From assembly GCF_900129215.1 (NCBI RefSeq), contig NZ_FQUQ01000001.1, positions 62,001 through 126,000 on the forward strand: 64,000 bases of DNA, in the 5' to 3' direction. Position 1 is the stretch's first letter; each line of letters starts with the position of its first letter. The position numbers were made by a program, and so were the translations under genes. The notes beneath the pieces were generated by a model. The model made no database searches and was not told where the DNA came from. It was given only the letters and a program-made list of their open reading frames with translations. Positions 1 through 64,000 of the stretch are shown here, piece after piece. This stretch comes from Pedobacter caeni (lineage in GTDB: Bacteria; Bacteroidota; Bacteroidia; Sphingobacteriales; Sphingobacteriaceae).

Positions 1-28
1 ATTGTCCAAAAATGTTATGGGTTGAAAA

Positions 29-499
29 CTATCTGTTTTGATTTTTCAAGTAGAAAAAATAACCTAAATAACCAGCACCAATACTAAATGCCATAATAGC
101 AAGGGAATGAATGTGCAAAGGCATCGTGCAGTATGTCAAGATTAAACCAACTCCAATGCTACATAGCAAAATTGCTAACTTCATGGCTTCATCGTATTTG
201 TTTTTGCCGTTTTTTTCAAGAATGGAAGCTGATAATTGTTCAGAAATTCCCCTCTCAATAATTTTATTTTTCAGACGATGTTCTAAAATATATTTTAATA
301 TAGAAATTGTAAAAAAAACCAATAATCCAATTATAATAAGGGAAACAATGGTTTCGATATGAAGGTTTTGATTTGCTGATTCCATTATATTTTGGTTTAA
401 ATTTGGTAGTGAGGAAGCAGGAACACCATTCGTTTTTTCTTGTGCAAAAACAAAAATAGATGATGAAAAGCCCATACTACTTAAAATTAATTTTTTCAT
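29..499 (-). CDS. Small membrane protein, putative target of the adjacent ECF sigma factor
   Basis: A 156-residue protein whose specific family I do not recognise. Residues 1-20 form a signal-peptide-like stretch ending near FVFAQE. A hydrophobic helix follows at about 50-70, then a charged stretch (KNKIIERG, EKNGKNKYDEA), then two closely spaced helices at about 105-127 and 131-150 that end the protein. The layout resembles the short DUF6249-type membrane proteins often found near sigma/anti-sigma pairs in Bacteroidota; that comparison is from memory. It lies downstream of the anti-sigma gene on the same strand but has its own promoter-like element matching the one in front of the sigma gene, so it may belong to the same regulon. 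Function unknown. Confidence 0.7.
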   Translation of the reverse strand: MKKLILSSMGFSSSIFVFAQEKTNGVPASSLPNLNQNIMESANQNLHIETIVSLIIIGLLVFFTISILKYILEHRLKNKIIERGISEQLSASILEKNGKNKYDEAMKLAILLCSIGVGLILTYCTMPLHIHSLAIMAFSIGAGYLGYFFYLKNQNR

Positions 500-526
500 T
501 TTATTTAAATTTTGAATTCTATCTGA

Positions 527-554
527 TTAGACCGACAGCTAATATTTCGGTTGC
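527..554 (-). promoter_or_regulatory. Predicted ECF-type promoter of the small membrane protein gene
   Basis: Read on the minus strand there is GCAACC (554-549), a 16-nt spacer, and GTCTAA (532-527). The sigma gene upstream carries GCAACC, 16 nt, GTCTTA in the equivalent place. Identical -35-like boxes and identical spacing fit recognition by one ECF sigma factor. The start codon would lie about 20 nt below the expected transcription start. Assignment to the neighbouring sigma factor is inference. Confidence 0.55.
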
Positions 555-559
555 AAAAT

Positions 560-1000
560 TTATGCTGTAAGCAACATTTCCTTTTGCTTGTATTGCCTCA
601 AAACAGCTGTCAATAAGAAAATAAAAACACTAAGAGCAGACACTAATATTAACGCATTAGCAATCATCGAATGAAAGACCTGAAAAACAGGCCTTATAAG
701 AGGAATGCAAATTACAAAAACACCCAAAATTAAAATTGCCAAAAATGCCGTTAAGGCATAACTGCCGATTGTTATTTTCTTGTTTTCAGATTGCTCAATT
801 TTTTGCATTACAAGGGCTGTCGCATCAAAAGAAAAAGTTTCAGGTTCGATGTTACCCATTGCACGCATTAAAACCTGATACGATTCCAGTTTAGCTTTAC
901 AGATAGCACATGCTGAAATATGTAAAGCTATCTTGTTATCGGCTACTTCCCGCACAATATAGGCTTGTATGATGTCGTCAGTCAAATGATTATTGTCCAT
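560..1000 (-). CDS. Zinc-finger anti-sigma factor, membrane-anchored
   Basis: The start is set at the ATG at 1000 (MDNNHLTDD), which overlaps the end of the sigma gene by 11 nt; a longer reading from 1027 would run deeper into it. Residues 27-34 give the H-x3-C-x2-C zinc-binding motif (H27, C31, C34) of ZAS-type anti-sigma domains. Two transmembrane helices follow at roughly 81-103 and 113-135, and the tail is short and basic. The expected role is to hold the sigma factor at the inner membrane until a signal releases it. The overlap implies translational coupling and co-transcription with the sigma gene. Family assignment rests on the motif, topology and gene order. Confidence 0.85.
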   Translation of the reverse strand: MDNNHLTDDIIQAYIVREVADNKIALHISACAICKAKLESYQVLMRAMGNIEPETFSFDATALVMQKIEQSENKKITIGSYALTAFLAILILGVFVICIPLIRPVFQVFHSMIANALILVSALSVFIFLLTAVLRQYKQKEMLLTA

Positions 1001-1568
1001 AGCTATCCATTTTATAATTGTTTTCAATGTTTTCTTTCAGTATTTTTCTTGCTCTGTATAAATAACTTTTTATGGTACCTTCCGGCAAACCGGTAATTTC
1101 AGCAATTTCCCTGTTGGGCAATTCTTCTATATGGTAAAGCGATATTAACGTTTTGTACAAAGGGGGGAGCTTATTGATTTCGTTGTTAAGTATTTGTGCG
1201 GTTTCTTTTTTGAAAATTCCTTTTTCTACGTTTTCCTGCAGTGCAAAATTGCTTTCCTGCACGCTGTCAATGTCGCACAGAGGAATTTTCTTCTTTTCAA
1301 GATAGTTTATGTTCCTATTGTAAGCAATAGTAGCAATCCAGGTTGATAACTTAGACTGAAATTTGAATGATGGCAGGCTTTGATAGGCTTTTAGATAAAT
1401 ATCCTGCACAAGGTCTTTCTGATCTTCTTGGTTTGCAACCATTTTCCGAACAATTTGGGCGACCAATCTTTCTGTATTTTTCACTACCATAGCAAAATCC
1501 TGCGTGTTGCCACTCAATATTTTTTCTACTAATAGTTTGTCAGAAAATAGGTTGCTTTCATTGCCCAT
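990..1568 (-). CDS. ECF RNA polymerase sigma factor (sigma-70 family)
   Basis: A 192-residue sigma factor of normal ECF length. The region 2 core is visible at about residues 48-95 (DLVQDIYLKAYQSL, then KLSTWIATIAYNRNINYLEKK). Region 4 with its helix-turn-helix lies at about 130-180 (LPPLYKTLISLYHIEELPNREIAEITGLPEGTIKSYL, two motifs joined here without a gap in the protein). The linker between the regions is short, as usual for ECF proteins. It is followed by an overlapping zinc-finger anti-sigma gene, so the signal is probably sensed at the membrane. An ECF-like promoter element directly upstream suggests autoregulation; the predicted transcription start almost coincides with the ATG, so the mRNA may be leaderless. 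Confidence 0.93.
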   Translation of the reverse strand: MGNESNLFSDKLLVEKILSGNTQDFAMVVKNTERLVAQIVRKMVANQEDQKDLVQDIYLKAYQSLPSFKFQSKLSTWIATIAYNRNINYLEKKKIPLCDIDSVQESNFALQENVEKGIFKKETAQILNNEINKLPPLYKTLISLYHIEELPNREIAEITGLPEGTIKSYLYRARKILKENIENNYKMDSYGQ

Positions 1569-1575
1569 ATTTCAA

Positions 1576-1603
1576 TAAGACAAAAAAGTTTAACGTCGGT
1601 TGC
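1576..1603 (-). promoter_or_regulatory. Predicted autoregulated ECF promoter of the sigma/anti-sigma operon
   Basis: On the minus strand GCAACC (1603-1598) and GTCTTA (1581-1576) are separated by 16 nt. The same two-box arrangement with the same spacing stands before the small membrane protein gene at the left end. A housekeeping-like TAGTTTTG (TAnnTTTG type) overlaps its upstream edge at 1610-1603. The sigma ATG is at 1568, leaving almost no 5' leader. Confidence 0.55.
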
Positions 1604-1819
1604 AAAACTATTTGATTTTCACAAGATTTTTTTGAATTGGGATTTCGATATGCTTGCAGGTAACTCAAAAATAGACGAAAGTTTCAGATTTTTGAAATCA
1701 AAGTAATGTTCTCTTTTTCATAACTTCGTTTTGCACGTGTAGAAAGAACTCCACTTTTAGTAATTACCTTCAAATAAGTGTCATATCAGTAACTATAGCA
1801 ATCAACTAACTTGAAATTT

Positions 1820-2595
1820 ATGCAAATATTGAAACATAAGACAGGGCAAAGTATATCAATTAACGGCGCATCAATTTATTACGAAGAGTTGGGTAATCCG
1901 TCAGGTTTTCCTATTCTGATGTTACATGGCGGCTTTGGCACACTTGAAGATTTTGAGCCTGTTATCAGCAATTTTTTATCTGAATTCCGAGTTATTGCAA
2001 TGGACGCCCGAGGACAAGGAAAGTCCACCTTGGGAGATCAACCTCTAACTATAAGCTGTTACAAGATGACGCAGAGAGATTATTAGATCACTTAAAAATC
2101 AGTAAAATTATTTTAATTGGCTTTAGTGATGGAGGCATGGTAGCTCACCGTATTGCAATTTCTGATTCAGAAAGGGTCAGTAAACTTGTTTCTATTGCAG
2201 CACCATGGAGAAAAGAAGACCTCGATTTAACACGCGGTTTTCTTCTAAAAGTAACTCCCGAAAGCTGGAAGGAAAAATTTAATGAATCGTATCAACTCTA
2301 TGAGTCTATTAACCCCAACATTGATTTTAAAATCCTGGTAGACAATCTCAAGCACATGTGGTTAGACGAATCAGAAGCAGGAGGATATCCTGGTAATAAT
2401 GTGAAACAGATTAACTGTCCCGCATTAATAGTGCGGGGAGACGAAGATCATCTGTTTTCCCGTGAAAGTGCAGTGATATTGGCAAGCTATTTAAAAAATG
2501 GAAAATTATTGAACATTCCATTTGGTGGACATGAAGTTCATAAAGATCAATCAAAAATTGTTTCAGATTTAATGCTCACTTTTATTAAAGAATAA
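1820..2595 (+). pseudogene. Alpha/beta hydrolase, split by a -1 frameshift
   Basis: Two consecutive reading frames together give one alpha/beta hydrolase. The first frame (ATG at 1820) has the early strand and oxyanion region (PILMLHGGFG, then AMDARGQGKS) and runs to PLTIS before terminating at 2086. The other frame picks up at about 2051 with KLLQDDAERLLDHL, the nucleophile elbow GFSDGG, the acid region VRGDEDHLF and the final histidine in GGHEVH. Inserting one base near 2050 restores a 258-residue frame, and the total length then becomes a multiple of three. All catalytic parts are therefore present, and the lesion is a single missing base. It could be a recent pseudogene or a sequencing error. 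The natural substrate is unknown. Confidence 0.85.
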
Positions 2596-2825
2596 TAAGA
2601 TCCGTGTATTTCACAAACTTGACAAAGAACCAGTCCTCATGTTTATGAAATTTGCAGAATAACTTTTCGATGGGTCATTTTGCTTTTCAGTAGGTGGCTG
2701 ACCAGTACAGCAGCTAAATATATTTCGAAGCGTTTATAGACTTTTAAAAAATCATTCCTTGATTTGCTTACAAGCTTCAGGGGTTTGCATACATGCGCGA
2801 TATTTGGCTTATCGATCTTTGGATC

Positions 2826-3830
2826 ATGGAAATAAAACAAATAGCATTGGGCAGCCAGGGGTTGGTTGTGCCAGTGATAGGCTTGGGCTGTATGGGCATG
2901 ACGGGTTTTGAAGAGGCGCATATGTATGGTCCTGCGGATGAGCAGGAGGCCATCGCGACGATCCAACGCTCGCTTGAGTTAGGCGGTAATTTTTTAGATA
3001 CCGCCGATCTGTACGGGCCGCTGAAGAATGAGCAGTTGATCGCTAAAGCGATTAGTGGTAAACGTGATCAGTATATTTTGGCGAGCAAGTTTGGCTGGGA
3101 GATCGATGATGACAATAAGGTAACCTGGGCCATCAATGCTAAGAAAGGTTATGTAAAGAAATCTTTGGAGCGTTCGCTCAAAAATCTGAATACAGATTAC
3201 ATCGATCTGTATTACCTGCACCGACTGGATAAAAATACACCGATTGAGGAAACAGTTGAGGCTATGTCTGAGCTGGTTCAGGAAGGTAAAGTGGGTTATA
3301 TCGGTTTGTCGGAAGTTTCGTCTGAAACGGTCAGGCGGGCGCATGCCGTGCACCCAATCACTGCTGTACAGAGCGAGTACTCTTTGTTCGAGCGGAGGGT
3401 GGAAGAACGTGGAGTTTTGGCAACCTTAAAGGAACTGGGTATTGGTTTTGTAGCTTACTCACCGCTGGGCCGTGGATTCTTATCTGGACAGATCAAAAGT
3501 ATCGATGACCTGCCTGAGCATGATTTCCGCAGGGCAATCCCGCGTTTCCAGGGCGTACAGTTCGACAAGAATATGGAATTGGTGAAAGCTATCGAAGCAA
3601 TGGCTGAAGCCAAACACGTCACTTCGTCGCAGCTGGCTTTGGCCTGGATCATGAGCAAAGGCATCCTGCCGATCCCGGGAACGAAACGCCGGAAGTATCT
3701 GGAACAAAACATTACGGCAACAAATATTGTATTCACTCAGGCGGATCTATCACAACTGGAAAGCATCGTGCCTTTAGGTACGGATACCGGCGCGCCTTAT
3801 GACGAGTTCAGTATGGGTTTAATTGATTAA
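2826..3830 (+). CDS. Aldo/keto reductase
   Basis: A 334-residue NADPH-dependent TIM-barrel oxidoreductase of the AKR superfamily, close to the yeast-type aldo/keto reductases (opening LGSQGLVVPVIGLGCMGM). The catalytic tetrad is visible: D58 and Y63 in DTADLYG, K88 in ASKFGW, H132 in YYLHR. The cofactor-phosphate loop near the end reads PIPGTKRRKYLEQN. The start at 2826 is preferred over an ATG 33 nt upstream because the family begins at about this point. An AraC regulator follows 8 nt downstream in the same direction, so the pair probably forms a two-gene unit for an aldehyde or ketone response. Base composition is clearly richer in G+C than the genes to the left. Confidence 0.93.
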   Translation: MEIKQIALGSQGLVVPVIGLGCMGMTGFEEAHMYGPADEQEAIATIQRSLELGGNFLDTADLYGPLKNEQLIAKAISGKRDQYILASKFGWEIDDDNKVTWAINAKKGYVKKSLERSLKNLNTDYIDLYYLHRLDKNTPIEETVEAMSELVQEGKVGYIGLSEVSSETVRRAHAVHPITAVQSEYSLFERRVEERGVLATLKELGIGFVAYSPLGRGFLSGQIKSIDDLPEHDFRRAIPRFQGVQFDKNMELVKAIEAMAEAKHVTSSQLALAWIMSKGILPIPGTKRRKYLEQNITATNIVFTQADLSQLESIVPLGTDTGAPYDEFSMGLID

Positions 3831-3838
3831 TTTTGTTT

Positions 3839-4726
3839 ATGAACGCCATTAACTCCATATCGGAATTTCACCGTTTGCTGTCCTTAACAGAACCTCGCCA
3901 CCCGCTGGTGAGCGTGATCAATCTGGAAGAAAGTGTGTTTTTGGAAGACGAGATCTGGAAAGGTTTCGTTAACCGCTTTTATTGCGTGGCGCTTAAACGT
4001 GAAGCCAAAGGCAAGATCAGGTACGGACAGCAGCATTATGATTACGATAAAGGGGTATTGAGTTTTACCGCGCCTAACCAGGTGCAACAACTGGACCTGC
4101 AAAATATGGAATGCGGGTCCGGTTATCTCCTGATCTTTCACCCGGACTTCCTGTTACAGCACACGCTGGCAAACAGCATTCATCACTACGGTTTTTTCGA
4201 TTACGCGGTTAACGAAGCGCTGCACCTGTCGGCCGGGGAAGAAGATGACCTGATCACGATTCTCCATAAAATTGATAAGGAGTGCCAGCATATCGATAAG
4301 TATACCCAGGAGATCATTCTGACTCAGATAGAGAGCCTGCTAAAATACTCCAACCGTTTTTATGAGCGCCAGTTTTTGACCCGCAAGAATAACAATTCAA
4401 CGCTGCTGACCAGGTTCGGGCAGTTGATCGATGACTACTTTAACAGTGAGGTAAAGGGTTTGCTCACGGTACAATATATTGCTGCGCAGATGAACCTGTC
4501 GCCGAACTACCTGAGTGACCTGCTTCGGGTTCATACCGGGCAGAACACACAGCAACATATTCATGAAAAACTGATCGCGAAAGCCAAAGAAAAACTTTCC
4601 ACGACCAGTCTTTCGGTCAGCGAGATCGCCTATGCCTTGGGCTTTGAGCACGCGCAATCCTTTAGCACGCTTTTCAAAAAGAAGACGAATTTATCCCCAC
4701 TGGAATTTCGTCAGGCTTTTAACTGA
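3839..4726 (+). CDS. AraC-family transcriptional regulator
   Basis: A 295-residue regulator. The N-terminal half is a cupin-like sensor region; the C-terminal hundred residues contain two helix-turn-helix motifs (VQYIAAQMNLSPNYLSDLLR and VSEIAYALGFEHAQSFSTLF) followed by the usual ending SPLEFRQ. The ATG at 3839 is preferred over a TTG two codons earlier. It sits immediately behind the aldo/keto reductase gene and is probably co-transcribed with it, so it may control that gene in response to its substrate. This pairing is common for AraC/AKR genes in Bacteroidota; the inducer cannot be told from sequence. Confidence 0.9.
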   Translation: MNAINSISEFHRLLSLTEPRHPLVSVINLEESVFLEDEIWKGFVNRFYCVALKREAKGKIRYGQQHYDYDKGVLSFTAPNQVQQLDLQNMECGSGYLLIFHPDFLLQHTLANSIHHYGFFDYAVNEALHLSAGEEDDLITILHKIDKECQHIDKYTQEIILTQIESLLKYSNRFYERQFLTRKNNNSTLLTRFGQLIDDYFNSEVKGLLTVQYIAAQMNLSPNYLSDLLRVHTGQNTQQHIHEKLIAKAKEKLSTTSLSVSEIAYALGFEHAQSFSTLFKKKTNLSPLEFRQAFN

Positions 4727-4763
4727 TTACCAGGTTTTACTTCGTGTGCTCTACAAAATTATA

Positions 4764-4786
4764 AATGCATGTAAGACCCATGCATT
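4764..4786. terminator. Hairpin between convergent genes
   Basis: A perfect 8-bp inverted repeat, AATGCATG and CATGCATT, with a 7-nt loop, lies in the gap between the AraC gene and the convergent crotonase-family gene. There is no clear U-run on either side, so a terminator role is inferred mainly from position. Confidence 0.35.
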
Positions 4787-4809
4787 ACAAGCATTCCGGG
4801 AATAAACGA

Positions 4810-5664
4810 TCAGACTAATCGCCGTAATAATTCTTCAATTCTTAGTTCCCCATCAATAGTCTGCGCTCCGTTTTGCATGGCGAGACTCATGATGTCGCCC
4901 GCTTTGGCAGCAAACGCTAACTTAGCCCAGCCATCATCCTCAGTTTTAAAACCTGACGTAAAACGCTCAGGGGGCAATACAGCTTTCAGGGTATGCATTA
5001 CGCCTTCTGGTAAGGAAGCAATATTTTCTGCCAGCCGGGAAACGAATTTGTCTATTTCTGAATCTTTTACTGCACGGTTTATCCAGCCATAGCGTTCGGC
5101 AGTTTCTGCGTCAAAAAGGTCGGAGCCCAAGATGATTTCGAGTACACGCCCGCGAGGCATTTTAGATGATAGGTACTGTGTGGCGCCACCTCCGGGAATG
5201 ATACCCATGAGTGCTTCACACTGAGAAATTTTTCCCTTTTCCAGAGATGCAAAACTCATATCTGCGGCTGCAACGAATTCAGCGCCCCCGCCCCGTGCAA
5301 TGCCTTTTAGCTTCACGATAGTAATCTGTGGCTGATTCCTGAGCACTTCTCCTAAATTCTGGAAAATGTTCAACCCTTCAGCAGCCTCATTTGCCAATTC
5401 TTCCAAAATATCCTTCTCATTAAGGATATTAATATCTACGTGTGCAATAAAAAAGTCAGCGTTTTTGCTATCAAATACAATTACTTTGATCAGAGAATCC
5501 TCAGAAAGATCTTTAAGTAATTGTTGCAGTTCCTTCATCATCTTACCGCTTAAAGCATTTACCGGTGCATTGTCTAAAGAGACAGTGGCTACGTTGCTTG
5601 ATACGTTTATGTGTAATGTGGTATAGCTTTTACCTTTAAATTCTATATTTCCAATTTGTGTCAT
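4810..5664 (-). CDS. Enoyl-CoA hydratase/isomerase (crotonase) family protein
   Basis: A 284-residue crotonase-fold protein, taking the ATG at 5664 (MTQIGNIEF) rather than the upstream start at 5751, which would overlap the divergent regulator. The substrate-binding segment is visible (SLDNAPVNALSG), as is the oxyanion-hole glycine run ARGGGAEF. The two acidic positions used by hydratases are both present: E in GGGAEF and E in CEALMGIIPGGG. The last third (about 240-284) is less typical. It is transcribed away from an HxlR-type regulator across an 86-nt gap that holds a TAnnTTTG promoter and a palindrome, so it is probably that regulator's target. The acyl-CoA substrate, or even CoA dependence, is not determined. 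Confidence 0.85.
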   Translation of the reverse strand: MTQIGNIEFKGKSYTTLHINVSSNVATVSLDNAPVNALSGKMMKELQQLLKDLSEDSLIKVIVFDSKNADFFIAHVDINILNEKDILEELANEAAEGLNIFQNLGEVLRNQPQITIVKLKGIARGGGAEFVAAADMSFASLEKGKISQCEALMGIIPGGGATQYLSSKMPRGRVLEIILGSDLFDAETAERYGWINRAVKDSEIDKFVSRLAENIASLPEGVMHTLKAVLPPERFTSGFKTEDDGWAKLAFAAKAGDIMSLAMQNGAQTIDGELRIEELLRRLV

Positions 5665-5690
5665 AATGAAATTAATGTTTAATTTTACTT

Positions 5691-5698
5691 CAAATATA
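5691..5698 (-). promoter_or_regulatory. -7 promoter box of the crotonase-family gene
   Basis: On the minus strand the bases read TATATTTG, an exact match to the Bacteroidota -7 consensus TAnnTTTG. It lies about 27 nt above the chosen ATG at 5664, which supports that start. No good TTTG box is seen at the -33 position, as might be expected for a regulated promoter. Confidence 0.5.
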
Positions 5699-5724
5699 GA
5701 GCGGTAAATCATCACTATCTGGAA

Positions 5725-5744
5725 TGCTATAATGCATAATAGCA
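5725..5744. promoter_or_regulatory. Palindromic operator candidate for the HxlR regulator
   Basis: The 20-bp block TGCTATAATGCATAATAGCA is a near-perfect inverted repeat (two mismatched positions). It ends 6 bp before the HxlR start codon and lies upstream of the divergent crotonase promoter. HxlR proteins bind short palindromes as dimers next to their own and divergent genes, so this is the natural operator candidate. Confidence 0.5.
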
Positions 5745-5750
5745 CGTACA

Positions 5751-6134
5751 ATGGAAGAAAGCAAAATCATCAAACCTTATCTGTGCAATTACAAGGACAA
5801 GGAAGATATCAAATATGCCGCAGATGCTTTATATGTGCTCAGCGGGAAATGGCGTATGTATGTGATAATTGCCATTTACAATGGTAACCATCGTTATAGG
5901 GAAATTGCCAGGAGTATATCTGGAATTACTTTCGCTATGCTTTCCAGAGAACTGGAATCAATGGCACTTAATAAACTAATTATACGAACAGAAGATCCCG
6001 ATTTTTCTAAGGATGTAAAGTATACGCTGTCGGCCTATTGCCAGTCAATTTATCCACTTGTTGAAAGCTTAATTGATTGGGGAAAGCAACATAGGAATGT
6101 GATTGCCGACCCCGAAAATGCGGCATATTTATAA
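5751..6134 (+). CDS. HxlR-family winged-helix transcriptional regulator
   Basis: A 127-residue protein of typical HxlR/MarR-like size. The family signature is clear: a conserved start (ALYVLSGKWRMYVIIAI), the recognition-helix region (YREIARSISGITFAMLSREL) and the wing (VKYTLSAYCQSIYPLVESL, followed by WGKQH). Such regulators respond to electrophiles or redox signals and control a divergent enzyme gene. Here that gene would be the crotonase-family protein, and a near-perfect palindrome sits just in front of the start codon. It lacks the very conserved early cysteine context of redox-sensing members, although C12 is present (YLCNYK). Confidence 0.92.
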   Translation: MEESKIIKPYLCNYKDKEDIKYAADALYVLSGKWRMYVIIAIYNGNHRYREIARSISGITFAMLSRELESMALNKLIIRTEDPDFSKDVKYTLSAYCQSIYPLVESLIDWGKQHRNVIADPENAAYL

Positions 6135-6199
6135 TTACGTTTATTCCAGGCCTGTAAGCTTGACCCGCTTAATTTTATATACCTTTAGCTAGGCATAAA

Positions 6200-6231
6200 C
6201 TAACATGGGCGGCATTTGCCGTCCATGTTAG
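6200..6231. terminator. Bidirectional terminator hairpin
   Basis: A 14-bp stem (outer arm CTAACATGG with CCATGTTAG, inner CGGC with GCCG, one G-T pair) closes an ATTT loop between the convergent HxlR and thioredoxin genes. T-rich sequence (ATTTTCTAT) follows on the plus side and TTTAT on the minus side, so it can serve both genes. Confidence 0.75.
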
Positions 6232-6253
6232 ATTTTCTATATCAAGTTTAAAT

Positions 6254-7429
6254 TTACTGTTTACCGAATAGGTTAGCTAAAGTGTCATTTAGGGCCTTAC
6301 CTCTCAAATCTTTACCAATGATCTTTCCTGAAGGATCGATCAGGAAGTTTGCCGGGACACTACGTACACCATAAATTTTTGAAGCCGCATTGTCCCAGCC
6401 TTTCAGGTCAGATAACTGTGTCCATACCAAGCCATCTTTTTCGATAGCAGCAAGCCATGCATCTTTTTTACCGGGGTTATCCAGTGAAACACCCAGAACA
6501 GTAAAGTTTTTGTCTTTGAAGGCATTAAATGCTTTTACCACATTCGGGTTTTCAGCACGGCATGGTCCGCACCATGACGCCCAGAAATCAAGCAGCACAT
6601 ATTTTCCCCGGAAATCAGATAACTTTACTGACTTACCATTTACATCACTTTGTGTAAAATCAGGTGCCTGTTTCCCTTCCGATACAGTCATTTCTAAGGA
6701 AGCCTGGGCCGATTTTTCGTTAAGCCTGGTCAAAGCTACGCTTCTTATTTTGCTGCTTTCATTTTTGCTTTCTAGAATGGCAATAAGTGAATCTGCTCTG
6801 CCTTTACTTACTGAACTAGCTTCAGCAAGATAGTAAACCATTAGTGGCGTTAACGTTGAGGCAGGGTGCTGCTTAACAAACCGTGACTGGGCTTCATTCA
6901 GGTCTGCATAACTAACTTCGTATTCTTTCATGGCCTGCGTTCTTGCATCATTACGTGTCAAATAGCTCACAGATTGCATTTTTTCTACAAGAATTTTCAC
7001 CCCTTTGAAAGCTTTTTCGAAAATCTGACTGTATTGATGATATACTTCAGCGGATGCTCCGGTTTCTGTAACATTTGAAATGGAACCATCCGAAATCACG
7101 TTCGTTTCACCTTTAACAATGATCAAGCGGGCCTTAACACTTTCTGTTACCTGCATTGGATTCAACTCAGGGCCCAACGCCAAGGTTAATTCTATCGCAT
7201 CGTTCTCTGTTTCTCCAGTAAATTTATAGGTTCCGTTAACAACGGTTGCACTGTCAGTTTTCTTACTTAAGTAATCCGGATATATCAGGAAAACTTTGTC
7301 TGGCATTGCTGCCATATTTTTAAAAGCACCATTGATGAAAAATTTGGTTGATTTTTGTGCCAAACCTGCAGTATGTAATGCCGCGATAAAGGTTATCGTA
7401 AGTACGATTTTTTTTGAAATTTGTTCCAT
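6254..7429 (-). CDS. TlpA-like thioredoxin with N-terminal DUF4369-type domain
   Basis: A 391-residue exported protein. It starts with a signal peptide (cleavage near AGLAQ, residue 24). Residues about 27-130 form the beta-rich domain (FFINGAFKN, YTF/TGETEN region) seen at the front of many Bacteroidota periplasmic thioredoxins, followed by a helical linker. The thioredoxin fold occupies about 250-390 with the active site WASWCGPC, the typical opening GKQAPDFTQSDVNGK and a cis-proline region SVPANFLIDPSG. The role is disulfide or thiol chemistry in the periplasm. It is the last gene of the sigma-FecR-SusC-SusD block, a common placement for this family. Just upstream lies the scar of another such gene. 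Confidence 0.92.
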   Translation of the reverse strand: MEQISKKIVLTITFIAALHTAGLAQKSTKFFINGAFKNMAAMPDKVFLIYPDYLSKKTDSATVVNGTYKFTGETENDAIELTLALGPELNPMQVTESVKARLIIVKGETNVISDGSISNVTETGASAEVYHQYSQIFEKAFKGVKILVEKMQSVSYLTRNDARTQAMKEYEVSYADLNEAQSRFVKQHPASTLTPLMVYYLAEASSVSKGRADSLIAILESKNESSKIRSVALTRLNEKSAQASLEMTVSEGKQAPDFTQSDVNGKSVKLSDFRGKYVLLDFWASWCGPCRAENPNVVKAFNAFKDKNFTVLGVSLDNPGKKDAWLAAIEKDGLVWTQLSDLKGWDNAASKIYGVRSVPANFLIDPSGKIIGKDLRGKALNDTLANLFGKQ

Positions 7430-7516
7430 TTTTTAAGTTGAGTTTTTATTAATTATTTGCTGTGTAAAGCCAGGATATAATTTTAGATGTTTGATATATT
7501 ACGTATTTGTATCGCA

Positions 7517-7660
7517 CTAATCATCAATTATAACCTGGGTTCTGATCTGGATTTTTATCTGTAGAATCTTACCTTGAAGGACAAAAGAACCCGGTGTTTT
7601 ACGCTGTGCGTAAGCTCCGGTTGAAATTAATACCGCGAGCATGATCGTGTATTTTGTCAT
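7517..7660 (-). pseudogene. Deletion scar: start of an exported protein gene joined to a foreign SusD tail
   Basis: Just behind the SusD gene a new gene starts at 7660 with a clean signal peptide (MTKYTIMLAVLISTGAYAQ) and continues RKTPGSFVLQGKI, very like the start of a DUF4369/TlpA protein. At about 7562 the sense changes. In a different frame the next 39 nt encode TDKNPDQNPGYN and a stop (7562-7524), the typical last residues of a SusD protein. They differ at the nucleotide level from the intact SusD ending nearby (DKFLDQNPGYN). The fused reading frame runs 47 codons to 7517. The simplest reading is a deletion that joined the head of one gene to the tail of a second susD, removing what lay between. 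Confidence 0.7.
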
Positions 7661-7669
7661 ATTTTTTGT

Positions 7670-9085
7670 TTAATTGTATCCTGGATTTTGGTCCAGAAAT
7701 TTATCTAAGCCAATTTCAAAGGCAGGAACAGGCATTAATTGCTTATAAGATTCCCACGTGCCGCCTTTTGTCGGTGTCACGACTTTCATAACTTCATCAA
7801 TACGGCCGCTGCGCTTCAGGTCAAACCAACGATGACCCTGCTCGCAGAATAATTCTGTTTGCCTTTCCTTCATCACCGCATCCAGTAGTTCTGACGGTGT
7901 GCTTGCCGTGGTATTTTCCAATCCGGCACGGTTACGGACGGCATTAATATCCGACTGTGCCCCATCGATGTTATTTTGTTGCGCACGCGCTTCTGCACGG
8001 ATCAAATACTGTTCAGCTAAGCGCAACAAGGTCAAATATTCTGGTTTAGATGCAGCCAGGGCAGCAGTGTTCGCTTTGTATTTGTATGGGAAACGGTAAG
8101 CTACTCCACCAATGGTTGCAAGCCCTGTCCAGTCGGTTTTTCTTTTGTCTTTTGCTTCAAATGCCTGTTCCAGTTGAGGACTAATTGAAGCCGGGTTTGA
8201 GGATGTTCCAATAGTGTTTGTCAGCACGAAAGTCCGGGCGTCGAATAAGGCATAATTGCTTTGAATAACTGTTTGTAACTGGAATATCGATTCGCTGGAG
8301 TTTTTAAGGAAAACGGAGACGGTTGGCACCATGGAAAATAACGCGGTATTGTTGATCACAATCGATGCTGCAGACTCTGCCTCTGCCCATAGCTTGTTAT
8401 ACAAGTAAATACGGGATAACAAAGCCGTAGCTGCCCAATATGTAGGACGAACCCTCTCATTGCCAAGCGTTAAAGCATCCCCATTTAAATAGTTTTTACT
8501 CAATTTGGTTTGGGCATCCTGCAAATCGCTGATGATCTGTGCATAAACTTCTGAGACTTCGGCACGCTTAGCCAGGGTATATAGACGATAATCAGGACTG
8601 GTTAATAAGGGAACTTTACCATAAGTATTCACCAGGTAATAATAGCAAAGAGCACGCATAAATTTTGCTTCACCCAGAAGCTGCTGTTTGAGCTGCTCAT
8701 TTAGCTTCGTGCTATTTCCTATACCTTCGATGGCCACATTACAATTGTAAATCAGCGTGTAAGTAGTCGACCAGTAAATCTCTTTATCACTTTTTACATT
8801 ATTTTGGTACAGCTGGGTGTATTGTGAAGTCGAACTTACATAATAATTTTTGAGTTCGTCTGCAGCCATAGCCATATATGGCGTAACTAAAGAATTGATA
8901 ACATTATTGGTTTCACCAATGCGTATGTACAAGCCATTTAATACGGATGTTGCAGTTTCATTAGTGGAATAAACGGTGGAACCCGTTAGTCTGTCATCAG
9001 GCGGATCGAGTTCAACAAACTTTCTACAGCTGGTGTTCAGGGTACTGAACGAGATCAAAATGAGTATAGCATATATGTATTTCAT
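7670..9085 (-). CDS. RagB/SusD-family outer-membrane lipoprotein
   Basis: A 471-residue surface lipoprotein that caps its SusC partner and captures ligand. The N-terminus is a lipoprotein signal with lipobox ending LNTSC (C20). The TPR-like SusD core follows, with the family feature EAKFMRALCYYYLVNTYGKVPL at about 140-160 (shown as one motif; key residues R, Y, Y and the VPL turn). The end is the standard set: RAEARAQ, AVRNRAGL, ERQTELFCEQGHRWFDLKR and a final DQNPGYN. It starts 11 nt after the SusC stop, so the two are translationally close partners. Substrate unknown; no carbohydrate-active enzyme is in this block, so the ligand need not be a glycan. Confidence 0.94.
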   Translation of the reverse strand: MKYIYAILILISFSTLNTSCRKFVELDPPDDRLTGSTVYSTNETATSVLNGLYIRIGETNNVINSLVTPYMAMAADELKNYYVSSTSQYTQLYQNNVKSDKEIYWSTTYTLIYNCNVAIEGIGNSTKLNEQLKQQLLGEAKFMRALCYYYLVNTYGKVPLLTSPDYRLYTLAKRAEVSEVYAQIISDLQDAQTKLSKNYLNGDALTLGNERVRPTYWAATALLSRIYLYNKLWAEAESAASIVINNTALFSMVPTVSVFLKNSSESIFQLQTVIQSNYALFDARTFVLTNTIGTSSNPASISPQLEQAFEAKDKRKTDWTGLATIGGVAYRFPYKYKANTAALAASKPEYLTLLRLAEQYLIRAEARAQQNNIDGAQSDINAVRNRAGLENTTASTPSELLDAVMKERQTELFCEQGHRWFDLKRSGRIDEVMKVVTPTKGGTWESYKQLMPVPAFEIGLDKFLDQNPGYN

Positions 9086-9096
9086 TGTCCTAAGAT

Positions 9097-12000
9097 TTAA
9101 AGGTTAATTTGTACGCCCAATACAAATACTTTGAGCGGTGGGAGCGTAGTGTAGGCCTGCGTTTCAGGATCGCGACCTTTGTACGAAGTGATGGTAAAAA
9201 GATTTTGAGCAGAGAGGTTTATGACTGCACTTTTTAACCTCAGTTTATCTTTAAAAGCTTTGGGCAGCTGATAAGAAAGGGTTACGTTTTTCGCACGGAT
9301 ATAGGAAGCATCAACATAACTGGCATCGCTTTCTGACCAGGCACCAAAAGCGCGTAAACCTTCAATAGATTGAGTAAAGCGCTGATATTTGGCCTGATCG
9401 CCCGGTTTCTGCCAGCGATCCAGAAATTCAACCGGCACATTGCTCTGACTGGTAAACAGCTGGTCGTAAATGTCAGTACTGAAATATCCCGGTGCATAGT
9501 TTGTCAGACTAATCTTTCCTACCTGTTTAACAAACTGTAAAAAGATATCCAGCTGTAGGTTCTTGTACCTGAAGGTGTTGTTGAAACCTCCAAAATACTT
9601 AGGTAGGGTATTGATAGCCTTCACTTGATACTCACCATATAAATTCACATGATTTCCGGCATCAGAACCTGTAGTGCCATCCTTTTTTAGGGCTGTATAT
9701 AAACCTGTGTTGGGATCAATACCTTTATAGATCCATGCGTAGCTTCTGCCGCTAACAGGCTGTCCAATTTCCAGAATGCCGGCATAGTTTGAATTCTCCA
9801 GGTTGTCAAACTTTACCAGTTTGTTCCGGTTAAAGGAAATGTTAAAAGCGGAACTCCATTCAAAATTTCCTGCTATTACGTTGCGGGTATTTAAAGTCAG
9901 CTCTACACCTGAGTTCTGTACTGTTGCGGGAAAATTATAACTGGGAATACTGCTAAAACCGGTAAATGAAGGTATGGTATAGTTTAGCAATTGATTGGAG
10001 CTGCGATTTCTGTAATATGCCGCTGAAGCAAGAATCCTGTCTTTGAAAAAACCAAGATCCACTGCTACTTCAAATTTGGCGTTTTTCTCCCATGCTACAT
10101 TTGGATTTGACAAAGACCGCGGGGAAAATCCCGTTAGGCCCTGATAGGTGTTTGTACCTCTGCTGGCATACAGATCATAGTAGGCGTAATTACCAATATT
10201 GTCGTTTCCGCTTGTACCGTAACTTGCGCGTAGTTTTCCAACGCTAAGAATGGGAAGCGCATTTTCAATGAAATTTTCTGATGAAAATATCCATGCAGCC
10301 GCTGCGGAATAGAAGTTTCCAAACTGTTTACCAGGGCCAAATTTAGAGGAGCCATCTCTTCTTGCCGTAAAATTGAGGATGTATTTATCGGACAGGTTTG
10401 CATTTAAACGACCATAAACTGCGTTATACTTGTATTGGTATGATCCACCGTCTCCTACGCCAAGCAAACCTGCATTAGCCAAATTACCAATCACGACATC
10501 GCTTACAAAATTTGTCCCCGCAAAGTAATGCCCTTCATTATCTGATTTTTGAAAGGTTGTTCCAGCTAATGCACTTATTTTGACCTCTTTCATTTTTACC
10601 TCATAGCTCAGTTGTGGCTCCACAATCCAGTTTTTTTGCTGATTTATGGTATTGATTAAAGCGGGAACAGAAGCAGCAGAGAGTAGTGAAAGATATAAAG
10701 GGGAGTAAGTTGCTACCGGCTGCTTGATTTTAATATTGCTGTTTAAATTGGTGAATCCCAGGTTTGCTGTAAAGTCAAACCCTTTTGCAATGCGGTAACT
10801 TGGTCTTAAACTGATGATGGTATTATCTGTTTTATTACTATAGGTACGCAGGCTATAAGCGTAAGGGTTATTCGCGTTATCAGAGTTAGGACCGCCAAAA
10901 TTCAGTGTCCCATCTGGGTTAAAAGAATCAGGTGCATTGGGTGCTCTGAGGGTATAGGCAGTCAAATCACTCTGTGAATTCAGGTTGTTATCTTTGAGTA
11001 CACTGCCCGCAAAATCAATCTTCAGTCTTTTGTTCTTCGAATAGCCGGTGATGTTAAAGTTTAGTCCGCCTCTTTGGTCGTCGAATTTACCCGGCGACAG
11101 ATTGCCTTGTCTGTTATAAGTGCCTCTGATGGCATATTGGATACTTTCACTACCTCCGGAAAGAGACAGGTTGGCATTTGTATAGGCTGCAAAATGACCG
11201 ATTAGCTCTTTCTGCCAGTCTGTATTGGTTTCCTGGCCCCAGGTACCATTCACATCATAGTTTGGATCGGCAGGGGAGGTAGCGATATTTGGTACCGGGA
11301 CGCCGTCGTTTTTGAAAGCCTCGCGGCGCATATCAAGATATTGTTGGGCACTCATCAATTGAAGTGGTTTCGGTGCTTGCATAAAGCCTTGGGTAAGGTT
11401 TAAGCCAAGGGACATTTCACCGATCTGACCTTTTTTAGTGGTAATCAAAATTACGCCGTTCCCGCCCCGGGAGCCATAAATTGCCGTAGCATCGGCATCT
11501 TTTAAAACAGAGATACTGGCAATATCATTGGGATTAATATAATTTAAAGGGTTGCCCTGAGGGCTATCCGCTGCAATACCATTGCCTCCATTGTTTCCCA
11601 ATGGATCCATCAATAGTGCAGATTGATAGGGGATACCGTCGATCACAAACAGGGGATTGTTGCCTACCCAATTATTTAGAGAGGACCTTCCACGGATCAG
11701 AATATTCATAGAGCCGTTGGTTACGCCGCTGGTTTGGGTGATCTGCAAACCTGCAACCCTGCCTTGAAGCGCTAGCATAGGGTTAAGCACGGGTTGTTTT
11801 TCAATATCTTTTGCAGTTACTGTTACCGTATTACCAGTAGCTAATTTCTGACTTTCAGTATAATAACCTTTATTAACGATTACTTCAGAAAGCTCATTGG
11901 TGGCCAGGATCAAACGGATGTTAAGCCGCACAGCCGCTTTTACCTCCCGGATCTGATAACCTATGTAACTGATCAGCAGCAACTCATTTTCTTCCACGTT

Positions 12001-12519
12001 TTGCAATTGAAAAGCACCGTCTTTGTCGGTTGTGACAGATCTTTTGCTGCTTTTAATTACAATCGTTGCACCTATCAATGGCTGTCCATTTTCGTCAGTA
12101 ACTTTTCCGGAAATATCAATCGCTTTATAGAACTCAGTTATTTTTTCAAATACAGACTTCTCTTTTTTCCTGATGATGATCGCTTTTTCATCAATCAGAT
12201 AGGTCAAAGATTGATCAGCCAGACACTTCTGCAACACGGTTTCCAATGGCTCATTGCGCACGACAATGCTCACTGGTTTTTTGGTTTCCAGCAAGTTTTT
12301 ATCGTATAGAAAATCGTATCCCGTCTGGTTATGGATTTCCCTGAAAATCTTCTCGAGGGCCGTGTTCTTTTGATTTAATGTAACACGCTGGGCATGTGTT
12401 TTGGCGCTCAGCTGCATTAGTGTAGCTATTAATATTACGGTAGTTAATCGCATAATCAGCCATAGTTTAGCGGCAAGCCGATTGGGCATACCGGGTTTGT
12501 TGGTATAAATTTTATACAT
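9097..12519 (-). CDS. SusC/RagA-family TonB-dependent transporter with STN domain
   Basis: A 1140-residue outer-membrane importer. The ATG at 12519 (MYKIYTNKPG) is preferred over an upstream start because this basic leader is typical of FecR-linked SusC proteins, and because the matching SusC further right starts the same way. Order of parts: signal peptide to about residue 44; STN signalling domain about 50-120 (TALEKIFREIHNQTGYDF); carboxypeptidase-like regulatory domain about 135-215 (GQPLIGATIVIKSS); plug about 220-340 (LFVIDGIPY, ATAIYGSRG, GVILITTKKG); 22-strand barrel to the end (VFVLGVQINL). The STN domain contacts FecR, so ligand transport should trigger the sigma factor upstream. 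An antisense RNA candidate overlaps its leader. Confidence 0.95.
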   Translation of the reverse strand: MYKIYTNKPGMPNRLAAKLWLIMRLTTVILIATLMQLSAKTHAQRVTLNQKNTALEKIFREIHNQTGYDFLYDKNLLETKKPVSIVVRNEPLETVLQKCLADQSLTYLIDEKAIIIRKKEKSVFEKITEFYKAIDISGKVTDENGQPLIGATIVIKSSKRSVTTDKDGAFQLQNVEENELLLISYIGYQIREVKAAVRLNIRLILATNELSEVIVNKGYYTESQKLATGNTVTVTAKDIEKQPVLNPMLALQGRVAGLQITQTSGVTNGSMNILIRGRSSLNNWVGNNPLFVIDGIPYQSALLMDPLGNNGGNGIAADSPQGNPLNYINPNDIASISVLKDADATAIYGSRGGNGVILITTKKGQIGEMSLGLNLTQGFMQAPKPLQLMSAQQYLDMRREAFKNDGVPVPNIATSPADPNYDVNGTWGQETNTDWQKELIGHFAAYTNANLSLSGGSESIQYAIRGTYNRQGNLSPGKFDDQRGGLNFNITGYSKNKRLKIDFAGSVLKDNNLNSQSDLTAYTLRAPNAPDSFNPDGTLNFGGPNSDNANNPYAYSLRTYSNKTDNTIISLRPSYRIAKGFDFTANLGFTNLNSNIKIKQPVATYSPLYLSLLSAASVPALINTINQQKNWIVEPQLSYEVKMKEVKISALAGTTFQKSDNEGHYFAGTNFVSDVVIGNLANAGLLGVGDGGSYQYKYNAVYGRLNANLSDKYILNFTARRDGSSKFGPGKQFGNFYSAAAAWIFSSENFIENALPILSVGKLRASYGTSGNDNIGNYAYYDLYASRGTNTYQGLTGFSPRSLSNPNVAWEKNAKFEVAVDLGFFKDRILASAAYYRNRSSNQLLNYTIPSFTGFSSIPSYNFPATVQNSGVELTLNTRNVIAGNFEWSSAFNISFNRNKLVKFDNLENSNYAGILEIGQPVSGRSYAWIYKGIDPNTGLYTALKKDGTTGSDAGNHVNLYGEYQVKAINTLPKYFGGFNNTFRYKNLQLDIFLQFVKQVGKISLTNYAPGYFSTDIYDQLFTSQSNVPVEFLDRWQKPGDQAKYQRFTQSIEGLRAFGAWSESDASYVDASYIRAKNVTLSYQLPKAFKDKLRLKSAVINLSAQNLFTITSYKGRDPETQAYTTLPPLKVFVLGVQINL

Positions 12520-12522
12520 TTG
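12496..12522 (+). promoter_or_regulatory. Antisense promoter over the susC start codon
   Basis: On the plus strand, opposite to the susC gene, TTTG (12496-12499) and TACATTTG (12515-12522) match the Bacteroidota -33 and -7 boxes. The 15-nt gap is slightly short for the usual range. The -7 box overlaps the susC start codon. The equivalent pair occurs antisense to the second FecR-linked susC. Confidence 0.45.
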
Positions 12523-12528
12523 TTTAGT

Positions 12529-12648
12529 TTGGTTCAAGCGATTGTCTTTTAGTTTCGAAGCCAGAGACAATTGCGGTAAACAGTTGATTAAATTATTGAC
12601 GATGCCAAACATCGACCAATCCCGATCAGCATCGGGATTTGGTTTTTT
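12529..12648 (+). ncRNA. Candidate 120-nt antisense RNA to the susC leader (copy A)
   Basis: From the predicted start near 12529 the plus strand holds a 10-bp stem (GCGATTGTCT at 12538-12547, AGACAATTGC at 12565-12574, one G-T pair) with a 17-nt loop. Next comes the block GGTAAACAGTTGA (12575-12587), then TGCCAAAC (12603-12610), then an 11-bp terminator hairpin and six Ts. The same order, spacing and length recur antisense to the other FecR-linked susC, with different but still pairing stems. It would cover the susC leader and start region. The reverse possibility, a structured 5' leader of the susC mRNA, is not excluded, but the U-run and promoter boxes fit the antisense strand. No transcript evidence is available. 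Confidence 0.5.
12616..12648 (+). terminator. Intrinsic terminator of antisense RNA candidate A
   Basis: Arms CCAATCCCGAT and ATCGGGATTTGG pair over 11 bp with one bulged base and a CAGC loop, followed directly by TTTTTT on the plus strand. No annotated plus-strand gene ends here, which is why an unannotated antisense transcript is proposed. Confidence 0.7.
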
Positions 12649-12651
12649 ACA

Positions 12652-12681
12652 CTAGCTTTCCTGTCGTAAATACTTCTTCAT
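12652..12681 (-). CDS. Possible leader peptide upstream of susC (9 residues)
   Basis: A tiny frame, MKKYLRQES, begins with ATG at 12681 after an AAACCACAAAAC stretch and ends just before the A6-hairpin element, between fecR and susC. The second FecR-linked susC has a comparable MKRASE frame in the same place after AAACCAAATAG. Being so short it could be chance; position in both loci is the only support. Confidence 0.2.
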   Translation of the reverse strand: MKKYLRQES

Positions 12682-12730
12682 GTTTTGTGGTTTAGGTTAT
12701 TGGTTGGTTGATTTAAATTTATAAGGTGGA

Positions 12731-13894
12731 TTATTTGCTCACGTATATTTTTCTGCCTTCGACACGGAAATGAACAGCGCCCGTTTTTTCCATCAGCCGG
12801 AGTACAGCCGATAGGTTTCTGGATCTGGATAGAAAACCTCCAAAGCGAAAGTTTTCAGGAGCATTTGCTTCATAGATGACATCGACATCGTACCATCTGG
12901 CAATCTTCCGCATATTGGCCTTGAAATCATCATTTTTGAATAGAAACTCGTTGTTTTTCCAGGCTACTGTTTCGTCTGGATCTACCTCATTAACGGTGAT
13001 TTGATTGTTGATCAGAATGGCCTGTTCATTTGGTTTCAGGATTTCCGAACGATCCATGCTGGTTAATCGGATACTCCCTTCCAGTAGTGTTGTTTTTAAG
13101 GCCCTTTCATCACTGTAAGCATTAATGTTAAAATGAGTGCCCAGAACTTCCACTTCTTGTCTGGCACTTCGTACAATAAAGGGATGCATTTTATCTTTTG
13201 AGATTTCAAAATAGCCTTCTCCGGAGAGTTCAACGGAACGTTGTTTGAGACTGGCGAACGATGTAGGGTATTTTAAAGAAGAGGCCGCATTCAGGTAAAC
13301 AACGGAGCCATCTGGCAGGCGTAACCTGGCTTGTTCTCCACGGGCGGTGGTCAGGGTATTAAATTGTAATTTACCAGAATTTTTACTGTTGATTTCATAG
13401 ATAATTTGTCCGTCCGGGCTTTTTGAAATCTGAACACCAGACTGGCTGGCGATGTTCCCGGTGTTGACATCCGTAATCGAAATCTTTTCTCCATTAGCGA
13501 GGGTTAATGTGGCTTTGTTCTTGCCTGGAGATACATCTTGCCGGTAGGCCGTCTCCTGTCTGTTTTGTTCATCAGTTTTATAGAAATAAAGCCCTATGCC
13601 AATGATGATCAGGATGGAAGCAGCAGCAATAAGACGTGGCCAAAGTGGAGTGGATGCTGGTTTTATAGAAGTCCCGGTGCCAAGTACGTTTTTTAAAACA
13701 GCCGCCCTCTGTTGATCGTTCATCCCTTTTTCCTGATGCGGGCGCTCATAATCCTGACCAATTAAGACATCAATTTCATTGGAAAATACCGGATCATTGA
13801 TATAGTCCCATAATTCCTGTTTTTCTTCCCCGGATGCTGTCTTATCTGCATAGTGGTTAAAAAGTTCCCGAAGCCTGTGATTTGTCTTATTCAT
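12731..13894 (-). CDS. FecR-family anti-sigma factor / sigma regulator
   Basis: A 387-residue inner-membrane regulator. The N-terminal cytoplasmic part (about 1-80) binds the sigma factor. A single transmembrane helix lies at about 86-106 (LIAAASILIIIGIGLYFY). The periplasmic FecR domain covers about 125-290, with YRQDVSPGKNKATLTLANG, LPDGSVVYLNAASSLKYP, SVELSGEGYFEISKD and VLGTHFNINAYSDE all standard. A C-terminal DUF4974-type domain at about 315-387 contacts the STN domain of the SusC partner. It lies between its sigma gene and its SusC gene, the normal FecI-FecR-SusC order, and should relay ligand occupancy of SusC to the sigma factor. Confidence 0.94.
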   Translation of the reverse strand: MNKTNHRLRELFNHYADKTASGEEKQELWDYINDPVFSNEIDVLIGQDYERPHQEKGMNDQQRAAVLKNVLGTGTSIKPASTPLWPRLIAAASILIIIGIGLYFYKTDEQNRQETAYRQDVSPGKNKATLTLANGEKISITDVNTGNIASQSGVQISKSPDGQIIYEINSKNSGKLQFNTLTTARGEQARLRLPDGSVVYLNAASSLKYPTSFASLKQRSVELSGEGYFEISKDKMHPFIVRSARQEVEVLGTHFNINAYSDERALKTTLLEGSIRLTSMDRSEILKPNEQAILINNQITVNEVDPDETVAWKNNEFLFKNDDFKANMRKIARWYDVDVIYEANAPENFRFGGFLSRSRNLSAVLRLMEKTGAVHFRVEGRKIYVSK

Positions 13895-14020
13895 CTATTG
13901 GGATTATAAGGTTAACTGGCAATAGCCATTTATTGATATGACTTAAAAAACAGAGGGGCAGGGTTAGTTAATTGGAGAATTTATCGTAAGATAATTGTAA
14001 CTAACTGATTTATAGTTGGA

Positions 14021-14611
14021 TTATTTGTATAGCGCCAGGATTAACATCGGATATAATACCGCATGCTTTCTAAAATGCGCTCGGATTTTGTTTAAGGCTT
14101 GTTTCATATGGACTCTTACCGTTTCGGTAGAAATATTCATTTCTTTGGCTGCTTCTTCGTATTTCATCCCTTCCTGATGGCAGAGCTTATAGGCTATTTT
14201 CTGCTGCGGTGCGAGTTCTGTCAGGGCCTCATTCAAAATATGGATGGCATCCTGATAATCCAGCAGCTGTCTGGTAGAATCATCGAATTCTGTGCTGGCA
14301 CTTTGAAGCTTAACATGTGATTCGTTTTCCTGGGAAAGTTGTTTCAGCACATCAAACACGTGGTTCCGAACAACTCTGTTTAAGTAAGCACCGAAGTTAT
14401 TGATGGTTTTGAGCCGCTCTCGTCCAATCCATATCTTGATAAAGATATCCTGAACAACTTCAAGGGCATCATCTTCAGAAGGAGTTAGTCGTCTGCTATG
14501 AACAAATACATCTTTTTGATAATGGTTAAATAAAATGGTAAACGCAAACTGATCGCCCTCAGCTATTTTAGTCAATATGTCTGATTCATTCTGAAGGGGG
14601 GGGACTGCCAT
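14021..14611 (-). CDS. FecI-like ECF sigma factor (Bacteroidota SusC/D-linked type)
   Basis: A 196-residue sigma factor. Region 2 shows EVVQDIFIKIWIGRERL and NFGAYLNRVVRNHVFDVL; region 4 shows LAPQQKIAYKLCHQEGMKYEEAAKEMN followed by the recognition helix ISTETVRVHMKQALNKIR. It heads the FecR-SusC-SusD-thioredoxin block on the minus strand and should activate it once FecR signals. An eight-base C homopolymer occupies codons 3 to 6 (14603-14596 on the coding strand), where slippage would put the whole protein out of frame. The last residues (HAVLYPMLILALYK) form the short hydrophobic tail common in this subgroup. Confidence 0.93.
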   Translation of the reverse strand: MAVPPLQNESDILTKIAEGDQFAFTILFNHYQKDVFVHSRRLTPSEDDALEVVQDIFIKIWIGRERLKTINNFGAYLNRVVRNHVFDVLKQLSQENESHVKLQSASTEFDDSTRQLLDYQDAIHILNEALTELAPQQKIAYKLCHQEGMKYEEAAKEMNISTETVRVHMKQALNKIRAHFRKHAVLYPMLILALYK

Positions 14612-15058
14612 TTATTGTGGACTCTGTCTTTAAATATACAAAATCTAGCGTCAATGATAGCCAAATTTTACGAAATATTAGTTTTTATAATTTTAAATGA
14701 GGTAGACAATGGAAAGAGTGATAAGCTGGAAGATCAGCCCTGAGAGCAGGAAAACAATACGGAAGAGGGTAAGTTTCAAATAGCAATTCATTTTTGGACA
14801 TCGGACCTTCCAAAATTCAAATGAACCATAAGGGTAATTGAATCTGATCCAAAATCCTACTGCTTTTGCCCATTCAATAAACGGTACTTTTTCGATCAAA
14901 TGCTTCCTGGGAAATCCCGAGATAGGGAGTATTGATGAATATGTATAACCTTGTTGCCGTATTTAAAGGCGCTGAAAATCAGTCAAGTGACCAGTTTTTA
15001 GCGTATTTCGTGTACACTTTGAAGCGTATTGGATGTCTAGTTTAATTGCACATTAATG
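14612..15058. other. Gene-poor interval with one doubtful open frame
   Basis: This interval between the sigma gene and the siderophore-interacting protein gene holds no recognisable domain. On the minus strand a frame stays open from about 14960 to 14693. Its last 68 codons encode aromatic-rich sequence (PFIEWAKAVGFWIRFNYPYG) ending in a hydrophobic helix (LTLFRIVFLLSGLIFQLITL), but there is no ATG, only a TTG at 14899. It may be the tail of a lost membrane-protein gene. Confidence 0.3.
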
Positions 15059-15772
15059 TTACAATCCATTCTTACCTTCAAGCCAATAACCGTGCAGATA
15101 CACATTGCCGTTGGTTTTGGCTTTAATGACTCTCCTGAAAGTTTGAGCTGATTTTACATTTCCTGTCAAAACAAAATTAGCTTCCTGCCAATCTAACGTT
15201 TTGATAATAGGCAGTTCGCTTACCCATTCCTCCTTTCTAAAGGAACCCTTTTTTGGAAATACAATGCAATTTTCCAAACCCAATAACTCGGGAATAGCTT
15301 TATTTTCATCATCTAATTCAAAGATAAACTTGAATTTTTGGTTATTCTTCTTCAAGACAGGAAGAAATGAACGGGCTAGTCCTAATGAAGTCTCGTCACC
15401 AAAAATCACAAGTTTCTCTGCCGATTCATCATAATACCTGTACGTTCTTGGCTGGTTATTATCGACTTTGTCGCCTACTTTTAAATTTTTCATAAATTTG
15501 CTTCCACTCCCTTCTCCATGCAGATGGACAATTAATTCTAGAATTCCATTTTTATTATCCGCATAAGACGCGGTATATCTTCGGACTTCTTTCTCACCAA
15601 CCCGAAAGTCTATGTAAGAGCCTACTTTATAATTTAAGTTTCTGAAATCTCCGCTGAAACGAATTTTCCTGACAGATGGTGATAATAATTCGAGGTGGGC
15701 AACTTCCATTAAGGGCAATTTCGGCAATAATCGTTCGGCAACATCGAAAATCCATTTTGGCGCGTTTGGCAT
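15059..15772 (-). CDS. Siderophore-interacting protein (FAD-dependent ferric reductase type)
   Basis: A 237-residue cytoplasmic flavoprotein of the SIP family, taken from the ATG at 15772 (MPNAPKWIFDVAERLLPKLP). The N-terminal barrel includes the flavin-binding signature VRRYTAS at about residues 63-69 and an FRVGE/YIDFRV strand. The C-terminal NAD(P)H-binding half includes KLVIFGDETSLGLARSFLP and ends with YLHGYWLEGKNGL, the usual SIP closing motif. These enzymes reduce ferric siderophores to release iron. An AraC-type gene lies 76 nt upstream on the same strand and may control it; no siderophore receptor is adjacent. Confidence 0.9.
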   Translation of the reverse strand: MPNAPKWIFDVAERLLPKLPLMEVAHLELLSPSVRKIRFSGDFRNLNYKVGSYIDFRVGEKEVRRYTASYADNKNGILELIVHLHGEGSGSKFMKNLKVGDKVDNNQPRTYRYYDESAEKLVIFGDETSLGLARSFLPVLKKNNQKFKFIFELDDENKAIPELLGLENCIVFPKKGSFRKEEWVSELPIIKTLDWQEANFVLTGNVKSAQTFRRVIKAKTNGNVYLHGYWLEGKNGL

Positions 15773-15848
15773 AATCTTCAATTTTATTTAGAGCAAAGTA
15801 CGCCATAATCAATTGCAGATGAAAGAACAGAAAAGAGTAGGTATTGGA

Positions 15849-16712
15849 TTAATCGTGGTTTTTGCTTCGGAAAGCCAAAGCCGATATTTCAGCAACTTTG
15901 GTAAATAACCGGGAAAAGTAAGGATAATCGTCATAACCTAATTCGTTTGCGATTTCTTTCACCGATTTATCAGAATGATAAAGCAGGCGTTTTGCCTCCA
16001 GAATAACACGTTGTTGTATATGATACGAAACGGGAAAACCTGTTACATTCTTTATACATTCATTAAGATAAGAGGCCGTAATATTTAATTTTTTAGCATA
16101 ATCTGCTGGTCGTTTCAATATTAAAAAATGTTGTTCCAACAACGCTGTAAATGCCCGTTCAATAATATCAAATCGTGAAGTTTTTTCGATCGATTTTGAT
16201 TGTTTGAGATAGTACGAAATAAAAAGAGCAATCAATATATTGCAACTGTCTTTCATCTGTGAATGATAAAGTTTGTCCTTCTTTCTTTCATAAAGGTTTT
16301 TACACAGTGCAAAGGCTTGTTGAATAATAGCCAAATCTTCCCTTTCGGTTACTACTAACGGTCTAACGTGTTTGATACCCTGTAATAATTTCAAATATTC
16401 CGGGTTAAGGTTTTCATCGTTGATGATTAGTATATACCCGTCAACATTTTCTGCTGTTAAGACTTTGTGTACTTGATTTGGCGATTGATAGAAAATAGCT
16501 GGTTTGTCTAACCCATATTTTTCAAAGTCAATTTCCATCTGCAAAACCCCTTCCTCCTGCAAGATGAAAAAGTGACAATCGTGTCGATGTGCCTGGTTAA
16601 ATTCTTTATCGGCCATAAGAAGTACCGCTGACGAAATGTTAGTTACAAAAATCCCATTGCCAAGCTCTCTGGCTAAAATTCTAACTGGAATGGATGATGT
16701 TTTTTTTTGCAT
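15849..16712 (-). CDS. AraC-family transcriptional regulator
   Basis: A 287-residue regulator. The first half is a cupin-like sensing region with a histidine-rich strand (FNQAHRHDCHFFILQEEG). The C-terminal DNA-binding domain at about 185-287 has the first helix-turn-helix around PADYAKKLNITASYLNECIK and the second around VKEIANELGYDDYPYFSRLF, ending near ISALAFRSK. It is transcribed towards the siderophore-interacting protein gene, so iron or redox control is plausible, but no Fur-like box was identified. A run of A residues lies in codons 3-5 just after the start. Confidence 0.9.
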   Translation of the reverse strand: MQKKTSSIPVRILARELGNGIFVTNISSAVLLMADKEFNQAHRHDCHFFILQEEGVLQMEIDFEKYGLDKPAIFYQSPNQVHKVLTAENVDGYILIINDENLNPEYLKLLQGIKHVRPLVVTEREDLAIIQQAFALCKNLYERKKDKLYHSQMKDSCNILIALFISYYLKQSKSIEKTSRFDIIERAFTALLEQHFLILKRPADYAKKLNITASYLNECIKNVTGFPVSYHIQQRVILEAKRLLYHSDKSVKEIANELGYDDYPYFSRLFTKVAEISALAFRSKNHD

Positions 16713-16803
16713 AGGTTTCAGTCTCTATAGAATACAAAACTAAAAATTACTTGTTCCATAACATTTATATTGAGGTATTTATCTACTACGTTCTCCAATC
16801 TTT

Positions 16804-16890
16804 TTAGAACCTTCTACCTTTCTCCACCTGCCTGGCAAACTGCTCATCTTTATCATCCTCGCCCTGTTTAACAGGCTGAACAATCCAAAA
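16804..16890 (-). pseudogene. Possible C-terminal gene fragment
   Basis: On the minus strand a frame of about 28 codons (FWIVQPVKQGEDDKDEQF, then ARQVEKGRRF and stop) has the charged composition of a genuine protein C-terminus but no start codon. It abuts the histidine kinase fragment on the opposite strand. It is too short to assign to a family. Confidence 0.25.
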
Positions 16891-16904
16891 TTATCATTTT
16901 GTGA

Positions 16905-17090
16905 ACGCTGTTTTATAGTAAATCTGAAAAAGTCTTTCGTGATAAAGGACAACCCGGTGGAAGTCGAATAGGGCTTGGGCTTGTAAAATGTATCTTAGAC
17001 CGTCATCAAGGAAAGATCTGGTTAGCGCATAACAGGCGAAGGCTCTACATTTTTCATCTCTTTAACATCCCCAAAATTTTCCAAATCACT
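16905..17090 (+). pseudogene. Remnant of a histidine kinase (HATPase domain end)
   Basis: One plus-strand frame, without a start, reads LFYSKSEKVFRDKGQPGGSR and then IGLGLVKCILDRHQGKIWLA. This is the F/G2-box region of a sensor histidine kinase ATPase domain, where GGSGIGLALVK...HQGKIW is typical. The rest of the domain (H box, N box) is absent upstream, where stops appear at once, and the downstream end is degraded (RRLYIFHLFNIP). It is a small piece of a lost two-component gene. Confidence 0.6.
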
Positions 17091-17242
17091 TCTGGCTATA
17101 ACCAGTCACATCCCAATATGATATAACCTCATTTCAGTGGTGCTGCCGGTAGCTGAATTAAATTTATGTTTAAACTTTATTTTACCAAAATATATGTCCC
17201 TGGACCCTGTTTAAATTTTCGCGGAGTTGTTATTTTCATCAA

Positions 17243-17274
17243 TTTGGTTCGCTATGTAATTATTGTTAGTTTAG
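17243..17274 (+). promoter_or_regulatory. Promoter of the second FecI-type sigma gene
   Basis: TTTG (17243-17246) and TAGTTTAG (17267-17274, one mismatch to TAnnTTTG) are 20 nt apart, normal Bacteroidota spacing. The predicted start is near 17280, which supports the ATG at 17292 as the true translation start rather than the longer frame from 17166. Confidence 0.45.
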
Positions 17275-17291
17275 CACAACCAAATATCCTA

Positions 17292-17885
17292 ATGAGTTTT
17301 ATTTGCCTGATCAATGAGAAAGAGCTAATGGAAAACCTGCAAAGCGGGGATGAAAAAGCCTTTGAAAAACTTTACAGGCATTATGTCGATCCGATTTTCC
17401 GGAAGATCCATTATCTGACCAAATCGGCTGAAATCGCGGAAGAGCTTACGCAAGATGTATTTTTGAAGATATGGGAACGCAAAGCCGCAATAGACCCCAG
17501 TAGGTCTTTTGGTGCATTTGTTCATCGCATTGCTCAGAATTTAGTTGTTGATCTGTATCGCAGGCTGGCACATGATAAGGTTTTACGCGAACATCTGATC
17601 AATTCAGTTTCTGAACTGTATGATCCAATGGCTGATCATGTTGATCGCCAATTAGTTTATCAGGCACTCGAGTCTTTACCGGCACAGCGCAAAAAGATTA
17701 TGGCGATGGTGAAGATTGAGGGCAGATCTTATGAAGAGGTGAGCAACCTGCTTGGTATATCAACCTCAACAATACGTGATCATGTTGTAAAAGGTACCAA
17801 AAGCCTGAAAATCTATTTCATGGAAAATGGGGTGACATTGATGCTCCTTGTCGCGGCCATGATTGCCAGATCAGTAAAACACTAG
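17292..17885 (+). CDS. FecI-like ECF sigma factor
   Basis: A 197-residue sigma factor from the ATG at 17292 (MSFICLINEKEL). Region 2 is seen in EKLYRHYVDPIFRKIHYLTK, AEELTQDVFLKIWERK and FGAFVHRIAQNLVVDLYRR. Region 4 is seen in LPAQRKKIMAMVKIEGRSYEE with the recognition helix ISTSTIRDHVVKGTKSLK. A short hydrophobic tail (TLMLLVAAMIARS) closes it. It opens the block sigma-FecR-SusC-SusD-(unknown Tat protein)-GH2 and is expected to activate it when FecR is signalled by the loaded SusC. A Bacteroidota-type housekeeping promoter lies just upstream of the start. Confidence 0.93.
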   Translation: MSFICLINEKELMENLQSGDEKAFEKLYRHYVDPIFRKIHYLTKSAEIAEELTQDVFLKIWERKAAIDPSRSFGAFVHRIAQNLVVDLYRRLAHDKVLREHLINSVSELYDPMADHVDRQLVYQALESLPAQRKKIMAMVKIEGRSYEEVSNLLGISTSTIRDHVVKGTKSLKIYFMENGVTLMLLVAAMIARSVKH

Positions 17886-17956
17886 GCAAAAAATATATAT
17901 CATACGAGCAGACCTAATTGCCGCTTCGTTCGTACTCTTTAAAAAACCAGATAAAA

Positions 17957-19135
17957 TTGGCTGCAAGAGAAAACCTGAACGAACTTTACAAGCGATTTTT
18001 GCGTAAAGAAAGTAATCCCGAAGATATCCGTCTTTTAACAGAATTATTCGGTACCACAGAACACCGTATTTTAGAGGATATGGTTCGTGAGCAATTGGAC
18101 GATCCATCTGCTATTGAACCATATCACCCCGAAAATAACGAACGGTATGAGCGTATGTTCAACAACCTGAAACAACAGCTTAAACCCGTCAGGAAGGCCA
18201 AAAAACTGTGGATAAAAGTTTCTGCAGCGGCGAGTGTGATCCTGGTGATGGCAGCCGGGGGTTATTTCCTCTTACGGGATCCTATGCCAGATCCGGTCAT
18301 TGCCCGGCAGAAGATCCACAACGACATCAAACCGGGAGGTAATAAAGCATACCTGATTCTATCAGACGGTAAAAGCATCGATTTAACTGAACAGCACACG
18401 GGGGTTATCGGAAAAGATGTAGGGAAAAGCATTTTGAAAACAGCTGACGGGGGGATTGAATATGTGAACAGGCATGGTCATCCTATCGCTGCTCACAATG
18501 CTTTTAATACACTACGTACACCTAATGGCGGCCATTACAAGGTGGTTTTAGCCGATGGTACCAAGGTATGGCTCAACGCCGCATCCCAGCTAAAATATCC
18601 TGCAGATTTCAAAAACCTGAAGGAACGTAAAATTGAGTTAATGGGTGAAGCTTATTTTGAAGTAGCTAAAGATCCTGCCCATCCTTTTATCGTTCAAACA
18701 GACGACCAGCAAATCAGGGTATTGGGAACCCACTTTAATGTAAATTCTTATCATGACGACGGTGGAAGCAAAACCACCTTGCTGGAGGGAAGTATCCGTG
18801 CTGTGGGTAAACATGCCGAAGTCATGGTTAAGCCCGGACAACAAGTGATCAGCAACAGTACCGGCCAGCTAAAAGTTGACGATGCTGATATGGAGCTGGC
18901 GGTAGCCTGGAAGAACGACCAGTTCATGTTTGAAAGTGAGCCTGTCAGACCACTCATGAAAAAGGTGGCCCGCTGGTATGATGTGGAAGTTATCTACAAT
19001 GCAGATGTCCCGGATGTACGCTTCAATGGTGCAATTTCAAAGTTCGAAAATATATCAGCAGTACTTAAAATACTGGAGAATACGGGGAAGGTACATTTTG
19101 AGGTGAGGGGCCGAAAAGTTTACGTAACAAAATAA
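17957..19135 (+). CDS. FecR-family anti-sigma factor / sigma regulator
   Basis: A FecR protein of about 392 residues. No ATG is available in the N-terminal part. The frame opens with TTG at 17918 or, more likely, TTG at 17957 (M-AARENLNELYKRFL), since homologous N-termini begin near there. The transmembrane helix is at about 86-104 (VSAAASVILVMAAGGYFLL). The periplasmic FecR domain follows with IKPGGNKAYLILSDG, LADGTKVWLNAASQLKYP, IELMGEAYFEVAKD and VLGTHFNVNSYHDD. A DUF4974-type end (about 320-392) reaches KVYVTK. It transduces the signal from the STN domain of the SusC downstream to the sigma factor upstream. Confidence 0.92.
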   Translation: MAARENLNELYKRFLRKESNPEDIRLLTELFGTTEHRILEDMVREQLDDPSAIEPYHPENNERYERMFNNLKQQLKPVRKAKKLWIKVSAAASVILVMAAGGYFLLRDPMPDPVIARQKIHNDIKPGGNKAYLILSDGKSIDLTEQHTGVIGKDVGKSILKTADGGIEYVNRHGHPIAAHNAFNTLRTPNGGHYKVVLADGTKVWLNAASQLKYPADFKNLKERKIELMGEAYFEVAKDPAHPFIVQTDDQQIRVLGTHFNVNSYHDDGGSKTTLLEGSIRAVGKHAEVMVKPGQQVISNSTGQLKVDDADMELAVAWKNDQFMFESEPVRPLMKKVARWYDVEVIYNADVPDVRFNGAISKFENISAVLKILENTGKVHFEVRGRKVYVTK

Positions 19136-19186
19136 TGAAACCAGTACAACCAAATATAAAACCACATCATTTAAACCAAATAGAAG

Positions 19187-19207
19187 ATGAAAAGAGCATC
19201 AGAATAG
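19187..19207 (+). CDS. Possible leader peptide upstream of susC (6 residues)
   Basis: MKRASE, starting with ATG at 19187 after AAACCAAATAGAAG, sits between fecR and the A6-hairpin element, matching a 9-codon frame in the first FecR-linked susC leader. Too short to judge by coding content. Confidence 0.18.
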   Translation: MKRASE

Positions 19208-19216
19208 AACTGTATT

Positions 19217-19250
19217 AAAAAAGAACAGGGCCCGATCAGATCGGGCCCTG
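19217..19250 (-). terminator. Intrinsic terminator of antisense RNA candidate B
   Basis: A perfect 12-bp inverted repeat (CAGGGCCCGATC and GATCGGGCCCTG around one central base) is followed on the minus strand by TTCTTTTTT. On the plus strand the hairpin has only an A-run before it and no U-run after it, so it is oriented to stop antisense transcription and not the fecR-susC mRNA. Confidence 0.7.
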
Positions 19251-19335
19251 CAAGCCGTTTGGCACAATTTACTTTATTCAACTGTTTACCAGCAACTGCC
19301 TTCGCCTGGAAAGTAAGGGCATGTTGCATCACCAA
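19217..19335 (-). ncRNA. Candidate 119-nt antisense RNA to the susC leader (copy B)
   Basis: On the minus strand, from a predicted start near 19335: a 9-bp stem with one bulge (GCAACATGCC at 19327-19318, GGCAGTTGC at 19300-19292) and a 17-nt loop; the block GGTAAACAGTTGA (19290-19278); TGCCAAAC (19264-19257); a perfect 12-bp hairpin; then TTCTTTTTT. Copy A upstream of the other FecR-linked susC has identical blocks, equal loop length and nearly equal total length, while the stem sequences have changed on both sides together. That pattern suggests selection on RNA structure. The RNA would pair with the susC leader and ribosome-binding region. Existence of the transcript is inferred only from sequence. 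Confidence 0.5.
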
Positions 19336-19341
19336 ACAAAA

Positions 19342-19369
19342 CAAATGTATAGAATTTATATCATTCAAA
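19342..19369 (-). promoter_or_regulatory. Antisense promoter over the second susC start codon
   Basis: Minus-strand TTTG (19369-19366) and TACATTTG (19349-19342), 16 nt apart, match the -33 and -7 boxes and overlap the susC ATG at 19345. The layout is the same as at the first FecR-linked susC. Part of the match could reflect the conserved start context ACAAATGTA of these genes. Confidence 0.45.
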
Positions 19370-22300
19370 CCGGTATAGCCGGAAGGCTATTACCCAAACT
19401 ATGGCTGATTATGAGACTTACCGTCATCATCATGATTGCTTCTTTAGTGCAGGTGAGCGCCACCTCGTTGGCACAGAGGATAACTATAAATAAAACAAAT
19501 AAAAACCTGATCAGTGTACTCAAGGATGTGCGAAAGCAAACCGGATACAATTTTGTGATCACTGATGATCAGGCAGAAAAAAGCAGACCAGTTACTTTAA
19601 ACGTATCTCAGAGACAACTGCATCAGGTACTGGATGAGCTGTTCAGCTCGCAACCACTCAGTTATAAAATCGATAACAAAACCATCGTAGTATATGATAA
19701 AAATGTGACCAATATTTCAGCATCAGCGGCTTCAGTTATTATAGAAATACATGGTCTTGTCAGCGATGAAAATCATCAACCCATACCTGGCGTTACGATC
19801 AGGCATAAAGAGAGCGGTGCAGCTGTTTCCACCAACCCAAAAGGGGAGTATATGATCAAAATACCCAACGCTAGCGGAACCTTAACATTTTCTTTTGTAG
19901 GGTATCAGTCGAAGGAAATAGCTGTGAATAATCAAACACAGATAGATGTTACGCTTAACGCTACACCAAGTAACCTGAACGAAATAGTGGTTATCGGATA
20001 TGGTACACGTAAGAAAGAGGCTGACCTTACCGGATCGGTATCCCGTATCAACGGCGATAAGATCCAAAACCGGCCGGTTACCGGAACCCTAGATGGTTTG
20101 CAAGGCCTGATACCAGGTGTGGCGATTACGCGGTCAGGCGGTCAGCCGGGTCAGCAAGGCTTTGCACTTGCGATCCGCGGATCGTCGTCCATTAATGGTA
20201 ATGTTCCGCTTGTATTAATTGATGGTATTCCAGGTGATCTTACACTGATCAATCCGGAGGATATTCAGGATGTTACCGTGCTAAAAGATGCAACTGCAGC
20301 AATATACGGCGCACGTGCTGCTGATGGGGTGATTCTGGTTACGACCAAAAGAGGTAAACGGTCCGGCACACCAAGCATAAGCTATGGATTTAATTTGGCG
20401 GTTAAGAAAGTTGGCTTAAGAAAAAAGGCAGCTACGACAGATCATTTTGTCAGGATGTTTAATGAGGCCAATAGAAACGACGGGGAAAAGCAAACATTCT
20501 CTGATGCTACGCTGGAGAAGATCGCAGCCAATGATCCGGGGGTTGGCCCTGGTGAAAACCGTAGTTTGGAATCTTTCCCCATGTTCTATCAAAACAAGGA
20601 TTGGTATGGCAGGCTATTTAAAACCGCATATCGCCCTATGCACAATATCAGCGTATCCGGTGGTGGTGAAAACTCATCTTACCTTGTTTCTTTTGGCGAC
20701 ATCCGTGATAACGGCAACATTTCAGAAGGAAAGAACAGTTCTGTACGGGACAATCTCCGCATTGCATTGCAGAGTAACATTACCAGCAACCTGAAGCTGG
20801 AACTGACAACGGCATACGACTATCTCAATACCCGTACACCCTCGCAGCTGCACGATGCCATTAGTAATGGTTTAAAAATGTTCTCTTATCTGCCCGAAAA
20901 AAATCCGGCAGGAAATTACTTCGGCTATCAGGGTTATGAGAATCCTGTGCAGGAATTAATTAAAGGGGGAGAAGAGACGATGACCAACAACCGCTGGAAC
21001 AACAATGTAAAGCTGGATTTTGAGCCCATCAAGAACTTGGTATGGACGGGACAGGTTGGTATCAACCTGGAGCGTATGGATAACGACGCTAACTATAAAA
21101 CCAATACAGAGTATAACTGGGACAATACCCCTAACTTGCTGATACGTAATAATCCAAACAGGGCTACCTTCAGGAACTCAAGCACGGTTTACAAAAATTA
21201 CAGTACCTATGTGAATTACTCCAAAACGTTTGGACAGCACGAGATAAAAGCAATGATAGGTGCCTCACAAGAAAAATTCACTCAGGATTCCAGATATATT
21301 CAGGGGCAGGATTTTTTCAGCAATGAGATTTTTAGGCTGCCTTTATCAAACAGTAAGAACCTGCGGGCGGGGGATGCAAAAGACTGGAACAGAGATCCAT
21401 GGGCTTTGCAGTCTTATTTTGGTCGCGCCAGTTATGCTTTCGCCGGCAAATATTACCTGGAAGGAACCCTTCGTAAAGACGGAAGTTCAAAGTTCTCTCC
21501 CGATAAACGCTGGAGTTCAATTTATCCAAGTTTGTCTGTCGCATGGAAAATTTCAGAGGAGTCATTTTTTAAGCAACTGGTTAGCAACGATAAAGTCAAC
21601 CTTTTCAAGCTGCGCGCATCCTGGGGCCGCACGGGCAATCAGGATATTTCACAGTTAGGGTTATTTGATTATGTACAGCTCATTAATGTTTTTGGCCAGT
21701 ACCCGATTGACGGCTCTTCGGCCGCAAGATTAGCGGCACTGAAAGGACTTTCTTCACCATCGCGTACATGGGAGACCATCGAAACAGAGAACCTTGGTGT
21801 AGACCTTGGATTATTTGCATCCAAACTGTCTTTATCGTTTGATCTGTACAGAAAAACCAATAACAACATGCTGGTGAGCATTACTTATCCGACCACACTG
21901 GGTGCGGCTGCACCAACCTCGAATGCAGGAACACTTAAGGGTAAAGGCTGGGAATTTAATGGGCAATGGAATGACAAGATCGGTAGTTTTCAATATAACA
22001 TCGGTACCATCTTGAATTACAATACAAACGTCGTTTCTGATCTGAAAGGAAATGACAATTATAACCTCGGCTTAACACAGGCCAGACAAGGATATCCGCT
22101 AAATTCCTATTTTGGATTTAAGGGTAAGCTGATCAGAAATCAGGCCGACCTTGATGCTTATGCTGCAAAGTACGGCGGAAAAGGCATCGTGCCATCTGCA
22201 CAGCCTAATGGCCATGGCGGTTTAGGCATTGGTGATGTCATGTATGAAGATATTGATGGCGACGGACAGATCACTACCTATGGCGACAAATCGAAGGGGC

Positions 22301-22875
22301 TAAATGGTGATGCCGTATACCTGGGTTCCCAGATCCCCAAATTAACCTACAGTGTTACAGGCGGATTTTCATACAAGGGTTTAGACATGAGTTTCATTAT
22401 GCAGGGAACCGGTGATAAATATGAATGGAGAGGTAATGGAAACTTCGGTGTGCCTTTGGCTCACTTCTGGTTCCAGCCCCTGGATTATTTTTACGGAAGA
22501 ACCTTCACCCCAGAAAATCCATCGGCCCAATACCCGCGCCTTTCTAATAACGAAACGGTGAAGAATAACAATTATCAGTTCTCGTCCATGTGGCTGGAAA
22601 ATACACGCTATCTGAGGATGAAAAATATCACCATTGGCTATACCTTCAGTGATCTCCAGGTTGCGCGTATTAAAGTGCGTAGTATCCGGGTTTATGTTAG
22701 CGGACAGGACTTGTTTGAATTTGCAAAGGGCACCTGGAAAGGAACCTATGATCCCGAAGAAAGCCGCACACCTACAATCGCGGATGATGCAGGCAAAATG
22801 GATTTCTATAATTTCTATGAGAACAACTACCCAATGTACCGTACTTTTTCTGTAGGACTAAATGTTAAATTTTAA
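19345..22875 (+). CDS. SusC/RagA-family TonB-dependent transporter with STN domain
   Basis: A 1176-residue importer from the ATG at 19345 (MYRIYIIQTGIAG). Parts in order: signal peptide to about 44; STN domain about 50-120 (LISVLKDVRKQTGYNFV, QLHQVLDELFSSQPLSYKI); carboxypeptidase-like domain about 135-215 (HQPIPGVTIRHKESG); plug about 225-340 (EIVVIGYGTRKKEADLTGSV, LVLIDGIPGD, ATAAIYGARAADG); barrel to the final SVGLNVKF. It is linked to FecR and a sigma factor upstream and to SusD, a Tat-exported protein and a GH2 enzyme downstream, so it probably imports an oligosaccharide that the GH2 enzyme further trims. Confidence 0.95.
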   Translation: MYRIYIIQTGIAGRLLPKLWLIMRLTVIIMIASLVQVSATSLAQRITINKTNKNLISVLKDVRKQTGYNFVITDDQAEKSRPVTLNVSQRQLHQVLDELFSSQPLSYKIDNKTIVVYDKNVTNISASAASVIIEIHGLVSDENHQPIPGVTIRHKESGAAVSTNPKGEYMIKIPNASGTLTFSFVGYQSKEIAVNNQTQIDVTLNATPSNLNEIVVIGYGTRKKEADLTGSVSRINGDKIQNRPVTGTLDGLQGLIPGVAITRSGGQPGQQGFALAIRGSSSINGNVPLVLIDGIPGDLTLINPEDIQDVTVLKDATAAIYGARAADGVILVTTKRGKRSGTPSISYGFNLAVKKVGLRKKAATTDHFVRMFNEANRNDGEKQTFSDATLEKIAANDPGVGPGENRSLESFPMFYQNKDWYGRLFKTAYRPMHNISVSGGGENSSYLVSFGDIRDNGNISEGKNSSVRDNLRIALQSNITSNLKLELTTAYDYLNTRTPSQLHDAISNGLKMFSYLPEKNPAGNYFGYQGYENPVQELIKGGEETMTNNRWNNNVKLDFEPIKNLVWTGQVGINLERMDNDANYKTNTEYNWDNTPNLLIRNNPNRATFRNSSTVYKNYSTYVNYSKTFGQHEIKAMIGASQEKFTQDSRYIQGQDFFSNEIFRLPLSNSKNLRAGDAKDWNRDPWALQSYFGRASYAFAGKYYLEGTLRKDGSSKFSPDKRWSSIYPSLSVAWKISEESFFKQLVSNDKVNLFKLRASWGRTGNQDISQLGLFDYVQLINVFGQYPIDGSSAARLAALKGLSSPSRTWETIETENLGVDLGLFASKLSLSFDLYRKTNNNMLVSITYPTTLGAAAPTSNAGTLKGKGWEFNGQWNDKIGSFQYNIGTILNYNTNVVSDLKGNDNYNLGLTQARQGYPLNSYFGFKGKLIRNQADLDAYAAKYGGKGIVPSAQPNGHGGLGIGDVMYEDIDGDGQITTYGDKSKGLNGDAVYLGSQIPKLTYSVTGGFSYKGLDMSFIMQGTGDKYEWRGNGNFGVPLAHFWFQPLDYFYGRTFTPENPSAQYPRLSNNETVKNNNYQFSSMWLENTRYLRMKNITIGYTFSDLQVARIKVRSIRVYVSGQDLFEFAKGTWKGTYDPEESRTPTIADDAGKMDFYNFYENNYPMYRTFSVGLNVKF

Positions 22876-22886
22876 ATCTTGTAGCA

Positions 22887-24572
22887 ATGAAAACACTTAA
22901 AATTTTAAGCATAATTTTTTTGGCCATCATGGCTACGGGTTGTAAAAAGTATCTTGATCTTAAACCGCAATCCGATATTTCCGATGTTACCTATTGGCAA
23001 TCTGCTAATGATTTCCGTTTAGCGGCAAACTGGTTCTATGACCGGTCGCTGGAGGACCCTCATTTTTCGGGTACCTATATGAATGACAATAACTCTGATA
23101 TTGCGTTTGGCATGGAGATTAGTACCATAAGCTCCGGCAAGTATGTTGCGCCGGAGCAAGATGCAAATTGGGACAACAGTTATTCAGCCATTCGCAATGC
23201 GAATAAGTTAATAGAGCAAGGCACCACCTCTGTTTTAAAGAATGACGTCAAACCTTTTCTTGGTGAAGGATATTTCTTCCGCGCCTATAATTACTTCCGT
23301 CTTTTAGACTTATTTGGAGGAGTTCCTATTATTGATAAGGTGCTCCAGCCTTCAGATCCCCTGGTATTTAGTGGCCGTGCTTCCCGGGAAGATGTTGCAG
23401 CTTTTATCATGGCAGACCTCAACAATGCCATCGCAAACTTACCGGTAAAAACCAGCGCAGAAAAAGGCAGGATCTGTAAAGAGGCGGCCCAGGCTTTTAA
23501 AGCGCGTGTATGTCTTTTTGAAGGTACCTGGAGAAAATTCCACGCTGCCGGCGATGGAAATGCGTTACTGGATCAGGCCATTGCAGAATCAAATAATGTG
23601 ATCAATAGCAATGCGTATTCCTTAAATAAGTTAAGGAGCGATTCGAGCTACCGTTTGATGTTTATTGACAACTACAGCATGGATAATCCCGAAACTATAG
23701 TTTCAAAAAAGTACCGTACCAATATCAATGTGGCTGGCTGGGCGTATAGCGTATCCTGGGGCAACCTGAACCCAACCAAAGCTGCTGCAGATATGTATCT
23801 CAGCAAAGATGGTCTGCCTATAGATAAGTCGCCGTTGTTCAAGGGGTATGACTCCGTCCGTACCGAGTTTCGCAACCGGGATCCACGGATGGCCCAGTCT
23901 TTAATCCTGCCGGCCATAAAAATAGTCCGCCCGCAATACGATAAATACCGCCCGCAATGGCCGGGTGTCGACAATAACCGCAACGTAAACTCGGGCTATA
24001 TGCTATATAAATTTATATCACAAATGCCTACGCCTGGTGATGGTGGTGGTGCATTCGACTGGAATGTGATCCGCTACGCAGAGGTGCTGGCCATCTATGC
24101 GGAGGCAACTTATGAACGTAACGGATCAATTTCTGATGCAGACCTGGATAAGTCTATCAATTTATTGCGCGACCGCGTTAATATGCCGCACCTTACCAAT
24201 GCACTGGTCAATGGCAATGGCCTGAACATGCAGACAGAAATCAGAAGGGAAAGAACGGTGGAGCTGGCATTTGAAGGTTTTCGCTGGGGCGACCTGCGCA
24301 GGTGGAAAATAGCAGAGACGATACTGCCAAAATCTATGTTGAGTGTGAAAGTTACCGGTTCAGAATGGTCCAAACAAATACTTACACTGGATGGTTCCAC
24401 CTATAACAGTTACTTCTACAATACACCTGCTAATCAGTTAGAGAATGGTTTTAAAGTATTACAACCTGGCTCACAGCGGGCTTTTGATGTAAATAAGAAT
24501 TACCTGCTCCCAATACCAACTAAACAGATATCACTAAACCCGGATAAGCTGAAACAAAATCCGGGCTGGTAA
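22887..24572 (+). CDS. RagB/SusD-family outer-membrane lipoprotein
   Basis: A 561-residue lipoprotein with lipobox IMATGC (C19), starting 11 nt after its SusC partner. SusD landmarks: GEGYFFRAYNYFRLLDLFGG with VPIIDKVL at about 125-155, a TPR-like repeat region, RYAEVLAIYAEA at about 400, LLRDRVNMP, and the closing RRERTVELAFEGFRWGDLRR with PIPTKQISLNPDKLKQNPGW. It is longer than the first SusD of the window, with an extra region near 250-370 that may form the ligand-binding face. It would bind the substrate of the GH2 block at the cell surface. Confidence 0.95.
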   Translation: MKTLKILSIIFLAIMATGCKKYLDLKPQSDISDVTYWQSANDFRLAANWFYDRSLEDPHFSGTYMNDNNSDIAFGMEISTISSGKYVAPEQDANWDNSYSAIRNANKLIEQGTTSVLKNDVKPFLGEGYFFRAYNYFRLLDLFGGVPIIDKVLQPSDPLVFSGRASREDVAAFIMADLNNAIANLPVKTSAEKGRICKEAAQAFKARVCLFEGTWRKFHAAGDGNALLDQAIAESNNVINSNAYSLNKLRSDSSYRLMFIDNYSMDNPETIVSKKYRTNINVAGWAYSVSWGNLNPTKAAADMYLSKDGLPIDKSPLFKGYDSVRTEFRNRDPRMAQSLILPAIKIVRPQYDKYRPQWPGVDNNRNVNSGYMLYKFISQMPTPGDGGGAFDWNVIRYAEVLAIYAEATYERNGSISDADLDKSINLLRDRVNMPHLTNALVNGNGLNMQTEIRRERTVELAFEGFRWGDLRRWKIAETILPKSMLSVKVTGSEWSKQILTLDGSTYNSYFYNTPANQLENGFKVLQPGSQRAFDVNKNYLLPIPTKQISLNPDKLKQNPGW

Positions 24573-24699
24573 ATCATAGAATTGATTCATAATTTTTGGA
24601 ATTTACAATACCGGGTTGCCAATTGAAATCATCACCAGGCAGCCCGGTTTGTTGGAATTTATGGCGCAAAGGCCATTTTAATGATATAAAGAACAAAAG

Positions 24700-26106
24700 A
24701 TGGATAGAAGATCATTTGTAAAGAATACTAGCATAACCGCTGCAGGACTACTGGCGGGGGCTCAGCTGCTGGATGCTGCGCCTATTCGAATGCTGGCACC
24801 AGCAAAGCTTATGGGCGGGCGATTTGTAACCCTCTGTATTATGATTCGTACCACACCCTGGGAAGTATCCAGGGATGTAAAGCTGCACCCACGCGACGAG
24901 GAAAAATGGCATACCCCGGAGGGAGTAAAAAGACTGCGCGAAGCATTTGCCACCAATAACCCTGACAGTCGTTTAACCTGGGGCTTTACGCTGAATGCAT
25001 TGGAAGACAGGCGTGAAAATTATGTACAGATACGGGAATATGCAGCACTTTGCCAGGCAGAATACGGTGATGAGGTAACCGTGTTCCCAGGATACTTTCC
25101 GGCAATGTACCTTCCGCCAGCGCGGATCAATAAGGAGTTGTCAGAAGCACTGCGGATCATCGCCGGTTTTGTAGGAAAAGGGTATAAGCCAAAAGCTGTG
25201 ATCGGTGGATTTTTGCCGGCAGCGTCTTTGAAATATTTGGCGGATAAAGAAAACATACATGTGGCCCAAGCCGTAATATGGAGCCAACATAATATCGATG
25301 GCGGCGGCGCAGATGGGTCACTATCGTATCCTTATTATCCGTCCACTGAACATTTTTGCAAGCCTGGTCAGAATAAAAAAGACCTGATTGATTGTGTGAA
25401 CCTGGATGGATGGTCTATGGATTTTATTTGTGCACGGCAGAGCGGACAAACAGGCCATGAACTAACAGGCTATAACAGCAGGCGCGGCGTTGGCCCCATA
25501 GAAACTTACAAGGGCTGGGGGCTGGAACTCGGGCATATGGAAGTAATGCATACCCAGTCGATACATTTTGATAAGGGATTGGAGTTGAATGGATTTGGAT
25601 GGGTACCCAATATCTGGGAGGCAGAAATGGTGTATGAGTTTGGGATGGACTTTATCTGCGATGCAATGAAGAAATGGGTGACAGGTACCTTGGAGCGATG
25701 GCCGGACACTAAATGGGTAAGTTTCGGTGAGTTTGGCGAAATATGGCGCCAGCATTATAAATCCAACGATGATTACAATTACAAATTCATAGAACGGGGA
25801 TGTGGTTTAGGAGATTCCTATAATAATCTCGAAATCCGGTGGTTTATGAACAAAGCATTCCGGCTGGCCTTGCTGCGCGACTGGCATCATAACACACCAG
25901 CAATGGTGATTGATTTTACGCGATATGATTTGCCTGCGCAGGAGCCGGTGGGCGCCCGGCCAGATCAGCCGGTTAAGGACTGGAGCCTGATCAACCGCAT
26001 TAATCAGAAGGGGCTGCGGCCGGAGGACAAGCCCGTGTTGCTGACTGAACTAACAGAGGCAGAGCAACAATTGATTTACAAATATTGCCCTGAACTTAAG
26101 AACTAG
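24700..26106 (+). CDS. Tat-exported protein of unknown function in the GH2 locus
   Basis: A 468-residue protein with a clear twin-arginine signal (MDRRSFVKN, hydrophobic core TAAGLLAGAQLLDAAP). The mature part has the look of a TIM-barrel or polysaccharide-deacetylase-like metal enzyme: TLCIMIRTTPWEVSRD, VTVFPGYFPAMYLP, AVIWSQHNIDGGG and WVSFGEFGEIWRQHY, with several conserved-looking H, D and E residues. From memory it most resembles the DUF3863/DUF3864 proteins of Bacteroides, whose role is unknown; I could not confirm this. Export in folded form by Tat suggests a bound cofactor. It lies 128 nt after SusD and 34 nt before the GH2 gene, so it probably acts on the same substrate. Confidence 0.75.
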   Translation: MDRRSFVKNTSITAAGLLAGAQLLDAAPIRMLAPAKLMGGRFVTLCIMIRTTPWEVSRDVKLHPRDEEKWHTPEGVKRLREAFATNNPDSRLTWGFTLNALEDRRENYVQIREYAALCQAEYGDEVTVFPGYFPAMYLPPARINKELSEALRIIAGFVGKGYKPKAVIGGFLPAASLKYLADKENIHVAQAVIWSQHNIDGGGADGSLSYPYYPSTEHFCKPGQNKKDLIDCVNLDGWSMDFICARQSGQTGHELTGYNSRRGVGPIETYKGWGLELGHMEVMHTQSIHFDKGLELNGFGWVPNIWEAEMVYEFGMDFICDAMKKWVTGTLERWPDTKWVSFGEFGEIWRQHYKSNDDYNYKFIERGCGLGDSYNNLEIRWFMNKAFRLALLRDWHHNTPAMVIDFTRYDLPAQEPVGARPDQPVKDWSLINRINQKGLRPEDKPVLLTELTEAEQQLIYKYCPELKN

Positions 26107-26140
26107 TACGATTATAATTTAGCTTTTACTTATTGAAAAA

Positions 26141-27964
26141 ATGATATTTCATAAACAAAAATCTTATAAAAAAAAATCCCTCCTTGCAGCTTTTCTTTTG
26201 TTAGGCATGCAGGTTTACGCTCAGGATGCTAAACTTCCTACACGGTGGACTGAGCAAGTCCAAAAGGCAGAAGTACCGCTGAACGAATATCCCCGCCCGC
26301 AACTGCAACGCACCGATTGGCTTTGCCTGAATGGTAAATGGGATTATATAGGTGGTAAATCTGCACCTGATGCTTTGCACCCTCAGAGCGCTGCTTCTTT
26401 TGATAGGGTAGATCAGCAAATATTGGTTCCATACTGCCCGGAGTCTTTCCTTTCGGGGATACAAAAAAAGCAAGAGATCAACCTATGGTACCGCCGGATA
26501 TTTGAACTGCCGGCATCATGGGATGGCAAGGAGGTATTGATAAATTTTGGCGCTGTTGATCATGATGCTACGGTTTTTATTAACGGCAAAAAAGTAGGCA
26601 GTCATTCGGGCGGGTATGATGCGTTCAGCTTTAATATTACCTCCTATCTCATAAAGGGGCGCAATACAATTGTTGTTGCCGCACACGACCTTAATGATGG
26701 CAAAACACCATCTGGTAAGAACGGTCCGCGTGGTGATTATACATTTAGCTCTGGAATCTGGCAAACGGTCTGGCTGGAGCCTGTCTCACGCACACATATC
26801 AAAAGCATTAAGCTATTGCCGGATGTAGACGGCCAGCGATTAAAGGTATTGGTAAACACCAGTAGCGGATGCAGTGTTACTGCCATTGCGCTAAACGATG
26901 GACGGGAAGTATCGCAAGCTAAAGCGGCCAGTGGTACCTATTTTTATTTGCCGGTAAAGAAACCGGAATTATGGTCGCCGGAACATCCTTTCCTGTATGA
27001 TCTAAAAATAACCCTGCATAACAGTGATGGAAAAATTACCGACCAGGTGACCAGTTATTTTGGCATGCGCGATATTACACTGGCAAAGCTAAATGGTGTT
27101 GTTCGCCCATTTATCAATGGTAAATTTATGATGCAGCTCGGTTTGCTCGATCAGGGCTATTGGCCCGATGGTATACTCACTGCCCCAACAGAGGAGGCAT
27201 TGAAATTTGATATAGAGTACACTAAAAATGCGGGCTACAATCTCATCAGGAAACACATGAAAACAGAGCCGCAACGGTTTTATTATTGGGCTGATAAACT
27301 TGGTTTGCTGGTTTGGCAGGATATGCCAGCTATTTGGTATCAAAATGAAGACACTACTGTAACCCGTCGTGTTTTTCGCAAGGAACTGAAGGCTATTATT
27401 GATGATCACTACAATTCGCCGTCCATTATTACCTGGGTACCGTTTAACGAGAACTGGGGTGCCTTTGATGTGAAAAATCTCACGGCCTGGGTAAAACAAT
27501 ATGACCCATCGAGACTGGTGAATGGAAACTCCGGTTTCAATAACAATCCCAACTACCAAAAAGCCTATGGAGATCCCGGCAATGGCGACTATGTGGACAC
27601 CCACATATACGTTGGTCCTTATGGGGCATCAGTCCCTGATGATAAGCGGGCGGCATCATTAGGCGAGTTTGGAGGTGTAGGCCTGTTTGTGCGCGGCCAT
27701 ATGTGGCCGGTAGAGAATAATGCTTACGAATACGAATCGACCCAATCTGCATTAACCGATAGATATGTATTTCTGTTAGATCGTGTAGAGCAACTAATGA
27801 AATATAAAGGGCTTAGCGTCGCCATTTACACCCAAACCACCGACGTGGAGCATGAAGTTAATGGCGTGCTCACCTACGATCGCAAGGTTGAAAAAATGGA
27901 AACAAAGCGCATTAAAGAAGCTAATCAGGCAGTCATTCAATCCGGGCATAAAATGAATCAGTAA
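26141..27964 (+). CDS. Glycoside hydrolase family 2 protein
   Basis: A 607-residue exported enzyme (signal peptide to about QVYAQ). Order: GH2 sugar-binding domain about 50-215 (LNGKWDY, LWYRRIFELP, FGAVDHDATVFING); immunoglobulin-like domain about 215-310; TIM barrel 315-600. The acid/base residue is E437 in FNENWG and the nucleophile E509 in SLGEFGG, both in place. The fold class includes beta-galactosidases, beta-glucuronidases and beta-mannosidases; the shortened form without C-terminal extra domains is common in Bacteroidota glycan loci. It is the last gene of the sigma-FecR-SusCD operon and is followed by a strong terminator. The exact sugar is not determined. Confidence 0.92.
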   Translation: MIFHKQKSYKKKSLLAAFLLLGMQVYAQDAKLPTRWTEQVQKAEVPLNEYPRPQLQRTDWLCLNGKWDYIGGKSAPDALHPQSAASFDRVDQQILVPYCPESFLSGIQKKQEINLWYRRIFELPASWDGKEVLINFGAVDHDATVFINGKKVGSHSGGYDAFSFNITSYLIKGRNTIVVAAHDLNDGKTPSGKNGPRGDYTFSSGIWQTVWLEPVSRTHIKSIKLLPDVDGQRLKVLVNTSSGCSVTAIALNDGREVSQAKAASGTYFYLPVKKPELWSPEHPFLYDLKITLHNSDGKITDQVTSYFGMRDITLAKLNGVVRPFINGKFMMQLGLLDQGYWPDGILTAPTEEALKFDIEYTKNAGYNLIRKHMKTEPQRFYYWADKLGLLVWQDMPAIWYQNEDTTVTRRVFRKELKAIIDDHYNSPSIITWVPFNENWGAFDVKNLTAWVKQYDPSRLVNGNSGFNNNPNYQKAYGDPGNGDYVDTHIYVGPYGASVPDDKRAASLGEFGGVGLFVRGHMWPVENNAYEYESTQSALTDRYVFLLDRVEQLMKYKGLSVAIYTQTTDVEHEVNGVLTYDRKVEKMETKRIKEANQAVIQSGHKMNQ

Positions 27965-28108
27965 ACTGTACAATTGAAAGCTGCTATCATGTTCACTGCT
28001 AGATTACTATTCCACCTTATGACGGATGCCTAAAACCGCAAAAAACTATAAGCACACCACCAGATTGAAATCAAGTAATGCGTTTTACAGTGTTTATAAC
28101 AATGCCAT

Positions 28109-28136
28109 GAGCTGCCTTCGGGCGGCTCTTTTGTTT
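28109..28136 (+). terminator. Intrinsic terminator with UUCG loop
   Basis: GAGCTGCC and GGCGGCTC pair over 8 bp (one T-G pair) around a TTCG tetraloop and run into TTTTGTTTT. It lies 145 nt after the GH2 stop and closes that operon. Confidence 0.85.
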
Positions 28137-28140
28137 TGAA

Positions 28141-29033
28141 ATCGTGTGTAACAATTATTATTTACCCGACTTAAATCTTTTTCAGAAGGAAAATGATCAT
28201 TACCTAAGCCAGAGGGCTACTTATGCCAATCTTAGATTAGAGAAAGACCATTATCAATAACAGAATACAGAGTTTATGGGAGCATGAAGGGGGAGATTGC
28301 AACCTGTAAAATATAGTCCTCGCAAACCGTCTGATTGTAAAGTTATTGAAATTGGGAGGGTAAGTCCCACACCCACACTGGGAGGCGTAAAACTGAATCT
28401 TGCACAACAAATGCTGTGATCGGATACCTTAGTTCGCTTGCTTTTGCTGATGAGATTCCTGCTAAAGCTACAATTTTCAGAAATAAAGTAACCCTAGGTT
28501 AAGGTTAAACCTGGGCTATCTGGATTTCCATAGATAGGCCGTTAAATTGCTGAAGAACTAAAATATTGAATCTTACTAACAACTAATTGCCTGTACGATT
28601 TTTCTGCCAAAATCCGATCCTAAACCCCTTTTCGGATAGAATAATTTTGCTATTCTAAATAGATCATCCTTAAATTTTTTCGATCTTAATACAGCAGGAG
28701 TACAAATCCCTCTTTAAAAAAGTACAGCGGGATTTTTGGGGTTTAATTGTCTTTGGGTGAATTTTCAGGTTTCTCCTCAGTGTTCAAACTGGCTTCGGTT
28801 ATCCTTTTTTTCCTGCGGTAGCTTCTTGAACCAAGTCTGATAAGTCCTTGCATCAATTTACTCATTTCGCAATCTTTCTTCCAATTTGTATATCTTCCCC
28901 TTGATCGTATGATGTTCGGTACGCTTTTCCCTATGTTCGAATTGATATTCAGTGCAATTTTTCAAGCGATGAGTGTCAATTCAATAGCTATAGTGTGTTG
29001 ATATTTACAATCTAACCAAATAAACCAATCTAA
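28141..29033. other. Gene-poor interval with fragments and hairpins
   Basis: No intact recognisable gene is present. On the plus strand a frame without start ends at 28260 and encodes PDLNLFQKENDHYLSQRA and TYANLRLEKDHYQ, plausible as the tail of a lost gene. Two adjacent hairpins stand at 28493-28515 (CCTAGGTT with AACCTGGG) and 28516-28537 (CTATCTGG with CC-AT-AGATAG). On the minus strand two short overlapping frames follow (see the separate entry). No promoter consensus for the downstream operon was found with confidence. Confidence 0.35.
28743..28980 (-). other. Two small overlapping minus-strand frames, possibly remnants
   Basis: A frame with no start codon (28980-28858) encodes a very charged stretch (EYQFEHREKRTEHHTIKG, KIYKLEERLRNE). 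Its stop overlaps the ATG (28865) of a 40-residue frame, MSKLMQGLIRLGSRSYRR, then KKRITEASLNTEEKPENSPK. The ATGAGTAA overlap is typical of coupled genes, and both frames look protein-like, but neither matches a family I know and the first lacks a beginning. They may be the 3' end of a decayed mobile or phage gene pair. Confidence 0.3.
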
Positions 29034-30194
29034 ATGAAGCAAATGCTACTCTTTGCAGGGATTCTACTGCTCGGCTACACCTTAAAAGCACAAAGGTTCG
29101 ATAACGTCTTTTTTAAACAAAATTTTCAGTACTCCAATGATGTGAATGACTATCTTAAAGGAAATACTGGGACTACTTATAACAATAGCACTAATCTGGG
29201 TAAGTTTTATGCCAGTCCTTTAGGAAATCCCCCGGCATCTGCAGGCATAACAGTCAACCTAAATAATCACCTCTTTTCCATCCTGCGCCCGCTCACTACT
29301 GCCGGGGATAATAGATTTGGTATGCTAAGAAAGTTTAGCTTTAGTACGGCTCCAACTGCCATTATGCTGAAGTTCACTTTAATCATCAATAGCAATACCC
29401 CAACGCCTTCCAGTGGATCTGTCAACATGTTCGGAGCGCTTTTTGTACAAATAGGCGATAATGGTTCAGTCATAACTGAGACCAATCCAGGTATCCAAAC
29501 AGGTACTGTACTGACGAGTTTACCTTTTACCTCAGTTAAATTAAGTACAGGTGCATCTTCGTACCGATTTGCCACCCCAACGAATGTCAGTGGCGTAACG
29601 GTACCGTTCACTGCTGATTCTACAACCTTTCAGGTCGTCGTTAATAACTCAGCGAATGTACTGACCTACACTAATCCTTTAGGTAACACAGAAACAAATG
29701 CAGCTTACACTTATGATGTCTATGCAAAAACACAAAGTGGTGTTTTGGTAAAATATTGTGATGATTTGGCATTAACGTCAAATACATTAACATTTGGGTC
29801 TTTGAAATTTTCATCGTACTCTCCTTCATATCCAACAGGTGTTCAGGTGGGCTGTGATATCCATCTGGATAATATTGAACTGAGCACGATTGGTAATACA
29901 GTGTTTTTGCCAATCAAGTTAAAAGAATTTAAGGGTACTCGGGAGAGTGGGGCCGTTAAGCTTACATGGTCGACTACAACAGAGTTGAACATTGTCAGAT
30001 TTGAGGTGTTAAGGTCCTCTGATGGCCAAAATTTCGCACCGGCAACAAGTTTAACTGCTGCAGGAAACTCTACAGAGATAAAAACCTATAACTGGCAGGA
30101 CAACAGTCCCGGCACTGGCCCCACTTATTATAAGTTGAAACAATATGATTGTGATGGGGCTATCTTCAGCTCAAATGTGATCACCATCAATTAG
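29034..30194 (+). CDS. Secreted beta-rich protein with C-terminal FN3-like domain
   Basis: A 386-residue exported protein (signal peptide ending TLKAQ). Residues about 20-285 are rich in S, T, N and G with no recognised domain and look like an all-beta binding or adhesin-like module. The last hundred residues (LPIKLKEFKGTRE, VKLTWSTTTELNIVRFEVLR, YYKLKQYDCDGAIFSS) form the fibronectin-III-like domain that normally precedes a type IX sorting domain. Here the protein stops right after it, with no sorting tail. The following gene, 22 nt downstream, has the same FN3-like domain plus a sorting tail. It opens the HTCS-controlled operon. Function unknown; carbohydrate binding is a guess. Confidence 0.75.
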   Translation: MKQMLLFAGILLLGYTLKAQRFDNVFFKQNFQYSNDVNDYLKGNTGTTYNNSTNLGKFYASPLGNPPASAGITVNLNNHLFSILRPLTTAGDNRFGMLRKFSFSTAPTAIMLKFTLIINSNTPTPSSGSVNMFGALFVQIGDNGSVITETNPGIQTGTVLTSLPFTSVKLSTGASSYRFATPTNVSGVTVPFTADSTTFQVVVNNSANVLTYTNPLGNTETNAAYTYDVYAKTQSGVLVKYCDDLALTSNTLTFGSLKFSSYSPSYPTGVQVGCDIHLDNIELSTIGNTVFLPIKLKEFKGTRESGAVKLTWSTTTELNIVRFEVLRSSDGQNFAPATSLTAAGNSTEIKTYNWQDNSPGTGPTYYKLKQYDCDGAIFSSNVITIN

Positions 30195-30216
30195 AAACCC
30201 AAACTTACTTGAATAT

Positions 30217-31917
30217 ATGAAATCAGTTTTTTTTGCCTTGATATTCCTTTTGGGAGTTTTCAAGACCGCATTGGCGCAATCTATTCCTTTCCCGCTCGGC
30301 CTCCACAGACCAAATCTATCCTGGGTTCCTGATGGTAATGCCAGTGGGAGCAACAGCGATGAGTGGAAGGCGATCCTGGATAAGCTGGCTGCGACAGGTG
30401 CAACCTGCGTGCGTTTAAACCCAAATCCACATTTTCAGGGGCAAGCCATCTCTGTCGAGCAGTTAAAATATGCCAACTCGAAGGGATTAAAGGTCTTGAT
30501 CGACATTCCGATCACATTTCCCGATTTTTATCCGATATGCACCAAAAAATATGTAACTGGCAGTTTTGGAGAAAAGTATCGGCTTAGAGAGATCGATCCG
30601 GTAAAAGTGCGTGCCTGGTTTACTTCCTATCTGGCAAAGTTAAAAGTGGCTGAGATTGATATCGCGGCCATCGAATTTGGGAATGAATTGAACTGGATGG
30701 ATTTCAATAACGATGTTGATACCTATCCTGGCGGTAGGATGTACGACTATAATACACCATGGAGTGACCCACAGTATATTAAAATCAGGGAGGGAATTCA
30801 AAAATATGGCGAATGTCTCAAAGGTATGTATGAAGAAATCGGCGTCCAGTTTTCTACAGGTAGACCCAAGTTGATTTCTTGTGGATTGGTGATGGAGCGT
30901 GAACTAACCAGTTGGCATGTTTCCCGTAACGCAGCAATTGTGCTTTCCGATATGTGGGTTAAGCTATTACAAGGTACCCATCCCAATCAACAGTCATCAA
31001 CAAATTATCTGAATTATGTGGATGGCATAGGCATTCACCTTTACCCTTCTGCTGATACGCCCCTGGACCAGATAGATGAAGAAATCGAAGAGCTTGCAGG
31101 CCCTGTAAACTCTATTATTCAGAACAGCAACAGCGGGAAAATGCTTTATGTTACTGAATTTGGCTATCGGAGTGTATCTCCGGTGCCTGATGAAGACGCG
31201 CGCTATCTGAGACATTATAAATTTATTGAAGCTGCTTCACAGCTGTCATCTTACCCCTGGGGAGGATTTTATTTATACACTTTTGACAGTCCCAGCTCCG
31301 CCGAAAACAGTTATGTGATTTACAAAAACGGGGAATTACTGAAAACGGCAAAAATATTTGAAGACTTTAGCTATTCGGCAATTCCTGTTCCACCTAATAC
31401 TTTTAAGGGGCAGACCAAAGGTAAGTTCATAACGATCAATTGGTCGGCTGTCAGTGAGACAAATCAGGAGCGGTTCGAATTGTACAGGTCCTCCGATGCG
31501 AAGGAATTCTCAAAGATAGCGACCAGAACCGGGGCCGGCAGCAGCAATCAACAACAACATTATTCTTATGATGACATCAAACCTTTACCAGGAACTAACT
31601 ATTACCGCTTAAAACAAATTAATTTTGATGGTAAGCATTCCGATTCTGAAGTCATCGCTGTTCATACCAAACTGGGCTCGGGCAGTCTTTTTGTAACGGT
31701 GTCTGAGGAAAGACCAATCGTAAATATTTCATTCAGGAGCAATGCTAAGGGAACCATCTATTTATATGATATAGCTGGTAGAAAACTGGCCGAGCAGCAG
31801 GTAGTTTTACAAGAGGGGATTAATCGAATAACGCTTCCGGTACAGCTTGCTCTGGGGATATATATTGTAAAAGTCAGTGCCGGCGCTGAAATCCTCGTCA
31901 AGAAATTTAAAGTTTAG
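30217..31917 (+). CDS. Secreted clan GH-A-like glycoside hydrolase with T9SS sorting domain
   Basis: A 566-residue exported protein (signal peptide to about TALAQ). Residues about 25-390 form a TIM barrel with the clan GH-A pattern: acid/base candidate E157 in FGNELNW and nucleophile candidate E314 in VTEFGY, on strands 4 and 7. The precise GH family is not clear to me. An FN3-like domain follows at about 395-480 (ITINWSAVSETNQERFELYR, YYRLKQINFDGK). The last 75 residues are a type IX secretion (Por) sorting domain (IYLYDIAGRKLAEQQ, GIYIVKVSAG, ILVKKFKV). It should be displayed on or released from the cell surface, to attack a polysaccharide for the SusCD pair downstream. Confidence 0.85.
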   Translation: MKSVFFALIFLLGVFKTALAQSIPFPLGLHRPNLSWVPDGNASGSNSDEWKAILDKLAATGATCVRLNPNPHFQGQAISVEQLKYANSKGLKVLIDIPITFPDFYPICTKKYVTGSFGEKYRLREIDPVKVRAWFTSYLAKLKVAEIDIAAIEFGNELNWMDFNNDVDTYPGGRMYDYNTPWSDPQYIKIREGIQKYGECLKGMYEEIGVQFSTGRPKLISCGLVMERELTSWHVSRNAAIVLSDMWVKLLQGTHPNQQSSTNYLNYVDGIGIHLYPSADTPLDQIDEEIEELAGPVNSIIQNSNSGKMLYVTEFGYRSVSPVPDEDARYLRHYKFIEAASQLSSYPWGGFYLYTFDSPSSAENSYVIYKNGELLKTAKIFEDFSYSAIPVPPNTFKGQTKGKFITINWSAVSETNQERFELYRSSDAKEFSKIATRTGAGSSNQQQHYSYDDIKPLPGTNYYRLKQINFDGKHSDSEVIAVHTKLGSGSLFVTVSEERPIVNISFRSNAKGTIYLYDIAGRKLAEQQVVLQEGINRITLPVQLALGIYIVKVSAGAEILVKKFKV

Positions 31918-32079
31918 GTGTACAGCTTCAGTCTGAATAAGAGAATAGTCTGATCATCAAATACTTTGCTCATCCCAATCAATTTTTTCATTAGGGAATG
32001 TAAATGATATTGATTTATCAGATTGATTGATGACGCCAATAACATTGTAACCAATACAAACCAAATATTTTATGAACAT

Positions 32080-35000
32080 ATGAATATGAGTACCATAAAC
32101 AATACTTGTAAGCGCTATTTGAAGGCCACCACACTCCATGCATTACGTGTTTCTATTATAGCCTTTATCCCATTTTTATCGGTCCAGAATTGCTTTGGAG
32201 CCAGTCAGCAAAACCCCTCAACTACTACGAAGGCCCTGAGCGATTCGACCGGAATACTTATTTCCGGTTTGGTAAGGGATAGCGATTCCAAACTATTGGC
32301 AAGGGCAACCGTTTCTGAAAAAAACGGGAAAAATGCGAGCATCACAGATACAGAGGGTAAGTTTTCCCTGAGGGTATCCAATCCAAATGCGGTCTTGAAA
32401 GTTACCTATCTGGGGCTGGAAACAAGAGAAGTACCCCTAAATTCCCGGCGTTTTTTACAGATTGTATTGAACGCATCCCAGAGCAAGCTTGATGAAGTCG
32501 TGATCATCGGTTATGGAACAAGTGATAAGAAAAACCTGACGGGCTCCTTCAGTAGCTTAAAGGGGGAGGACATCAAAAGCGCCACTGCTACCTCTTTTGT
32601 AGATGCGTTACAGGGTAAGGTCGCGGGCGTGAGGGTCAATTCCCAATCTGGCGAACCGGGGGCTGGAGTGAGTGTGGAAATCAGAGGTGGAAATTCGATC
32701 AATGGCGCATCCTCTCCATTATATGTGATTGATGGTGTGCAGATTGAAATGCAGGAATCTGAGGTGGCGTCATCAAAGGTTGGCGGACGTACAACCTTAA
32801 ATCCGCTATCAACAATCAGTCCTGATCAAATTGCTTCCATTGATATCCTCAAAGATGCCTCGGCAACTGCAATATACGGGGCCAGAGGGGCAAACGGAGT
32901 GATTATAGTGACTACGAAATCCGGTAAATCCGGCTCAAAGCCTGTATTTAACCTGAGCTCCTCTTATGCCTCCTCCGAAATCACAAAAAAGATCGATGTA
33001 TTGGGTGCTCAGGATTACGTCCAGTACCGCTTTTTGAAATCGCCCAATGATAGGGGCTTTGGAACAGATCTGGATAATGATGGCGTACCGGATGTGGTTA
33101 AGGATGTAAGTGGCTTGGAGAGCTATGATTGGCAGGATGTTGTTTTCAGGAGAGGTGCGACACAGAAATACAATCTTTCCGGACAGGGAGGATCAAATTC
33201 ATCTGGTTATTCCTTCGGTTTGGGATATTCTGATCAGGATGCACTGGTAATCAACAATAATTTTAAAACCTATTCTGCCCGTTTCCAATATAACCATAGA
33301 GTTTCCGATAAATTTGATTTTAGCCTGACCGCCAATTGGGGTAAAACCAAAAATAGCGGAGTGGCATCGAGTGGAGGGGGCGAAGGCAATTTCTCAGGCC
33401 TGATACAGGCTGCCTATACCTTCCAGCCTGTGCTGATCAAGGCGGCAGATGATCCCTTTCCACCTGTTTCCCTAATGGATCAACTTCTTAATTCCTACAA
33501 GCTTACAGATTTTGACAGGCTGATAGGTAACGCGAACCTTACTTATGCATTCACTAAAAAATTAAAACTGAGAGTAAGCGGAGGAGGTGGAGCCACTTCG
33601 TCAAAACTCTCTGAATTTTACGGAAAAAATACCCTTTGGGGGCAACAGGATAATGGAAAGGCCAACAATAACCATACGCAAACCGGAAATTATCAGGCCA
33701 ATAGCACGCTGGACTACTGGACTGAAACGGGCAAGCGACAGGTGCTAAAAGCGATGATAGGGGCAGAATTCAATTCCTATAATTACGAAAATTTCGGGAC
33801 CACAATCTCAAATTTCCAGGATCAGTCAACGGGAGTTTTCAATCTTTCCAAAGGATTAACACCAGGATTTCCCAGCTCAAATTTTATTGAGCAAAATCGC
33901 ATCTCCTTTTTTAGCAGAGTCAACTATGATATTCGCAATAAATATCTTTTCACTGCCACATTGAGAAATGACAATTCATCTCAATTAGGTCCGGGAAACA
34001 GATCGGCTTTTTTCCCTTCTGCCGCTTTTGCATGGCGCATTAAAGAAGAGAAATTTCTTAAAAATAATCAAATCGTTTCGGATCTGAAGTTAAGGCTAAG
34101 CTATGGAGTAACTGGAAATGACAGGATTCCGGCCTATAGATTTTTGTCCGAGCTCGGTACAACAAGCTATGCCGGTAACGGGAATGTACGATTTGGATTG
34201 TCTCCGGTTTCCTCCGAAAATCTAAATCTAAAATGGGAATCAACCGGACAATATGATGTTGGTCTGGACCTCTCCTTATTTAACAACCGGGTTAATATGA
34301 CTGCTGATATCTATTATAAATCCACAAAAGATCTGTTATTACTTTCAGAAGTTGCTTCACAAACAGGATTTCCGACCCAATGGCAGAATATTGGGGAAAT
34401 AAGCAATAAAGGGTTGGAAATAGCCATCAACTCCGTAAATATCAAGACCACAGATTTTAAATGGAATACTACTTTCAACATTGCTTTTAACAGAAATAAG
34501 ATCGTCAGTTTAGGTGGAACAGAATCCAAACCTGTGATTTTTAATAATGGTTACATCAACAATGTTGGAATCGTGAAGGAAGGCCAGCCCATAGGGACAG
34601 CTTTTGGCTATGAATGGGATGGTATTTACCAGATCAATGATTTTACCTGGCAAAACAATAGTGATCAGACAATTCCACACCAGTCGAGGACTTACACCCT
34701 CAGGAATGGCGTTACCGGTATTTCCGGAGCACAGCCAGGATTGTTTAAATATAAAGATCAGAACGGCGATGGAATTATCAATGCATCAGACCGGACAGTG
34801 ATCTCCAATAGTAATCCAAAGTTTAGTGGTGGATTCTCCAGCAATTTTACATTCAGGAATTTCTCTCTGAATGCTTTTTTTGAAGGGGCATATGGTAATC
34901 AGATCTTTAATGAATTTCCTACACGGGTAGAATCAGGGAGCGGACAGGTATCCTTTAATCTGACCCAGCAATATTGGGACAACCGATGGACACCTGAAAA

Positions 35001-35316
35001 TCCTTCAAACAGATATGCCAGCATGTCTTCAGCCAATACAGATGCTGAAGCATCCAGTTACTACGTTGAAAGTGGCTCTTATTTACGATTTAAGACTTTA
35101 TCGTTTGGGTACAACCTGAAAAATAAAGCCTTATTAAAGACCGCTGGTATTTCAAACTTAAACCTGCTTTTGACATTGGATAACCTATATGTATGGACTA
35201 ATTATAGTGGATTTGACCCCGATGTGAGGTCTAATGATAAGTTACTCCCTGGGTATGACAGGCTTGCTTATCCGAGGTCCCGTTCCATCATATTCGGTTT
35301 AGAATTGACTTTTTAA
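32080..35316 (+). CDS. SusC/RagA-family TonB-dependent transporter
   Basis: A transporter of about 1078 residues, from the ATG at 32080 (MNMSTINNTCKRYL) or 32086. There is no STN domain, in keeping with HTCS rather than FecR control. Residues about 60-135 form the carboxypeptidase-like domain (ISGLVRDSDSKLLARATVSE, VTYLGLETREV). The plug runs about 145-280 (EVVIIGYGTSDKKNLTGSFS, LYVIDGVQIE, ATAIYGARGANGVIIVTTKS), and the barrel runs to IIFGLELTF. It follows the two secreted proteins and precedes SusD and the HTCS regulator, a standard polysaccharide utilisation unit. The antisense element seen at the FecR-linked susC leaders is absent here. Confidence 0.95.
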   Translation: MNMSTINNTCKRYLKATTLHALRVSIIAFIPFLSVQNCFGASQQNPSTTTKALSDSTGILISGLVRDSDSKLLARATVSEKNGKNASITDTEGKFSLRVSNPNAVLKVTYLGLETREVPLNSRRFLQIVLNASQSKLDEVVIIGYGTSDKKNLTGSFSSLKGEDIKSATATSFVDALQGKVAGVRVNSQSGEPGAGVSVEIRGGNSINGASSPLYVIDGVQIEMQESEVASSKVGGRTTLNPLSTISPDQIASIDILKDASATAIYGARGANGVIIVTTKSGKSGSKPVFNLSSSYASSEITKKIDVLGAQDYVQYRFLKSPNDRGFGTDLDNDGVPDVVKDVSGLESYDWQDVVFRRGATQKYNLSGQGGSNSSGYSFGLGYSDQDALVINNNFKTYSARFQYNHRVSDKFDFSLTANWGKTKNSGVASSGGGEGNFSGLIQAAYTFQPVLIKAADDPFPPVSLMDQLLNSYKLTDFDRLIGNANLTYAFTKKLKLRVSGGGGATSSKLSEFYGKNTLWGQQDNGKANNNHTQTGNYQANSTLDYWTETGKRQVLKAMIGAEFNSYNYENFGTTISNFQDQSTGVFNLSKGLTPGFPSSNFIEQNRISFFSRVNYDIRNKYLFTATLRNDNSSQLGPGNRSAFFPSAAFAWRIKEEKFLKNNQIVSDLKLRLSYGVTGNDRIPAYRFLSELGTTSYAGNGNVRFGLSPVSSENLNLKWESTGQYDVGLDLSLFNNRVNMTADIYYKSTKDLLLLSEVASQTGFPTQWQNIGEISNKGLEIAINSVNIKTTDFKWNTTFNIAFNRNKIVSLGGTESKPVIFNNGYINNVGIVKEGQPIGTAFGYEWDGIYQINDFTWQNNSDQTIPHQSRTYTLRNGVTGISGAQPGLFKYKDQNGDGIINASDRTVISNSNPKFSGGFSSNFTFRNFSLNAFFEGAYGNQIFNEFPTRVESGSGQVSFNLTQQYWDNRWTPENPSNRYASMSSANTDAEASSYYVESGSYLRFKTLSFGYNLKNKALLKTAGISNLNLLLTLDNLYVWTNYSGFDPDVRSNDKLLPGYDRLAYPRSRSIIFGLELTF

Positions 35317-35381
35317 CAGGTCATCAGGCAATTACCAGTAGCCTCTGCGATCAGAGGCATTGAATACTTAAAATTTAAGAC

Positions 35382-37046
35382 ATGAAAAAGGCATTAAAAT
35401 TTATATCGTTATCAATTACCGTTCTCCTATTGGGCTCATGCGAAAAGTCTGCTTTTTTGAATAAAGCTCCATTATCATTTATATCACCTTCAAATTTTTA
35501 TAAGCAAATCTCAGATTTCGAGATGGCCCTGACCGGATGTTATCAAATGATAAATGCGCGTGAACTTCCAGGGGATGATGTTAGTGAAGGGACTTACAAT
35601 GCTGGTTTACAGTATATGTTGAGTGCTGGAACAGATGAATTATCACTCAATAGCGCCGGGGGAGGGCTTGATGCCGAAAAATTTGCGGTAGCCCAGTACA
35701 GCAGTACCAATACTGCAATCGGTGATTTTTGGAAGGCCTATTATGCAGGGATTATGCGATGTAACGTGTTGATCCAAAAATCAACAGAAGTAAATTTTGA
35801 CGAGCAATCTAAAAAACGCCTGGATGAAATTATTGCGGAGGCTCGCTTTTTAAGGGCATTTTATTATTATCATTTTGCTACCTTATTTGGTGGAGTGCCA
35901 TTAATGACAACCGCATCTCCCGACCCTCTGGCACCAAGGGTGAGCTTGAAGACACTCTATTCGGATCTTATTATTCCGGACCTCATGTTTGGTTACCAAA
36001 GCTTGCCACATAGGGCAACGGTGTCGGGTGGGGCAAACAAATGGACTGCTGCCGGTTATTTAGGTGTGGTTTATAATTATTTAGCCTCCTGTAAACGTAA
36101 TAACGTCAGTAGCAATCTGAATTTTGAGCTGAATAGCTTTTCATGGGTTGATGAGGGTCAGATGAGCAATAGCGCAAAAAATATTTTAAAAGAGGTTGTT
36201 GATCAAAGTGGTTATAAATTAACTGCCAATTATGATTATCTATTCAGAGAAACGACAAAAGCAGCACAATACGAAGAGTGCCTCTTTCTGGCCGAGGCCT
36301 CAAATCAGCTTACCGCTACCTATCCAAGTGTTGTCAAACTATTTGCGCCAGGTGGTGATGTAAATACTTTCGGTGGCACCTGGTGGACACACCGTCCCAC
36401 AAACGAATTCGTATTAAAATATGGCAAAGATTTAGATAAAAGATTAAGCCATAACATCACTTTGCCTTATAGTGCCAGCCCTGCTACTCCGGATGTCATT
36501 ATCAACAGTGTTCCCTATTGCGAACCAAGACCCTCTACAGGCTTGCCCCATTGGCAAAATAATGCGGCTAAGTTTCGTCACGTAAAGCCTTCGGCTAAGA
36601 CCATTCCATTGTGGGCCAGCGGTATTTCTATTCCGTTATTAAGATATGCGGATATCATGTTGCAATACTCAGAAGCATTATATTTTACCGGCAGCGAACC
36701 TGCAGCAAGATTGATTTTATCAGACCTGAGAACGCGGGTGGTAAAGACTGGCAAAACGCTCGCAGATCTCAATACTTATTATTACAAAGCAGATTTTATT
36801 ACCGAACTGCTTGACGAACGAAGCAGGGAACTCTGTTTCGAAAGTAAACGAAGAATTGATTTAATAAGATTTGGTAAAATGACCGCCTACCTTAACGGTC
36901 TTAGTTCCGCTGCGCCATTGCATTCCAACTATAGGGTTCAGGAATTAAAAGCCAATTGGAAGGAGAATAAAATCTGGTTCCCATTGCCCCAACGGGAACT
37001 CGATCTTAATGTAAATTTAAGAGGCCACCAAAATCCTGGCTATTGA
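35382..37046 (+). CDS. RagB/SusD-family outer-membrane lipoprotein
   Basis: A 554-residue lipoprotein, lipobox LLLGSC (C20). SusD landmarks include EARFLRAFYYYHFATLFGGV at about 152-171, RYADIMLQYSEALYF at about 423-437, LSDLRTRVVK, the ERSRELCFESKRRIDLIRFGK block near 485-505 (a single 21-residue motif quoted here only by its ends ERSREL and IRFGK) and the closing LPQRELDLNVNLRGHQNPGY. It pairs with the SusC gene 65 nt upstream and is expected to bind the polysaccharide fragments made by the surface hydrolase. Confidence 0.95.
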   Translation: MKKALKFISLSITVLLLGSCEKSAFLNKAPLSFISPSNFYKQISDFEMALTGCYQMINARELPGDDVSEGTYNAGLQYMLSAGTDELSLNSAGGGLDAEKFAVAQYSSTNTAIGDFWKAYYAGIMRCNVLIQKSTEVNFDEQSKKRLDEIIAEARFLRAFYYYHFATLFGGVPLMTTASPDPLAPRVSLKTLYSDLIIPDLMFGYQSLPHRATVSGGANKWTAAGYLGVVYNYLASCKRNNVSSNLNFELNSFSWVDEGQMSNSAKNILKEVVDQSGYKLTANYDYLFRETTKAAQYEECLFLAEASNQLTATYPSVVKLFAPGGDVNTFGGTWWTHRPTNEFVLKYGKDLDKRLSHNITLPYSASPATPDVIINSVPYCEPRPSTGLPHWQNNAAKFRHVKPSAKTIPLWASGISIPLLRYADIMLQYSEALYFTGSEPAARLILSDLRTRVVKTGKTLADLNTYYYKADFITELLDERSRELCFESKRRIDLIRFGKMTAYLNGLSSAAPLHSNYRVQELKANWKENKIWFPLPQRELDLNVNLRGHQNPGY

Positions 37047-37122
37047 GTGGCAGGAATGCTTTAATGGGATTTTGCTAATCTATATTTTTAATATATTGTC
37101 AATAGTTGATTTTAAACCGGGT

Positions 37123-40100
37123 ATGACCAATTTTTGCCGAACCACCTTTTTACCAAATAAATCTTTCCATTTCTATGGATTATGTCTGTTCATGCTACTG
37201 TTTTTTAATTCGCATCAGCTCTTTGCACAATCCCAGTTTAAGTCATTGACCATCAATAATGGCCTTCCACATACTGATGCCCTCGGTACCGTACAGGATT
37301 CAAAAGGGTTTTTATGGATTGCAACATTTGACGGCTTGTGCCGGTATGATGGTACTGATGTTGTTGTATTCAGAAGTGAGCATCTGAACCCAAATTCGTT
37401 GTCAAATAACCGCATATTAAGTTTGGCATATGATGATAAACGCTCAGGATTATGGATAGCTACCCAATCCGGAGGCTTAAACTTCCTGAATCTGATCAGC
37501 GGGCAATTTACCCGCTTACCTGTAGGTCCTAAAAATTCTGTGATTACGGAAAAGTTTTGTGTCAGATTATTTGGTGATGAGCTGTGGATTGGGACAGGAT
37601 ACGGACTTTACGTAGCGGATTTAAGTAGAGGGGTAACTAAGGAGCTAAATATCAAGCCTGTATCGCTGTCAAACGAAAGTATAGTAAACTATATCCATCA
37701 GGATACCAAAAAAGGAACCTGGATAGCAACACCTGGTGGAATCTACTACAAGGCGCCGGAACAGTTAAGGTTTAATAGGATAAATTCGGGTCCGATTACC
37801 GCGGTAAATACCATCACATCCTTTGATGACGATCATTTGATAGCGGGAACTTCCTTTGGGTTATATAAAATAGCGATTTCAGATTTTTCAGCCCAAAAAC
37901 TCAGTGATCTGAATGTAACGGCACTTTTAAAGGATGGTGGCGACAAAATCTGGGCAGGCACCTCGGCTCAGGGTGTTTATGTTCTAAACAGCGTAGGTAA
38001 TATTCTTGACCACTACATATTTGGAAATAATCTGGAACAAAAGCAGGCGGTTATTAAGGACATATATAAAGATCGGTTTTCCAGTATATTTATTTCAATT
38101 CTGAGTGAAGGTGTACGCATTCTGAATTCAAGTAGTTTGACATTCAAGCCTTATCCAAAAGATGTCAGTGCTGCCGAATTTGCTAAACTTAAATATCCTT
38201 TATGCTTTTTTACCGACGATAAAAACTATTTGCTGATTGGAACCAGGGGAAGTCTCCTGGTTCTTTATGATCGTACTACAGAGAAGTATCATTTTACGAG
38301 TGTAAATCGTAGTTTAACAAGAAATGTAGCAACAGACATAACAGCAGTTTATAAAGAACCTACAGGAGGCATTTGGGCGGGTACCGGCGATGGAGTTTTT
38401 TATGCCGCTAATGGAACTTACCAGGATCTGATCAATGGGAAAACCAGATTTGAACGTATAGGTGGTGTTTCCTTCAAATACAAGGTTAATTGTATCGTAG
38501 CAGATAAAAAGGGGAGAACATGGGTGGCAACATCAGGTGGGTTATTTTGTTTTGATGAAAACAGGCAGCTTGTATATAATTCCAATGACCATCAGGATAA
38601 GCGTACAAAGATCTCAAATCTGTTTGTGAATGATATTGTATTAAAAACGGAAAAAAATGGAGATCAATTGATCATTTGGGCAGCCACCAGGCGAGGGCTT
38701 AACAGACTTCATTTTGATAACAATAGCTTAAAATTAGAAAATGTATCCCATTTCGTAGCGGACAACAATTTACTGGGGGTACACTCCGATTGGATATCAC
38801 TTATCCATTATGACAAAAAAGGGAACCTATGGTTGGGTACGATCAGCGGGGGGCTAAGTAGATTGACTGGCACAAAGGGTGATAAATTTTATTTTAAGAC
38901 TTTAACAACAGCCGACGGATTGCTTACCAACGATATCGAAACATTGCTGGAGGATGATGAAGGGAATTTCTGGATCGGTGGATTTGGCTTAACGAAATTC
39001 AATCCGCTTAAAGGGAGTTTTCAGTATTTTGATTCAAATGATGGCCTTCAAAGCAATTCTATAAAGGTCGGATCATCTTTCAAATCCAAAACAGGGGAGT
39101 TCATCTTCGGGGGCATAAATGGCTTCAATATTTTCTATCCCAATGCGATTAACAGGCAATTAGTCATTTCACAGCCTGTTCTTACCCGTTTGATTATCAA
39201 TAATATTACCATCAAACCAGGGGATGTGGTCAACGGTGATGTGATTTTGGAAAAGTCATTGGAGTATTTTGGTAAGATCGAACTTAACCATACGATCAAG
39301 AACTTCGGACTGGAATTCATTAGCGTCCATAGCCATGATTTTGAGAAAATAACTTATAAATATCGGTTAATGGGCTTCGAAAAAGATTTTGTTTATACAA
39401 GTAGTCTCAAACGATCTGTTAATTATACTGGATTGCCACCTGGTAAATATATGTTTGAATTGTATGCCTCCGGAGGTAACGGTGTCTGGAGCAAGGTACC
39501 AACGACTCTCGAAATTATCATATTACCATCCTTCTGGAATAGCAAAGGTGGATATGCTCTTTACATTACGGTAATCGGACTGGTGTTTTTTCTACAAAGG
39601 AGGAATACCTTGAAGAAAATCGAGCGCCGTCATAAAGCAGCATTGGAACGTAGTGAGCAGGAGCAGGAGATCAAGTTATATGAGGATAAAATGGATTTCT
39701 TTACTACCGTTTCCCATGAACTACGCACTCCATTAACGCTGATCATCACCCCACTGGAACAGCTGGTAAATCGAAAAGATATTCCCAAAGCCTTATTGTC
39801 GGGCCTGGAAATTGCACAAACGAACGCCAGCCGCCTAAAGTCATTAATAGACCAGGTTCTTGACTTCAGAAAAATCGAAAATGGTAAAGTCATCCTTCAT
39901 AAGGAAAACGTCGACCTGGATGAGTTTTTAAGAAGGACTTTTATTCAATTTACTGACCTGATCCGTGAAAAAGAGTTGATTTATGAAATAGCTGTTGGTA
40001 CCCAAAGTTATTATCTCCTTGATCCATTTAAAATGGAACAAGTATTACTTAACCTGATTTCTAACGCAATTAAATTCTCGAAGCCAAAAGGTAAGATCGC

Positions 40101-41166
40101 GCTAAGAGCAGATCGTGTGGGCAAAGAAATCATAATCAGCATAGCTAATACGGGATCGTATTTGGATGAAAACAAAAAGAATAAAATATTTGACCCTTTT
40201 TACCAGGCCGAAGACAATAGCAATACTGGTACGGGGTTGGGTCTGACCATTTCAAAGGAACTGGTAGAATTGCATGGTGGAACTATAGAAGTTAAAAGCA
40301 TAAATGGAACTTTATCCGAAGATGCTACAACAACGTTTACGATTAGGTTGCCTTTACAGGAACAAGCTGTTGTTGAAGATTTATCTGTTACCGGAGGGCC
40401 TGATAAAGATCAGTCATTGACAAAACTGGTAATTGTGGAAGACAATCATGAGCTGCGTACATTGCTTAAGAATGAATTTCTAAACGATTATTGTGTTTTT
40501 GAAGCTGAGAATGGTCAGGAAGCACTGAAGCTGATCCGTAAGGTTAAGCCAGCCATTATTCTTACTGATATTATGATGCCCGAACTGGATGGCCTGCAAT
40601 TATGTAAAATGTTAAAATCCGATGTCGCTACCAGCGATATACCGGTCTTAATGATCACCGCACGTGATAGTGGGCAAAATAAAATAGAAGGACTGGAGGC
40701 AATGGCCGATGATTATCTAGTTAAGCCATTCAATCTAAAGGAATTACATTTAAAAGTATCAAATCTGGTCAAACAACGTGAACTGCAAAAAGTAAAGTTA
40801 TCCAACGATGCTGCATTAAAACCTGCTGTATTACAAGTTGAGCCTCGCGACGAGAAAATCTTAAAGAACCTGATTGCTATAATAGAGCAGGACATGGATA
40901 ATCCGGATTTTTCGGTAGAAAAATTAAGTCAAAAATCCGGGATGAGTCGTCCGGCTTTATATCGTAAGATAAAAGCGCTTACGGGAATGTCCATTCAGGT
41001 ATTTATTCTGGATATACGATTAAAAAGGGCGGCCCAATTGCTCTCCACCAAAGGGCCTAATGTATCAGAAGTGATGTATCAAACCGGATTTACAAGTGCG
41101 TCTTACTTCAATAGGGCATTTAAAGGTAAATTTGGCCTGAACCCTAAAAATTATCTCAAAGACTGA
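37123..41166 (+). CDS. Hybrid two-component system regulator (HTCS)
   Basis: A 1347-residue one-protein signalling system, from the ATG at 37123 after rejecting a TTG 51 nt upstream. Order: signal peptide to about 37; two seven-bladed sensor propellers built of Reg_prop repeats, about 40-690 (DSKGFLWIATFDGLCRYDG is the first); Y_Y_Y domain about 700-790; transmembrane helix 809-826; histidine kinase with phospho-accepting H865 in SHELRTPLT and ATPase G boxes near 1025 (GTGLGLTISKELVELHGG); receiver domain with D1149 in LTDIMMPELDG; AraC-type DNA-binding domain about 1240-1345. The periplasmic propeller binds oligosaccharide, and the output activates the upstream SusCD operon. A weak TTTG/TATATTG promoter pair lies before it. 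Confidence 0.96.
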   Translation: MTNFCRTTFLPNKSFHFYGLCLFMLLFFNSHQLFAQSQFKSLTINNGLPHTDALGTVQDSKGFLWIATFDGLCRYDGTDVVVFRSEHLNPNSLSNNRILSLAYDDKRSGLWIATQSGGLNFLNLISGQFTRLPVGPKNSVITEKFCVRLFGDELWIGTGYGLYVADLSRGVTKELNIKPVSLSNESIVNYIHQDTKKGTWIATPGGIYYKAPEQLRFNRINSGPITAVNTITSFDDDHLIAGTSFGLYKIAISDFSAQKLSDLNVTALLKDGGDKIWAGTSAQGVYVLNSVGNILDHYIFGNNLEQKQAVIKDIYKDRFSSIFISILSEGVRILNSSSLTFKPYPKDVSAAEFAKLKYPLCFFTDDKNYLLIGTRGSLLVLYDRTTEKYHFTSVNRSLTRNVATDITAVYKEPTGGIWAGTGDGVFYAANGTYQDLINGKTRFERIGGVSFKYKVNCIVADKKGRTWVATSGGLFCFDENRQLVYNSNDHQDKRTKISNLFVNDIVLKTEKNGDQLIIWAATRRGLNRLHFDNNSLKLENVSHFVADNNLLGVHSDWISLIHYDKKGNLWLGTISGGLSRLTGTKGDKFYFKTLTTADGLLTNDIETLLEDDEGNFWIGGFGLTKFNPLKGSFQYFDSNDGLQSNSIKVGSSFKSKTGEFIFGGINGFNIFYPNAINRQLVISQPVLTRLIINNITIKPGDVVNGDVILEKSLEYFGKIELNHTIKNFGLEFISVHSHDFEKITYKYRLMGFEKDFVYTSSLKRSVNYTGLPPGKYMFELYASGGNGVWSKVPTTLEIIILPSFWNSKGGYALYITVIGLVFFLQRRNTLKKIERRHKAALERSEQEQEIKLYEDKMDFFTTVSHELRTPLTLIITPLEQLVNRKDIPKALLSGLEIAQTNASRLKSLIDQVLDFRKIENGKVILHKENVDLDEFLRRTFIQFTDLIREKELIYEIAVGTQSYYLLDPFKMEQVLLNLISNAIKFSKPKGKIALRADRVGKEIIISIANTGSYLDENKKNKIFDPFYQAEDNSNTGTGLGLTISKELVELHGGTIEVKSINGTLSEDATTTFTIRLPLQEQAVVEDLSVTGGPDKDQSLTKLVIVEDNHELRTLLKNEFLNDYCVFEAENGQEALKLIRKVKPAIILTDIMMPELDGLQLCKMLKSDVATSDIPVLMITARDSGQNKIEGLEAMADDYLVKPFNLKELHLKVSNLVKQRELQKVKLSNDAALKPAVLQVEPRDEKILKNLIAIIEQDMDNPDFSVEKLSQKSGMSRPALYRKIKALTGMSIQVFILDIRLKRAAQLLSTKGPNVSEVMYQTGFTSASYFNRAFKGKFGLNPKNYLKD

Positions 41167-41284
41167 TATCACCTTGCTTTGGATTTTACGTTCTCGCTTT
41201 TGGCTTCCTGAAGAAGCATATTGACATTCATTATGCCTCTAGTTCAGTTTATTGTTTACTGATAGGGTCAGCAGTTTGCTCAGG

Positions 41285-42640
41285 TTACCTGTTTTGCCGG
41301 CTGTGACCTTTTACCAGAAAGGTCGACAAGGCAGCGAGCAGCATGAACCCACCCGCAGTAATTAAGGCATAAATGGCATGTCCGTTAAAAAGGTATTTTA
41401 CCATATAACCACCAACAAAGCCATTGACCAGCTGGGGCAGGGTAATAAAGAAATTAAAAAGGCCCATATAGATTCCCATTTTGTGGGCAGGAATGGCATT
41501 CGATAAAATGGCATAGGGTGTCGTCAGGATACTGCCCCAGGCCAGACCTACAGCAATCATCGGATAAATCAGCAGTTGCACATCATGGATATAGAAAATC
41601 GAAAGCAATCCGATTCCTGCTGCAGATAAAGAAAATACATGTGCATTCTTTTTGCCGATCAGCCTGAATAACGAGGGGAGAAAAACAGCGTATACTGCAG
41701 AAACCACATTGTATATACCAAAAAGAATACCTGTCCAGTTACCTGCATCGGCATAGGCGGCCGAGGAGGTATCAGAAGGGGAGAGTTTATAGATGTGCTG
41801 TGCAATGGCAGGTGTAGTAAACACCCACATCGAAAACAGCGCAAACCAGGAAAAGAACTGCACTATACCTAGTCTGATCATCACTTTGGGCATTCCTGCA
41901 AAGTCTGTCAGAATGCTCATCAAGCCCCTGTGATTTTCCTGATGTTGTTCTCCGGGATTAAACTCCCGGTGTTCTTCCGGACTGTATTCTTTGGTGGTAA
42001 AAACTGTCCATAACAAGGTTGTAACCAATACCAGTGCCCCCGCATAAAAAGAGTAAACTACGTTGTCGGGTACTTTTCCCGCTGCTGCAACTTTAGATAT
42101 CCCGCAATATTCGGCCAAAACGTAGGGTAAAAAGGAACCCATAATCGCACCGGTGCCAATCAGGAAGGTTTGAACAGAAAAGCCGGTACTGCGTTGATTT
42201 TCGGGCAGGTTATCTGCCACCAAGGCCCTGAATGGCTCCATCGCTACATTGAACGACGCGTCCATCAGCATCAGCATTCCTGCACCGATCAGCAATGGGG
42301 GAAAAAACAGGGTAAATAATGAGGCATTGGGCATGAGTGCCAGCGAGAGGGCGGCAATAATGGCGCCTGCCAGGAAATATGGCCGCCGCCGGCCCAGCCT
42401 TGTCCAGGTATGGTCGCTGTAATACCCTATGATGGGCTGAATGAGCATACCGCTGATGGGGGCTGCCAGCCAGAAGAGGGACAGGTGTTCTACATCTGCA
42501 CCAAAAGTCTGCAATATCCGCGAAGCATTGCCGGTTTGCAAAGCAAAGCCAAATTGTATGCCCAGAAAGCCAAAGCTCATGTTAAAAATCTGTGAAAGGG
42601 AAAGCTGCGGTTTAATCCGGTTTTGAGGTAAGGTATTCAT
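41285..42640 (-). CDS. MFS sugar transporter (maltose/sucrose-like)
   Basis: A 451-residue inner-membrane permease with about 12 hydrophobic helices. The opening LSLSQIFNMSFGFLGIQFGF and the loop RLGRRRPYFLAGA are characteristic of the GPH/SLC45-like sugar transporters found in Bacteroidota starch and maltose loci. QTGNASRI in helix 1 and the D in IGYYSDHTWTR are further family marks. It should take up maltose or malto-oligosaccharides released in the periplasm and hand them to the GH65 phosphorylase of the same locus. It ends the minus-strand arm of the locus and converges with the HTCS gene. Substrate assignment is by context. Confidence 0.88.
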   Translation of the reverse strand: MNTLPQNRIKPQLSLSQIFNMSFGFLGIQFGFALQTGNASRILQTFGADVEHLSLFWLAAPISGMLIQPIIGYYSDHTWTRLGRRRPYFLAGAIIAALSLALMPNASLFTLFFPPLLIGAGMLMLMDASFNVAMEPFRALVADNLPENQRSTGFSVQTFLIGTGAIMGSFLPYVLAEYCGISKVAAAGKVPDNVVYSFYAGALVLVTTLLWTVFTTKEYSPEEHREFNPGEQHQENHRGLMSILTDFAGMPKVMIRLGIVQFFSWFALFSMWVFTTPAIAQHIYKLSPSDTSSAAYADAGNWTGILFGIYNVVSAVYAVFLPSLFRLIGKKNAHVFSLSAAGIGLLSIFYIHDVQLLIYPMIAVGLAWGSILTTPYAILSNAIPAHKMGIYMGLFNFFITLPQLVNGFVGGYMVKYLFNGHAIYALITAGGFMLLAALSTFLVKGHSRQNR

Positions 42641-42683
42641 ACAATTTGGTTAGGTTCAGGTTAAATTTAGGTGGCATCGGACC

Positions 42684-43490
42684 TTAAGTGTTTAAATGGC
42701 TTGCAAAAAAAAGCAGGGACCGGGCAATGTGTTTTTCCCAATACTGCCATTCGTGCCCGCCATCAAACTCTTCATATTCATGTACAATATGATGGGAGCT
42801 GAGCTGTTCATGTAAGTGGCGGTTGTGGCTGTTGAGCAGGTCCTTATTTCCGCAATCAAAACGGATGGGGGCTAAAGTCTCTTTGTTTTTAAGCAGGGTT
42901 GCCAATACACTTTCCTCCACAGGATCGGATTGTTTGTAAACCGATAGGGGCATTTTGGTGAAAAGGGGCATCTGGTCGAGTTCGGTGATGGAGGAATGTG
43001 CAGAAATGGCTTTAAAAACAGATGGATATTTAGCACCGATTCTTAGGGCTCCAAAACCACCCATCGACAAGCCCGAGATGAAAAAGACAGATTGCTCAGA
43101 AACCTGTGGAAGCATTTCTTTAAGTGCCTGTGGCACATCTGTGCTGATCCATCGCTCAAAATCCTGGTTATGATGTGGTAAATAAGCGGAACCATCACCC
43201 CATAAGCCATCAGAAGGCATCGCAATGATGATGTTGGGGAGCTCTCCTTTGCGGATCATTTCCATGGCCTGCAGGTGTACGCCAGCGCAATATGCCCAGC
43301 TCCAGGCACTTCCGTATACACCATGTAATAAGATCACCACCGGTAAATTTTGCAGGTCTGCCGTTCCTGGTGGCACAAACACGCAAATGTCTGCCCGACC
43401 CGCTAAATTGTCTGTACCCACAGTAATGAAACGGAGGTGATCCCTTTCGTATGCAGGGTTTGATATTTCTAAGGTTCTGAATGCTGACAT
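42684..43490 (-). CDS. Esterase D-like alpha/beta hydrolase
   Basis: A 268-residue cytoplasmic hydrolase from the ATG at 43490 (MSAFRTLEISN); a longer frame from 43574 would overlap the upstream dehydrogenase gene. The fold shows VVILLHGVYGSAWSWAY, the nucleophile elbow GLSMGG (serine), and the late acid and histidine in RFDCGNKDLL and DGGHEWQYW. It belongs to the putative-esterase family that includes S-formylglutathione hydrolase and acyl-carbohydrate esterases. The dehydrogenase gene 13 nt upstream belongs to a class related to glutathione-dependent formaldehyde dehydrogenase, so the pair might handle aldehyde/ester chemistry; its place in a starch locus also allows a sugar-ester substrate. 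Confidence 0.85.
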   Translation of the reverse strand: MSAFRTLEISNPAYERDHLRFITVGTDNLAGRADICVFVPPGTADLQNLPVVILLHGVYGSAWSWAYCAGVHLQAMEMIRKGELPNIIIAMPSDGLWGDGSAYLPHHNQDFERWISTDVPQALKEMLPQVSEQSVFFISGLSMGGFGALRIGAKYPSVFKAISAHSSITELDQMPLFTKMPLSVYKQSDPVEESVLATLLKNKETLAPIRFDCGNKDLLNSHNRHLHEQLSSHHIVHEYEEFDGGHEWQYWEKHIARSLLFFASHLNT

Positions 43491-43503
43491 GTAGCTGTAT
43501 ATT

Positions 43504-44631
43504 TTAATTAAATAGAATGACCCCTTTGGCATTTTTTCCGGCCAGCATATCATCAAAAGCCTGCTGCAGCTCATGAAGGCTATAGGTCCTGGTAATCATT
43601 TCTTCCAGTTGGATTAAGCCCCTGTCGTACAGGGAAACAATGGCTGGCAGGTCAATCTGTGGCCGGCATTTACCATATAAGGGATTGATGTAAATTTTAT
43701 CCCATTCAAACAGGTTCATGTCGAAACTGATTTCCTGTTCAATACCGCTTACCTGTATGGCGGTTCCTGCATTTCTAACCATGGCCAGAGGGGCCGCACC
43801 AAGCGCAGGTATGGCAGTACATTCAAAGGCATAGTCTGCCCCACGTCCCTGGGTAAGTTTCTTTACTTTTTCCGCGGCAAGGAGTAGTCCCTGATCTGCT
43901 TTGCTGGCCAGAATACTGTCGGTAGCACCAAAATTAAGGGCCATTTTCAGGCGTTCCGGGTTAATGTCTACAGCGATAATTCTGGCAGCACCTGAGAGCC
44001 TTGCCGCCTGTATTACACTTAGTCCAACGCCACCAGTACCCAGGACCACCACGCTGCTACCTGGTTTCACTTTGGCGGCGTTCACTACAGAGCCATAACC
44101 TGTCATGATGCCACAGCTGATGATGCTCGCAGCCGGGAATGACATGGTTTCGGACTGGTTTAAAACCACTGCTTCGGCCTTCACCAACGTATATTCGGCC
44201 ATGGTGCCCAGGTTAAATGAACGTTCTATCGGTTGATCGTTAAAAGTGCTCCCGGCGGGATGGGCATGACCACCACTATTGTTCCATGCCGGGCCTGTAA
44301 CCGGGGAGTTGTTTTCGCAGATGTGCTGGTTCCCTTCATTGCACTGAAAACAATGTCCACAGGGCATTGCCCAGTTCAGGATCACTTTATCGCCCGGCTT
44401 AAAGCCAGTCACTCCTGCACCGGTCTTTTCTATAATTCCGGCACCTTCATGGCCAATGATCATCTGTTTCCCCCAATTCAGGGAATCGAAATCGGTATGA
44501 CACAGGCCTGCGGCGGCCATTTTTACCCGGACCTCGCCAGGGGCCGGATCGTTTACCCGTATATTGGTAATCTGAAATTCACCTTTTCCATTGGTGATTG
44601 CTGCTTTACAATTGATGTGCATTGTGATCAT
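43504..44631 (-). CDS. Zinc-dependent alcohol dehydrogenase (MDR family)
   Basis: A 375-residue medium-chain dehydrogenase. The catalytic zinc ligands are in GLCHTDF and IIGHEGAG. The structural-zinc cysteines are intact in CGHCFQCNEGNQHIC (four Cys). The NAD-binding fold is seen in SSVVVLGTGGVGLSVIQAARL with D in IAVDINPERL (both short motifs within about residues 190-225). It is closest to class III-like, S-hydroxymethyl or aryl/alkyl alcohol dehydrogenases. Its ATG overlaps the stop of the CBM20-like esterase by one base (TAATG), and the esterase D-like gene follows, so all three are translationally linked. The physiological alcohol or aldehyde is unknown, and its presence in a starch locus is unusual. 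Confidence 0.9.
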   Translation of the reverse strand: MITMHINCKAAITNGKGEFQITNIRVNDPAPGEVRVKMAAAGLCHTDFDSLNWGKQMIIGHEGAGIIEKTGAGVTGFKPGDKVILNWAMPCGHCFQCNEGNQHICENNSPVTGPAWNNSGGHAHPAGSTFNDQPIERSFNLGTMAEYTLVKAEAVVLNQSETMSFPAASIISCGIMTGYGSVVNAAKVKPGSSVVVLGTGGVGLSVIQAARLSGAARIIAVDINPERLKMALNFGATDSILASKADQGLLLAAEKVKKLTQGRGADYAFECTAIPALGAAPLAMVRNAGTAIQVSGIEQEISFDMNLFEWDKIYINPLYGKCRPQIDLPAIVSLYDRGLIQLEEMITRTYSLHELQQAFDDMLAGKNAKGVILFN

Positions 44632-45785
44632 TAATTTAAGAATGAACCGGTTTTCCCAAATAAGAACACCAGCGGAATGGATAGCCTTTTAGACCAGGCC
44701 TGTTCATTGTGCTTGTCATTTGGGAAATACTGATATTTGAGTTTAATGGCATTGTTTTCTGAAAGTATCTTATTCATCTGCTCATTTGCTGGTAAAAAAT
44801 CTTTATCCAGGTCCTGTCCGCCACAATCCAGGTAAAGTTTGCTGCCATTCAATCTACTGCTATTTTTGACTGCTTTTTCAAGGATATGGCCATCATCAAA
44901 ATAGAAACCGCTGGAAAGGCAGGCGGCTTTGGAAAAGATTTCCGGATAGTACCATACCATGTAAAAAGAGATGAGTCCGCCCATTGAAGAACCGATGGCT
45001 GCGGTATTGGCCTTGTCTTTCAGTGTTCTGAAATTTTTATCAATAAAGGGTTTGAGCTCCGTTGCAATAAATTTAATGTAATTCATGCCTTCGGGTGTGC
45101 CCGAATATTCCACCCAGCGGTCTTTGGTATTGGCGATGCCCACAATGATAAATTCATCGGTTTTACCCTTTTTCATCAGGCTATCGGCCACTTCATCCAT
45201 GTGCCATTCTTCACCGGCACCATTGGTATGGTCAAAAATATTTTGTCCGTCATGTGCATACAGCACGGGATATTTTTTTGCAGGTTGCTTAAAATAGGAG
45301 GGCGGAAGCCATACCACTACGTTGCGCGTATACTTTAATAAGGGACTGCTAAAGTTGTGGTAATACCTTACTGTACCGGTAATGCTGCGCTGATAAATGT
45401 CGTTCCAGCTGGTGGGCCTCAGTGTAATTGCGGTATCCTTCAATAAGGTCAGCGAGGTTGCTGCCGGGATTTGTCCACTTTGGTTGTACAGGGCCTCACG
45501 GTAATAAGATCCCCTGGTTACTTTAAAATTTACTTTTGTGTTTTTAGGCAGACTAAGCTGTTGTACCCAGGTGCTGTCGTTCAGCTTCTCCATTTTTTTA
45601 CTGCGCGGGTACATCCAATTGCCCCATACCGGCTGATCGCCGATAATCACCAGGCTGTCGCCCTCCGCAGTTTTGAAAGGGGCAATCACTTTTATACTAA
45701 GTTTAACCTCCTGGGCTAAAGAAAAATTGCTGTAGAAAATAAAACCCAGCAACAAATGCATGGTAAAGGTTATCGGCTTGTTCAT
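44631..45785 (-). CDS. Exported esterase with N-terminal CBM20-like starch-binding domain
   Basis: A 384-residue exported protein (signal peptide to about FSLAQ). Residues about 27-125 resemble a CBM20 starch-binding module (VIIGDQPVWGNWMYPRSKKM, STWVQQLSLPKNTKVNFKVT). Residues about 140-384 form an esterase-family alpha/beta hydrolase with YPVLYAHDGQNIFD, the nucleophile motif GSSMGG, and the late acid and histidine region LDCGGQDLD and PNDKHNEQAWSKR. It probably acts on an acylated alpha-glucan or anchors activity to starch. It is the first gene of the minus arm, divergent from the AraC regulator across a 129-nt gap that holds a promoter for it. Confidence 0.85.
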   Translation of the reverse strand: MNKPITFTMHLLLGFIFYSNFSLAQEVKLSIKVIAPFKTAEGDSLVIIGDQPVWGNWMYPRSKKMEKLNDSTWVQQLSLPKNTKVNFKVTRGSYYREALYNQSGQIPAATSLTLLKDTAITLRPTSWNDIYQRSITGTVRYYHNFSSPLLKYTRNVVVWLPPSYFKQPAKKYPVLYAHDGQNIFDHTNGAGEEWHMDEVADSLMKKGKTDEFIIVGIANTKDRWVEYSGTPEGMNYIKFIATELKPFIDKNFRTLKDKANTAAIGSSMGGLISFYMVWYYPEIFSKAACLSSGFYFDDGHILEKAVKNSSRLNGSKLYLDCGGQDLDKDFLPANEQMNKILSENNAIKLKYQYFPNDKHNEQAWSKRLSIPLVFLFGKTGSFLN

Positions 45786-45827
45786 TGATCAGGTATTCTG
45801 GTTATTTCAAAATAAGGGCTAATAAAT

Positions 45828-45856
45828 CAGACCTACAATGCAGAATTTGTCACAAA
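45828..45856 (-). promoter_or_regulatory. Candidate promoter of the minus-strand arm of the starch locus
   Basis: Minus-strand TTTG (45856-45853), a 17-nt gap and TAGGTCTG (45835-45828, one mismatch to TAnnTTTG) lie about 43 nt above the ATG at 45785, in the gap shared with the divergent AraC gene. Confidence 0.4.
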
Positions 45857-45914
45857 AGTGGGATATGTTGTCTCATTTTGGTTTGAAATAGTATATTGGT
45901 GTTAAAAAACGACA

Positions 45915-46787
45915 ATGATAAGAGCCACACCAGAAATTGTTCAGCCTGCAAGCGAGCAGTCTTTCCTGATCAGGGCATTCGGCGATGAAGCTTTCAAGGC
46001 GCCCTATCATTTCCATGCTGAATATGAGCTGGCTTTAATTTTAAGTGGGAAGGGCAAACGTTATATAGGTAACCACATGGCCGATTTTAAAGCAGGAGAT
46101 ATGGTGCTGGTAGGTGCAAACCTGCCTCATTGCTGGAAACTGGTGCCTGAAAAACAAAGTGATGCAAAGGCCATTGTGATCCAGTTTTCGGCCGACTTTT
46201 TAGGTGCAGATTTTTTTGATAAGCCCGAGAATGCCGCCATCAGGTCGATGTTTCAAAAGGCAGGAAATGGAATCTGGTTCGATACAGAGAGCTTTGCTAA
46301 AGTATATGCCGCAATACTTGACATGAAGGAGCAGGACAGTTTCCATACCCTGATCGGCTTTTTAAAGATCCTATATCAGCTTACCCAATCTTCAAAACTC
46401 GTGCTGCTGGATAAAGAACCTGATGTGGCACGCCTGAGCCTGGTGGAGCAGAAAAGGATCAACCCTGTATTGGCCTATCTGGTCGAAAACTTCAGGAAAC
46501 AGGTTTCTTTAAATGAAGCGGCGGCGCTGACCAATATGACGACCAATGCTTTTTGTAAGTACTTTAAAAAGATGACCAGGAAAACCTTTATGGAAATGGT
46601 GATCCAGTACCGGCTCAATTATGCCACCCAGCAATTGATTGAAACAGATAAACCAGTATCAGATATTGCCTTTAACAGTGGCTTTACCGATGTATCGCAT
46701 TTCTACAAAGTATTTAAATCAAAAATGGGCCTCAGTCCTTTAGGTTATAGAAAGAAGTTTATGGTGGGATATATTAATGAAGGTTAG
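45915..46787 (+). CDS. AraC-family transcriptional regulator of the starch locus
   Basis: A 290-residue regulator. The N-terminal cupin is well defined (APYHFHAEYELALILSGKGK, YIGNHMADFKAGDMVLVGAN, LPHCW) and probably binds a sugar. The C-terminal DNA-binding domain at about 190-285 has the two helix-turn-helix motifs (VSLNEAAALTNMTTNAFCKY and VSDIAFNSGFTDVSHFYKVF) and ends in SPLGYRKKF. It sits between the two arms of the starch/maltose locus, divergent from the esterase-dehydrogenase-MFS arm and upstream of the GH13-SusCDE-GH65 arm, so it is the likely local regulator. No SusR- or HTCS-type regulator is present for this locus. Confidence 0.9.
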   Translation: MIRATPEIVQPASEQSFLIRAFGDEAFKAPYHFHAEYELALILSGKGKRYIGNHMADFKAGDMVLVGANLPHCWKLVPEKQSDAKAIVIQFSADFLGADFFDKPENAAIRSMFQKAGNGIWFDTESFAKVYAAILDMKEQDSFHTLIGFLKILYQLTQSSKLVLLDKEPDVARLSLVEQKRINPVLAYLVENFRKQVSLNEAAALTNMTTNAFCKYFKKMTRKTFMEMVIQYRLNYATQQLIETDKPVSDIAFNSGFTDVSHFYKVFKSKMGLSPLGYRKKFMVGYINEG

Positions 46788-46925
46788 CCGCTTTGAATTG
46801 AAATATTTATCTGCATTTTTTTGATTTTAAAGCCATTTGGATAATATATACCATTTTATAAATAATTTCTTCATTTTTTTACGTTGTTGATTGGCTTTAC
46901 TTTGGATTAACCAATTTTATAGCAT

Positions 46926-47750
46926 ATGAAGACAGAAACCAGGCATTTACCGGATCTTAATGAGGTAAGACCAACAGCCCAGGATAAAATCAACGAATTT
47001 CAGGAAAAAGGACACACACTGATCGGACAGGTCATCAGCACCGAAGAAGCTGCTGTTTACCAGCAGGTCATCAGCACTGCAGCCGCAAAATACAACGAAG
47101 AAAAAAGAAAGCTGGAAGACCGTGATACGTATGGCAAGGCCTTTTTGCAGATCATGAATTTGTGGAGGGGAGATGAGGCCGTGAAAAAGTTTGTACTGGC
47201 TAAAAGGTTTGCCAAAATAGCGGCCGACCTGCTGGGCGTAGAGAATGTGAGGCTTTACCACGACCAGGCTTTATTTAAAGAACCGGGAGGTGGGCCAACA
47301 CCATGGCATCAGGATCAGAATTACTGGCCATTGGATACCAACAATACCATTACCATGTGGATGCCGCTGGTAGATATTCCAAATCCTGAAATGGGGATGC
47401 TGACCTTTGCTTCCGGCTCGCATAAAAACAACAATGTATTCGATTTTATCATTTCTGATGAATCAGAGAATGCTTTTGAAGACCATGTAAAGGAAAAAGG
47501 TTTCGAAATATCCAGACCTTCATCTATGAAAGCAGGAGATGCGAGCTGGCACCGTGGCTATACCATACATAATGCGCCGGGAAACAGCTCAGATAAAATG
47601 CGCGAGGTAATGACCATCATCTACTTTGCTGATGGGGCAAGGGTAACCGAGCCACAGCATAAATGGCAGGAAGCCGACCGCCAGGCATGGCTGATGGGGA
47701 AAGCCCCGGGCAGTTTGGCCGACTCTGAACTAAACCCCTTGTTGTTGTAA
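46926..47750 (+). CDS. PhyH-family Fe(II)/2-oxoglutarate dioxygenase
   Basis: A 274-residue phytanoyl-CoA dioxygenase-family protein. The metal facial triad is seen as H128-x-D130 in WHQDQNYW and a distal histidine, probably H215 in TIHNAPGN (H209 in SWHRGY is the alternative). An arginine about 10 residues on (MREVMTIIYF) would bind 2-oxoglutarate. It is placed between the AraC regulator and the GH13 amylase on the same strand, with only 65 nt to the amylase start, which suggests co-expression with starch use. Such an enzyme is not part of known starch pathways; it might hydroxylate a modified sugar or a signalling compound. Confidence 0.88.
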   Translation: MKTETRHLPDLNEVRPTAQDKINEFQEKGHTLIGQVISTEEAAVYQQVISTAAAKYNEEKRKLEDRDTYGKAFLQIMNLWRGDEAVKKFVLAKRFAKIAADLLGVENVRLYHDQALFKEPGGGPTPWHQDQNYWPLDTNNTITMWMPLVDIPNPEMGMLTFASGSHKNNNVFDFIISDESENAFEDHVKEKGFEISRPSSMKAGDASWHRGYTIHNAPGNSSDKMREVMTIIYFADGARVTEPQHKWQEADRQAWLMGKAPGSLADSELNPLLL

Positions 47751-47760
47751 AACAACAAGG
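47737..47760 (+). terminator. Hairpin enclosing the dioxygenase stop codon
   Basis: CCTTGTTGTT and AACAACAAGG form a perfect 10-bp stem around a GTAA loop, and the TAA stop of the dioxygenase gene lies in that loop. No U-run follows, so full termination is unlikely. It may stabilise the upstream mRNA end or partly separate it from the amylase operon. Confidence 0.4.
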
Positions 47761-47815
47761 CTGCGCTGCCCTCCACTGCATTACTGTACAAACCACAACC
47801 TAACCAAATATATTT

Positions 47816-49396
47816 ATGAACGGACTAACCAGAGGCATTGCCGCTTTATTGATGATTTTATTTTTTTGCACGAGCTGTAAGGTACAAAAGCAAAAAGTAC
47901 CTGCCAATGAAGTCATGTATCATGTTTTTCAGCGCAGTTTTTACGATGCAAACGGAGATCAGCATGGTGACCTGAATGGCCTGAGGGAAAAACTGGGCTA
48001 TTTGCAGGACCTGGGGATCACCTCCATTTTAATGACCCCGCTATATGAATCCGTATACTACCATAATTACTACTCCAGCAATTTCGACAAGATCGATCCA
48101 CGCTATGGCAGCATGAAAGACTATATCGACCTGGTAAAGGAGATCCATAAAAGAGGCATGAAGATCTATATGGATATGGAAACCCAATATGTTACAGAAG
48201 ACCATCCCTGGTACAAGGAATCATTAAATAACCCATCATCAAAATATTCGGACTATATCCTTTACGACGATAAAGCACAAAGTAAACCTTCCTCCATCGT
48301 TTACAACATCACAGAATTGAAAGGGTATGATGGCACTGTACGGAAAATTACCACGGTTAACTTAAACAGTAAAGCCGTTCATGAATACAATTATAAGTTG
48401 TTTAAATTCTGGCTCGATCCCAATGGCGATGGTAAGTTTGATGATGGTGTAGACGGTTACCGCCTGGACCATATGATGGACGATCTGGATAATAAAAAGC
48501 GGCTAAGTAATCTTTTTGCCACCTTCTGGGTGCCGCTCATTAACAAATTAAAGCAGATCAACCCTAAGCTGACCATTATGGCCGAACAGGCCAACTGGGC
48601 ATCCTATGGAATAGACTACCTCGAAAAGGCGGCGGTCGACCGTGTTTTTGCTTTCCGCATCCAACAGGCCATCCCTTCCTTTAACAAAGAAAAGATTGCA
48701 GCATATGCTGATACTACTTTTGCCAGGACCCCGGCAAACAAGCAGCAGGTCGTTTTTATTGAAAACCATGACATTGCCAGGTTCGGCACTGTTGTCAAAC
48801 AAAGCCCGGGAAAAGAGCGTGTGGGGGCTGCGCTGAACCTGCTGATTGGAGGAGTGCCCTCTATTTATTACGGACAGGAAATTGGCATGCTGGGCGACAC
48901 CTGGTTTGGGAAATATGGTGGCATTACCGATGCCAATGAGATCCCTTCGAGAGAAGCTTTTGAATGGTATAAAAATGCCGAAGGTAAAGGCATGGCCTTC
49001 TGGTACAAAAACACTGGCCCATGGTGGGATACCAGCACTGTGAAAAGTAGCGATGGCATTTCTTATGAAGAGCAGAAAAACAATCCCGCTTCACTGTGGA
49101 ATTTCTACAGGCAACTGATCGCGTTAAGAAAAGCGAATGCCGGCCTTGTTAACGGCGCTTATAAAACCTTAGTCAACAACAATAAACAAGTGTATACTTT
49201 TAGCAGGGGCCAGGGTAAAGATCAGGTGTTTGTGGCGGTAAACCTGTCTGATCAGGAACAGCAATTTAATATAACCGGTTCGGGTTCGGGTAAACTGAAC
49301 CAGCAATTTGGAGTTGGGGAGCTCAGATTGAATACTGATAAAATTGAAGCCAGCATACCTGCCTATGGGCTGCAGGTTTGGCGTATTGAAGATTAA
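47816..49396 (+). CDS. GH13 alpha-amylase-family lipoprotein
   Basis: A 526-residue lipoprotein (lipobox FFCTSC, C21) with the (beta/alpha)8 amylase barrel. All three catalytic acids are seen: nucleophile D218 in GYRLDHMM, acid/base E257 in IMAEQANW and transition-state D319 in IENHDIARF. The early conserved part is DLNGLREKLGYLQDLGITSI. The C-terminal beta domain starts at about 440. It resembles the SusG/SusA-like neopullulanases or amylases that cut alpha-1,4-glucans at the cell surface or in the periplasm. The SusC-SusD-SusE-GH65 genes follow at once, so it is the chain-cutting enzyme of the locus. Confidence 0.93.
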   Translation: MNGLTRGIAALLMILFFCTSCKVQKQKVPANEVMYHVFQRSFYDANGDQHGDLNGLREKLGYLQDLGITSILMTPLYESVYYHNYYSSNFDKIDPRYGSMKDYIDLVKEIHKRGMKIYMDMETQYVTEDHPWYKESLNNPSSKYSDYILYDDKAQSKPSSIVYNITELKGYDGTVRKITTVNLNSKAVHEYNYKLFKFWLDPNGDGKFDDGVDGYRLDHMMDDLDNKKRLSNLFATFWVPLINKLKQINPKLTIMAEQANWASYGIDYLEKAAVDRVFAFRIQQAIPSFNKEKIAAYADTTFARTPANKQQVVFIENHDIARFGTVVKQSPGKERVGAALNLLIGGVPSIYYGQEIGMLGDTWFGKYGGITDANEIPSREAFEWYKNAEGKGMAFWYKNTGPWWDTSTVKSSDGISYEEQKNNPASLWNFYRQLIALRKANAGLVNGAYKTLVNNNKQVYTFSRGQGKDQVFVAVNLSDQEQQFNITGSGSGKLNQQFGVGELRLNTDKIEASIPAYGLQVWRIED

Positions 49397-49496
49397 ATCA
49401 TACCTGTAAGAAGGATTTTTGTCGGGCCCGGTTTTGGGTTGCTGACGGCCAGCTTATGCTTAAAAATATAGCCAAATATAGATTAAACCTTAGTGT

Positions 49497-52448
49497 ATGA
49501 ACGTATCATTACCTTTAAAACAGGGCTTTGCCCTGCTACTGCTTTTCGCCGCAATAGCGGTGAAAGCGCAGACCGGATCGGTGTCGGGCAGGGTGCTCGA
49601 CGAAATCGGTCAGGGCCTCCCTGGAGCTTCAGTAATTGTTAAAGGGACCACCAGGAGCACGGCTACCGATGCAAAGGGCAACTACCAGATCAGCGGTCTG
49701 CAAAACGGTAGCCTGATCCTCAGTGCCAGCTTTGTCGGCTATATTACACTTGAAAAGACGGCCGTAGTTTCAGCGGGTACCACCGTTAATTTTAACCTGG
49801 CTCCCGATGCACAAAAGCTCACGGAAGTGGTGGTAATTGGTTATGGAACGACCACCAAAAAGAACCTTACCGGAGCAGTAAGTACGGTTACGGCAAAAGA
49901 TTTCCAAAAGGGTGCGATTACTTCGCCCGATCAGCTGATACAGGGAAGAGTTGCCGGAGTAACCATTATCCCCGGGGGCGGACAACCGGGCTCGGCAGGT
50001 ACCATCCGCATCAGGGGTGCTGCCTCCTTAAATGCAAGCAATAACCCGCTATATGTAATTGACGGAATCCCACTAAGCGGCGAGGGGATCAGTGGAGCTG
50101 CAAGTCAGCTTTCCCTCATTAACCCAAATGATATTGAAAGCTTTACGGTACTTAAAGATGCCAATGCAACCGCAATTTATGGTTCCAGGGCTTCCAATGG
50201 GGTCATATTGATTACCACCAAAAAGGGAGGCGCTGCTGCGCCCACGTTTACTTTCAGTACGAATAATTCTTATGCAACTGTGGCAAAAAAGGTCGATGTA
50301 CTTTCGGCTGATCAGGTAAGGTCTTATGTGAATGAAAAAGGCCTGGCCGCAACTAAAGCACTGCTGGGGACGGCAAATACCGACTGGCAGGACGAGATTT
50401 ACGACAATGCTTTTGGTACAGACAATAACCTGAGCCTCTCGGGTACCTTTAAAAAGGTCCCTTACCGAATCTCAGCAGGCTATCTGGACCAGAAAGGTTT
50501 ATTGATGACCGACCGTTTAAAAAGGGGGACAGGGGGCATTCGTCTAACCCCTTCATTATTTGAAGACCATTTAAAAGTTGATTTAAACCTGAAGGGTTCC
50601 GTTTCCAATTCACACTTTGCCAACCAGCTGGCCGTACCCAGTGCCATTGCCTTTGATCCTACACAAAATGTACATGCCGATAACCAGTTTGGTAATTATT
50701 TTGAATGGGCAAGCGGTAATGTCCCAAATGTAGCTACACCCCGAAACCCGGTTTCCCTATTGGAGCAATATGCCAATCGCGGAAAGGCCGACCGCAGTTT
50801 TGGTAACCTGCAGCTGGATTATTCCTTTCATTTTTTACCCGAACTGCATGCCAACCTGAACATCGGTTATGATGTGGCCAAAGGCCAGGGACAAACAGAT
50901 GTGCCTGCAGCTTCGGCTTATTATTACTTAACCAAGGGCTACTCGCTGGCCTACCTGGGTACCCAGCAGGATAAGTTTATTGAGGCTTACCTTAACTATA
51001 ACAAAACGCTGGAAAGCATCAACAGTAATTTCAATATCACTGCCGGCTATGGCTATTACGACAATTCTAAAAAGAATTACTTCCTGCCTACCTACAATGC
51101 GCTGGGGCAAGTACAGGCCACACCTAACTTCCCTTTTGAGATACAACGCAATAAACTCCTTTCTTACTATGGCCGCTTGGTTTATACCCTTGCAGGCAAG
51201 TACATTTTATCGGGTACCATCCGGACAGATGGTTCTTCTAAATTTAGTCCGGATAGCCGCTGGGGTTATTTCCCTTCAGCAGGCTTTACCTGGCGCATTA
51301 AAGACGAGGCTTTCCTGAAAAACAGTAAAGTGGTGTCCGACCTCAAGATCCGGCTCAGCTATGGCGAAACCGGGAACAAAGATGTTCCGGTAAATTACGC
51401 CTACCTGGCCAATTATAACCTGGGAGCAGACCAGGCACAGTATCAGCTTGGTGATAACTTTTACCACGTGTATAGTCCGATGCCATACGACAAGAACCTG
51501 CGCTGGGAGTCGACCACCACATATAACGGCGGACTGGATTATGGTTTTCTGAATGGGCGCATTTCCGGAAGTATAGATGTTTACTATAAAAAGACCAAAG
51601 ATTTACTGGCTACGATAGAAATTCCTATTGGTACCAATTTCAGTAATCAGCTGCTCACCAACGTAGGGAATATGGAAAACCGTGGAATTGAGGCGAGCAT
51701 CAATGTGGCCTTGCTTAAAGGCGACCGGGTAAACTGGGATATCGGTTTTAACTTCGCCTATAATAAAAATAAGGTTTCCAATTTAACCCTTAACAACAAC
51801 CCCAATTATAAACAGGTCGCCCGTGGCATTACCGGAGGGATCGACAATTATGTCCAGTACCATGCCGTGGGCTTGCAACCATATGCTTTTTTCTTATACA
51901 AGCAGGTTTACGATGCTTCGGGAAGTCCATTGGAAGGGGTGTATGAAGATTTAAGCGGGGATGGAAGGATCAGCGAAGAGGACAGGAGGTTTTACAAATC
52001 GCCCGCCCCGATATATGTGATGGGCTTTAATACTTCTTTTAATTATAAGAAGTGGACTTTAAGCACAGTACTGCGTTCAAACATCGGTGCTTACATTTAC
52101 GATAATGTCTCTTCCCAGTTTGGGGTAAGCCGCTTCATGATGAATGAGAAATACATCAATAATGCTGCGGCAGATATCTACAGGAGCAAGTTTGTGAACA
52201 ACCAATACAAGAGCGATTATTACCTCAAAAATGCTTCTTTCCTGAAAATGGATAACCTGGGACTGAATTTCAATGCCGGTCGTTTGTCGCGGACCGGTAC
52301 AGCCAGCCTCTCTATCTCTGCAAACTGTCAGAATGTGTTTGTCATCAGTGATTATAAAGGCATCGATCCGGAGATCTTTTCAGGCATAGATTACAATTTA
52401 TATCCAAGACCCAGAACGTATACGCTGGGTGTAAATGTTGGTTTTTAA
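49497..52448 (+). CDS. SusC-like TonB-dependent transporter of the starch locus
   Basis: A 983-residue importer with signal peptide to about VKAQ (residue 25). The carboxypeptidase-like domain is at about 27-105 (VSGRVLDEIGQGLPGASVIV). The plug is at about 110-230 (EVVVIGYGTTTKKNLTGAVS, LYVIDGIPLSGE, ATAIYGSRASNGVILITTKK), followed by the barrel ending YTLGVNVGF. There is no STN domain, so regulation is not of FecR type. It is shorter than the other three SusC proteins here, close to B. thetaiotaomicron SusC in size. With SusD, SusE, GH13 and GH65 as neighbours, malto-oligosaccharide import is the likely job. Confidence 0.95.
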   Translation: MNVSLPLKQGFALLLLFAAIAVKAQTGSVSGRVLDEIGQGLPGASVIVKGTTRSTATDAKGNYQISGLQNGSLILSASFVGYITLEKTAVVSAGTTVNFNLAPDAQKLTEVVVIGYGTTTKKNLTGAVSTVTAKDFQKGAITSPDQLIQGRVAGVTIIPGGGQPGSAGTIRIRGAASLNASNNPLYVIDGIPLSGEGISGAASQLSLINPNDIESFTVLKDANATAIYGSRASNGVILITTKKGGAAAPTFTFSTNNSYATVAKKVDVLSADQVRSYVNEKGLAATKALLGTANTDWQDEIYDNAFGTDNNLSLSGTFKKVPYRISAGYLDQKGLLMTDRLKRGTGGIRLTPSLFEDHLKVDLNLKGSVSNSHFANQLAVPSAIAFDPTQNVHADNQFGNYFEWASGNVPNVATPRNPVSLLEQYANRGKADRSFGNLQLDYSFHFLPELHANLNIGYDVAKGQGQTDVPAASAYYYLTKGYSLAYLGTQQDKFIEAYLNYNKTLESINSNFNITAGYGYYDNSKKNYFLPTYNALGQVQATPNFPFEIQRNKLLSYYGRLVYTLAGKYILSGTIRTDGSSKFSPDSRWGYFPSAGFTWRIKDEAFLKNSKVVSDLKIRLSYGETGNKDVPVNYAYLANYNLGADQAQYQLGDNFYHVYSPMPYDKNLRWESTTTYNGGLDYGFLNGRISGSIDVYYKKTKDLLATIEIPIGTNFSNQLLTNVGNMENRGIEASINVALLKGDRVNWDIGFNFAYNKNKVSNLTLNNNPNYKQVARGITGGIDNYVQYHAVGLQPYAFFLYKQVYDASGSPLEGVYEDLSGDGRISEEDRRFYKSPAPIYVMGFNTSFNYKKWTLSTVLRSNIGAYIYDNVSSQFGVSRFMMNEKYINNAAADIYRSKFVNNQYKSDYYLKNASFLKMDNLGLNFNAGRLSRTGTASLSISANCQNVFVISDYKGIDPEIFSGIDYNLYPRPRTYTLGVNVGF

Positions 52449-52464
52449 ATAAAAGCATAAAGAA

Positions 52465-54063
52465 ATGAGCAATAGATACAAAATATATACCGCTGCTTTG
52501 CTGATCATGGCATCGGTAATTGCCTCTTGCAAAAAAGACAGTTTAAACCTGATCCCTACCAATGACATCATTGCCGACCAGGTATACAGCACGCCAGAGG
52601 GATATAAACAGGCCTTCGCAAAAGTCTATGCCGGCTGGGCACTGGTGGGTACAAAAGGCCCGGGAAGTTTAATTGGCGACCTGGCAGGATTTGATCCCGC
52701 TCAGACTGACTTCCTAAGGCAGTACTGGAACTTGCAGGAACTGTGTAGTGATGAAGCCAGCTGTGCCTGGCCCGATCCGGGAGTGCCCGATGCGGTGTAT
52801 GCTATGCCTGGCGCTGATAATAATATGATCAAGGGACTTTATGCCCGCTGCATTTACCAGATCACACTGGTCAACGAATTTTTACGGGAAAGCACACCCG
52901 AGAAATTAAGTAGCCGTAACATCAGCGGACAGGCCGTCACAGATATCGGAGGGTACCGCATGGAAGCAAGGTTTTTGCGGGCCTACCAGTACAGCATACT
53001 GATGGATCTTTTCGGCAATCCCCCATTTCTGACTGAAGCTGATGAAATTGGAACAACAGCCCCTAAACAGATCAGACGTGCCGATTTGTTCAACTATGTG
53101 GAAGCAGAGCTGAAAGCGATTGAAGGAGAGCTGGCGGCGCCCATGACCAATGAATATGGCAGGGCCGATCGCGCTGCGGCATGGACCATCCTGGCACGCA
53201 TTTACCTGAATTCAGAAGTATACCTGGGTGTCGGTAAAGGCAAATTCACCGAAGCCATCACTTATGCAGCTAAAGTAATTGCAGCAGGATATAGCCTGGC
53301 AGGCAATTATAAACACCTGTTCATGACAGATAACAATAAAACTGGTAAGGAGATCATTTTAACGATCAATTATGATGGTTTTAAAACCCAAACCTATGGA
53401 GGTACCACTTTCCTGATCAATGCCAATGTTGATCCGGGAATGAATCCGGCATCCTTCGGCATACCAGGTGGTGGATGGAGCGGATACCGTACCAAAAGCA
53501 CATTGCCACTATTATTTGGCGATTACAGCGGCAACACAGATAAGCGTGCCCTGTTCTTTGGAAATAAAATAGCCAACGATGATATTGCGGTCTCAACTGA
53601 TGGCCTGCGTACCACTAAATTCCGGAATGTAAGCTCTACCGGCGAACCTGGTGGTTCACAGGATGGGACTTTGTGTTCGCTGGATTTTCCTTTGCTGCGC
53701 CTGGCAGATGTATACCTGGTATATGCCGAGGCGGTATTGCGGGGCGGAACAGGCGGCAATATGGGGCAGGCCATATCTTATTTTAACCTGATCAGACAAA
53801 GGGCCTACGGGAATACTTCAGGGAATGTAAGCACAATTACCCTGAACGATATTTTGAATGAACGGGGCAGGGAGTTATACCTGGAAGGCTATCGCCGTAC
53901 TGACCTGATCCGTTTTGGAAAATTCACAGGATCGGATTATTTATGGCCCTGGAAAGGCGGGGTAAAAGGCGGCAAAGCACTGGAAGATTTCCGGGCCTTA
54001 TTCCCTTTGCCTTCCACAGATGTGGTGGCCAATCCAAACCTTACCCAAAATACAGGATATTAA
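52465..54063 (+). CDS. SusD-like starch-binding lipoprotein
   Basis: A 532-residue lipoprotein, lipobox VIASC (C20). SusD landmarks: YRMEARFLRAYQYSILMDLF and GNPPFLTEAD at about 170-195, LRLADVYLVYAEAVLRGG at about 410-428, LIRQRAYGN, the closing ERGRELYLEGYRRTDLIRFG and LPSTDVVANPNLTQNTGY. Its unusual cysteine pair (ELCSDEASCAW, about 92-102) may form a disulfide. It starts 16 nt after SusC and is followed by SusE, the same order as in the archetypal starch utilisation system. Confidence 0.95.
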   Translation: MSNRYKIYTAALLIMASVIASCKKDSLNLIPTNDIIADQVYSTPEGYKQAFAKVYAGWALVGTKGPGSLIGDLAGFDPAQTDFLRQYWNLQELCSDEASCAWPDPGVPDAVYAMPGADNNMIKGLYARCIYQITLVNEFLRESTPEKLSSRNISGQAVTDIGGYRMEARFLRAYQYSILMDLFGNPPFLTEADEIGTTAPKQIRRADLFNYVEAELKAIEGELAAPMTNEYGRADRAAAWTILARIYLNSEVYLGVGKGKFTEAITYAAKVIAAGYSLAGNYKHLFMTDNNKTGKEIILTINYDGFKTQTYGGTTFLINANVDPGMNPASFGIPGGGWSGYRTKSTLPLLFGDYSGNTDKRALFFGNKIANDDIAVSTDGLRTTKFRNVSSTGEPGGSQDGTLCSLDFPLLRLADVYLVYAEAVLRGGTGGNMGQAISYFNLIRQRAYGNTSGNVSTITLNDILNERGRELYLEGYRRTDLIRFGKFTGSDYLWPWKGGVKGGKALEDFRALFPLPSTDVVANPNLTQNTGY

Positions 54064-54081
54064 TATTTAAGCGATACGAAT

Positions 54082-55101
54082 ATGAAATCATTGATCTTAA
54101 AATCCATCGCCCTTGGCCTCATTGCCACAGCGCTATGGTCATGTAAAAAGGATGAGGGGGCGGTTGTGGCTACTGCAGGCACTCCTGGTTCGCTGCAATC
54201 ATCGGCCTCAACTCTGGTTCTAGATAAAACCATGCTTAGTACCAATGTGATCACTTTTACGCTGGGAGATGCCGATTTTGGCTATCAGGCAGCCATTACC
54301 AATACGTTACAGCTATCTGCAAAAGGAAAGAATTTTGCTGCTGATCAAACGAAAGAATTTACACTTGAACCCAAAGTTAAAAGCAAGAGTTATAATGGTT
54401 TTGATTTTAACAACCTGCTGCTTGCCCTGAACTTGTCGACGGGCAGCAGTTCTGATGTCGAGATCAGGGTTAAGTCGTCCATATCCAATGCTTTAAGCCC
54501 TGTTTATAGCAATGTGGTGACCATTAATGCACGCCCATTTCCATTAACATCCTGGGTTTACGTGCCTGGTGCCTACCAGGGATGGGATATTTTAAAGGCA
54601 GACAGCCTGGTATCGCCAACCGGCAATGGGATATATACGGGGGTGATCAATTTTGTAGCCGCAAATTCTGATTTTAAAGTAACACCGGCCAAAAAATGGG
54701 ATTTCTCCTATGGCGATCTGGGTGGAGGGAAACTGGGTAGCAATACCGGCGGAAACCTTAAAGCTGCAGCAGCAGGGCCACAATTGCTGACGGTCGACCT
54801 GAATGCCAAAACATGGACATTGGCACCTGCAAGCCGCTGGTCTGTTATCGGTGATGCCGTTCCGGGCAGTGGCTGGTTTCTGGATACAGATATGAAATTT
54901 ATCAACGATGGAAAGGGGCAATACCTCCTTACTACCAATCTTTTGGCTGGAGAATTTAAGTTCAGGAGGAATTATGACTGGGGAACAACCATCGGAAACG
55001 GGGCCGCAAATATTAAAGTTACTGCAGCGGGAAATTATACCCTTGTGCTTACAGTAAATGCAGATGGAAAAACGGGCAGCTATACCATGACTAAAAACTA
55101 A
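54082..55101 (+). CDS. SusE-type outer-membrane starch-binding lipoprotein
   Basis: A 339-residue lipoprotein (lipobox ALWSC, C21). The N-terminal SusE domain covers about 40-150 (LDKTMLSTNVITFTLGDADF, FDFNNLLLALNLSTG, VEIRVKSS). Two starch-binding-like modules follow (VYVPGAYQGWDILKADSLVS and SVIGDAVPGSGWFLDTDMKF), each with aromatic residues suited to stacking on glucose rings. SusE/SusF proteins do not cut starch; they hold it at the surface. It stands between SusD and the GH65 phosphorylase, 18 nt from SusD, in the same operon. Confidence 0.9.
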   Translation: MKSLILKSIALGLIATALWSCKKDEGAVVATAGTPGSLQSSASTLVLDKTMLSTNVITFTLGDADFGYQAAITNTLQLSAKGKNFAADQTKEFTLEPKVKSKSYNGFDFNNLLLALNLSTGSSSDVEIRVKSSISNALSPVYSNVVTINARPFPLTSWVYVPGAYQGWDILKADSLVSPTGNGIYTGVINFVAANSDFKVTPAKKWDFSYGDLGGGKLGSNTGGNLKAAAAGPQLLTVDLNAKTWTLAPASRWSVIGDAVPGSGWFLDTDMKFINDGKGQYLLTTNLLAGEFKFRRNYDWGTTIGNGAANIKVTAAGNYTLVLTVNADGKTGSYTMTKN

Positions 55102-55122
55102 ATAAAAAGACGATACACATCA

Positions 55123-57450
55123 ATGAAGAACTACATTAAAGCAAATGAGTGGAAGATAATTGAAGAGGGCTTTGATCCGCACTTAAACAAAATATCTGAG
55201 AGCATTTTTAGTCTGGGCAATGGAAGGATGGGGCAGCGTGCCAATTTTGAAGAAACCTATACAGGGGATACCCTCCAGGGCAATTACATTGCCGGCGTTT
55301 ATTACCCTGATAAAACCAGGGTTGGCTGGTGGAAGAACGGCTATCCGGAATCGCTGGCCAAAGTGATCAATGCAGCCAACTGGATTGGCTTAAATGTAAC
55401 TATTGATGGGGAAACGCTGGACCTTGCACAGGTACAGGTGAGCGATTTTAAAAGGGAACTGAACATGCGCGAAGGCTACCTGCTGCGCAGTTTTACCGCC
55501 AGGTTAAAAAGTGGTAAGGCAGTAAGTGTAACTGCCAGGCGTTTTTGCAGTATCGCCAATGATGAAGTGGCCGCTTTGCGCTACAGCATTCGTCCGCTAA
55601 ACTTTAGAGGCACCTTAACCATTACCGCTTTTACTGATGGGGATGTGAAAAACCAGGACAGCAATTATGGAGAGAAATTTTGGGAAGAGGTTGATGGGAC
55701 GATCATCGGGAATGAAGCCTATTTAACTTTGCGGACTAAAAAAACAGCCTTTGAAGTGTGTACAGGAAGCAGTATCAGCATCTTTAAAGATGGGAGCGAA
55801 GTACAGCCAGAGCTGGAAGCCATCCGGAAGGATAAGTATGTAGGTCAGACATTTCACATAGATTGCGGGCAGCATGAAATCTTTACCATTGATAAAGTAG
55901 CGGCAAACCTGTCCTCCGAAAATCACCCCAAGCCGCTGCTGATGGAGCGTTGCAAACAGGTGGTCCAAACCGCCCGGGCATTTGGTTTTGAGGCCTTGCT
56001 GAATGAACAGGCGAAAGCATGGGCTGTTAAATGGCAGGAAAGTGATATCCTGATCGAAGGGGATGTGGCTGCACAGCAGGCCATCCGTTTTAATATTTTT
56101 CAATTGTTCCAGACGTATACCGGCAAGGACGATAGGTTGAACATAGGCCCTAAAGGTTTTACCGGAGAGAAGTATGGGGGCTCTACTTTTTGGGATACCG
56201 AAGCCTACTGTCTGCCTTTTTACCTGGCCACAGCTGAGCCTGCGGTAGCAAGAAATCTATTGATATACCGGTATAAACAGCTTGGGAAGGCCATAGAAAA
56301 TGCCGAAAAGCTGGGTTTTAGCCATGGAGCTGCCTTATACCCAATGGTGACCATGAACGGGGAGGAATGCCACAATGAATGGGAAATCACCTTTGAAGAG
56401 ATCCACCGCAATGGGGCCATTGCTTTTGCCATTTACAACTACGTCCGTTATACGAACGATACAGCTTACCTGCAAGAATATGGGCTGGAAGTATTGGTTG
56501 CCATTGCGCGCTTCTGGAAGCAGCGTGTAAACTGGAGCAATGATAAACATCGCTATGTGATCCTTGGGGTAACCGGCCCCAATGAGTATGAGAATAACGT
56601 AGACAACAACTGGTACACAAATTTAATGGCCAGCTGGTGCTTAAAGTATGCCTCAGAAGTGGCCTTAGGTCTGAAAGCCCAGCAGCCACAGAAATATATG
56701 GAGTTGCTGAAAAAGCTGGACTTTAAAGAAAAAGAGCTGGCAGACTGGGCCTATATTGTCGAAAAGATGTATTATCCCCAGGATTCGAAAAGAGGCATAT
56801 TTTTACAGCAGGATGGATACCTTGACAAGGAACCTTTAACAGTTAAACACCTCTCAGCCGCCGACAGGCCCTTAAATCAGAAATGGAGCTGGGACCGCAT
56901 CCTGCGCTCCTGTTTTATCAAACAGGCCGATGTATTACAGGGGCTGTATTTTTTTGAAGAAGATTATGATCTGGAAACCATCAGGAGGAATTTTGACTAT
57001 TATGAACCCCGAACGGTCCACGAAAGCTCATTATCACCCTGTGTACATAGTATTCTGGCAGCAAAACTAAACGATGAGGCCCGCGCTTATGAATTTTACC
57101 TGAGGACAGCGCGTTTAGACCTCGACGATTACAACAATGATACAGAAGATGGCCTGCACATTACCTCTATGGCCGGAACCTGGATGAGCATTGTTGAGGG
57201 CTTTGCCGGAATGCGTGTCCGCAACGGGCAATTGCAGTTCAACCCTTTTTTACCCGGGAAATGGGAATCGTTCTCTTTCTCCCTCATTTTTAGAGGAGCA
57301 AGGCTCAATATAAAGATCACTGAGCATGGGATAAGGATTAAAAATGAAAGTATGGTTTCGTTAACGCTTAAAGTAAGAGAAACTTCCTACCAGCTTGCCG
57401 GATATGCGGAAATTGAAACTGGTGATAGTGTGATCCGGCCGCTGGTGTAG
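55123..57450 (+). CDS. GH65 phosphorylase (maltose phosphorylase type)
   Basis: A 775-residue cytoplasmic enzyme without signal peptide. The N-terminal beta-sandwich (about 1-270) includes ESIFSLGNGRMGQRANFEE. The (alpha/alpha)6 barrel (about 330-690) includes KGFTGEKYGGSTFWDTEAYC, ITFEEIHRNGAIAFAIYNYV and GVTGPNEYENNVDNNWYTN. The general acid should be E488 in GPNEY, the position of the known catalytic glutamate of Lactobacillus maltose phosphorylase. The phosphate-binding region lies in HESSLSPCVHSI. It splits maltose or a related disaccharide with phosphate to beta-glucose-1-phosphate and glucose. Trehalose or kojibiose specificity is possible, but the starch genes around it favour maltose. 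No beta-phosphoglucomutase gene is adjacent. Confidence 0.92.
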   Translation: MKNYIKANEWKIIEEGFDPHLNKISESIFSLGNGRMGQRANFEETYTGDTLQGNYIAGVYYPDKTRVGWWKNGYPESLAKVINAANWIGLNVTIDGETLDLAQVQVSDFKRELNMREGYLLRSFTARLKSGKAVSVTARRFCSIANDEVAALRYSIRPLNFRGTLTITAFTDGDVKNQDSNYGEKFWEEVDGTIIGNEAYLTLRTKKTAFEVCTGSSISIFKDGSEVQPELEAIRKDKYVGQTFHIDCGQHEIFTIDKVAANLSSENHPKPLLMERCKQVVQTARAFGFEALLNEQAKAWAVKWQESDILIEGDVAAQQAIRFNIFQLFQTYTGKDDRLNIGPKGFTGEKYGGSTFWDTEAYCLPFYLATAEPAVARNLLIYRYKQLGKAIENAEKLGFSHGAALYPMVTMNGEECHNEWEITFEEIHRNGAIAFAIYNYVRYTNDTAYLQEYGLEVLVAIARFWKQRVNWSNDKHRYVILGVTGPNEYENNVDNNWYTNLMASWCLKYASEVALGLKAQQPQKYMELLKKLDFKEKELADWAYIVEKMYYPQDSKRGIFLQQDGYLDKEPLTVKHLSAADRPLNQKWSWDRILRSCFIKQADVLQGLYFFEEDYDLETIRRNFDYYEPRTVHESSLSPCVHSILAAKLNDEARAYEFYLRTARLDLDDYNNDTEDGLHITSMAGTWMSIVEGFAGMRVRNGQLQFNPFLPGKWESFSFSLIFRGARLNIKITEHGIRIKNESMVSLTLKVRETSYQLAGYAEIETGDSVIRPLV

Positions 57451-57473
57451 GGTTACATATTTTGCCAATTTGC

Positions 57474-57495
57474 ACCTGGAAGCAGGTTTTGTTTT
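57474..57495. terminator. Weak hairpin between convergent operons
   Basis: ACCTG and CAGGT pair over 5 bp around GAAG and are followed on the plus strand by TTTGTTTT. Short, but it is the only stem in the 72-nt gap between the GH65 and subtilase stops. Confidence 0.35.
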
Positions 57496-57522
57496 ATCAT
57501 TTTGATAGGCATTAAGGTTAAA

Positions 57523-59058
57523 TTATGGCAGTGGATTGATCGAGGTGTTTTCGATTTTCGGAACTCCTGCACCCTGCAGTTCTGCTGGTAGACCCAATGA
57601 TGTACATGCGGCAACCAAAGCGGGTTTAACATAAGCTGCGCGGGCTGCACCAGTTAATTTCTGATATTGCTCATCGATTGCCAGTTGGCCGCAAAGGAAA
57701 CCGACTACCATAGGGGAGGCCAGAGACGTGCCTGCCAGATCTCCATAAGCCTGATTGATGCCATATTTGTCAGGAAACGTGGAAATCAGTCCTACTGCCG
57801 GTGCTACACAGTCAAGCTTGCTGCCAAAGTTGCTAAACATAGGTATATAGTAACCGGCCGGGTTAATACGTGTTGGATCTGTCGGAATCAATACCTGTGT
57901 AACTGAACCTGCAGGCCCCCAGGTATTAAGGCCCAGGGCGCCAACAGATATGGCTTCTGGATAGGCTGCGGGATAACTAACAGGGGTACCGGTGTTGCCC
58001 GATGCGCAGACACATACCACACCTTTATTATAAGCGTAGTTGATCGCTTCCTCTTCTATTTTGGAAGGGATTTTAGAGGCGAGGCTGAGATTGATCAGAT
58101 CAACCTGATGCTCATCCACCATCATCCTGATGGCTTGCGCAACATCACCCTGGTTAGCATCTCCGCCATCGCTTGGAAACACACGTATCGAGAATATCGT
58201 GGCGCCTGAGGCCGTACCTCCGTATTGTCCGTTTTGTTGTGGTTGTGCCGCGATCAGGCCGCATACGATGCTGCCGTGAATATCAACATCGCCGCCTCCG
58301 GTGGGGTCGTACACGCCGTTAATGAGTGAACCAAGGTCGATCACATTTTGCAGGCAGGGGTTGGGGCCCACTCCGGTATCAATAACCCCAACTTTCATGC
58401 CTTTGCCTCTTGTAGCATCGTAACTGCTCAGGCCCATTAATTGCTGCCACCATCCGTAGGGGCCATCATTTGCAATTAGCGGGCAGTCTATTTGATAGCT
58501 GGTTTCGTTGCTTGAGGTTGCCATGCTCCAGTAGTTGCCAGCAGGATCGGTCATGATCATGCCGATGCTCATACCGCTGTTATCAAGCGTAAAACTTACC
58601 TGGCCATTTTGGTTGGTAATTGCGGTAACGGTATCAGGGAGATGGCCGGCTTCTACAATAACTGCAGATACTGTCGAGCCATATAAAGGTACCGGAGGCG
58701 TGTTTTCTGCTATTCCGTCTACAACAACCATCACAGGTGCAGGAGAGGGGACTGGCGCCGCTATAGTTGCATGTTGGACAACCGGACTGTTTTCTTTTGA
58801 TCGCTTAAGGTGTTCTTCTGCCATGTTTTGCAAAAGCTCTTTCTGACCGTTGGTGTGCGGAATTACGGCCTCGATGTGATGCGTGCCGCTAAGCTCGCTC
58901 TTGTGTTGTTCAACAGCTTGCGGATCGGCCTCTATATGGATAACGGATTGCTTATTGCCATTGGTTTTTTTAGACCAGAACTCTGATATTTTACCTGAGA
59001 TGGATTTTAGGTTGTTTGCTGGAGTATTCTGTTTGGGTGCAATGATGAAGTGAGCCAT
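57523..59058 (-). CDS. S8-family (subtilisin-like) serine peptidase of the RiPP-like operon
   Basis: A 511-residue subtilase. The catalytic triad is complete: D227 in GVIDTGVG, H261 in DIHGSIVCG, S445 in GTSLASP, with the oxyanion asparagine in CASGNTG. There is no signal peptide (starts MAHFIIAPKQNTP). Residues about 30-90 could be an inhibitory propeptide, then a Pro/Val-rich linker (PVPSPAPVMVVV), then a small carboxypeptidase-like beta domain at about 120-200. It is the last gene of the minus-strand operon, 2 nt after the SDR gene. In lanthipeptide-type clusters such peptidases remove the leader peptide, which is the most likely job here. Secretion by a non-Sec route remains possible. Confidence 0.88.
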   Translation of the reverse strand: MAHFIIAPKQNTPANNLKSISGKISEFWSKKTNGNKQSVIHIEADPQAVEQHKSELSGTHHIEAVIPHTNGQKELLQNMAEEHLKRSKENSPVVQHATIAAPVPSPAPVMVVVDGIAENTPPVPLYGSTVSAVIVEAGHLPDTVTAITNQNGQVSFTLDNSGMSIGMIMTDPAGNYWSMATSSNETSYQIDCPLIANDGPYGWWQQLMGLSSYDATRGKGMKVGVIDTGVGPNPCLQNVIDLGSLINGVYDPTGGGDVDIHGSIVCGLIAAQPQQNGQYGGTASGATIFSIRVFPSDGGDANQGDVAQAIRMMVDEHQVDLINLSLASKIPSKIEEEAINYAYNKGVVCVCASGNTGTPVSYPAAYPEAISVGALGLNTWGPAGSVTQVLIPTDPTRINPAGYYIPMFSNFGSKLDCVAPAVGLISTFPDKYGINQAYGDLAGTSLASPMVVGFLCGQLAIDEQYQKLTGAARAAYVKPALVAACTSLGLPAELQGAGVPKIENTSINPLP

Positions 59059-59060
59059 GA

Positions 59061-61055
59061 TTAATTTAGTTTTTGACTTGTGATGTATTGATTATCATTT
59101 GTTACTGCCTCTTTGTAGTAACTCTTTAGTTCATTTTTAAAATACTCGTCGTAAAAACCGGCTATTTCCGCTGCCTTGTGTTCAGGAAATCCAAAGATGG
59201 CTCCTATCATTGCAGCGTTAATTTCTGTGGGAGTGAAATAATCCACCAGGTACGCAAGTATCTTCGATATAGCCAACAGTTTTTTCTGTGTGATATCAAA
59301 TAGATAATATTCACCGTCGATGGTTATTTTTAGCAAGTCGGTTATAAAATGGTCGCAGCTTATTTGTGGTTGCTCTGTTTTATTTTGGGTGAATAGAATA
59401 TCATTTGCGTTGCCGATAGTCAATTTGTTGCAGGCTGCATGACCGGCTTTAGTAAGCGCTCTCGCCAAATCGAAAACATATGGAAGATGAACAACGTGTC
59501 CGGTTTTATTGTCAACCTGGTTGGTCATCAGGTAACAGCTGCCCAACAGTCGCAGGTTAATTTTGGGAAAATCAGAGATCTGGTTTAATAGCCACTTGCA
59601 GAGGTGGTGATACGAAGTCTCAGCAGCACAAAAGATTAAAAATCTGTCAGCTGACCCAAAATTGGGTTCCGGTTCGCAGAAGTCAACCAATTGTAAGCTG
59701 AGCGGCCGGTTATCTGCGGTATAATCGCCTGTATAAGCAGGTGGATTAACAACATAGCAGTCGAAAAGCCAGTGATGATTTGGTCGTTTTTCTATAACGC
59801 CGGTCAAGAGTGCTGAAGCTTTTTCCAGGTAGCGGATGTCGAACGAACGGAATTCTTTAATTTTTTCTGCAATCTCATCTGCAACCAGCAAAACTTCTGC
59901 AACCTGGGGGGCTGCTCCATTAAGAACCATTTCTTCATACACTTCGTCACCGGTGGTCCAGTTTTGGATTGTGGACAGGTGGAATCCATGATGTTCATTA
60001 ATGAGTTTCCCCAGCAATTGATCGATGTTGGAAGGCTGTGCTTTAGGAAGGGCCTCCAGAGTCTGTCTTTCCAGCGCTTCGTGAAGAAATTCATGGGTAC
60101 CGCAAAGGCGGGTTTGTGTTGCATTTCTTCCAGGCCATGAGGGTAGTTTAGTAAGTGCAGTTCGTTCAGCAGGCAGATCAGCAAACGTTGCTTGCAACGC
60201 TTCTTTAAAAGGCGTTGGCCGGAAACCCAGATCTGCCGATGCATTGCTGAGATCAAGTTTTCCCTCTGCCCCCGGAAAGTATGGAAAGGCATAAACAGAA
60301 AAACCCAGGGCCATAAGATCTGTCAGGGGAAGTGCTGCGATTGGCACAGATTGCTTTCCTGCAAAACCTGCGATGGCTTGCAGATATTCTGTCATTGTAG
60401 GGCTGTCTCCGAAAGATAAATGATAGGTGTTTCCTGTTGCCTTGCCGGATTTCAGTGCCAGGGAAAAGGCAGTGACCAGGTCGCCGATGAAAATATTTAA
60501 TACATGGCTGCGCTCCGCCCAGGGATAGATCATTGGCTCGCCCGTCTGGATTCGCTTCAGGAAATAAAGCTCTCTTGAAACCGGGTCACCGGGTCCCATA
60601 ATAGGCGCCGAACGGAGGATCACCGAAGGGAAGGCACTTTTAGAAAATGCCTCATTCAATATCGATTCACAACGCGCTTTTAACGCTCCGTAACTATCGG
60701 GGCCATCGCCGGCGTAAGTGTGTCCGCTTTCTTTCAAAGGAAAACTAAAAGGTGGCGCATAAACGGCAATAGTACTCAGCAAAATGTATTTGCTGATGCG
60801 CCCATCGAAAACAGCGATCATTTCTTCCACTTGTGAAGGATGATAAGCAATCAGATCAATCACTGCATCAACAACCATCACTTTCAAGGTTTCGAGGATA
60901 GCAAGTGAGGAGCGATCACCGATGATCTGGTGAAGATTCGGTTTGTCATCCAGTGGTTCAGTTCCGAGTACGGTTACATGATGGCCTTCTGTAGCCAATC
61001 GCTGAGCTAGCCGGTTCCCGATAAAACCTGTTCCACCTATAATTAGTACATGCAT
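59061..61055 (-). CDS. SDR-family oxidoreductase/epimerase fused to a domain of unknown function
   Basis: A 664-residue two-part protein. Residues 1-300 are an extended short-chain dehydrogenase with the NAD(P)-binding GGTGFIG (7-13), VIDLIAYHPSQ, STIAVYAPP and an active-site-like SYGALKARCE (Y-x3-K). Residues about 310-664 match nothing I know. They are helical, with a WLFDCYVVNPPAYTG stretch near 430-450, several cysteines and histidines, and at the end a compact segment (TIDGEYYLFDITQKKLLAIS, then FTPTEINAAMIGAIFG) whose strand-helix pattern recalls PqqD-like peptide-binding domains. This last idea is speculative. It lies between the methyltransferase-aminotransferase and the peptidase with 9-nt and 2-nt gaps. 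Confidence 0.75.
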   Translation of the reverse strand: MHVLIIGGTGFIGNRLAQRLATEGHHVTVLGTEPLDDKPNLHQIIGDRSSLAILETLKVMVVDAVIDLIAYHPSQVEEMIAVFDGRISKYILLSTIAVYAPPFSFPLKESGHTYAGDGPDSYGALKARCESILNEAFSKSAFPSVILRSAPIMGPGDPVSRELYFLKRIQTGEPMIYPWAERSHVLNIFIGDLVTAFSLALKSGKATGNTYHLSFGDSPTMTEYLQAIAGFAGKQSVPIAALPLTDLMALGFSVYAFPYFPGAEGKLDLSNASADLGFRPTPFKEALQATFADLPAERTALTKLPSWPGRNATQTRLCGTHEFLHEALERQTLEALPKAQPSNIDQLLGKLINEHHGFHLSTIQNWTTGDEVYEEMVLNGAAPQVAEVLLVADEIAEKIKEFRSFDIRYLEKASALLTGVIEKRPNHHWLFDCYVVNPPAYTGDYTADNRPLSLQLVDFCEPEPNFGSADRFLIFCAAETSYHHLCKWLLNQISDFPKINLRLLGSCYLMTNQVDNKTGHVVHLPYVFDLARALTKAGHAACNKLTIGNANDILFTQNKTEQPQISCDHFITDLLKITIDGEYYLFDITQKKLLAISKILAYLVDYFTPTEINAAMIGAIFGFPEHKAAEIAGFYDEYFKNELKSYYKEAVTNDNQYITSQKLN

Positions 61056-61064
61056 ATCGCAGGA

Positions 61065-63242
61065 TTAGCGTAAAGTAACGTGGTCATTAATTAATTTTAA
61101 GCTATGTAAAGCTTCTTCAAGCACTGCTGCGATCAATCTGATCTCGTCTTTGTTAATAATCAACGCTGGCATCAGCACAATACTCGAAACAGCAGGATAT
61201 GTCAGTACGCCATTTGATTTCATCAACTCATACAAAGCGGCTATCTGAAGGTCTGAGGCCGGTTTCCCATCATCCTGACAAATGGCTATCCCAATCATCA
61301 GACCGATTTGTCTGACCTGGCTGATATACCTGTTTTTTTTCATCAACTCTTCTAATAAATCCCGGCAATAATCGCCCATAGCGATGGCTGCCGGGATAAG
61401 TTGCAGTCTTTCTATCTCTTCGATACTGGCAAGAGCGGCAGCGCAACATGCGGGATTGCCGTTATGGCTTGAACCATGAACAATACTTGCGTCAGACTTG
61501 CTAAGCATATTTCCTATTTCAGCTGAGAAAAGGGTTGCACCCAGTGGTAAATAACCACTGTTAATTCCTTTTGAGAGGAGCAGTATATCAGGTTTGATGC
61601 CGAACCGGGTCGAACAGAACCAATCGCCTGTTCTTCCGAAGCCCGTAGCTACTTCATCAACAATGAGCAGAATTTTGTATTGGCTGCAGATTTCTTTAAT
61701 ACGATCAAAATAAGACTGAGGTGGGATCACCACACCTGCAGAGCCAAGTACGGGTTCAAAAATAAAGGCAGCGATTTTATCGGGAAACTGTTCCGCTAAC
61801 CCGCTCAGACTCTCTGCGCAATGCAGGGCATAGTCTTCGTACTTTTGGTTGTCCGGACATTGATCAGGGTGTGGAGTAAGAATCGCGTGCAGACCAGGGA
61901 CTCCAGGTCCAACCGCTACAGCTTCAGGACAAAGCCCGGTTACCCCCATGCTGCCGAAAAAGGTTCCGTGGTAGGATTGATCGAGGTAAGCAATATGGTT
62001 TTTTTCTGTTTTACCTTCAAGGTACCAATATTGCCGGGCCAGTTTTATTCCCAGTTCTACACTTTCTGATCCGGAGCCCGTAAAGTAAACCCATTGCAAG
62101 GGAAAGGGCGCTAACTGAACGAGTTTTCGAGCCAGGAGTATCGAGGGTAAATTACCTCTTCCGGCAAAAAGTGTCGCATAGGAAATGGTATTTAATTGCT
62201 GGTTGATTGCGTTGATGATCGTTTGGTTACCCAGGCCGCATTGCACGCTCCATAAGCCCCCTGAAGCATCGAGATAGCTTTTGCCGCTCGAGTCGACCAC
62301 TATGCAGCCTTTGCCACTTACCAGTGTCAGCACTTTGTCTGTAGGTTGATGGCAGAGGTAAGGATGCCACAAAGGGTATTCAACATCCTCGCGTTTACTG
62401 CACACATATAGATATCGCAAATTCTTGTCCTGATCAACAGCCGTAGGTATACAACGGCTGATCACGAGTCCGGCACTTTCCAGCTCATCTTCAAGTTGTT
62501 GCCGCCTGAGCATGGCCAGCTTCTTAAATTCAAGTATCAGATGGGTTTTATCATCAGCATTTACTTCCCAAAAAGAATTTTCTACCATGATGTTTTCGTC
62601 ATCGTAAGCTTTAATACCCAGCGTAATAGTGATCTCAAGCTGCTCGTGCCTGAGGTCAAGTTCGAGAATACTTTCGTTAACCACCATTTCGGGTGAAGTT
62701 ACATCGAAGGCAAAGATGCCGCCCTTAGCCAGGTGTCTGGCCGCGCATTGCATGATCTTTTTCCGGTCAGATGGGTCTGTGAAAAGCTGCAGGCTACAAT
62801 AAGGGAATATAATTAAATCGAATGGTGATGCAAACTCATAATTACGCGCGTCTGCCAGTTGAAGTTGCATTCGCGAATGTTCATTTAATGGTTGTTTTAG
62901 TTTTTCAAGCAGTATATCCAGCATATCCTGCGAATTATCAAGGCCAGTGATGGTATGGCCTTCCTCAAAAAGTGGTATAGTTACCCTTCCCGAGCCGCAG
63001 CCCAATTCTAAAATGGCGCCATTTGCTTCTTTGGCTAGCTGTGAGTAATACTTCAGGTCAAAGCGATCCAGAAAAAGAGCATCGTTTAACCGGGCCATCA
63101 GCCCCTGGTAATTCGCCATTTCTGTGATGATCGATTCATTTTTTTTTAACTGCGCAAAAGGGCCCCAATAGTCGGGAACTGTAGCTGCTGTCGTAGTTTC
63201 TGGCTCTACAAAAGCATTTTCTTCTTCATTGAGTGGAAACAT
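61065..63242 (-). CDS. SAM methyltransferase fused to class III aminotransferase
   Basis: A 725-residue bifunctional protein. Residues about 40-285 are a class I methyltransferase, with the SAM-binding ILELGCGSGRVTIPLF at about 77-92, ITGLDNSQDML and FDLIIFPYCSLQLF. Residues about 295-715 are a PLP-dependent class III (omega/acetylornithine-type) aminotransferase, with WSVQCGLGNQTI, the GSGSESVELGIKLAR cofactor region, FIFEPVLGSAGVV, the aspartate in LIVDEVATGFGRTG, and the Schiff-base lysine K558 in LLSKGINSGYLPLGA. Its start overlaps the LanB-like gene end by 17 nt. It could methylate and transaminate or aminate the termini of a modified peptide or a small metabolite; the order of reactions is unknown. 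Confidence 0.88.
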   Translation of the reverse strand: MFPLNEEENAFVEPETTTAATVPDYWGPFAQLKKNESIITEMANYQGLMARLNDALFLDRFDLKYYSQLAKEANGAILELGCGSGRVTIPLFEEGHTITGLDNSQDMLDILLEKLKQPLNEHSRMQLQLADARNYEFASPFDLIIFPYCSLQLFTDPSDRKKIMQCAARHLAKGGIFAFDVTSPEMVVNESILELDLRHEQLEITITLGIKAYDDENIMVENSFWEVNADDKTHLILEFKKLAMLRRQQLEDELESAGLVISRCIPTAVDQDKNLRYLYVCSKREDVEYPLWHPYLCHQPTDKVLTLVSGKGCIVVDSSGKSYLDASGGLWSVQCGLGNQTIINAINQQLNTISYATLFAGRGNLPSILLARKLVQLAPFPLQWVYFTGSGSESVELGIKLARQYWYLEGKTEKNHIAYLDQSYHGTFFGSMGVTGLCPEAVAVGPGVPGLHAILTPHPDQCPDNQKYEDYALHCAESLSGLAEQFPDKIAAFIFEPVLGSAGVVIPPQSYFDRIKEICSQYKILLIVDEVATGFGRTGDWFCSTRFGIKPDILLLSKGINSGYLPLGATLFSAEIGNMLSKSDASIVHGSSHNGNPACCAAALASIEEIERLQLIPAAIAMGDYCRDLLEELMKKNRYISQVRQIGLMIGIAICQDDGKPASDLQIAALYELMKSNGVLTYPAVSSIVLMPALIINKDEIRLIAAVLEEALHSLKLINDHVTLR

Positions 63243-64000
63243 GATGATCTTGGTCTAAGGTTGAATAATCTATGATATTGGCTACCAGGTAATAAATATA
63301 TCGCTCCACAACATATCCAAGCCCTAATCTGTTAACCAGTAAATGCAGATAAGTCATCAGAATATGCGATGCTTTGCTGGGAAGTTCGATAGATTTAAAG
63401 GCTGACTTTCTCGTCAATAGTTCTGTCTGCCATTGTTGCAACAGCTTTTCTACCTGTGTGCTTTGGCCTGATATATTGGTTATTTTTGCTGTAATTCCGT
63501 TATTTAAATGTTCACCGGAAGTGTTTGACAGCAGTTCTTGCAGGCGCTGGATAATGTCGGCCAGCATCGGTAGCTGTTCTGTAAAGTCAGGCAAACCATT
63601 GGCATAAAATTCCTCTTCAACAGGGCTGTCGGTAGCAGTTATATTGGTGCTGGCTTTGCTTGCTTCATGAAACAGTTTTGCAATCTCCTGCGGTCCTTCA
63701 TCCAGCACACCTACCATCATTACACAAATATCTATAAGAATGGTTAGCCGGGCGGCCATATTTCCTCTGGTGAGTTTTAACAGGTTAAATGCAAAAGACG
63801 AGGAAAAGACAAAATGCGATTCACTAATGGTCTGTGCCGCACCGCGACCGTAACGATGATATTCAAAATGGTAAGGCATTTCCACAATTTTTACCTCATT
63901 GTACAATGCTTCGGTCTTTTCAAGTTGTACCAGTCCCAATTGTTCCTGGAAGGCCTGCATTTCTGTAGCAAATGCCTGGTATCGTGCAGCGTTTTGTGGC
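63226..64000 (-). CDS. LanB C-terminal / thiopeptide-type bacteriocin biosynthesis protein (partial, runs off the window)
   Basis: Only the 3' part is present; the frame is open to the right edge (upstream codons give NAARYQAFATEMQAFQEQ), so the ATG at 63960 is probably internal. The family marks of the SpaB_C / thiopeptide-type elimination domain are visible: a VEMPYHFEYHRYG strand (Y-x-x-E-x-x-RYG pattern), a following SHFVFSSSFAFNLL helix, and near the end SHILMTYLHLLVNRLGLGYV matching the HM-x2-NRL element. In class I lanthipeptide and thiopeptide pathways this domain removes glutamate from glutamylated Ser/Thr to give dehydroamino acids. The glutamylation domain and the precursor peptide should lie beyond the window edge. 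Confidence 0.75.
   Translation of the reverse strand, partial: PQNAARYQAFATEMQAFQEQLGLVQLEKTEALYNEVKIVEMPYHFEYHRYGRGAAQTISESHFVFSSSFAFNLLKLTRGNMAARLTILIDICVMMVGVLDEGPQEIAKLFHEASKASTNITATDSPVEEEFYANGLPDFTEQLPMLADIIQRLQELLSNTSGEHLNNGITAKITNISGQSTQVEKLLQQWQTELLTRKSAFKSIELPSKASHILMTYLHLLVNRLGLGYVVERYIYYLVANIIDYSTLDQDHHVSTQ

Follow-up and report, generated by a model that had tools for sequence, protein, structure and literature searches.

The window, i.e., the whole stretch of 64,000 nucleotides that was analyzed, contains two loci of the sigma/anti-sigma type. Based on Pfam matches, the genes for an ECF sigma factor and a FecR protein lie upstream of susC at both copies, and a susD gene lies downstream of both susC copies. 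Opposite each susC leader lies a compact element, which is predicted to encode an antisense RNA. In the lists below H0 denotes the helix that is formed by the 5' end of this RNA and SL1 the stem-loop that H0 encloses. The features of copy 2 are:

17166..17885, + strand: ECF sigma factor gene (Pfam Sigma70_r2, Sigma70_r4_2)
17918..19135, + strand: fecR (Pfam FecR, FecR_C)
19217..19337, - strand: predicted antisense RNA of 121 nt, opposite the susC leader from -8 to -128, with its +1 at 19337, the G of GUUUGG
19217..19225, - strand: T-tract TTCTTTTTT of the antisense terminator
19226..19250, - strand: terminator hairpin, 12 bp
19256..19261, - strand: H0 3' strand CCAAAC, within the TGCCAAAC block (19263-19256)
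19278..19290, - strand: GGTAAACAGTTGA block, with no pairing common to six folded sequences
19292..19327, - strand: SL1, GCAAC(A)TGCC/GGCAGTTGC, 5+4 bp with a bulged A and a 17-nt loop
19332..19337, - strand: H0 5' strand GUUUGG, partner of 19256-19261
19342..19349, - strand: antisense -7 box TACATTTG, enclosing the susC start codon (ATG 19345-19347)
19345..22875, + strand: susC (Pfam STN, CarbopepD_reg_2, Plug; scanned from the upstream in-frame ATG at 19321), start MYRIYI

The features of copy 1, which is read in the opposite direction, are:

14021..14611, - strand: ECF sigma factor gene (Pfam)
12731..13894, - strand: fecR (Pfam)
12527..12648, + strand: predicted antisense RNA of 122 nt, opposite the leader of this susC
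12616..12648, + strand: terminator hairpin (12616-12642) and T-tract (12643-12648)
12603..12610, + strand: TGCCAAAC block, with the H0 3' strand CCAAAC (12605..12610) inside it
12575..12587, + strand: GGTAAACAGTTGA block
12538..12574, + strand: SL1, GCGATTGTCT, a 17-nt loop and AGACAATTGC, with a 10-bp stem that has one G.U
12527..12532, + strand: H0 5' strand GUUUGG
12515..12522, + strand: antisense -7 box TACATTTG, enclosing the susC start codon (CAT 12517-12519)
9097..12519, - strand: susC (Pfam; scanned from the upstream in-frame ATG at 12612), start MYKIYT

An earlier note on this DNA described the same parts in the same order at both loci, and all of them were found when we read the two copies on both strands. 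The two SusC proteins are diverged, as was also stated, with 27% identity over the full length, and the likeness of the two leaders therefore does not come from a recent duplication. Among named organisms, the closest relatives of SusC come from Mucilaginibacter and Pedobacter hartonius, and the element of one genome of the window's genus (G370, row L184) is identical to the P. hartonius element (row L092), which makes Pedobacter the probable genus. For copy 2 the +1 was derived from a -7 box placed at -12 to -5 and the 3' end was taken as the end of the T-tract (19217); with this box position the predicted lengths are 121 nt (copy 2) and 122 nt (copy 1), which replace the approximately 119 nt proposed before. 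In both window copies the predicted +1 is the G of GUUUGG. The conserved blocks are identical in the two copies, as claimed, and the exact GGTAAACAGTTGA is confined to these two sites in the whole window. This identity does not extend to four orthologues, which vary in both blocks: the first is GGTTAAACAG, GGTGAAACAG or GGTTAAACGC and the second GCGCCAAAC, GCGTCAAAC or GAGCCAAAC. The exact motif pair was tried as a definition of the family and occurs twice in the 7.83 Mb genome (22 contigs) and in 0 of 200 other genomes of the family; it was replaced by covariance models because it is too strict. A middle hairpin between GGTAAACAGTTGA and TGCC appears in single-sequence folds, is inconsistent in the six-sequence alignment and was dropped.

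The element begins with a promoter-like box. The available text of a study on Flavobacterium psychrophilum gives the sigma-A consensus as TAnnTTTG at -12 to -5 (PMC9723704), and TAnnTTTG is found in 74 of the 83 rows of our alignment. In 65 of the 75 box-bearing aligned sequences (of 83) the predicted +1 falls on the first base of H0 or within one nucleotide of it. The claim that the box lies over the start codon holds for the subclass of the window copies, whereas the commonest other class has a box that overlaps the ATG by a single A. Among the 46 units found in this genome by the loose test described below, one A is shared in 26 and the entire ATG is within the box in 10; copy 2 belongs to the latter class, though our script anchored it at the upstream ATG. 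At one of the best-scoring model matches (L186) the N-terminal extension of SusC is out of frame and the box is intact. The fixed box across two frame classes, together with the intact L186 box, argues for selection on the DNA motif itself in addition to the codons. When no terminator is demanded, the box is found at the start of 52/86 FecR-linked susC, 1/28 other susC and 4/146 generic ORFs. A -33 TTTG box upstream of the -7 box showed no enrichment in the 46 units. At the other end of the element the T-tracts are imperfect, with at least 6 T in the last 9 nt in 49 of 83 rows and at least 5 T in 75.

The place, the orientation, the predicted fold and the conservation of the element are established by computation. 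The stems differ between the two loci yet pair, as the earlier note had seen, and the same holds across 81 distinct sequences, where 512 cells are double-changed against a shuffle mean of 154. In the alignment (A4; 83 rows, 81 distinct sequences) each of the 31 pairs has changed on both sides, and 90.2% of the cells are paired. The score is 0.546 compared with 0.183 in shuffles and 0.06-0.11 in slid registers, in which 33-43% of cells pair, and 0 of 500 shuffles reach any of five measures, for which we claim no probability because the shuffles take no account of relatedness and the rows were aligned by fitting them to the structure. It was this alignment that revealed H0, the 5'-end helix that the earlier reading missed; family-wide, 6/6 of its pairs are double-changed and 94.4% of its cells pair. 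The two outer helices of SL1 are paired in 90.1% and 91.2% of cells and, taken together with H0, have 15/15 double-changed pairs; a compensatory change is seen in L091, where GCAAC/GTTGC becomes GCAGC/GCTGC. In the terminator both sides have changed in 12/12 pairs. The two inner SL1 helices, which pair in 58.5% and 83.8% of cells, are weak, and gaps affect the SL1 pairs in 14-22 of the 81 rows.

In order to assign the fold to a strand we compared G.U pairs with A.C pairs as read in the antisense strand, where an A.C would be a G.U in the sense strand. In all 83 rows the ratio of G.U to A.C is 53:2 for H0, 104:23 for SL1 and 131:14 for the terminator. Model building used the antisense strand and so biases towards G.U there; in 42 distinct sequences outside the model the ratios are 30:2, 39:11 and 78:12; with MAFFT alignments made on either strand (55 sequences) they are 23-24:2, 27:14-15 and 68-84:6-8, respectively. 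Based on these counts H0 and the terminator look clearly selected in the antisense RNA, while the preference of SL1 is modest. The earlier assignment of the structure to the antisense strand is favoured by the wobble asymmetry and by the orientation of the T-tract, and less so by SL1.

Two covariance models were used for the distribution. R1 was built from the two window copies and four orthologues, and it finds the element in at least 90/145 genomes of the genus, with as many as 17 matches in a genome (E<=0.01); 41 aligned R1 matches have changes on both sides in 24/25 pairs. R2, the model that includes H0, finds it in at least 141/251 genomes and at least 14/25 genera of the family (E<=0.001). 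In the class R2 matches at least 6/247 genomes (E<=0.01), of which four, the window's genome among them, belong to its own family, and since few class genomes match, R2 is nearly bound to the family. All of these are lower bounds, as the large searches scored the best 22 and 12 candidates per genome under stricter filters. R2 matches copy 2 at 19218-19359 (142.2 bits) and copy 1 at 12505-12649 (118.8 bits), both of which are in its training set. In its own genome R2 gives 28 matches at E<=1, of which 27 are in FecR-susC leaders (coordinates compared by hand), and of the 20 outside the training set 19 are in such leaders. The element is thus a paralogous class and is not restricted to two loci, as the first description had it. 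Among 56 further loci (L184-L239), which are the best-scoring matches from the genus, family and class searches and do not cover the context of weak matches, all 56 match a FecR profile on the upstream side and a SusC profile on the downstream side, and 55 have an in-frame ATG at the box, the exception being L186; these context profiles were made from FecR tails and SusC N-terminal parts of the own genome. Two weak matches away from susC, C11:136752 (R2, 30.6 bits) and C17:619427 (R1, 19.4 bits), were rejected, as the ORFs there are not susC starts, and an R1 match at C11:81226 (+) is the reverse strand of the hairpin of copy 2 itself. In a phylum sample of 29 loci (one per genome), a box followed by an antisense terminator 60-200 nt on was found in 3/5 loci of the own family and in 2/24 outside it (L150, L153), and several more loci had, by hand count, a terminator without the box. 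By eye, a different hairpin in antisense orientation, followed by a T-rich tail, can be seen at about the position of the element in five loci (L093, L094, L095, L097 and L099); their hosts, in Flavitalea, Chitinophagaceae and other bins, carry distant SusC relatives (64-70% identity).

How general the element is at FecR-linked susC genes of this genome was addressed by a loose test, in which a unit requires TAnnTTTG on the antisense strand close to the start of susC and, 60-200 nt downstream of it, an intrinsic terminator on that strand. Scoring the best 150 of 166 FecR_C candidates, which may undercount, gave at least 103 FecR_C matches; 16 lie in frames of SusC length, the other 87 were taken as FecR genes and, after L019 was removed before counting (no susC lies beside its fecR), 86 leaders remained. 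At least 87 such matches in one 7.8-Mb genome amount to a large set of transporters linked to sigma/anti-sigma control. As controls we used 28 susC genes that were judged by position not to be FecR-linked, among the best 56 of 265 TIGR04056 candidates, and generic ORFs, which are mechanical ORFs of at least 200 aa from twelve 20-kb stretches and not annotated genes. Units were found in 46/86 FecR-linked leaders, 0/28 other susC and 0/143 generic ORFs (Fisher 4.9e-8 for 46/86 vs 0/28). In the sense orientation there are 0/86 units, and in each of 10 shuffles 0-2/86. The predicted RNA is 78-128 nt long in 33/46 units, its ends being predicted.

The unit depends on the gap between fecR and susC, with 45/64 leaders positive when the gap is at least 95 nt and 1/22 when it is shorter. 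The earlier note tied the element to FecR-type loci and held that other FecR-linked leaders lacking it would speak against its reading. The tie is upheld by the comparison with the other susC genes, and leaders of that kind were in part found: 40/86 fail the loose test, 21 with a gap below 95 nt and 19 despite having room. Since these leaders fail, the FecR link is strong but not obligatory. The two FecR-free susC genes of the window were said to have no such element. At 32080 there is neither a box nor a terminator; at 49497 a loose box-plus-terminator lookalike was found, which has no R2 match and is probably due to chance. It lies at 49348-49480 (-), its box is 16 nt upstream of the start and its hairpin is inside the preceding alpha-amylase gene. 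The 49497 gene is outside the 28-gene control set, and counting it the control becomes 1/29. The closed 5' end was assessed in the same 46 units by pairing the first 26 nt after the box with the stretch before the terminator of the same or of other loci: own partners give -11.9 kcal/mol and mismatched partners -8.4 kcal/mol, and 0 of 200 re-pairings are as low. Because own-partner pairing beats the re-pairings, the closed 5' end seems to be a general feature of the class within this genome.

The mechanism that in our judgement probably fits these data is that the element is a putative gene of about 120 nt for a cis-antisense RNA that would repress the susC opposite to it in the manner of DonS; its transcription, its start site and its effect are predictions from the sequence analysis. 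A sigma-A-type -7 box that includes the susC start codon would direct transcription that starts 8 nt before the ATG, at the G of GUUUGG. The RNA would run back across the susC leader and end at its own terminator ahead of fecR. SL1 would be enclosed by a predicted helix between the 5' end of the RNA and the CCAAAC that immediately precedes the terminator. Such an RNA could pair with the susC leader from -8 to -128, near the site of ribosome recruitment, which may block translation, expose the mRNA to decay, or both. The diverged stems might make each copy specific to its own susC. By this route, leaky or post-induction expression of susC would be lowered while the sigma/anti-sigma pair is off. 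The negative sign of the regulation is likely but not certain, because DonS acts negatively whereas the correlation of antisense RNAs with PUL expression is sometimes positive. A wider possibility, which we put forward as speculative and rather doubtful, is that throughout the family many sigma/anti-sigma transporters carry a tailored antisense brake of about 120 nt, with the promoter in the start codon and the 5' end folded onto the base of the terminator. The fold would be kept by compensation while the copies diverge to suit their own transporters, giving dozens of orthogonal switches per genome, and the closed 5' end might be a handle for a chaperone or for cross-talk.

Other explanations can be considered for the same features. 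One option is transcription interference, in which a polymerase that starts at the start codon collides with the sense polymerase, the RNA is a by-product and only a terminator that protects fecR is needed. A box phased to the start codon and a terminator between the box and fecR would suffice for this. Yet, covariation in H0 and in the two outer SL1 helices is as good as in the terminator, and a by-product needs no such pairs; we therefore regard this option as unlikely. Another option is that the fold belongs to the sense mRNA, as a leader attenuator or a riboswitch-like structure, with an incidental antisense promoter and terminator. The sense strand does fold well, below dinucleotide shuffles with z of -3.99 and -4.06, compared with -2.98 (copy 2) and -5.14 (copy 1) for the antisense strand, and in six sequences the consensus energies of sense and antisense are about equal (-31.6 and -31.1 kcal/mol). 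It is the wobble asymmetry, which favours the antisense strand, and the T-tract on the antisense side, with 0/86 sense units, that leave this option with little credence.

It may also be suggested that the RNAs form a trans-acting family like FopS, where each RNA uses the shared GUUUGG against CCAAAC near many susC starts and thereby acts on many susC genes. With 0.89-0.98 per column, GUUUGG belongs to the best-conserved segments, and the available text on FopS describes sRNAs that bind susC translation starts in trans (PMC11697453). In the element, however, GUUUGG is already engaged in H0, full complementarity is confined to cis and both SL1 and the terminator diverge between loci, and we judge a trans-acting family improbable. 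A mobile or DNA-binding repeat (REP-like or an operator) with no role as RNA is in our view largely refuted and hardly credible. The many copies per genome would agree with it, and so may the two weak matches of the own genome that are away from susC starts, but the place and the orientation are fixed in 56/56 loci, a T-tract is present and G.U pairs are retained. The idea of the earlier note that the structure might spread as a unit is not shown by these data, as the orthologous susC genes of four other genomes retain the element in place. Element identity follows SusC identity modestly (Spearman 0.355, 3319 pairs).

A cis-antisense RNA opposite susC is a kind that is already published for Bacteroides. 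The DonS family of PUL-associated cis-antisense RNAs of Bacteroides was reportedly described by Cao et al. in 2016, and the DonS PUL itself is presumably under sigma/anti-sigma control. Structured antisense RNAs of plasmids and transposons (CopA, RNA-OUT) have stem-loops that change along with their cis target; their hosts, targets and biology are different from those of the window element, and we note a resemblance only. In its available text PMC7366714 presents DonS as a family of antisense RNAs of 78-128 nt with a negative effect on susC homologues and reports a canonical sigma-A promoter with 52% of the cis-antisense RNAs of B. thetaiotaomicron. For the same species 32 PUL-associated antisense RNAs were listed, and in one dataset positive as well as negative correlation with PUL expression was seen (PMC10994844, accessible part). 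The accessible part of PMC11697453 describes the mechanism of DonS as unknown and host-glycan PULs as typically under sigma/anti-sigma control.

The RNAs of the window resemble DonS in being antisense to the 5' ends of susC homologues, as are those of the 56/56 further loci, in their predicted lengths of 121 and 122 nt, which are within the 78-128 nt given in the available text for DonS, and in lying next to ECF sigma and fecR genes. For a sigma-A-type promoter the signs are mixed, with TAnnTTTG present and no -33 box enriched. The RNAs of the window differ in coming from another family of the phylum, the two being compared by description only, and in their covarying fold and a promoter that is tied to the start codon, which are not mentioned in the accessible parts of the DonS literature searched. 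The element also has some likeness to FopS/GibS of B. thetaiotaomicron, which form a multicopy sRNA family with a terminal terminator hairpin and of which FopS targets susC translation starts. FopS is trans-acting, about 65-70 nt long and has a single-stranded 5' seed (PMC11697453, available text), whereas the predicted window RNA is cis-encoded, about 120 nt long and has a 5' end predicted to be paired in H0, so that it has neither the length nor the seed of FopS. A search of the window against Rfam 15 gave nothing at gathering, and the weak matches at E<=10 were all unrelated; FopS is said to be in Rfam in the same available text, its presence in the Rfam 15 set used here being unconfirmed. 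In the accessible parts of the literature searched (including PMC2864571), with the original DonS description outside this scope, no covarying fold is given for PUL antisense RNAs and none is reported from this family. Relative to those parts, the covarying fold, the start-codon-locked promoter and the family-wide spread are new, and the element likely adds a new branch, a structured one, to the DonS-type antisense RNAs.

A covarying fold that a model can recognize gives the PUL antisense RNAs a defined structure, and the covariation indicates selection on the RNA product and not on antisense transcription alone. Both the distribution and the mechanism become testable across environmental Bacteroidota, and the two loci of the window, as a diverged pair with their own stems each, are suited for specificity tests.

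Some additional observations concern the same leaders. The FecR-linked SusC proteins have an N-terminal extension (MYKxYT... or MKxNAFNLGMP...) ahead of the second Met of a typical signal peptide, which in the window is seen at the 5' ends of susC, e.g., 19345-19410 and 12450-12519, and inverted repeats can be seen by eye inside this extension, upstream of the antisense box. A short sense ORF of 3-9 codons that starts with MK(K/R), possibly a leader peptide, is found in the gap between fecR and susC; in the window it is MKRASE at 19187-19207 (+) in copy 2 and MKKYLRQES at 12652-12681 (-) in copy 1. Such an ORF is present in 18/70 leaders with a gap of at least 60 nt, compared with a mean of 1.93 and a maximum of 7 in shuffles (n=100).
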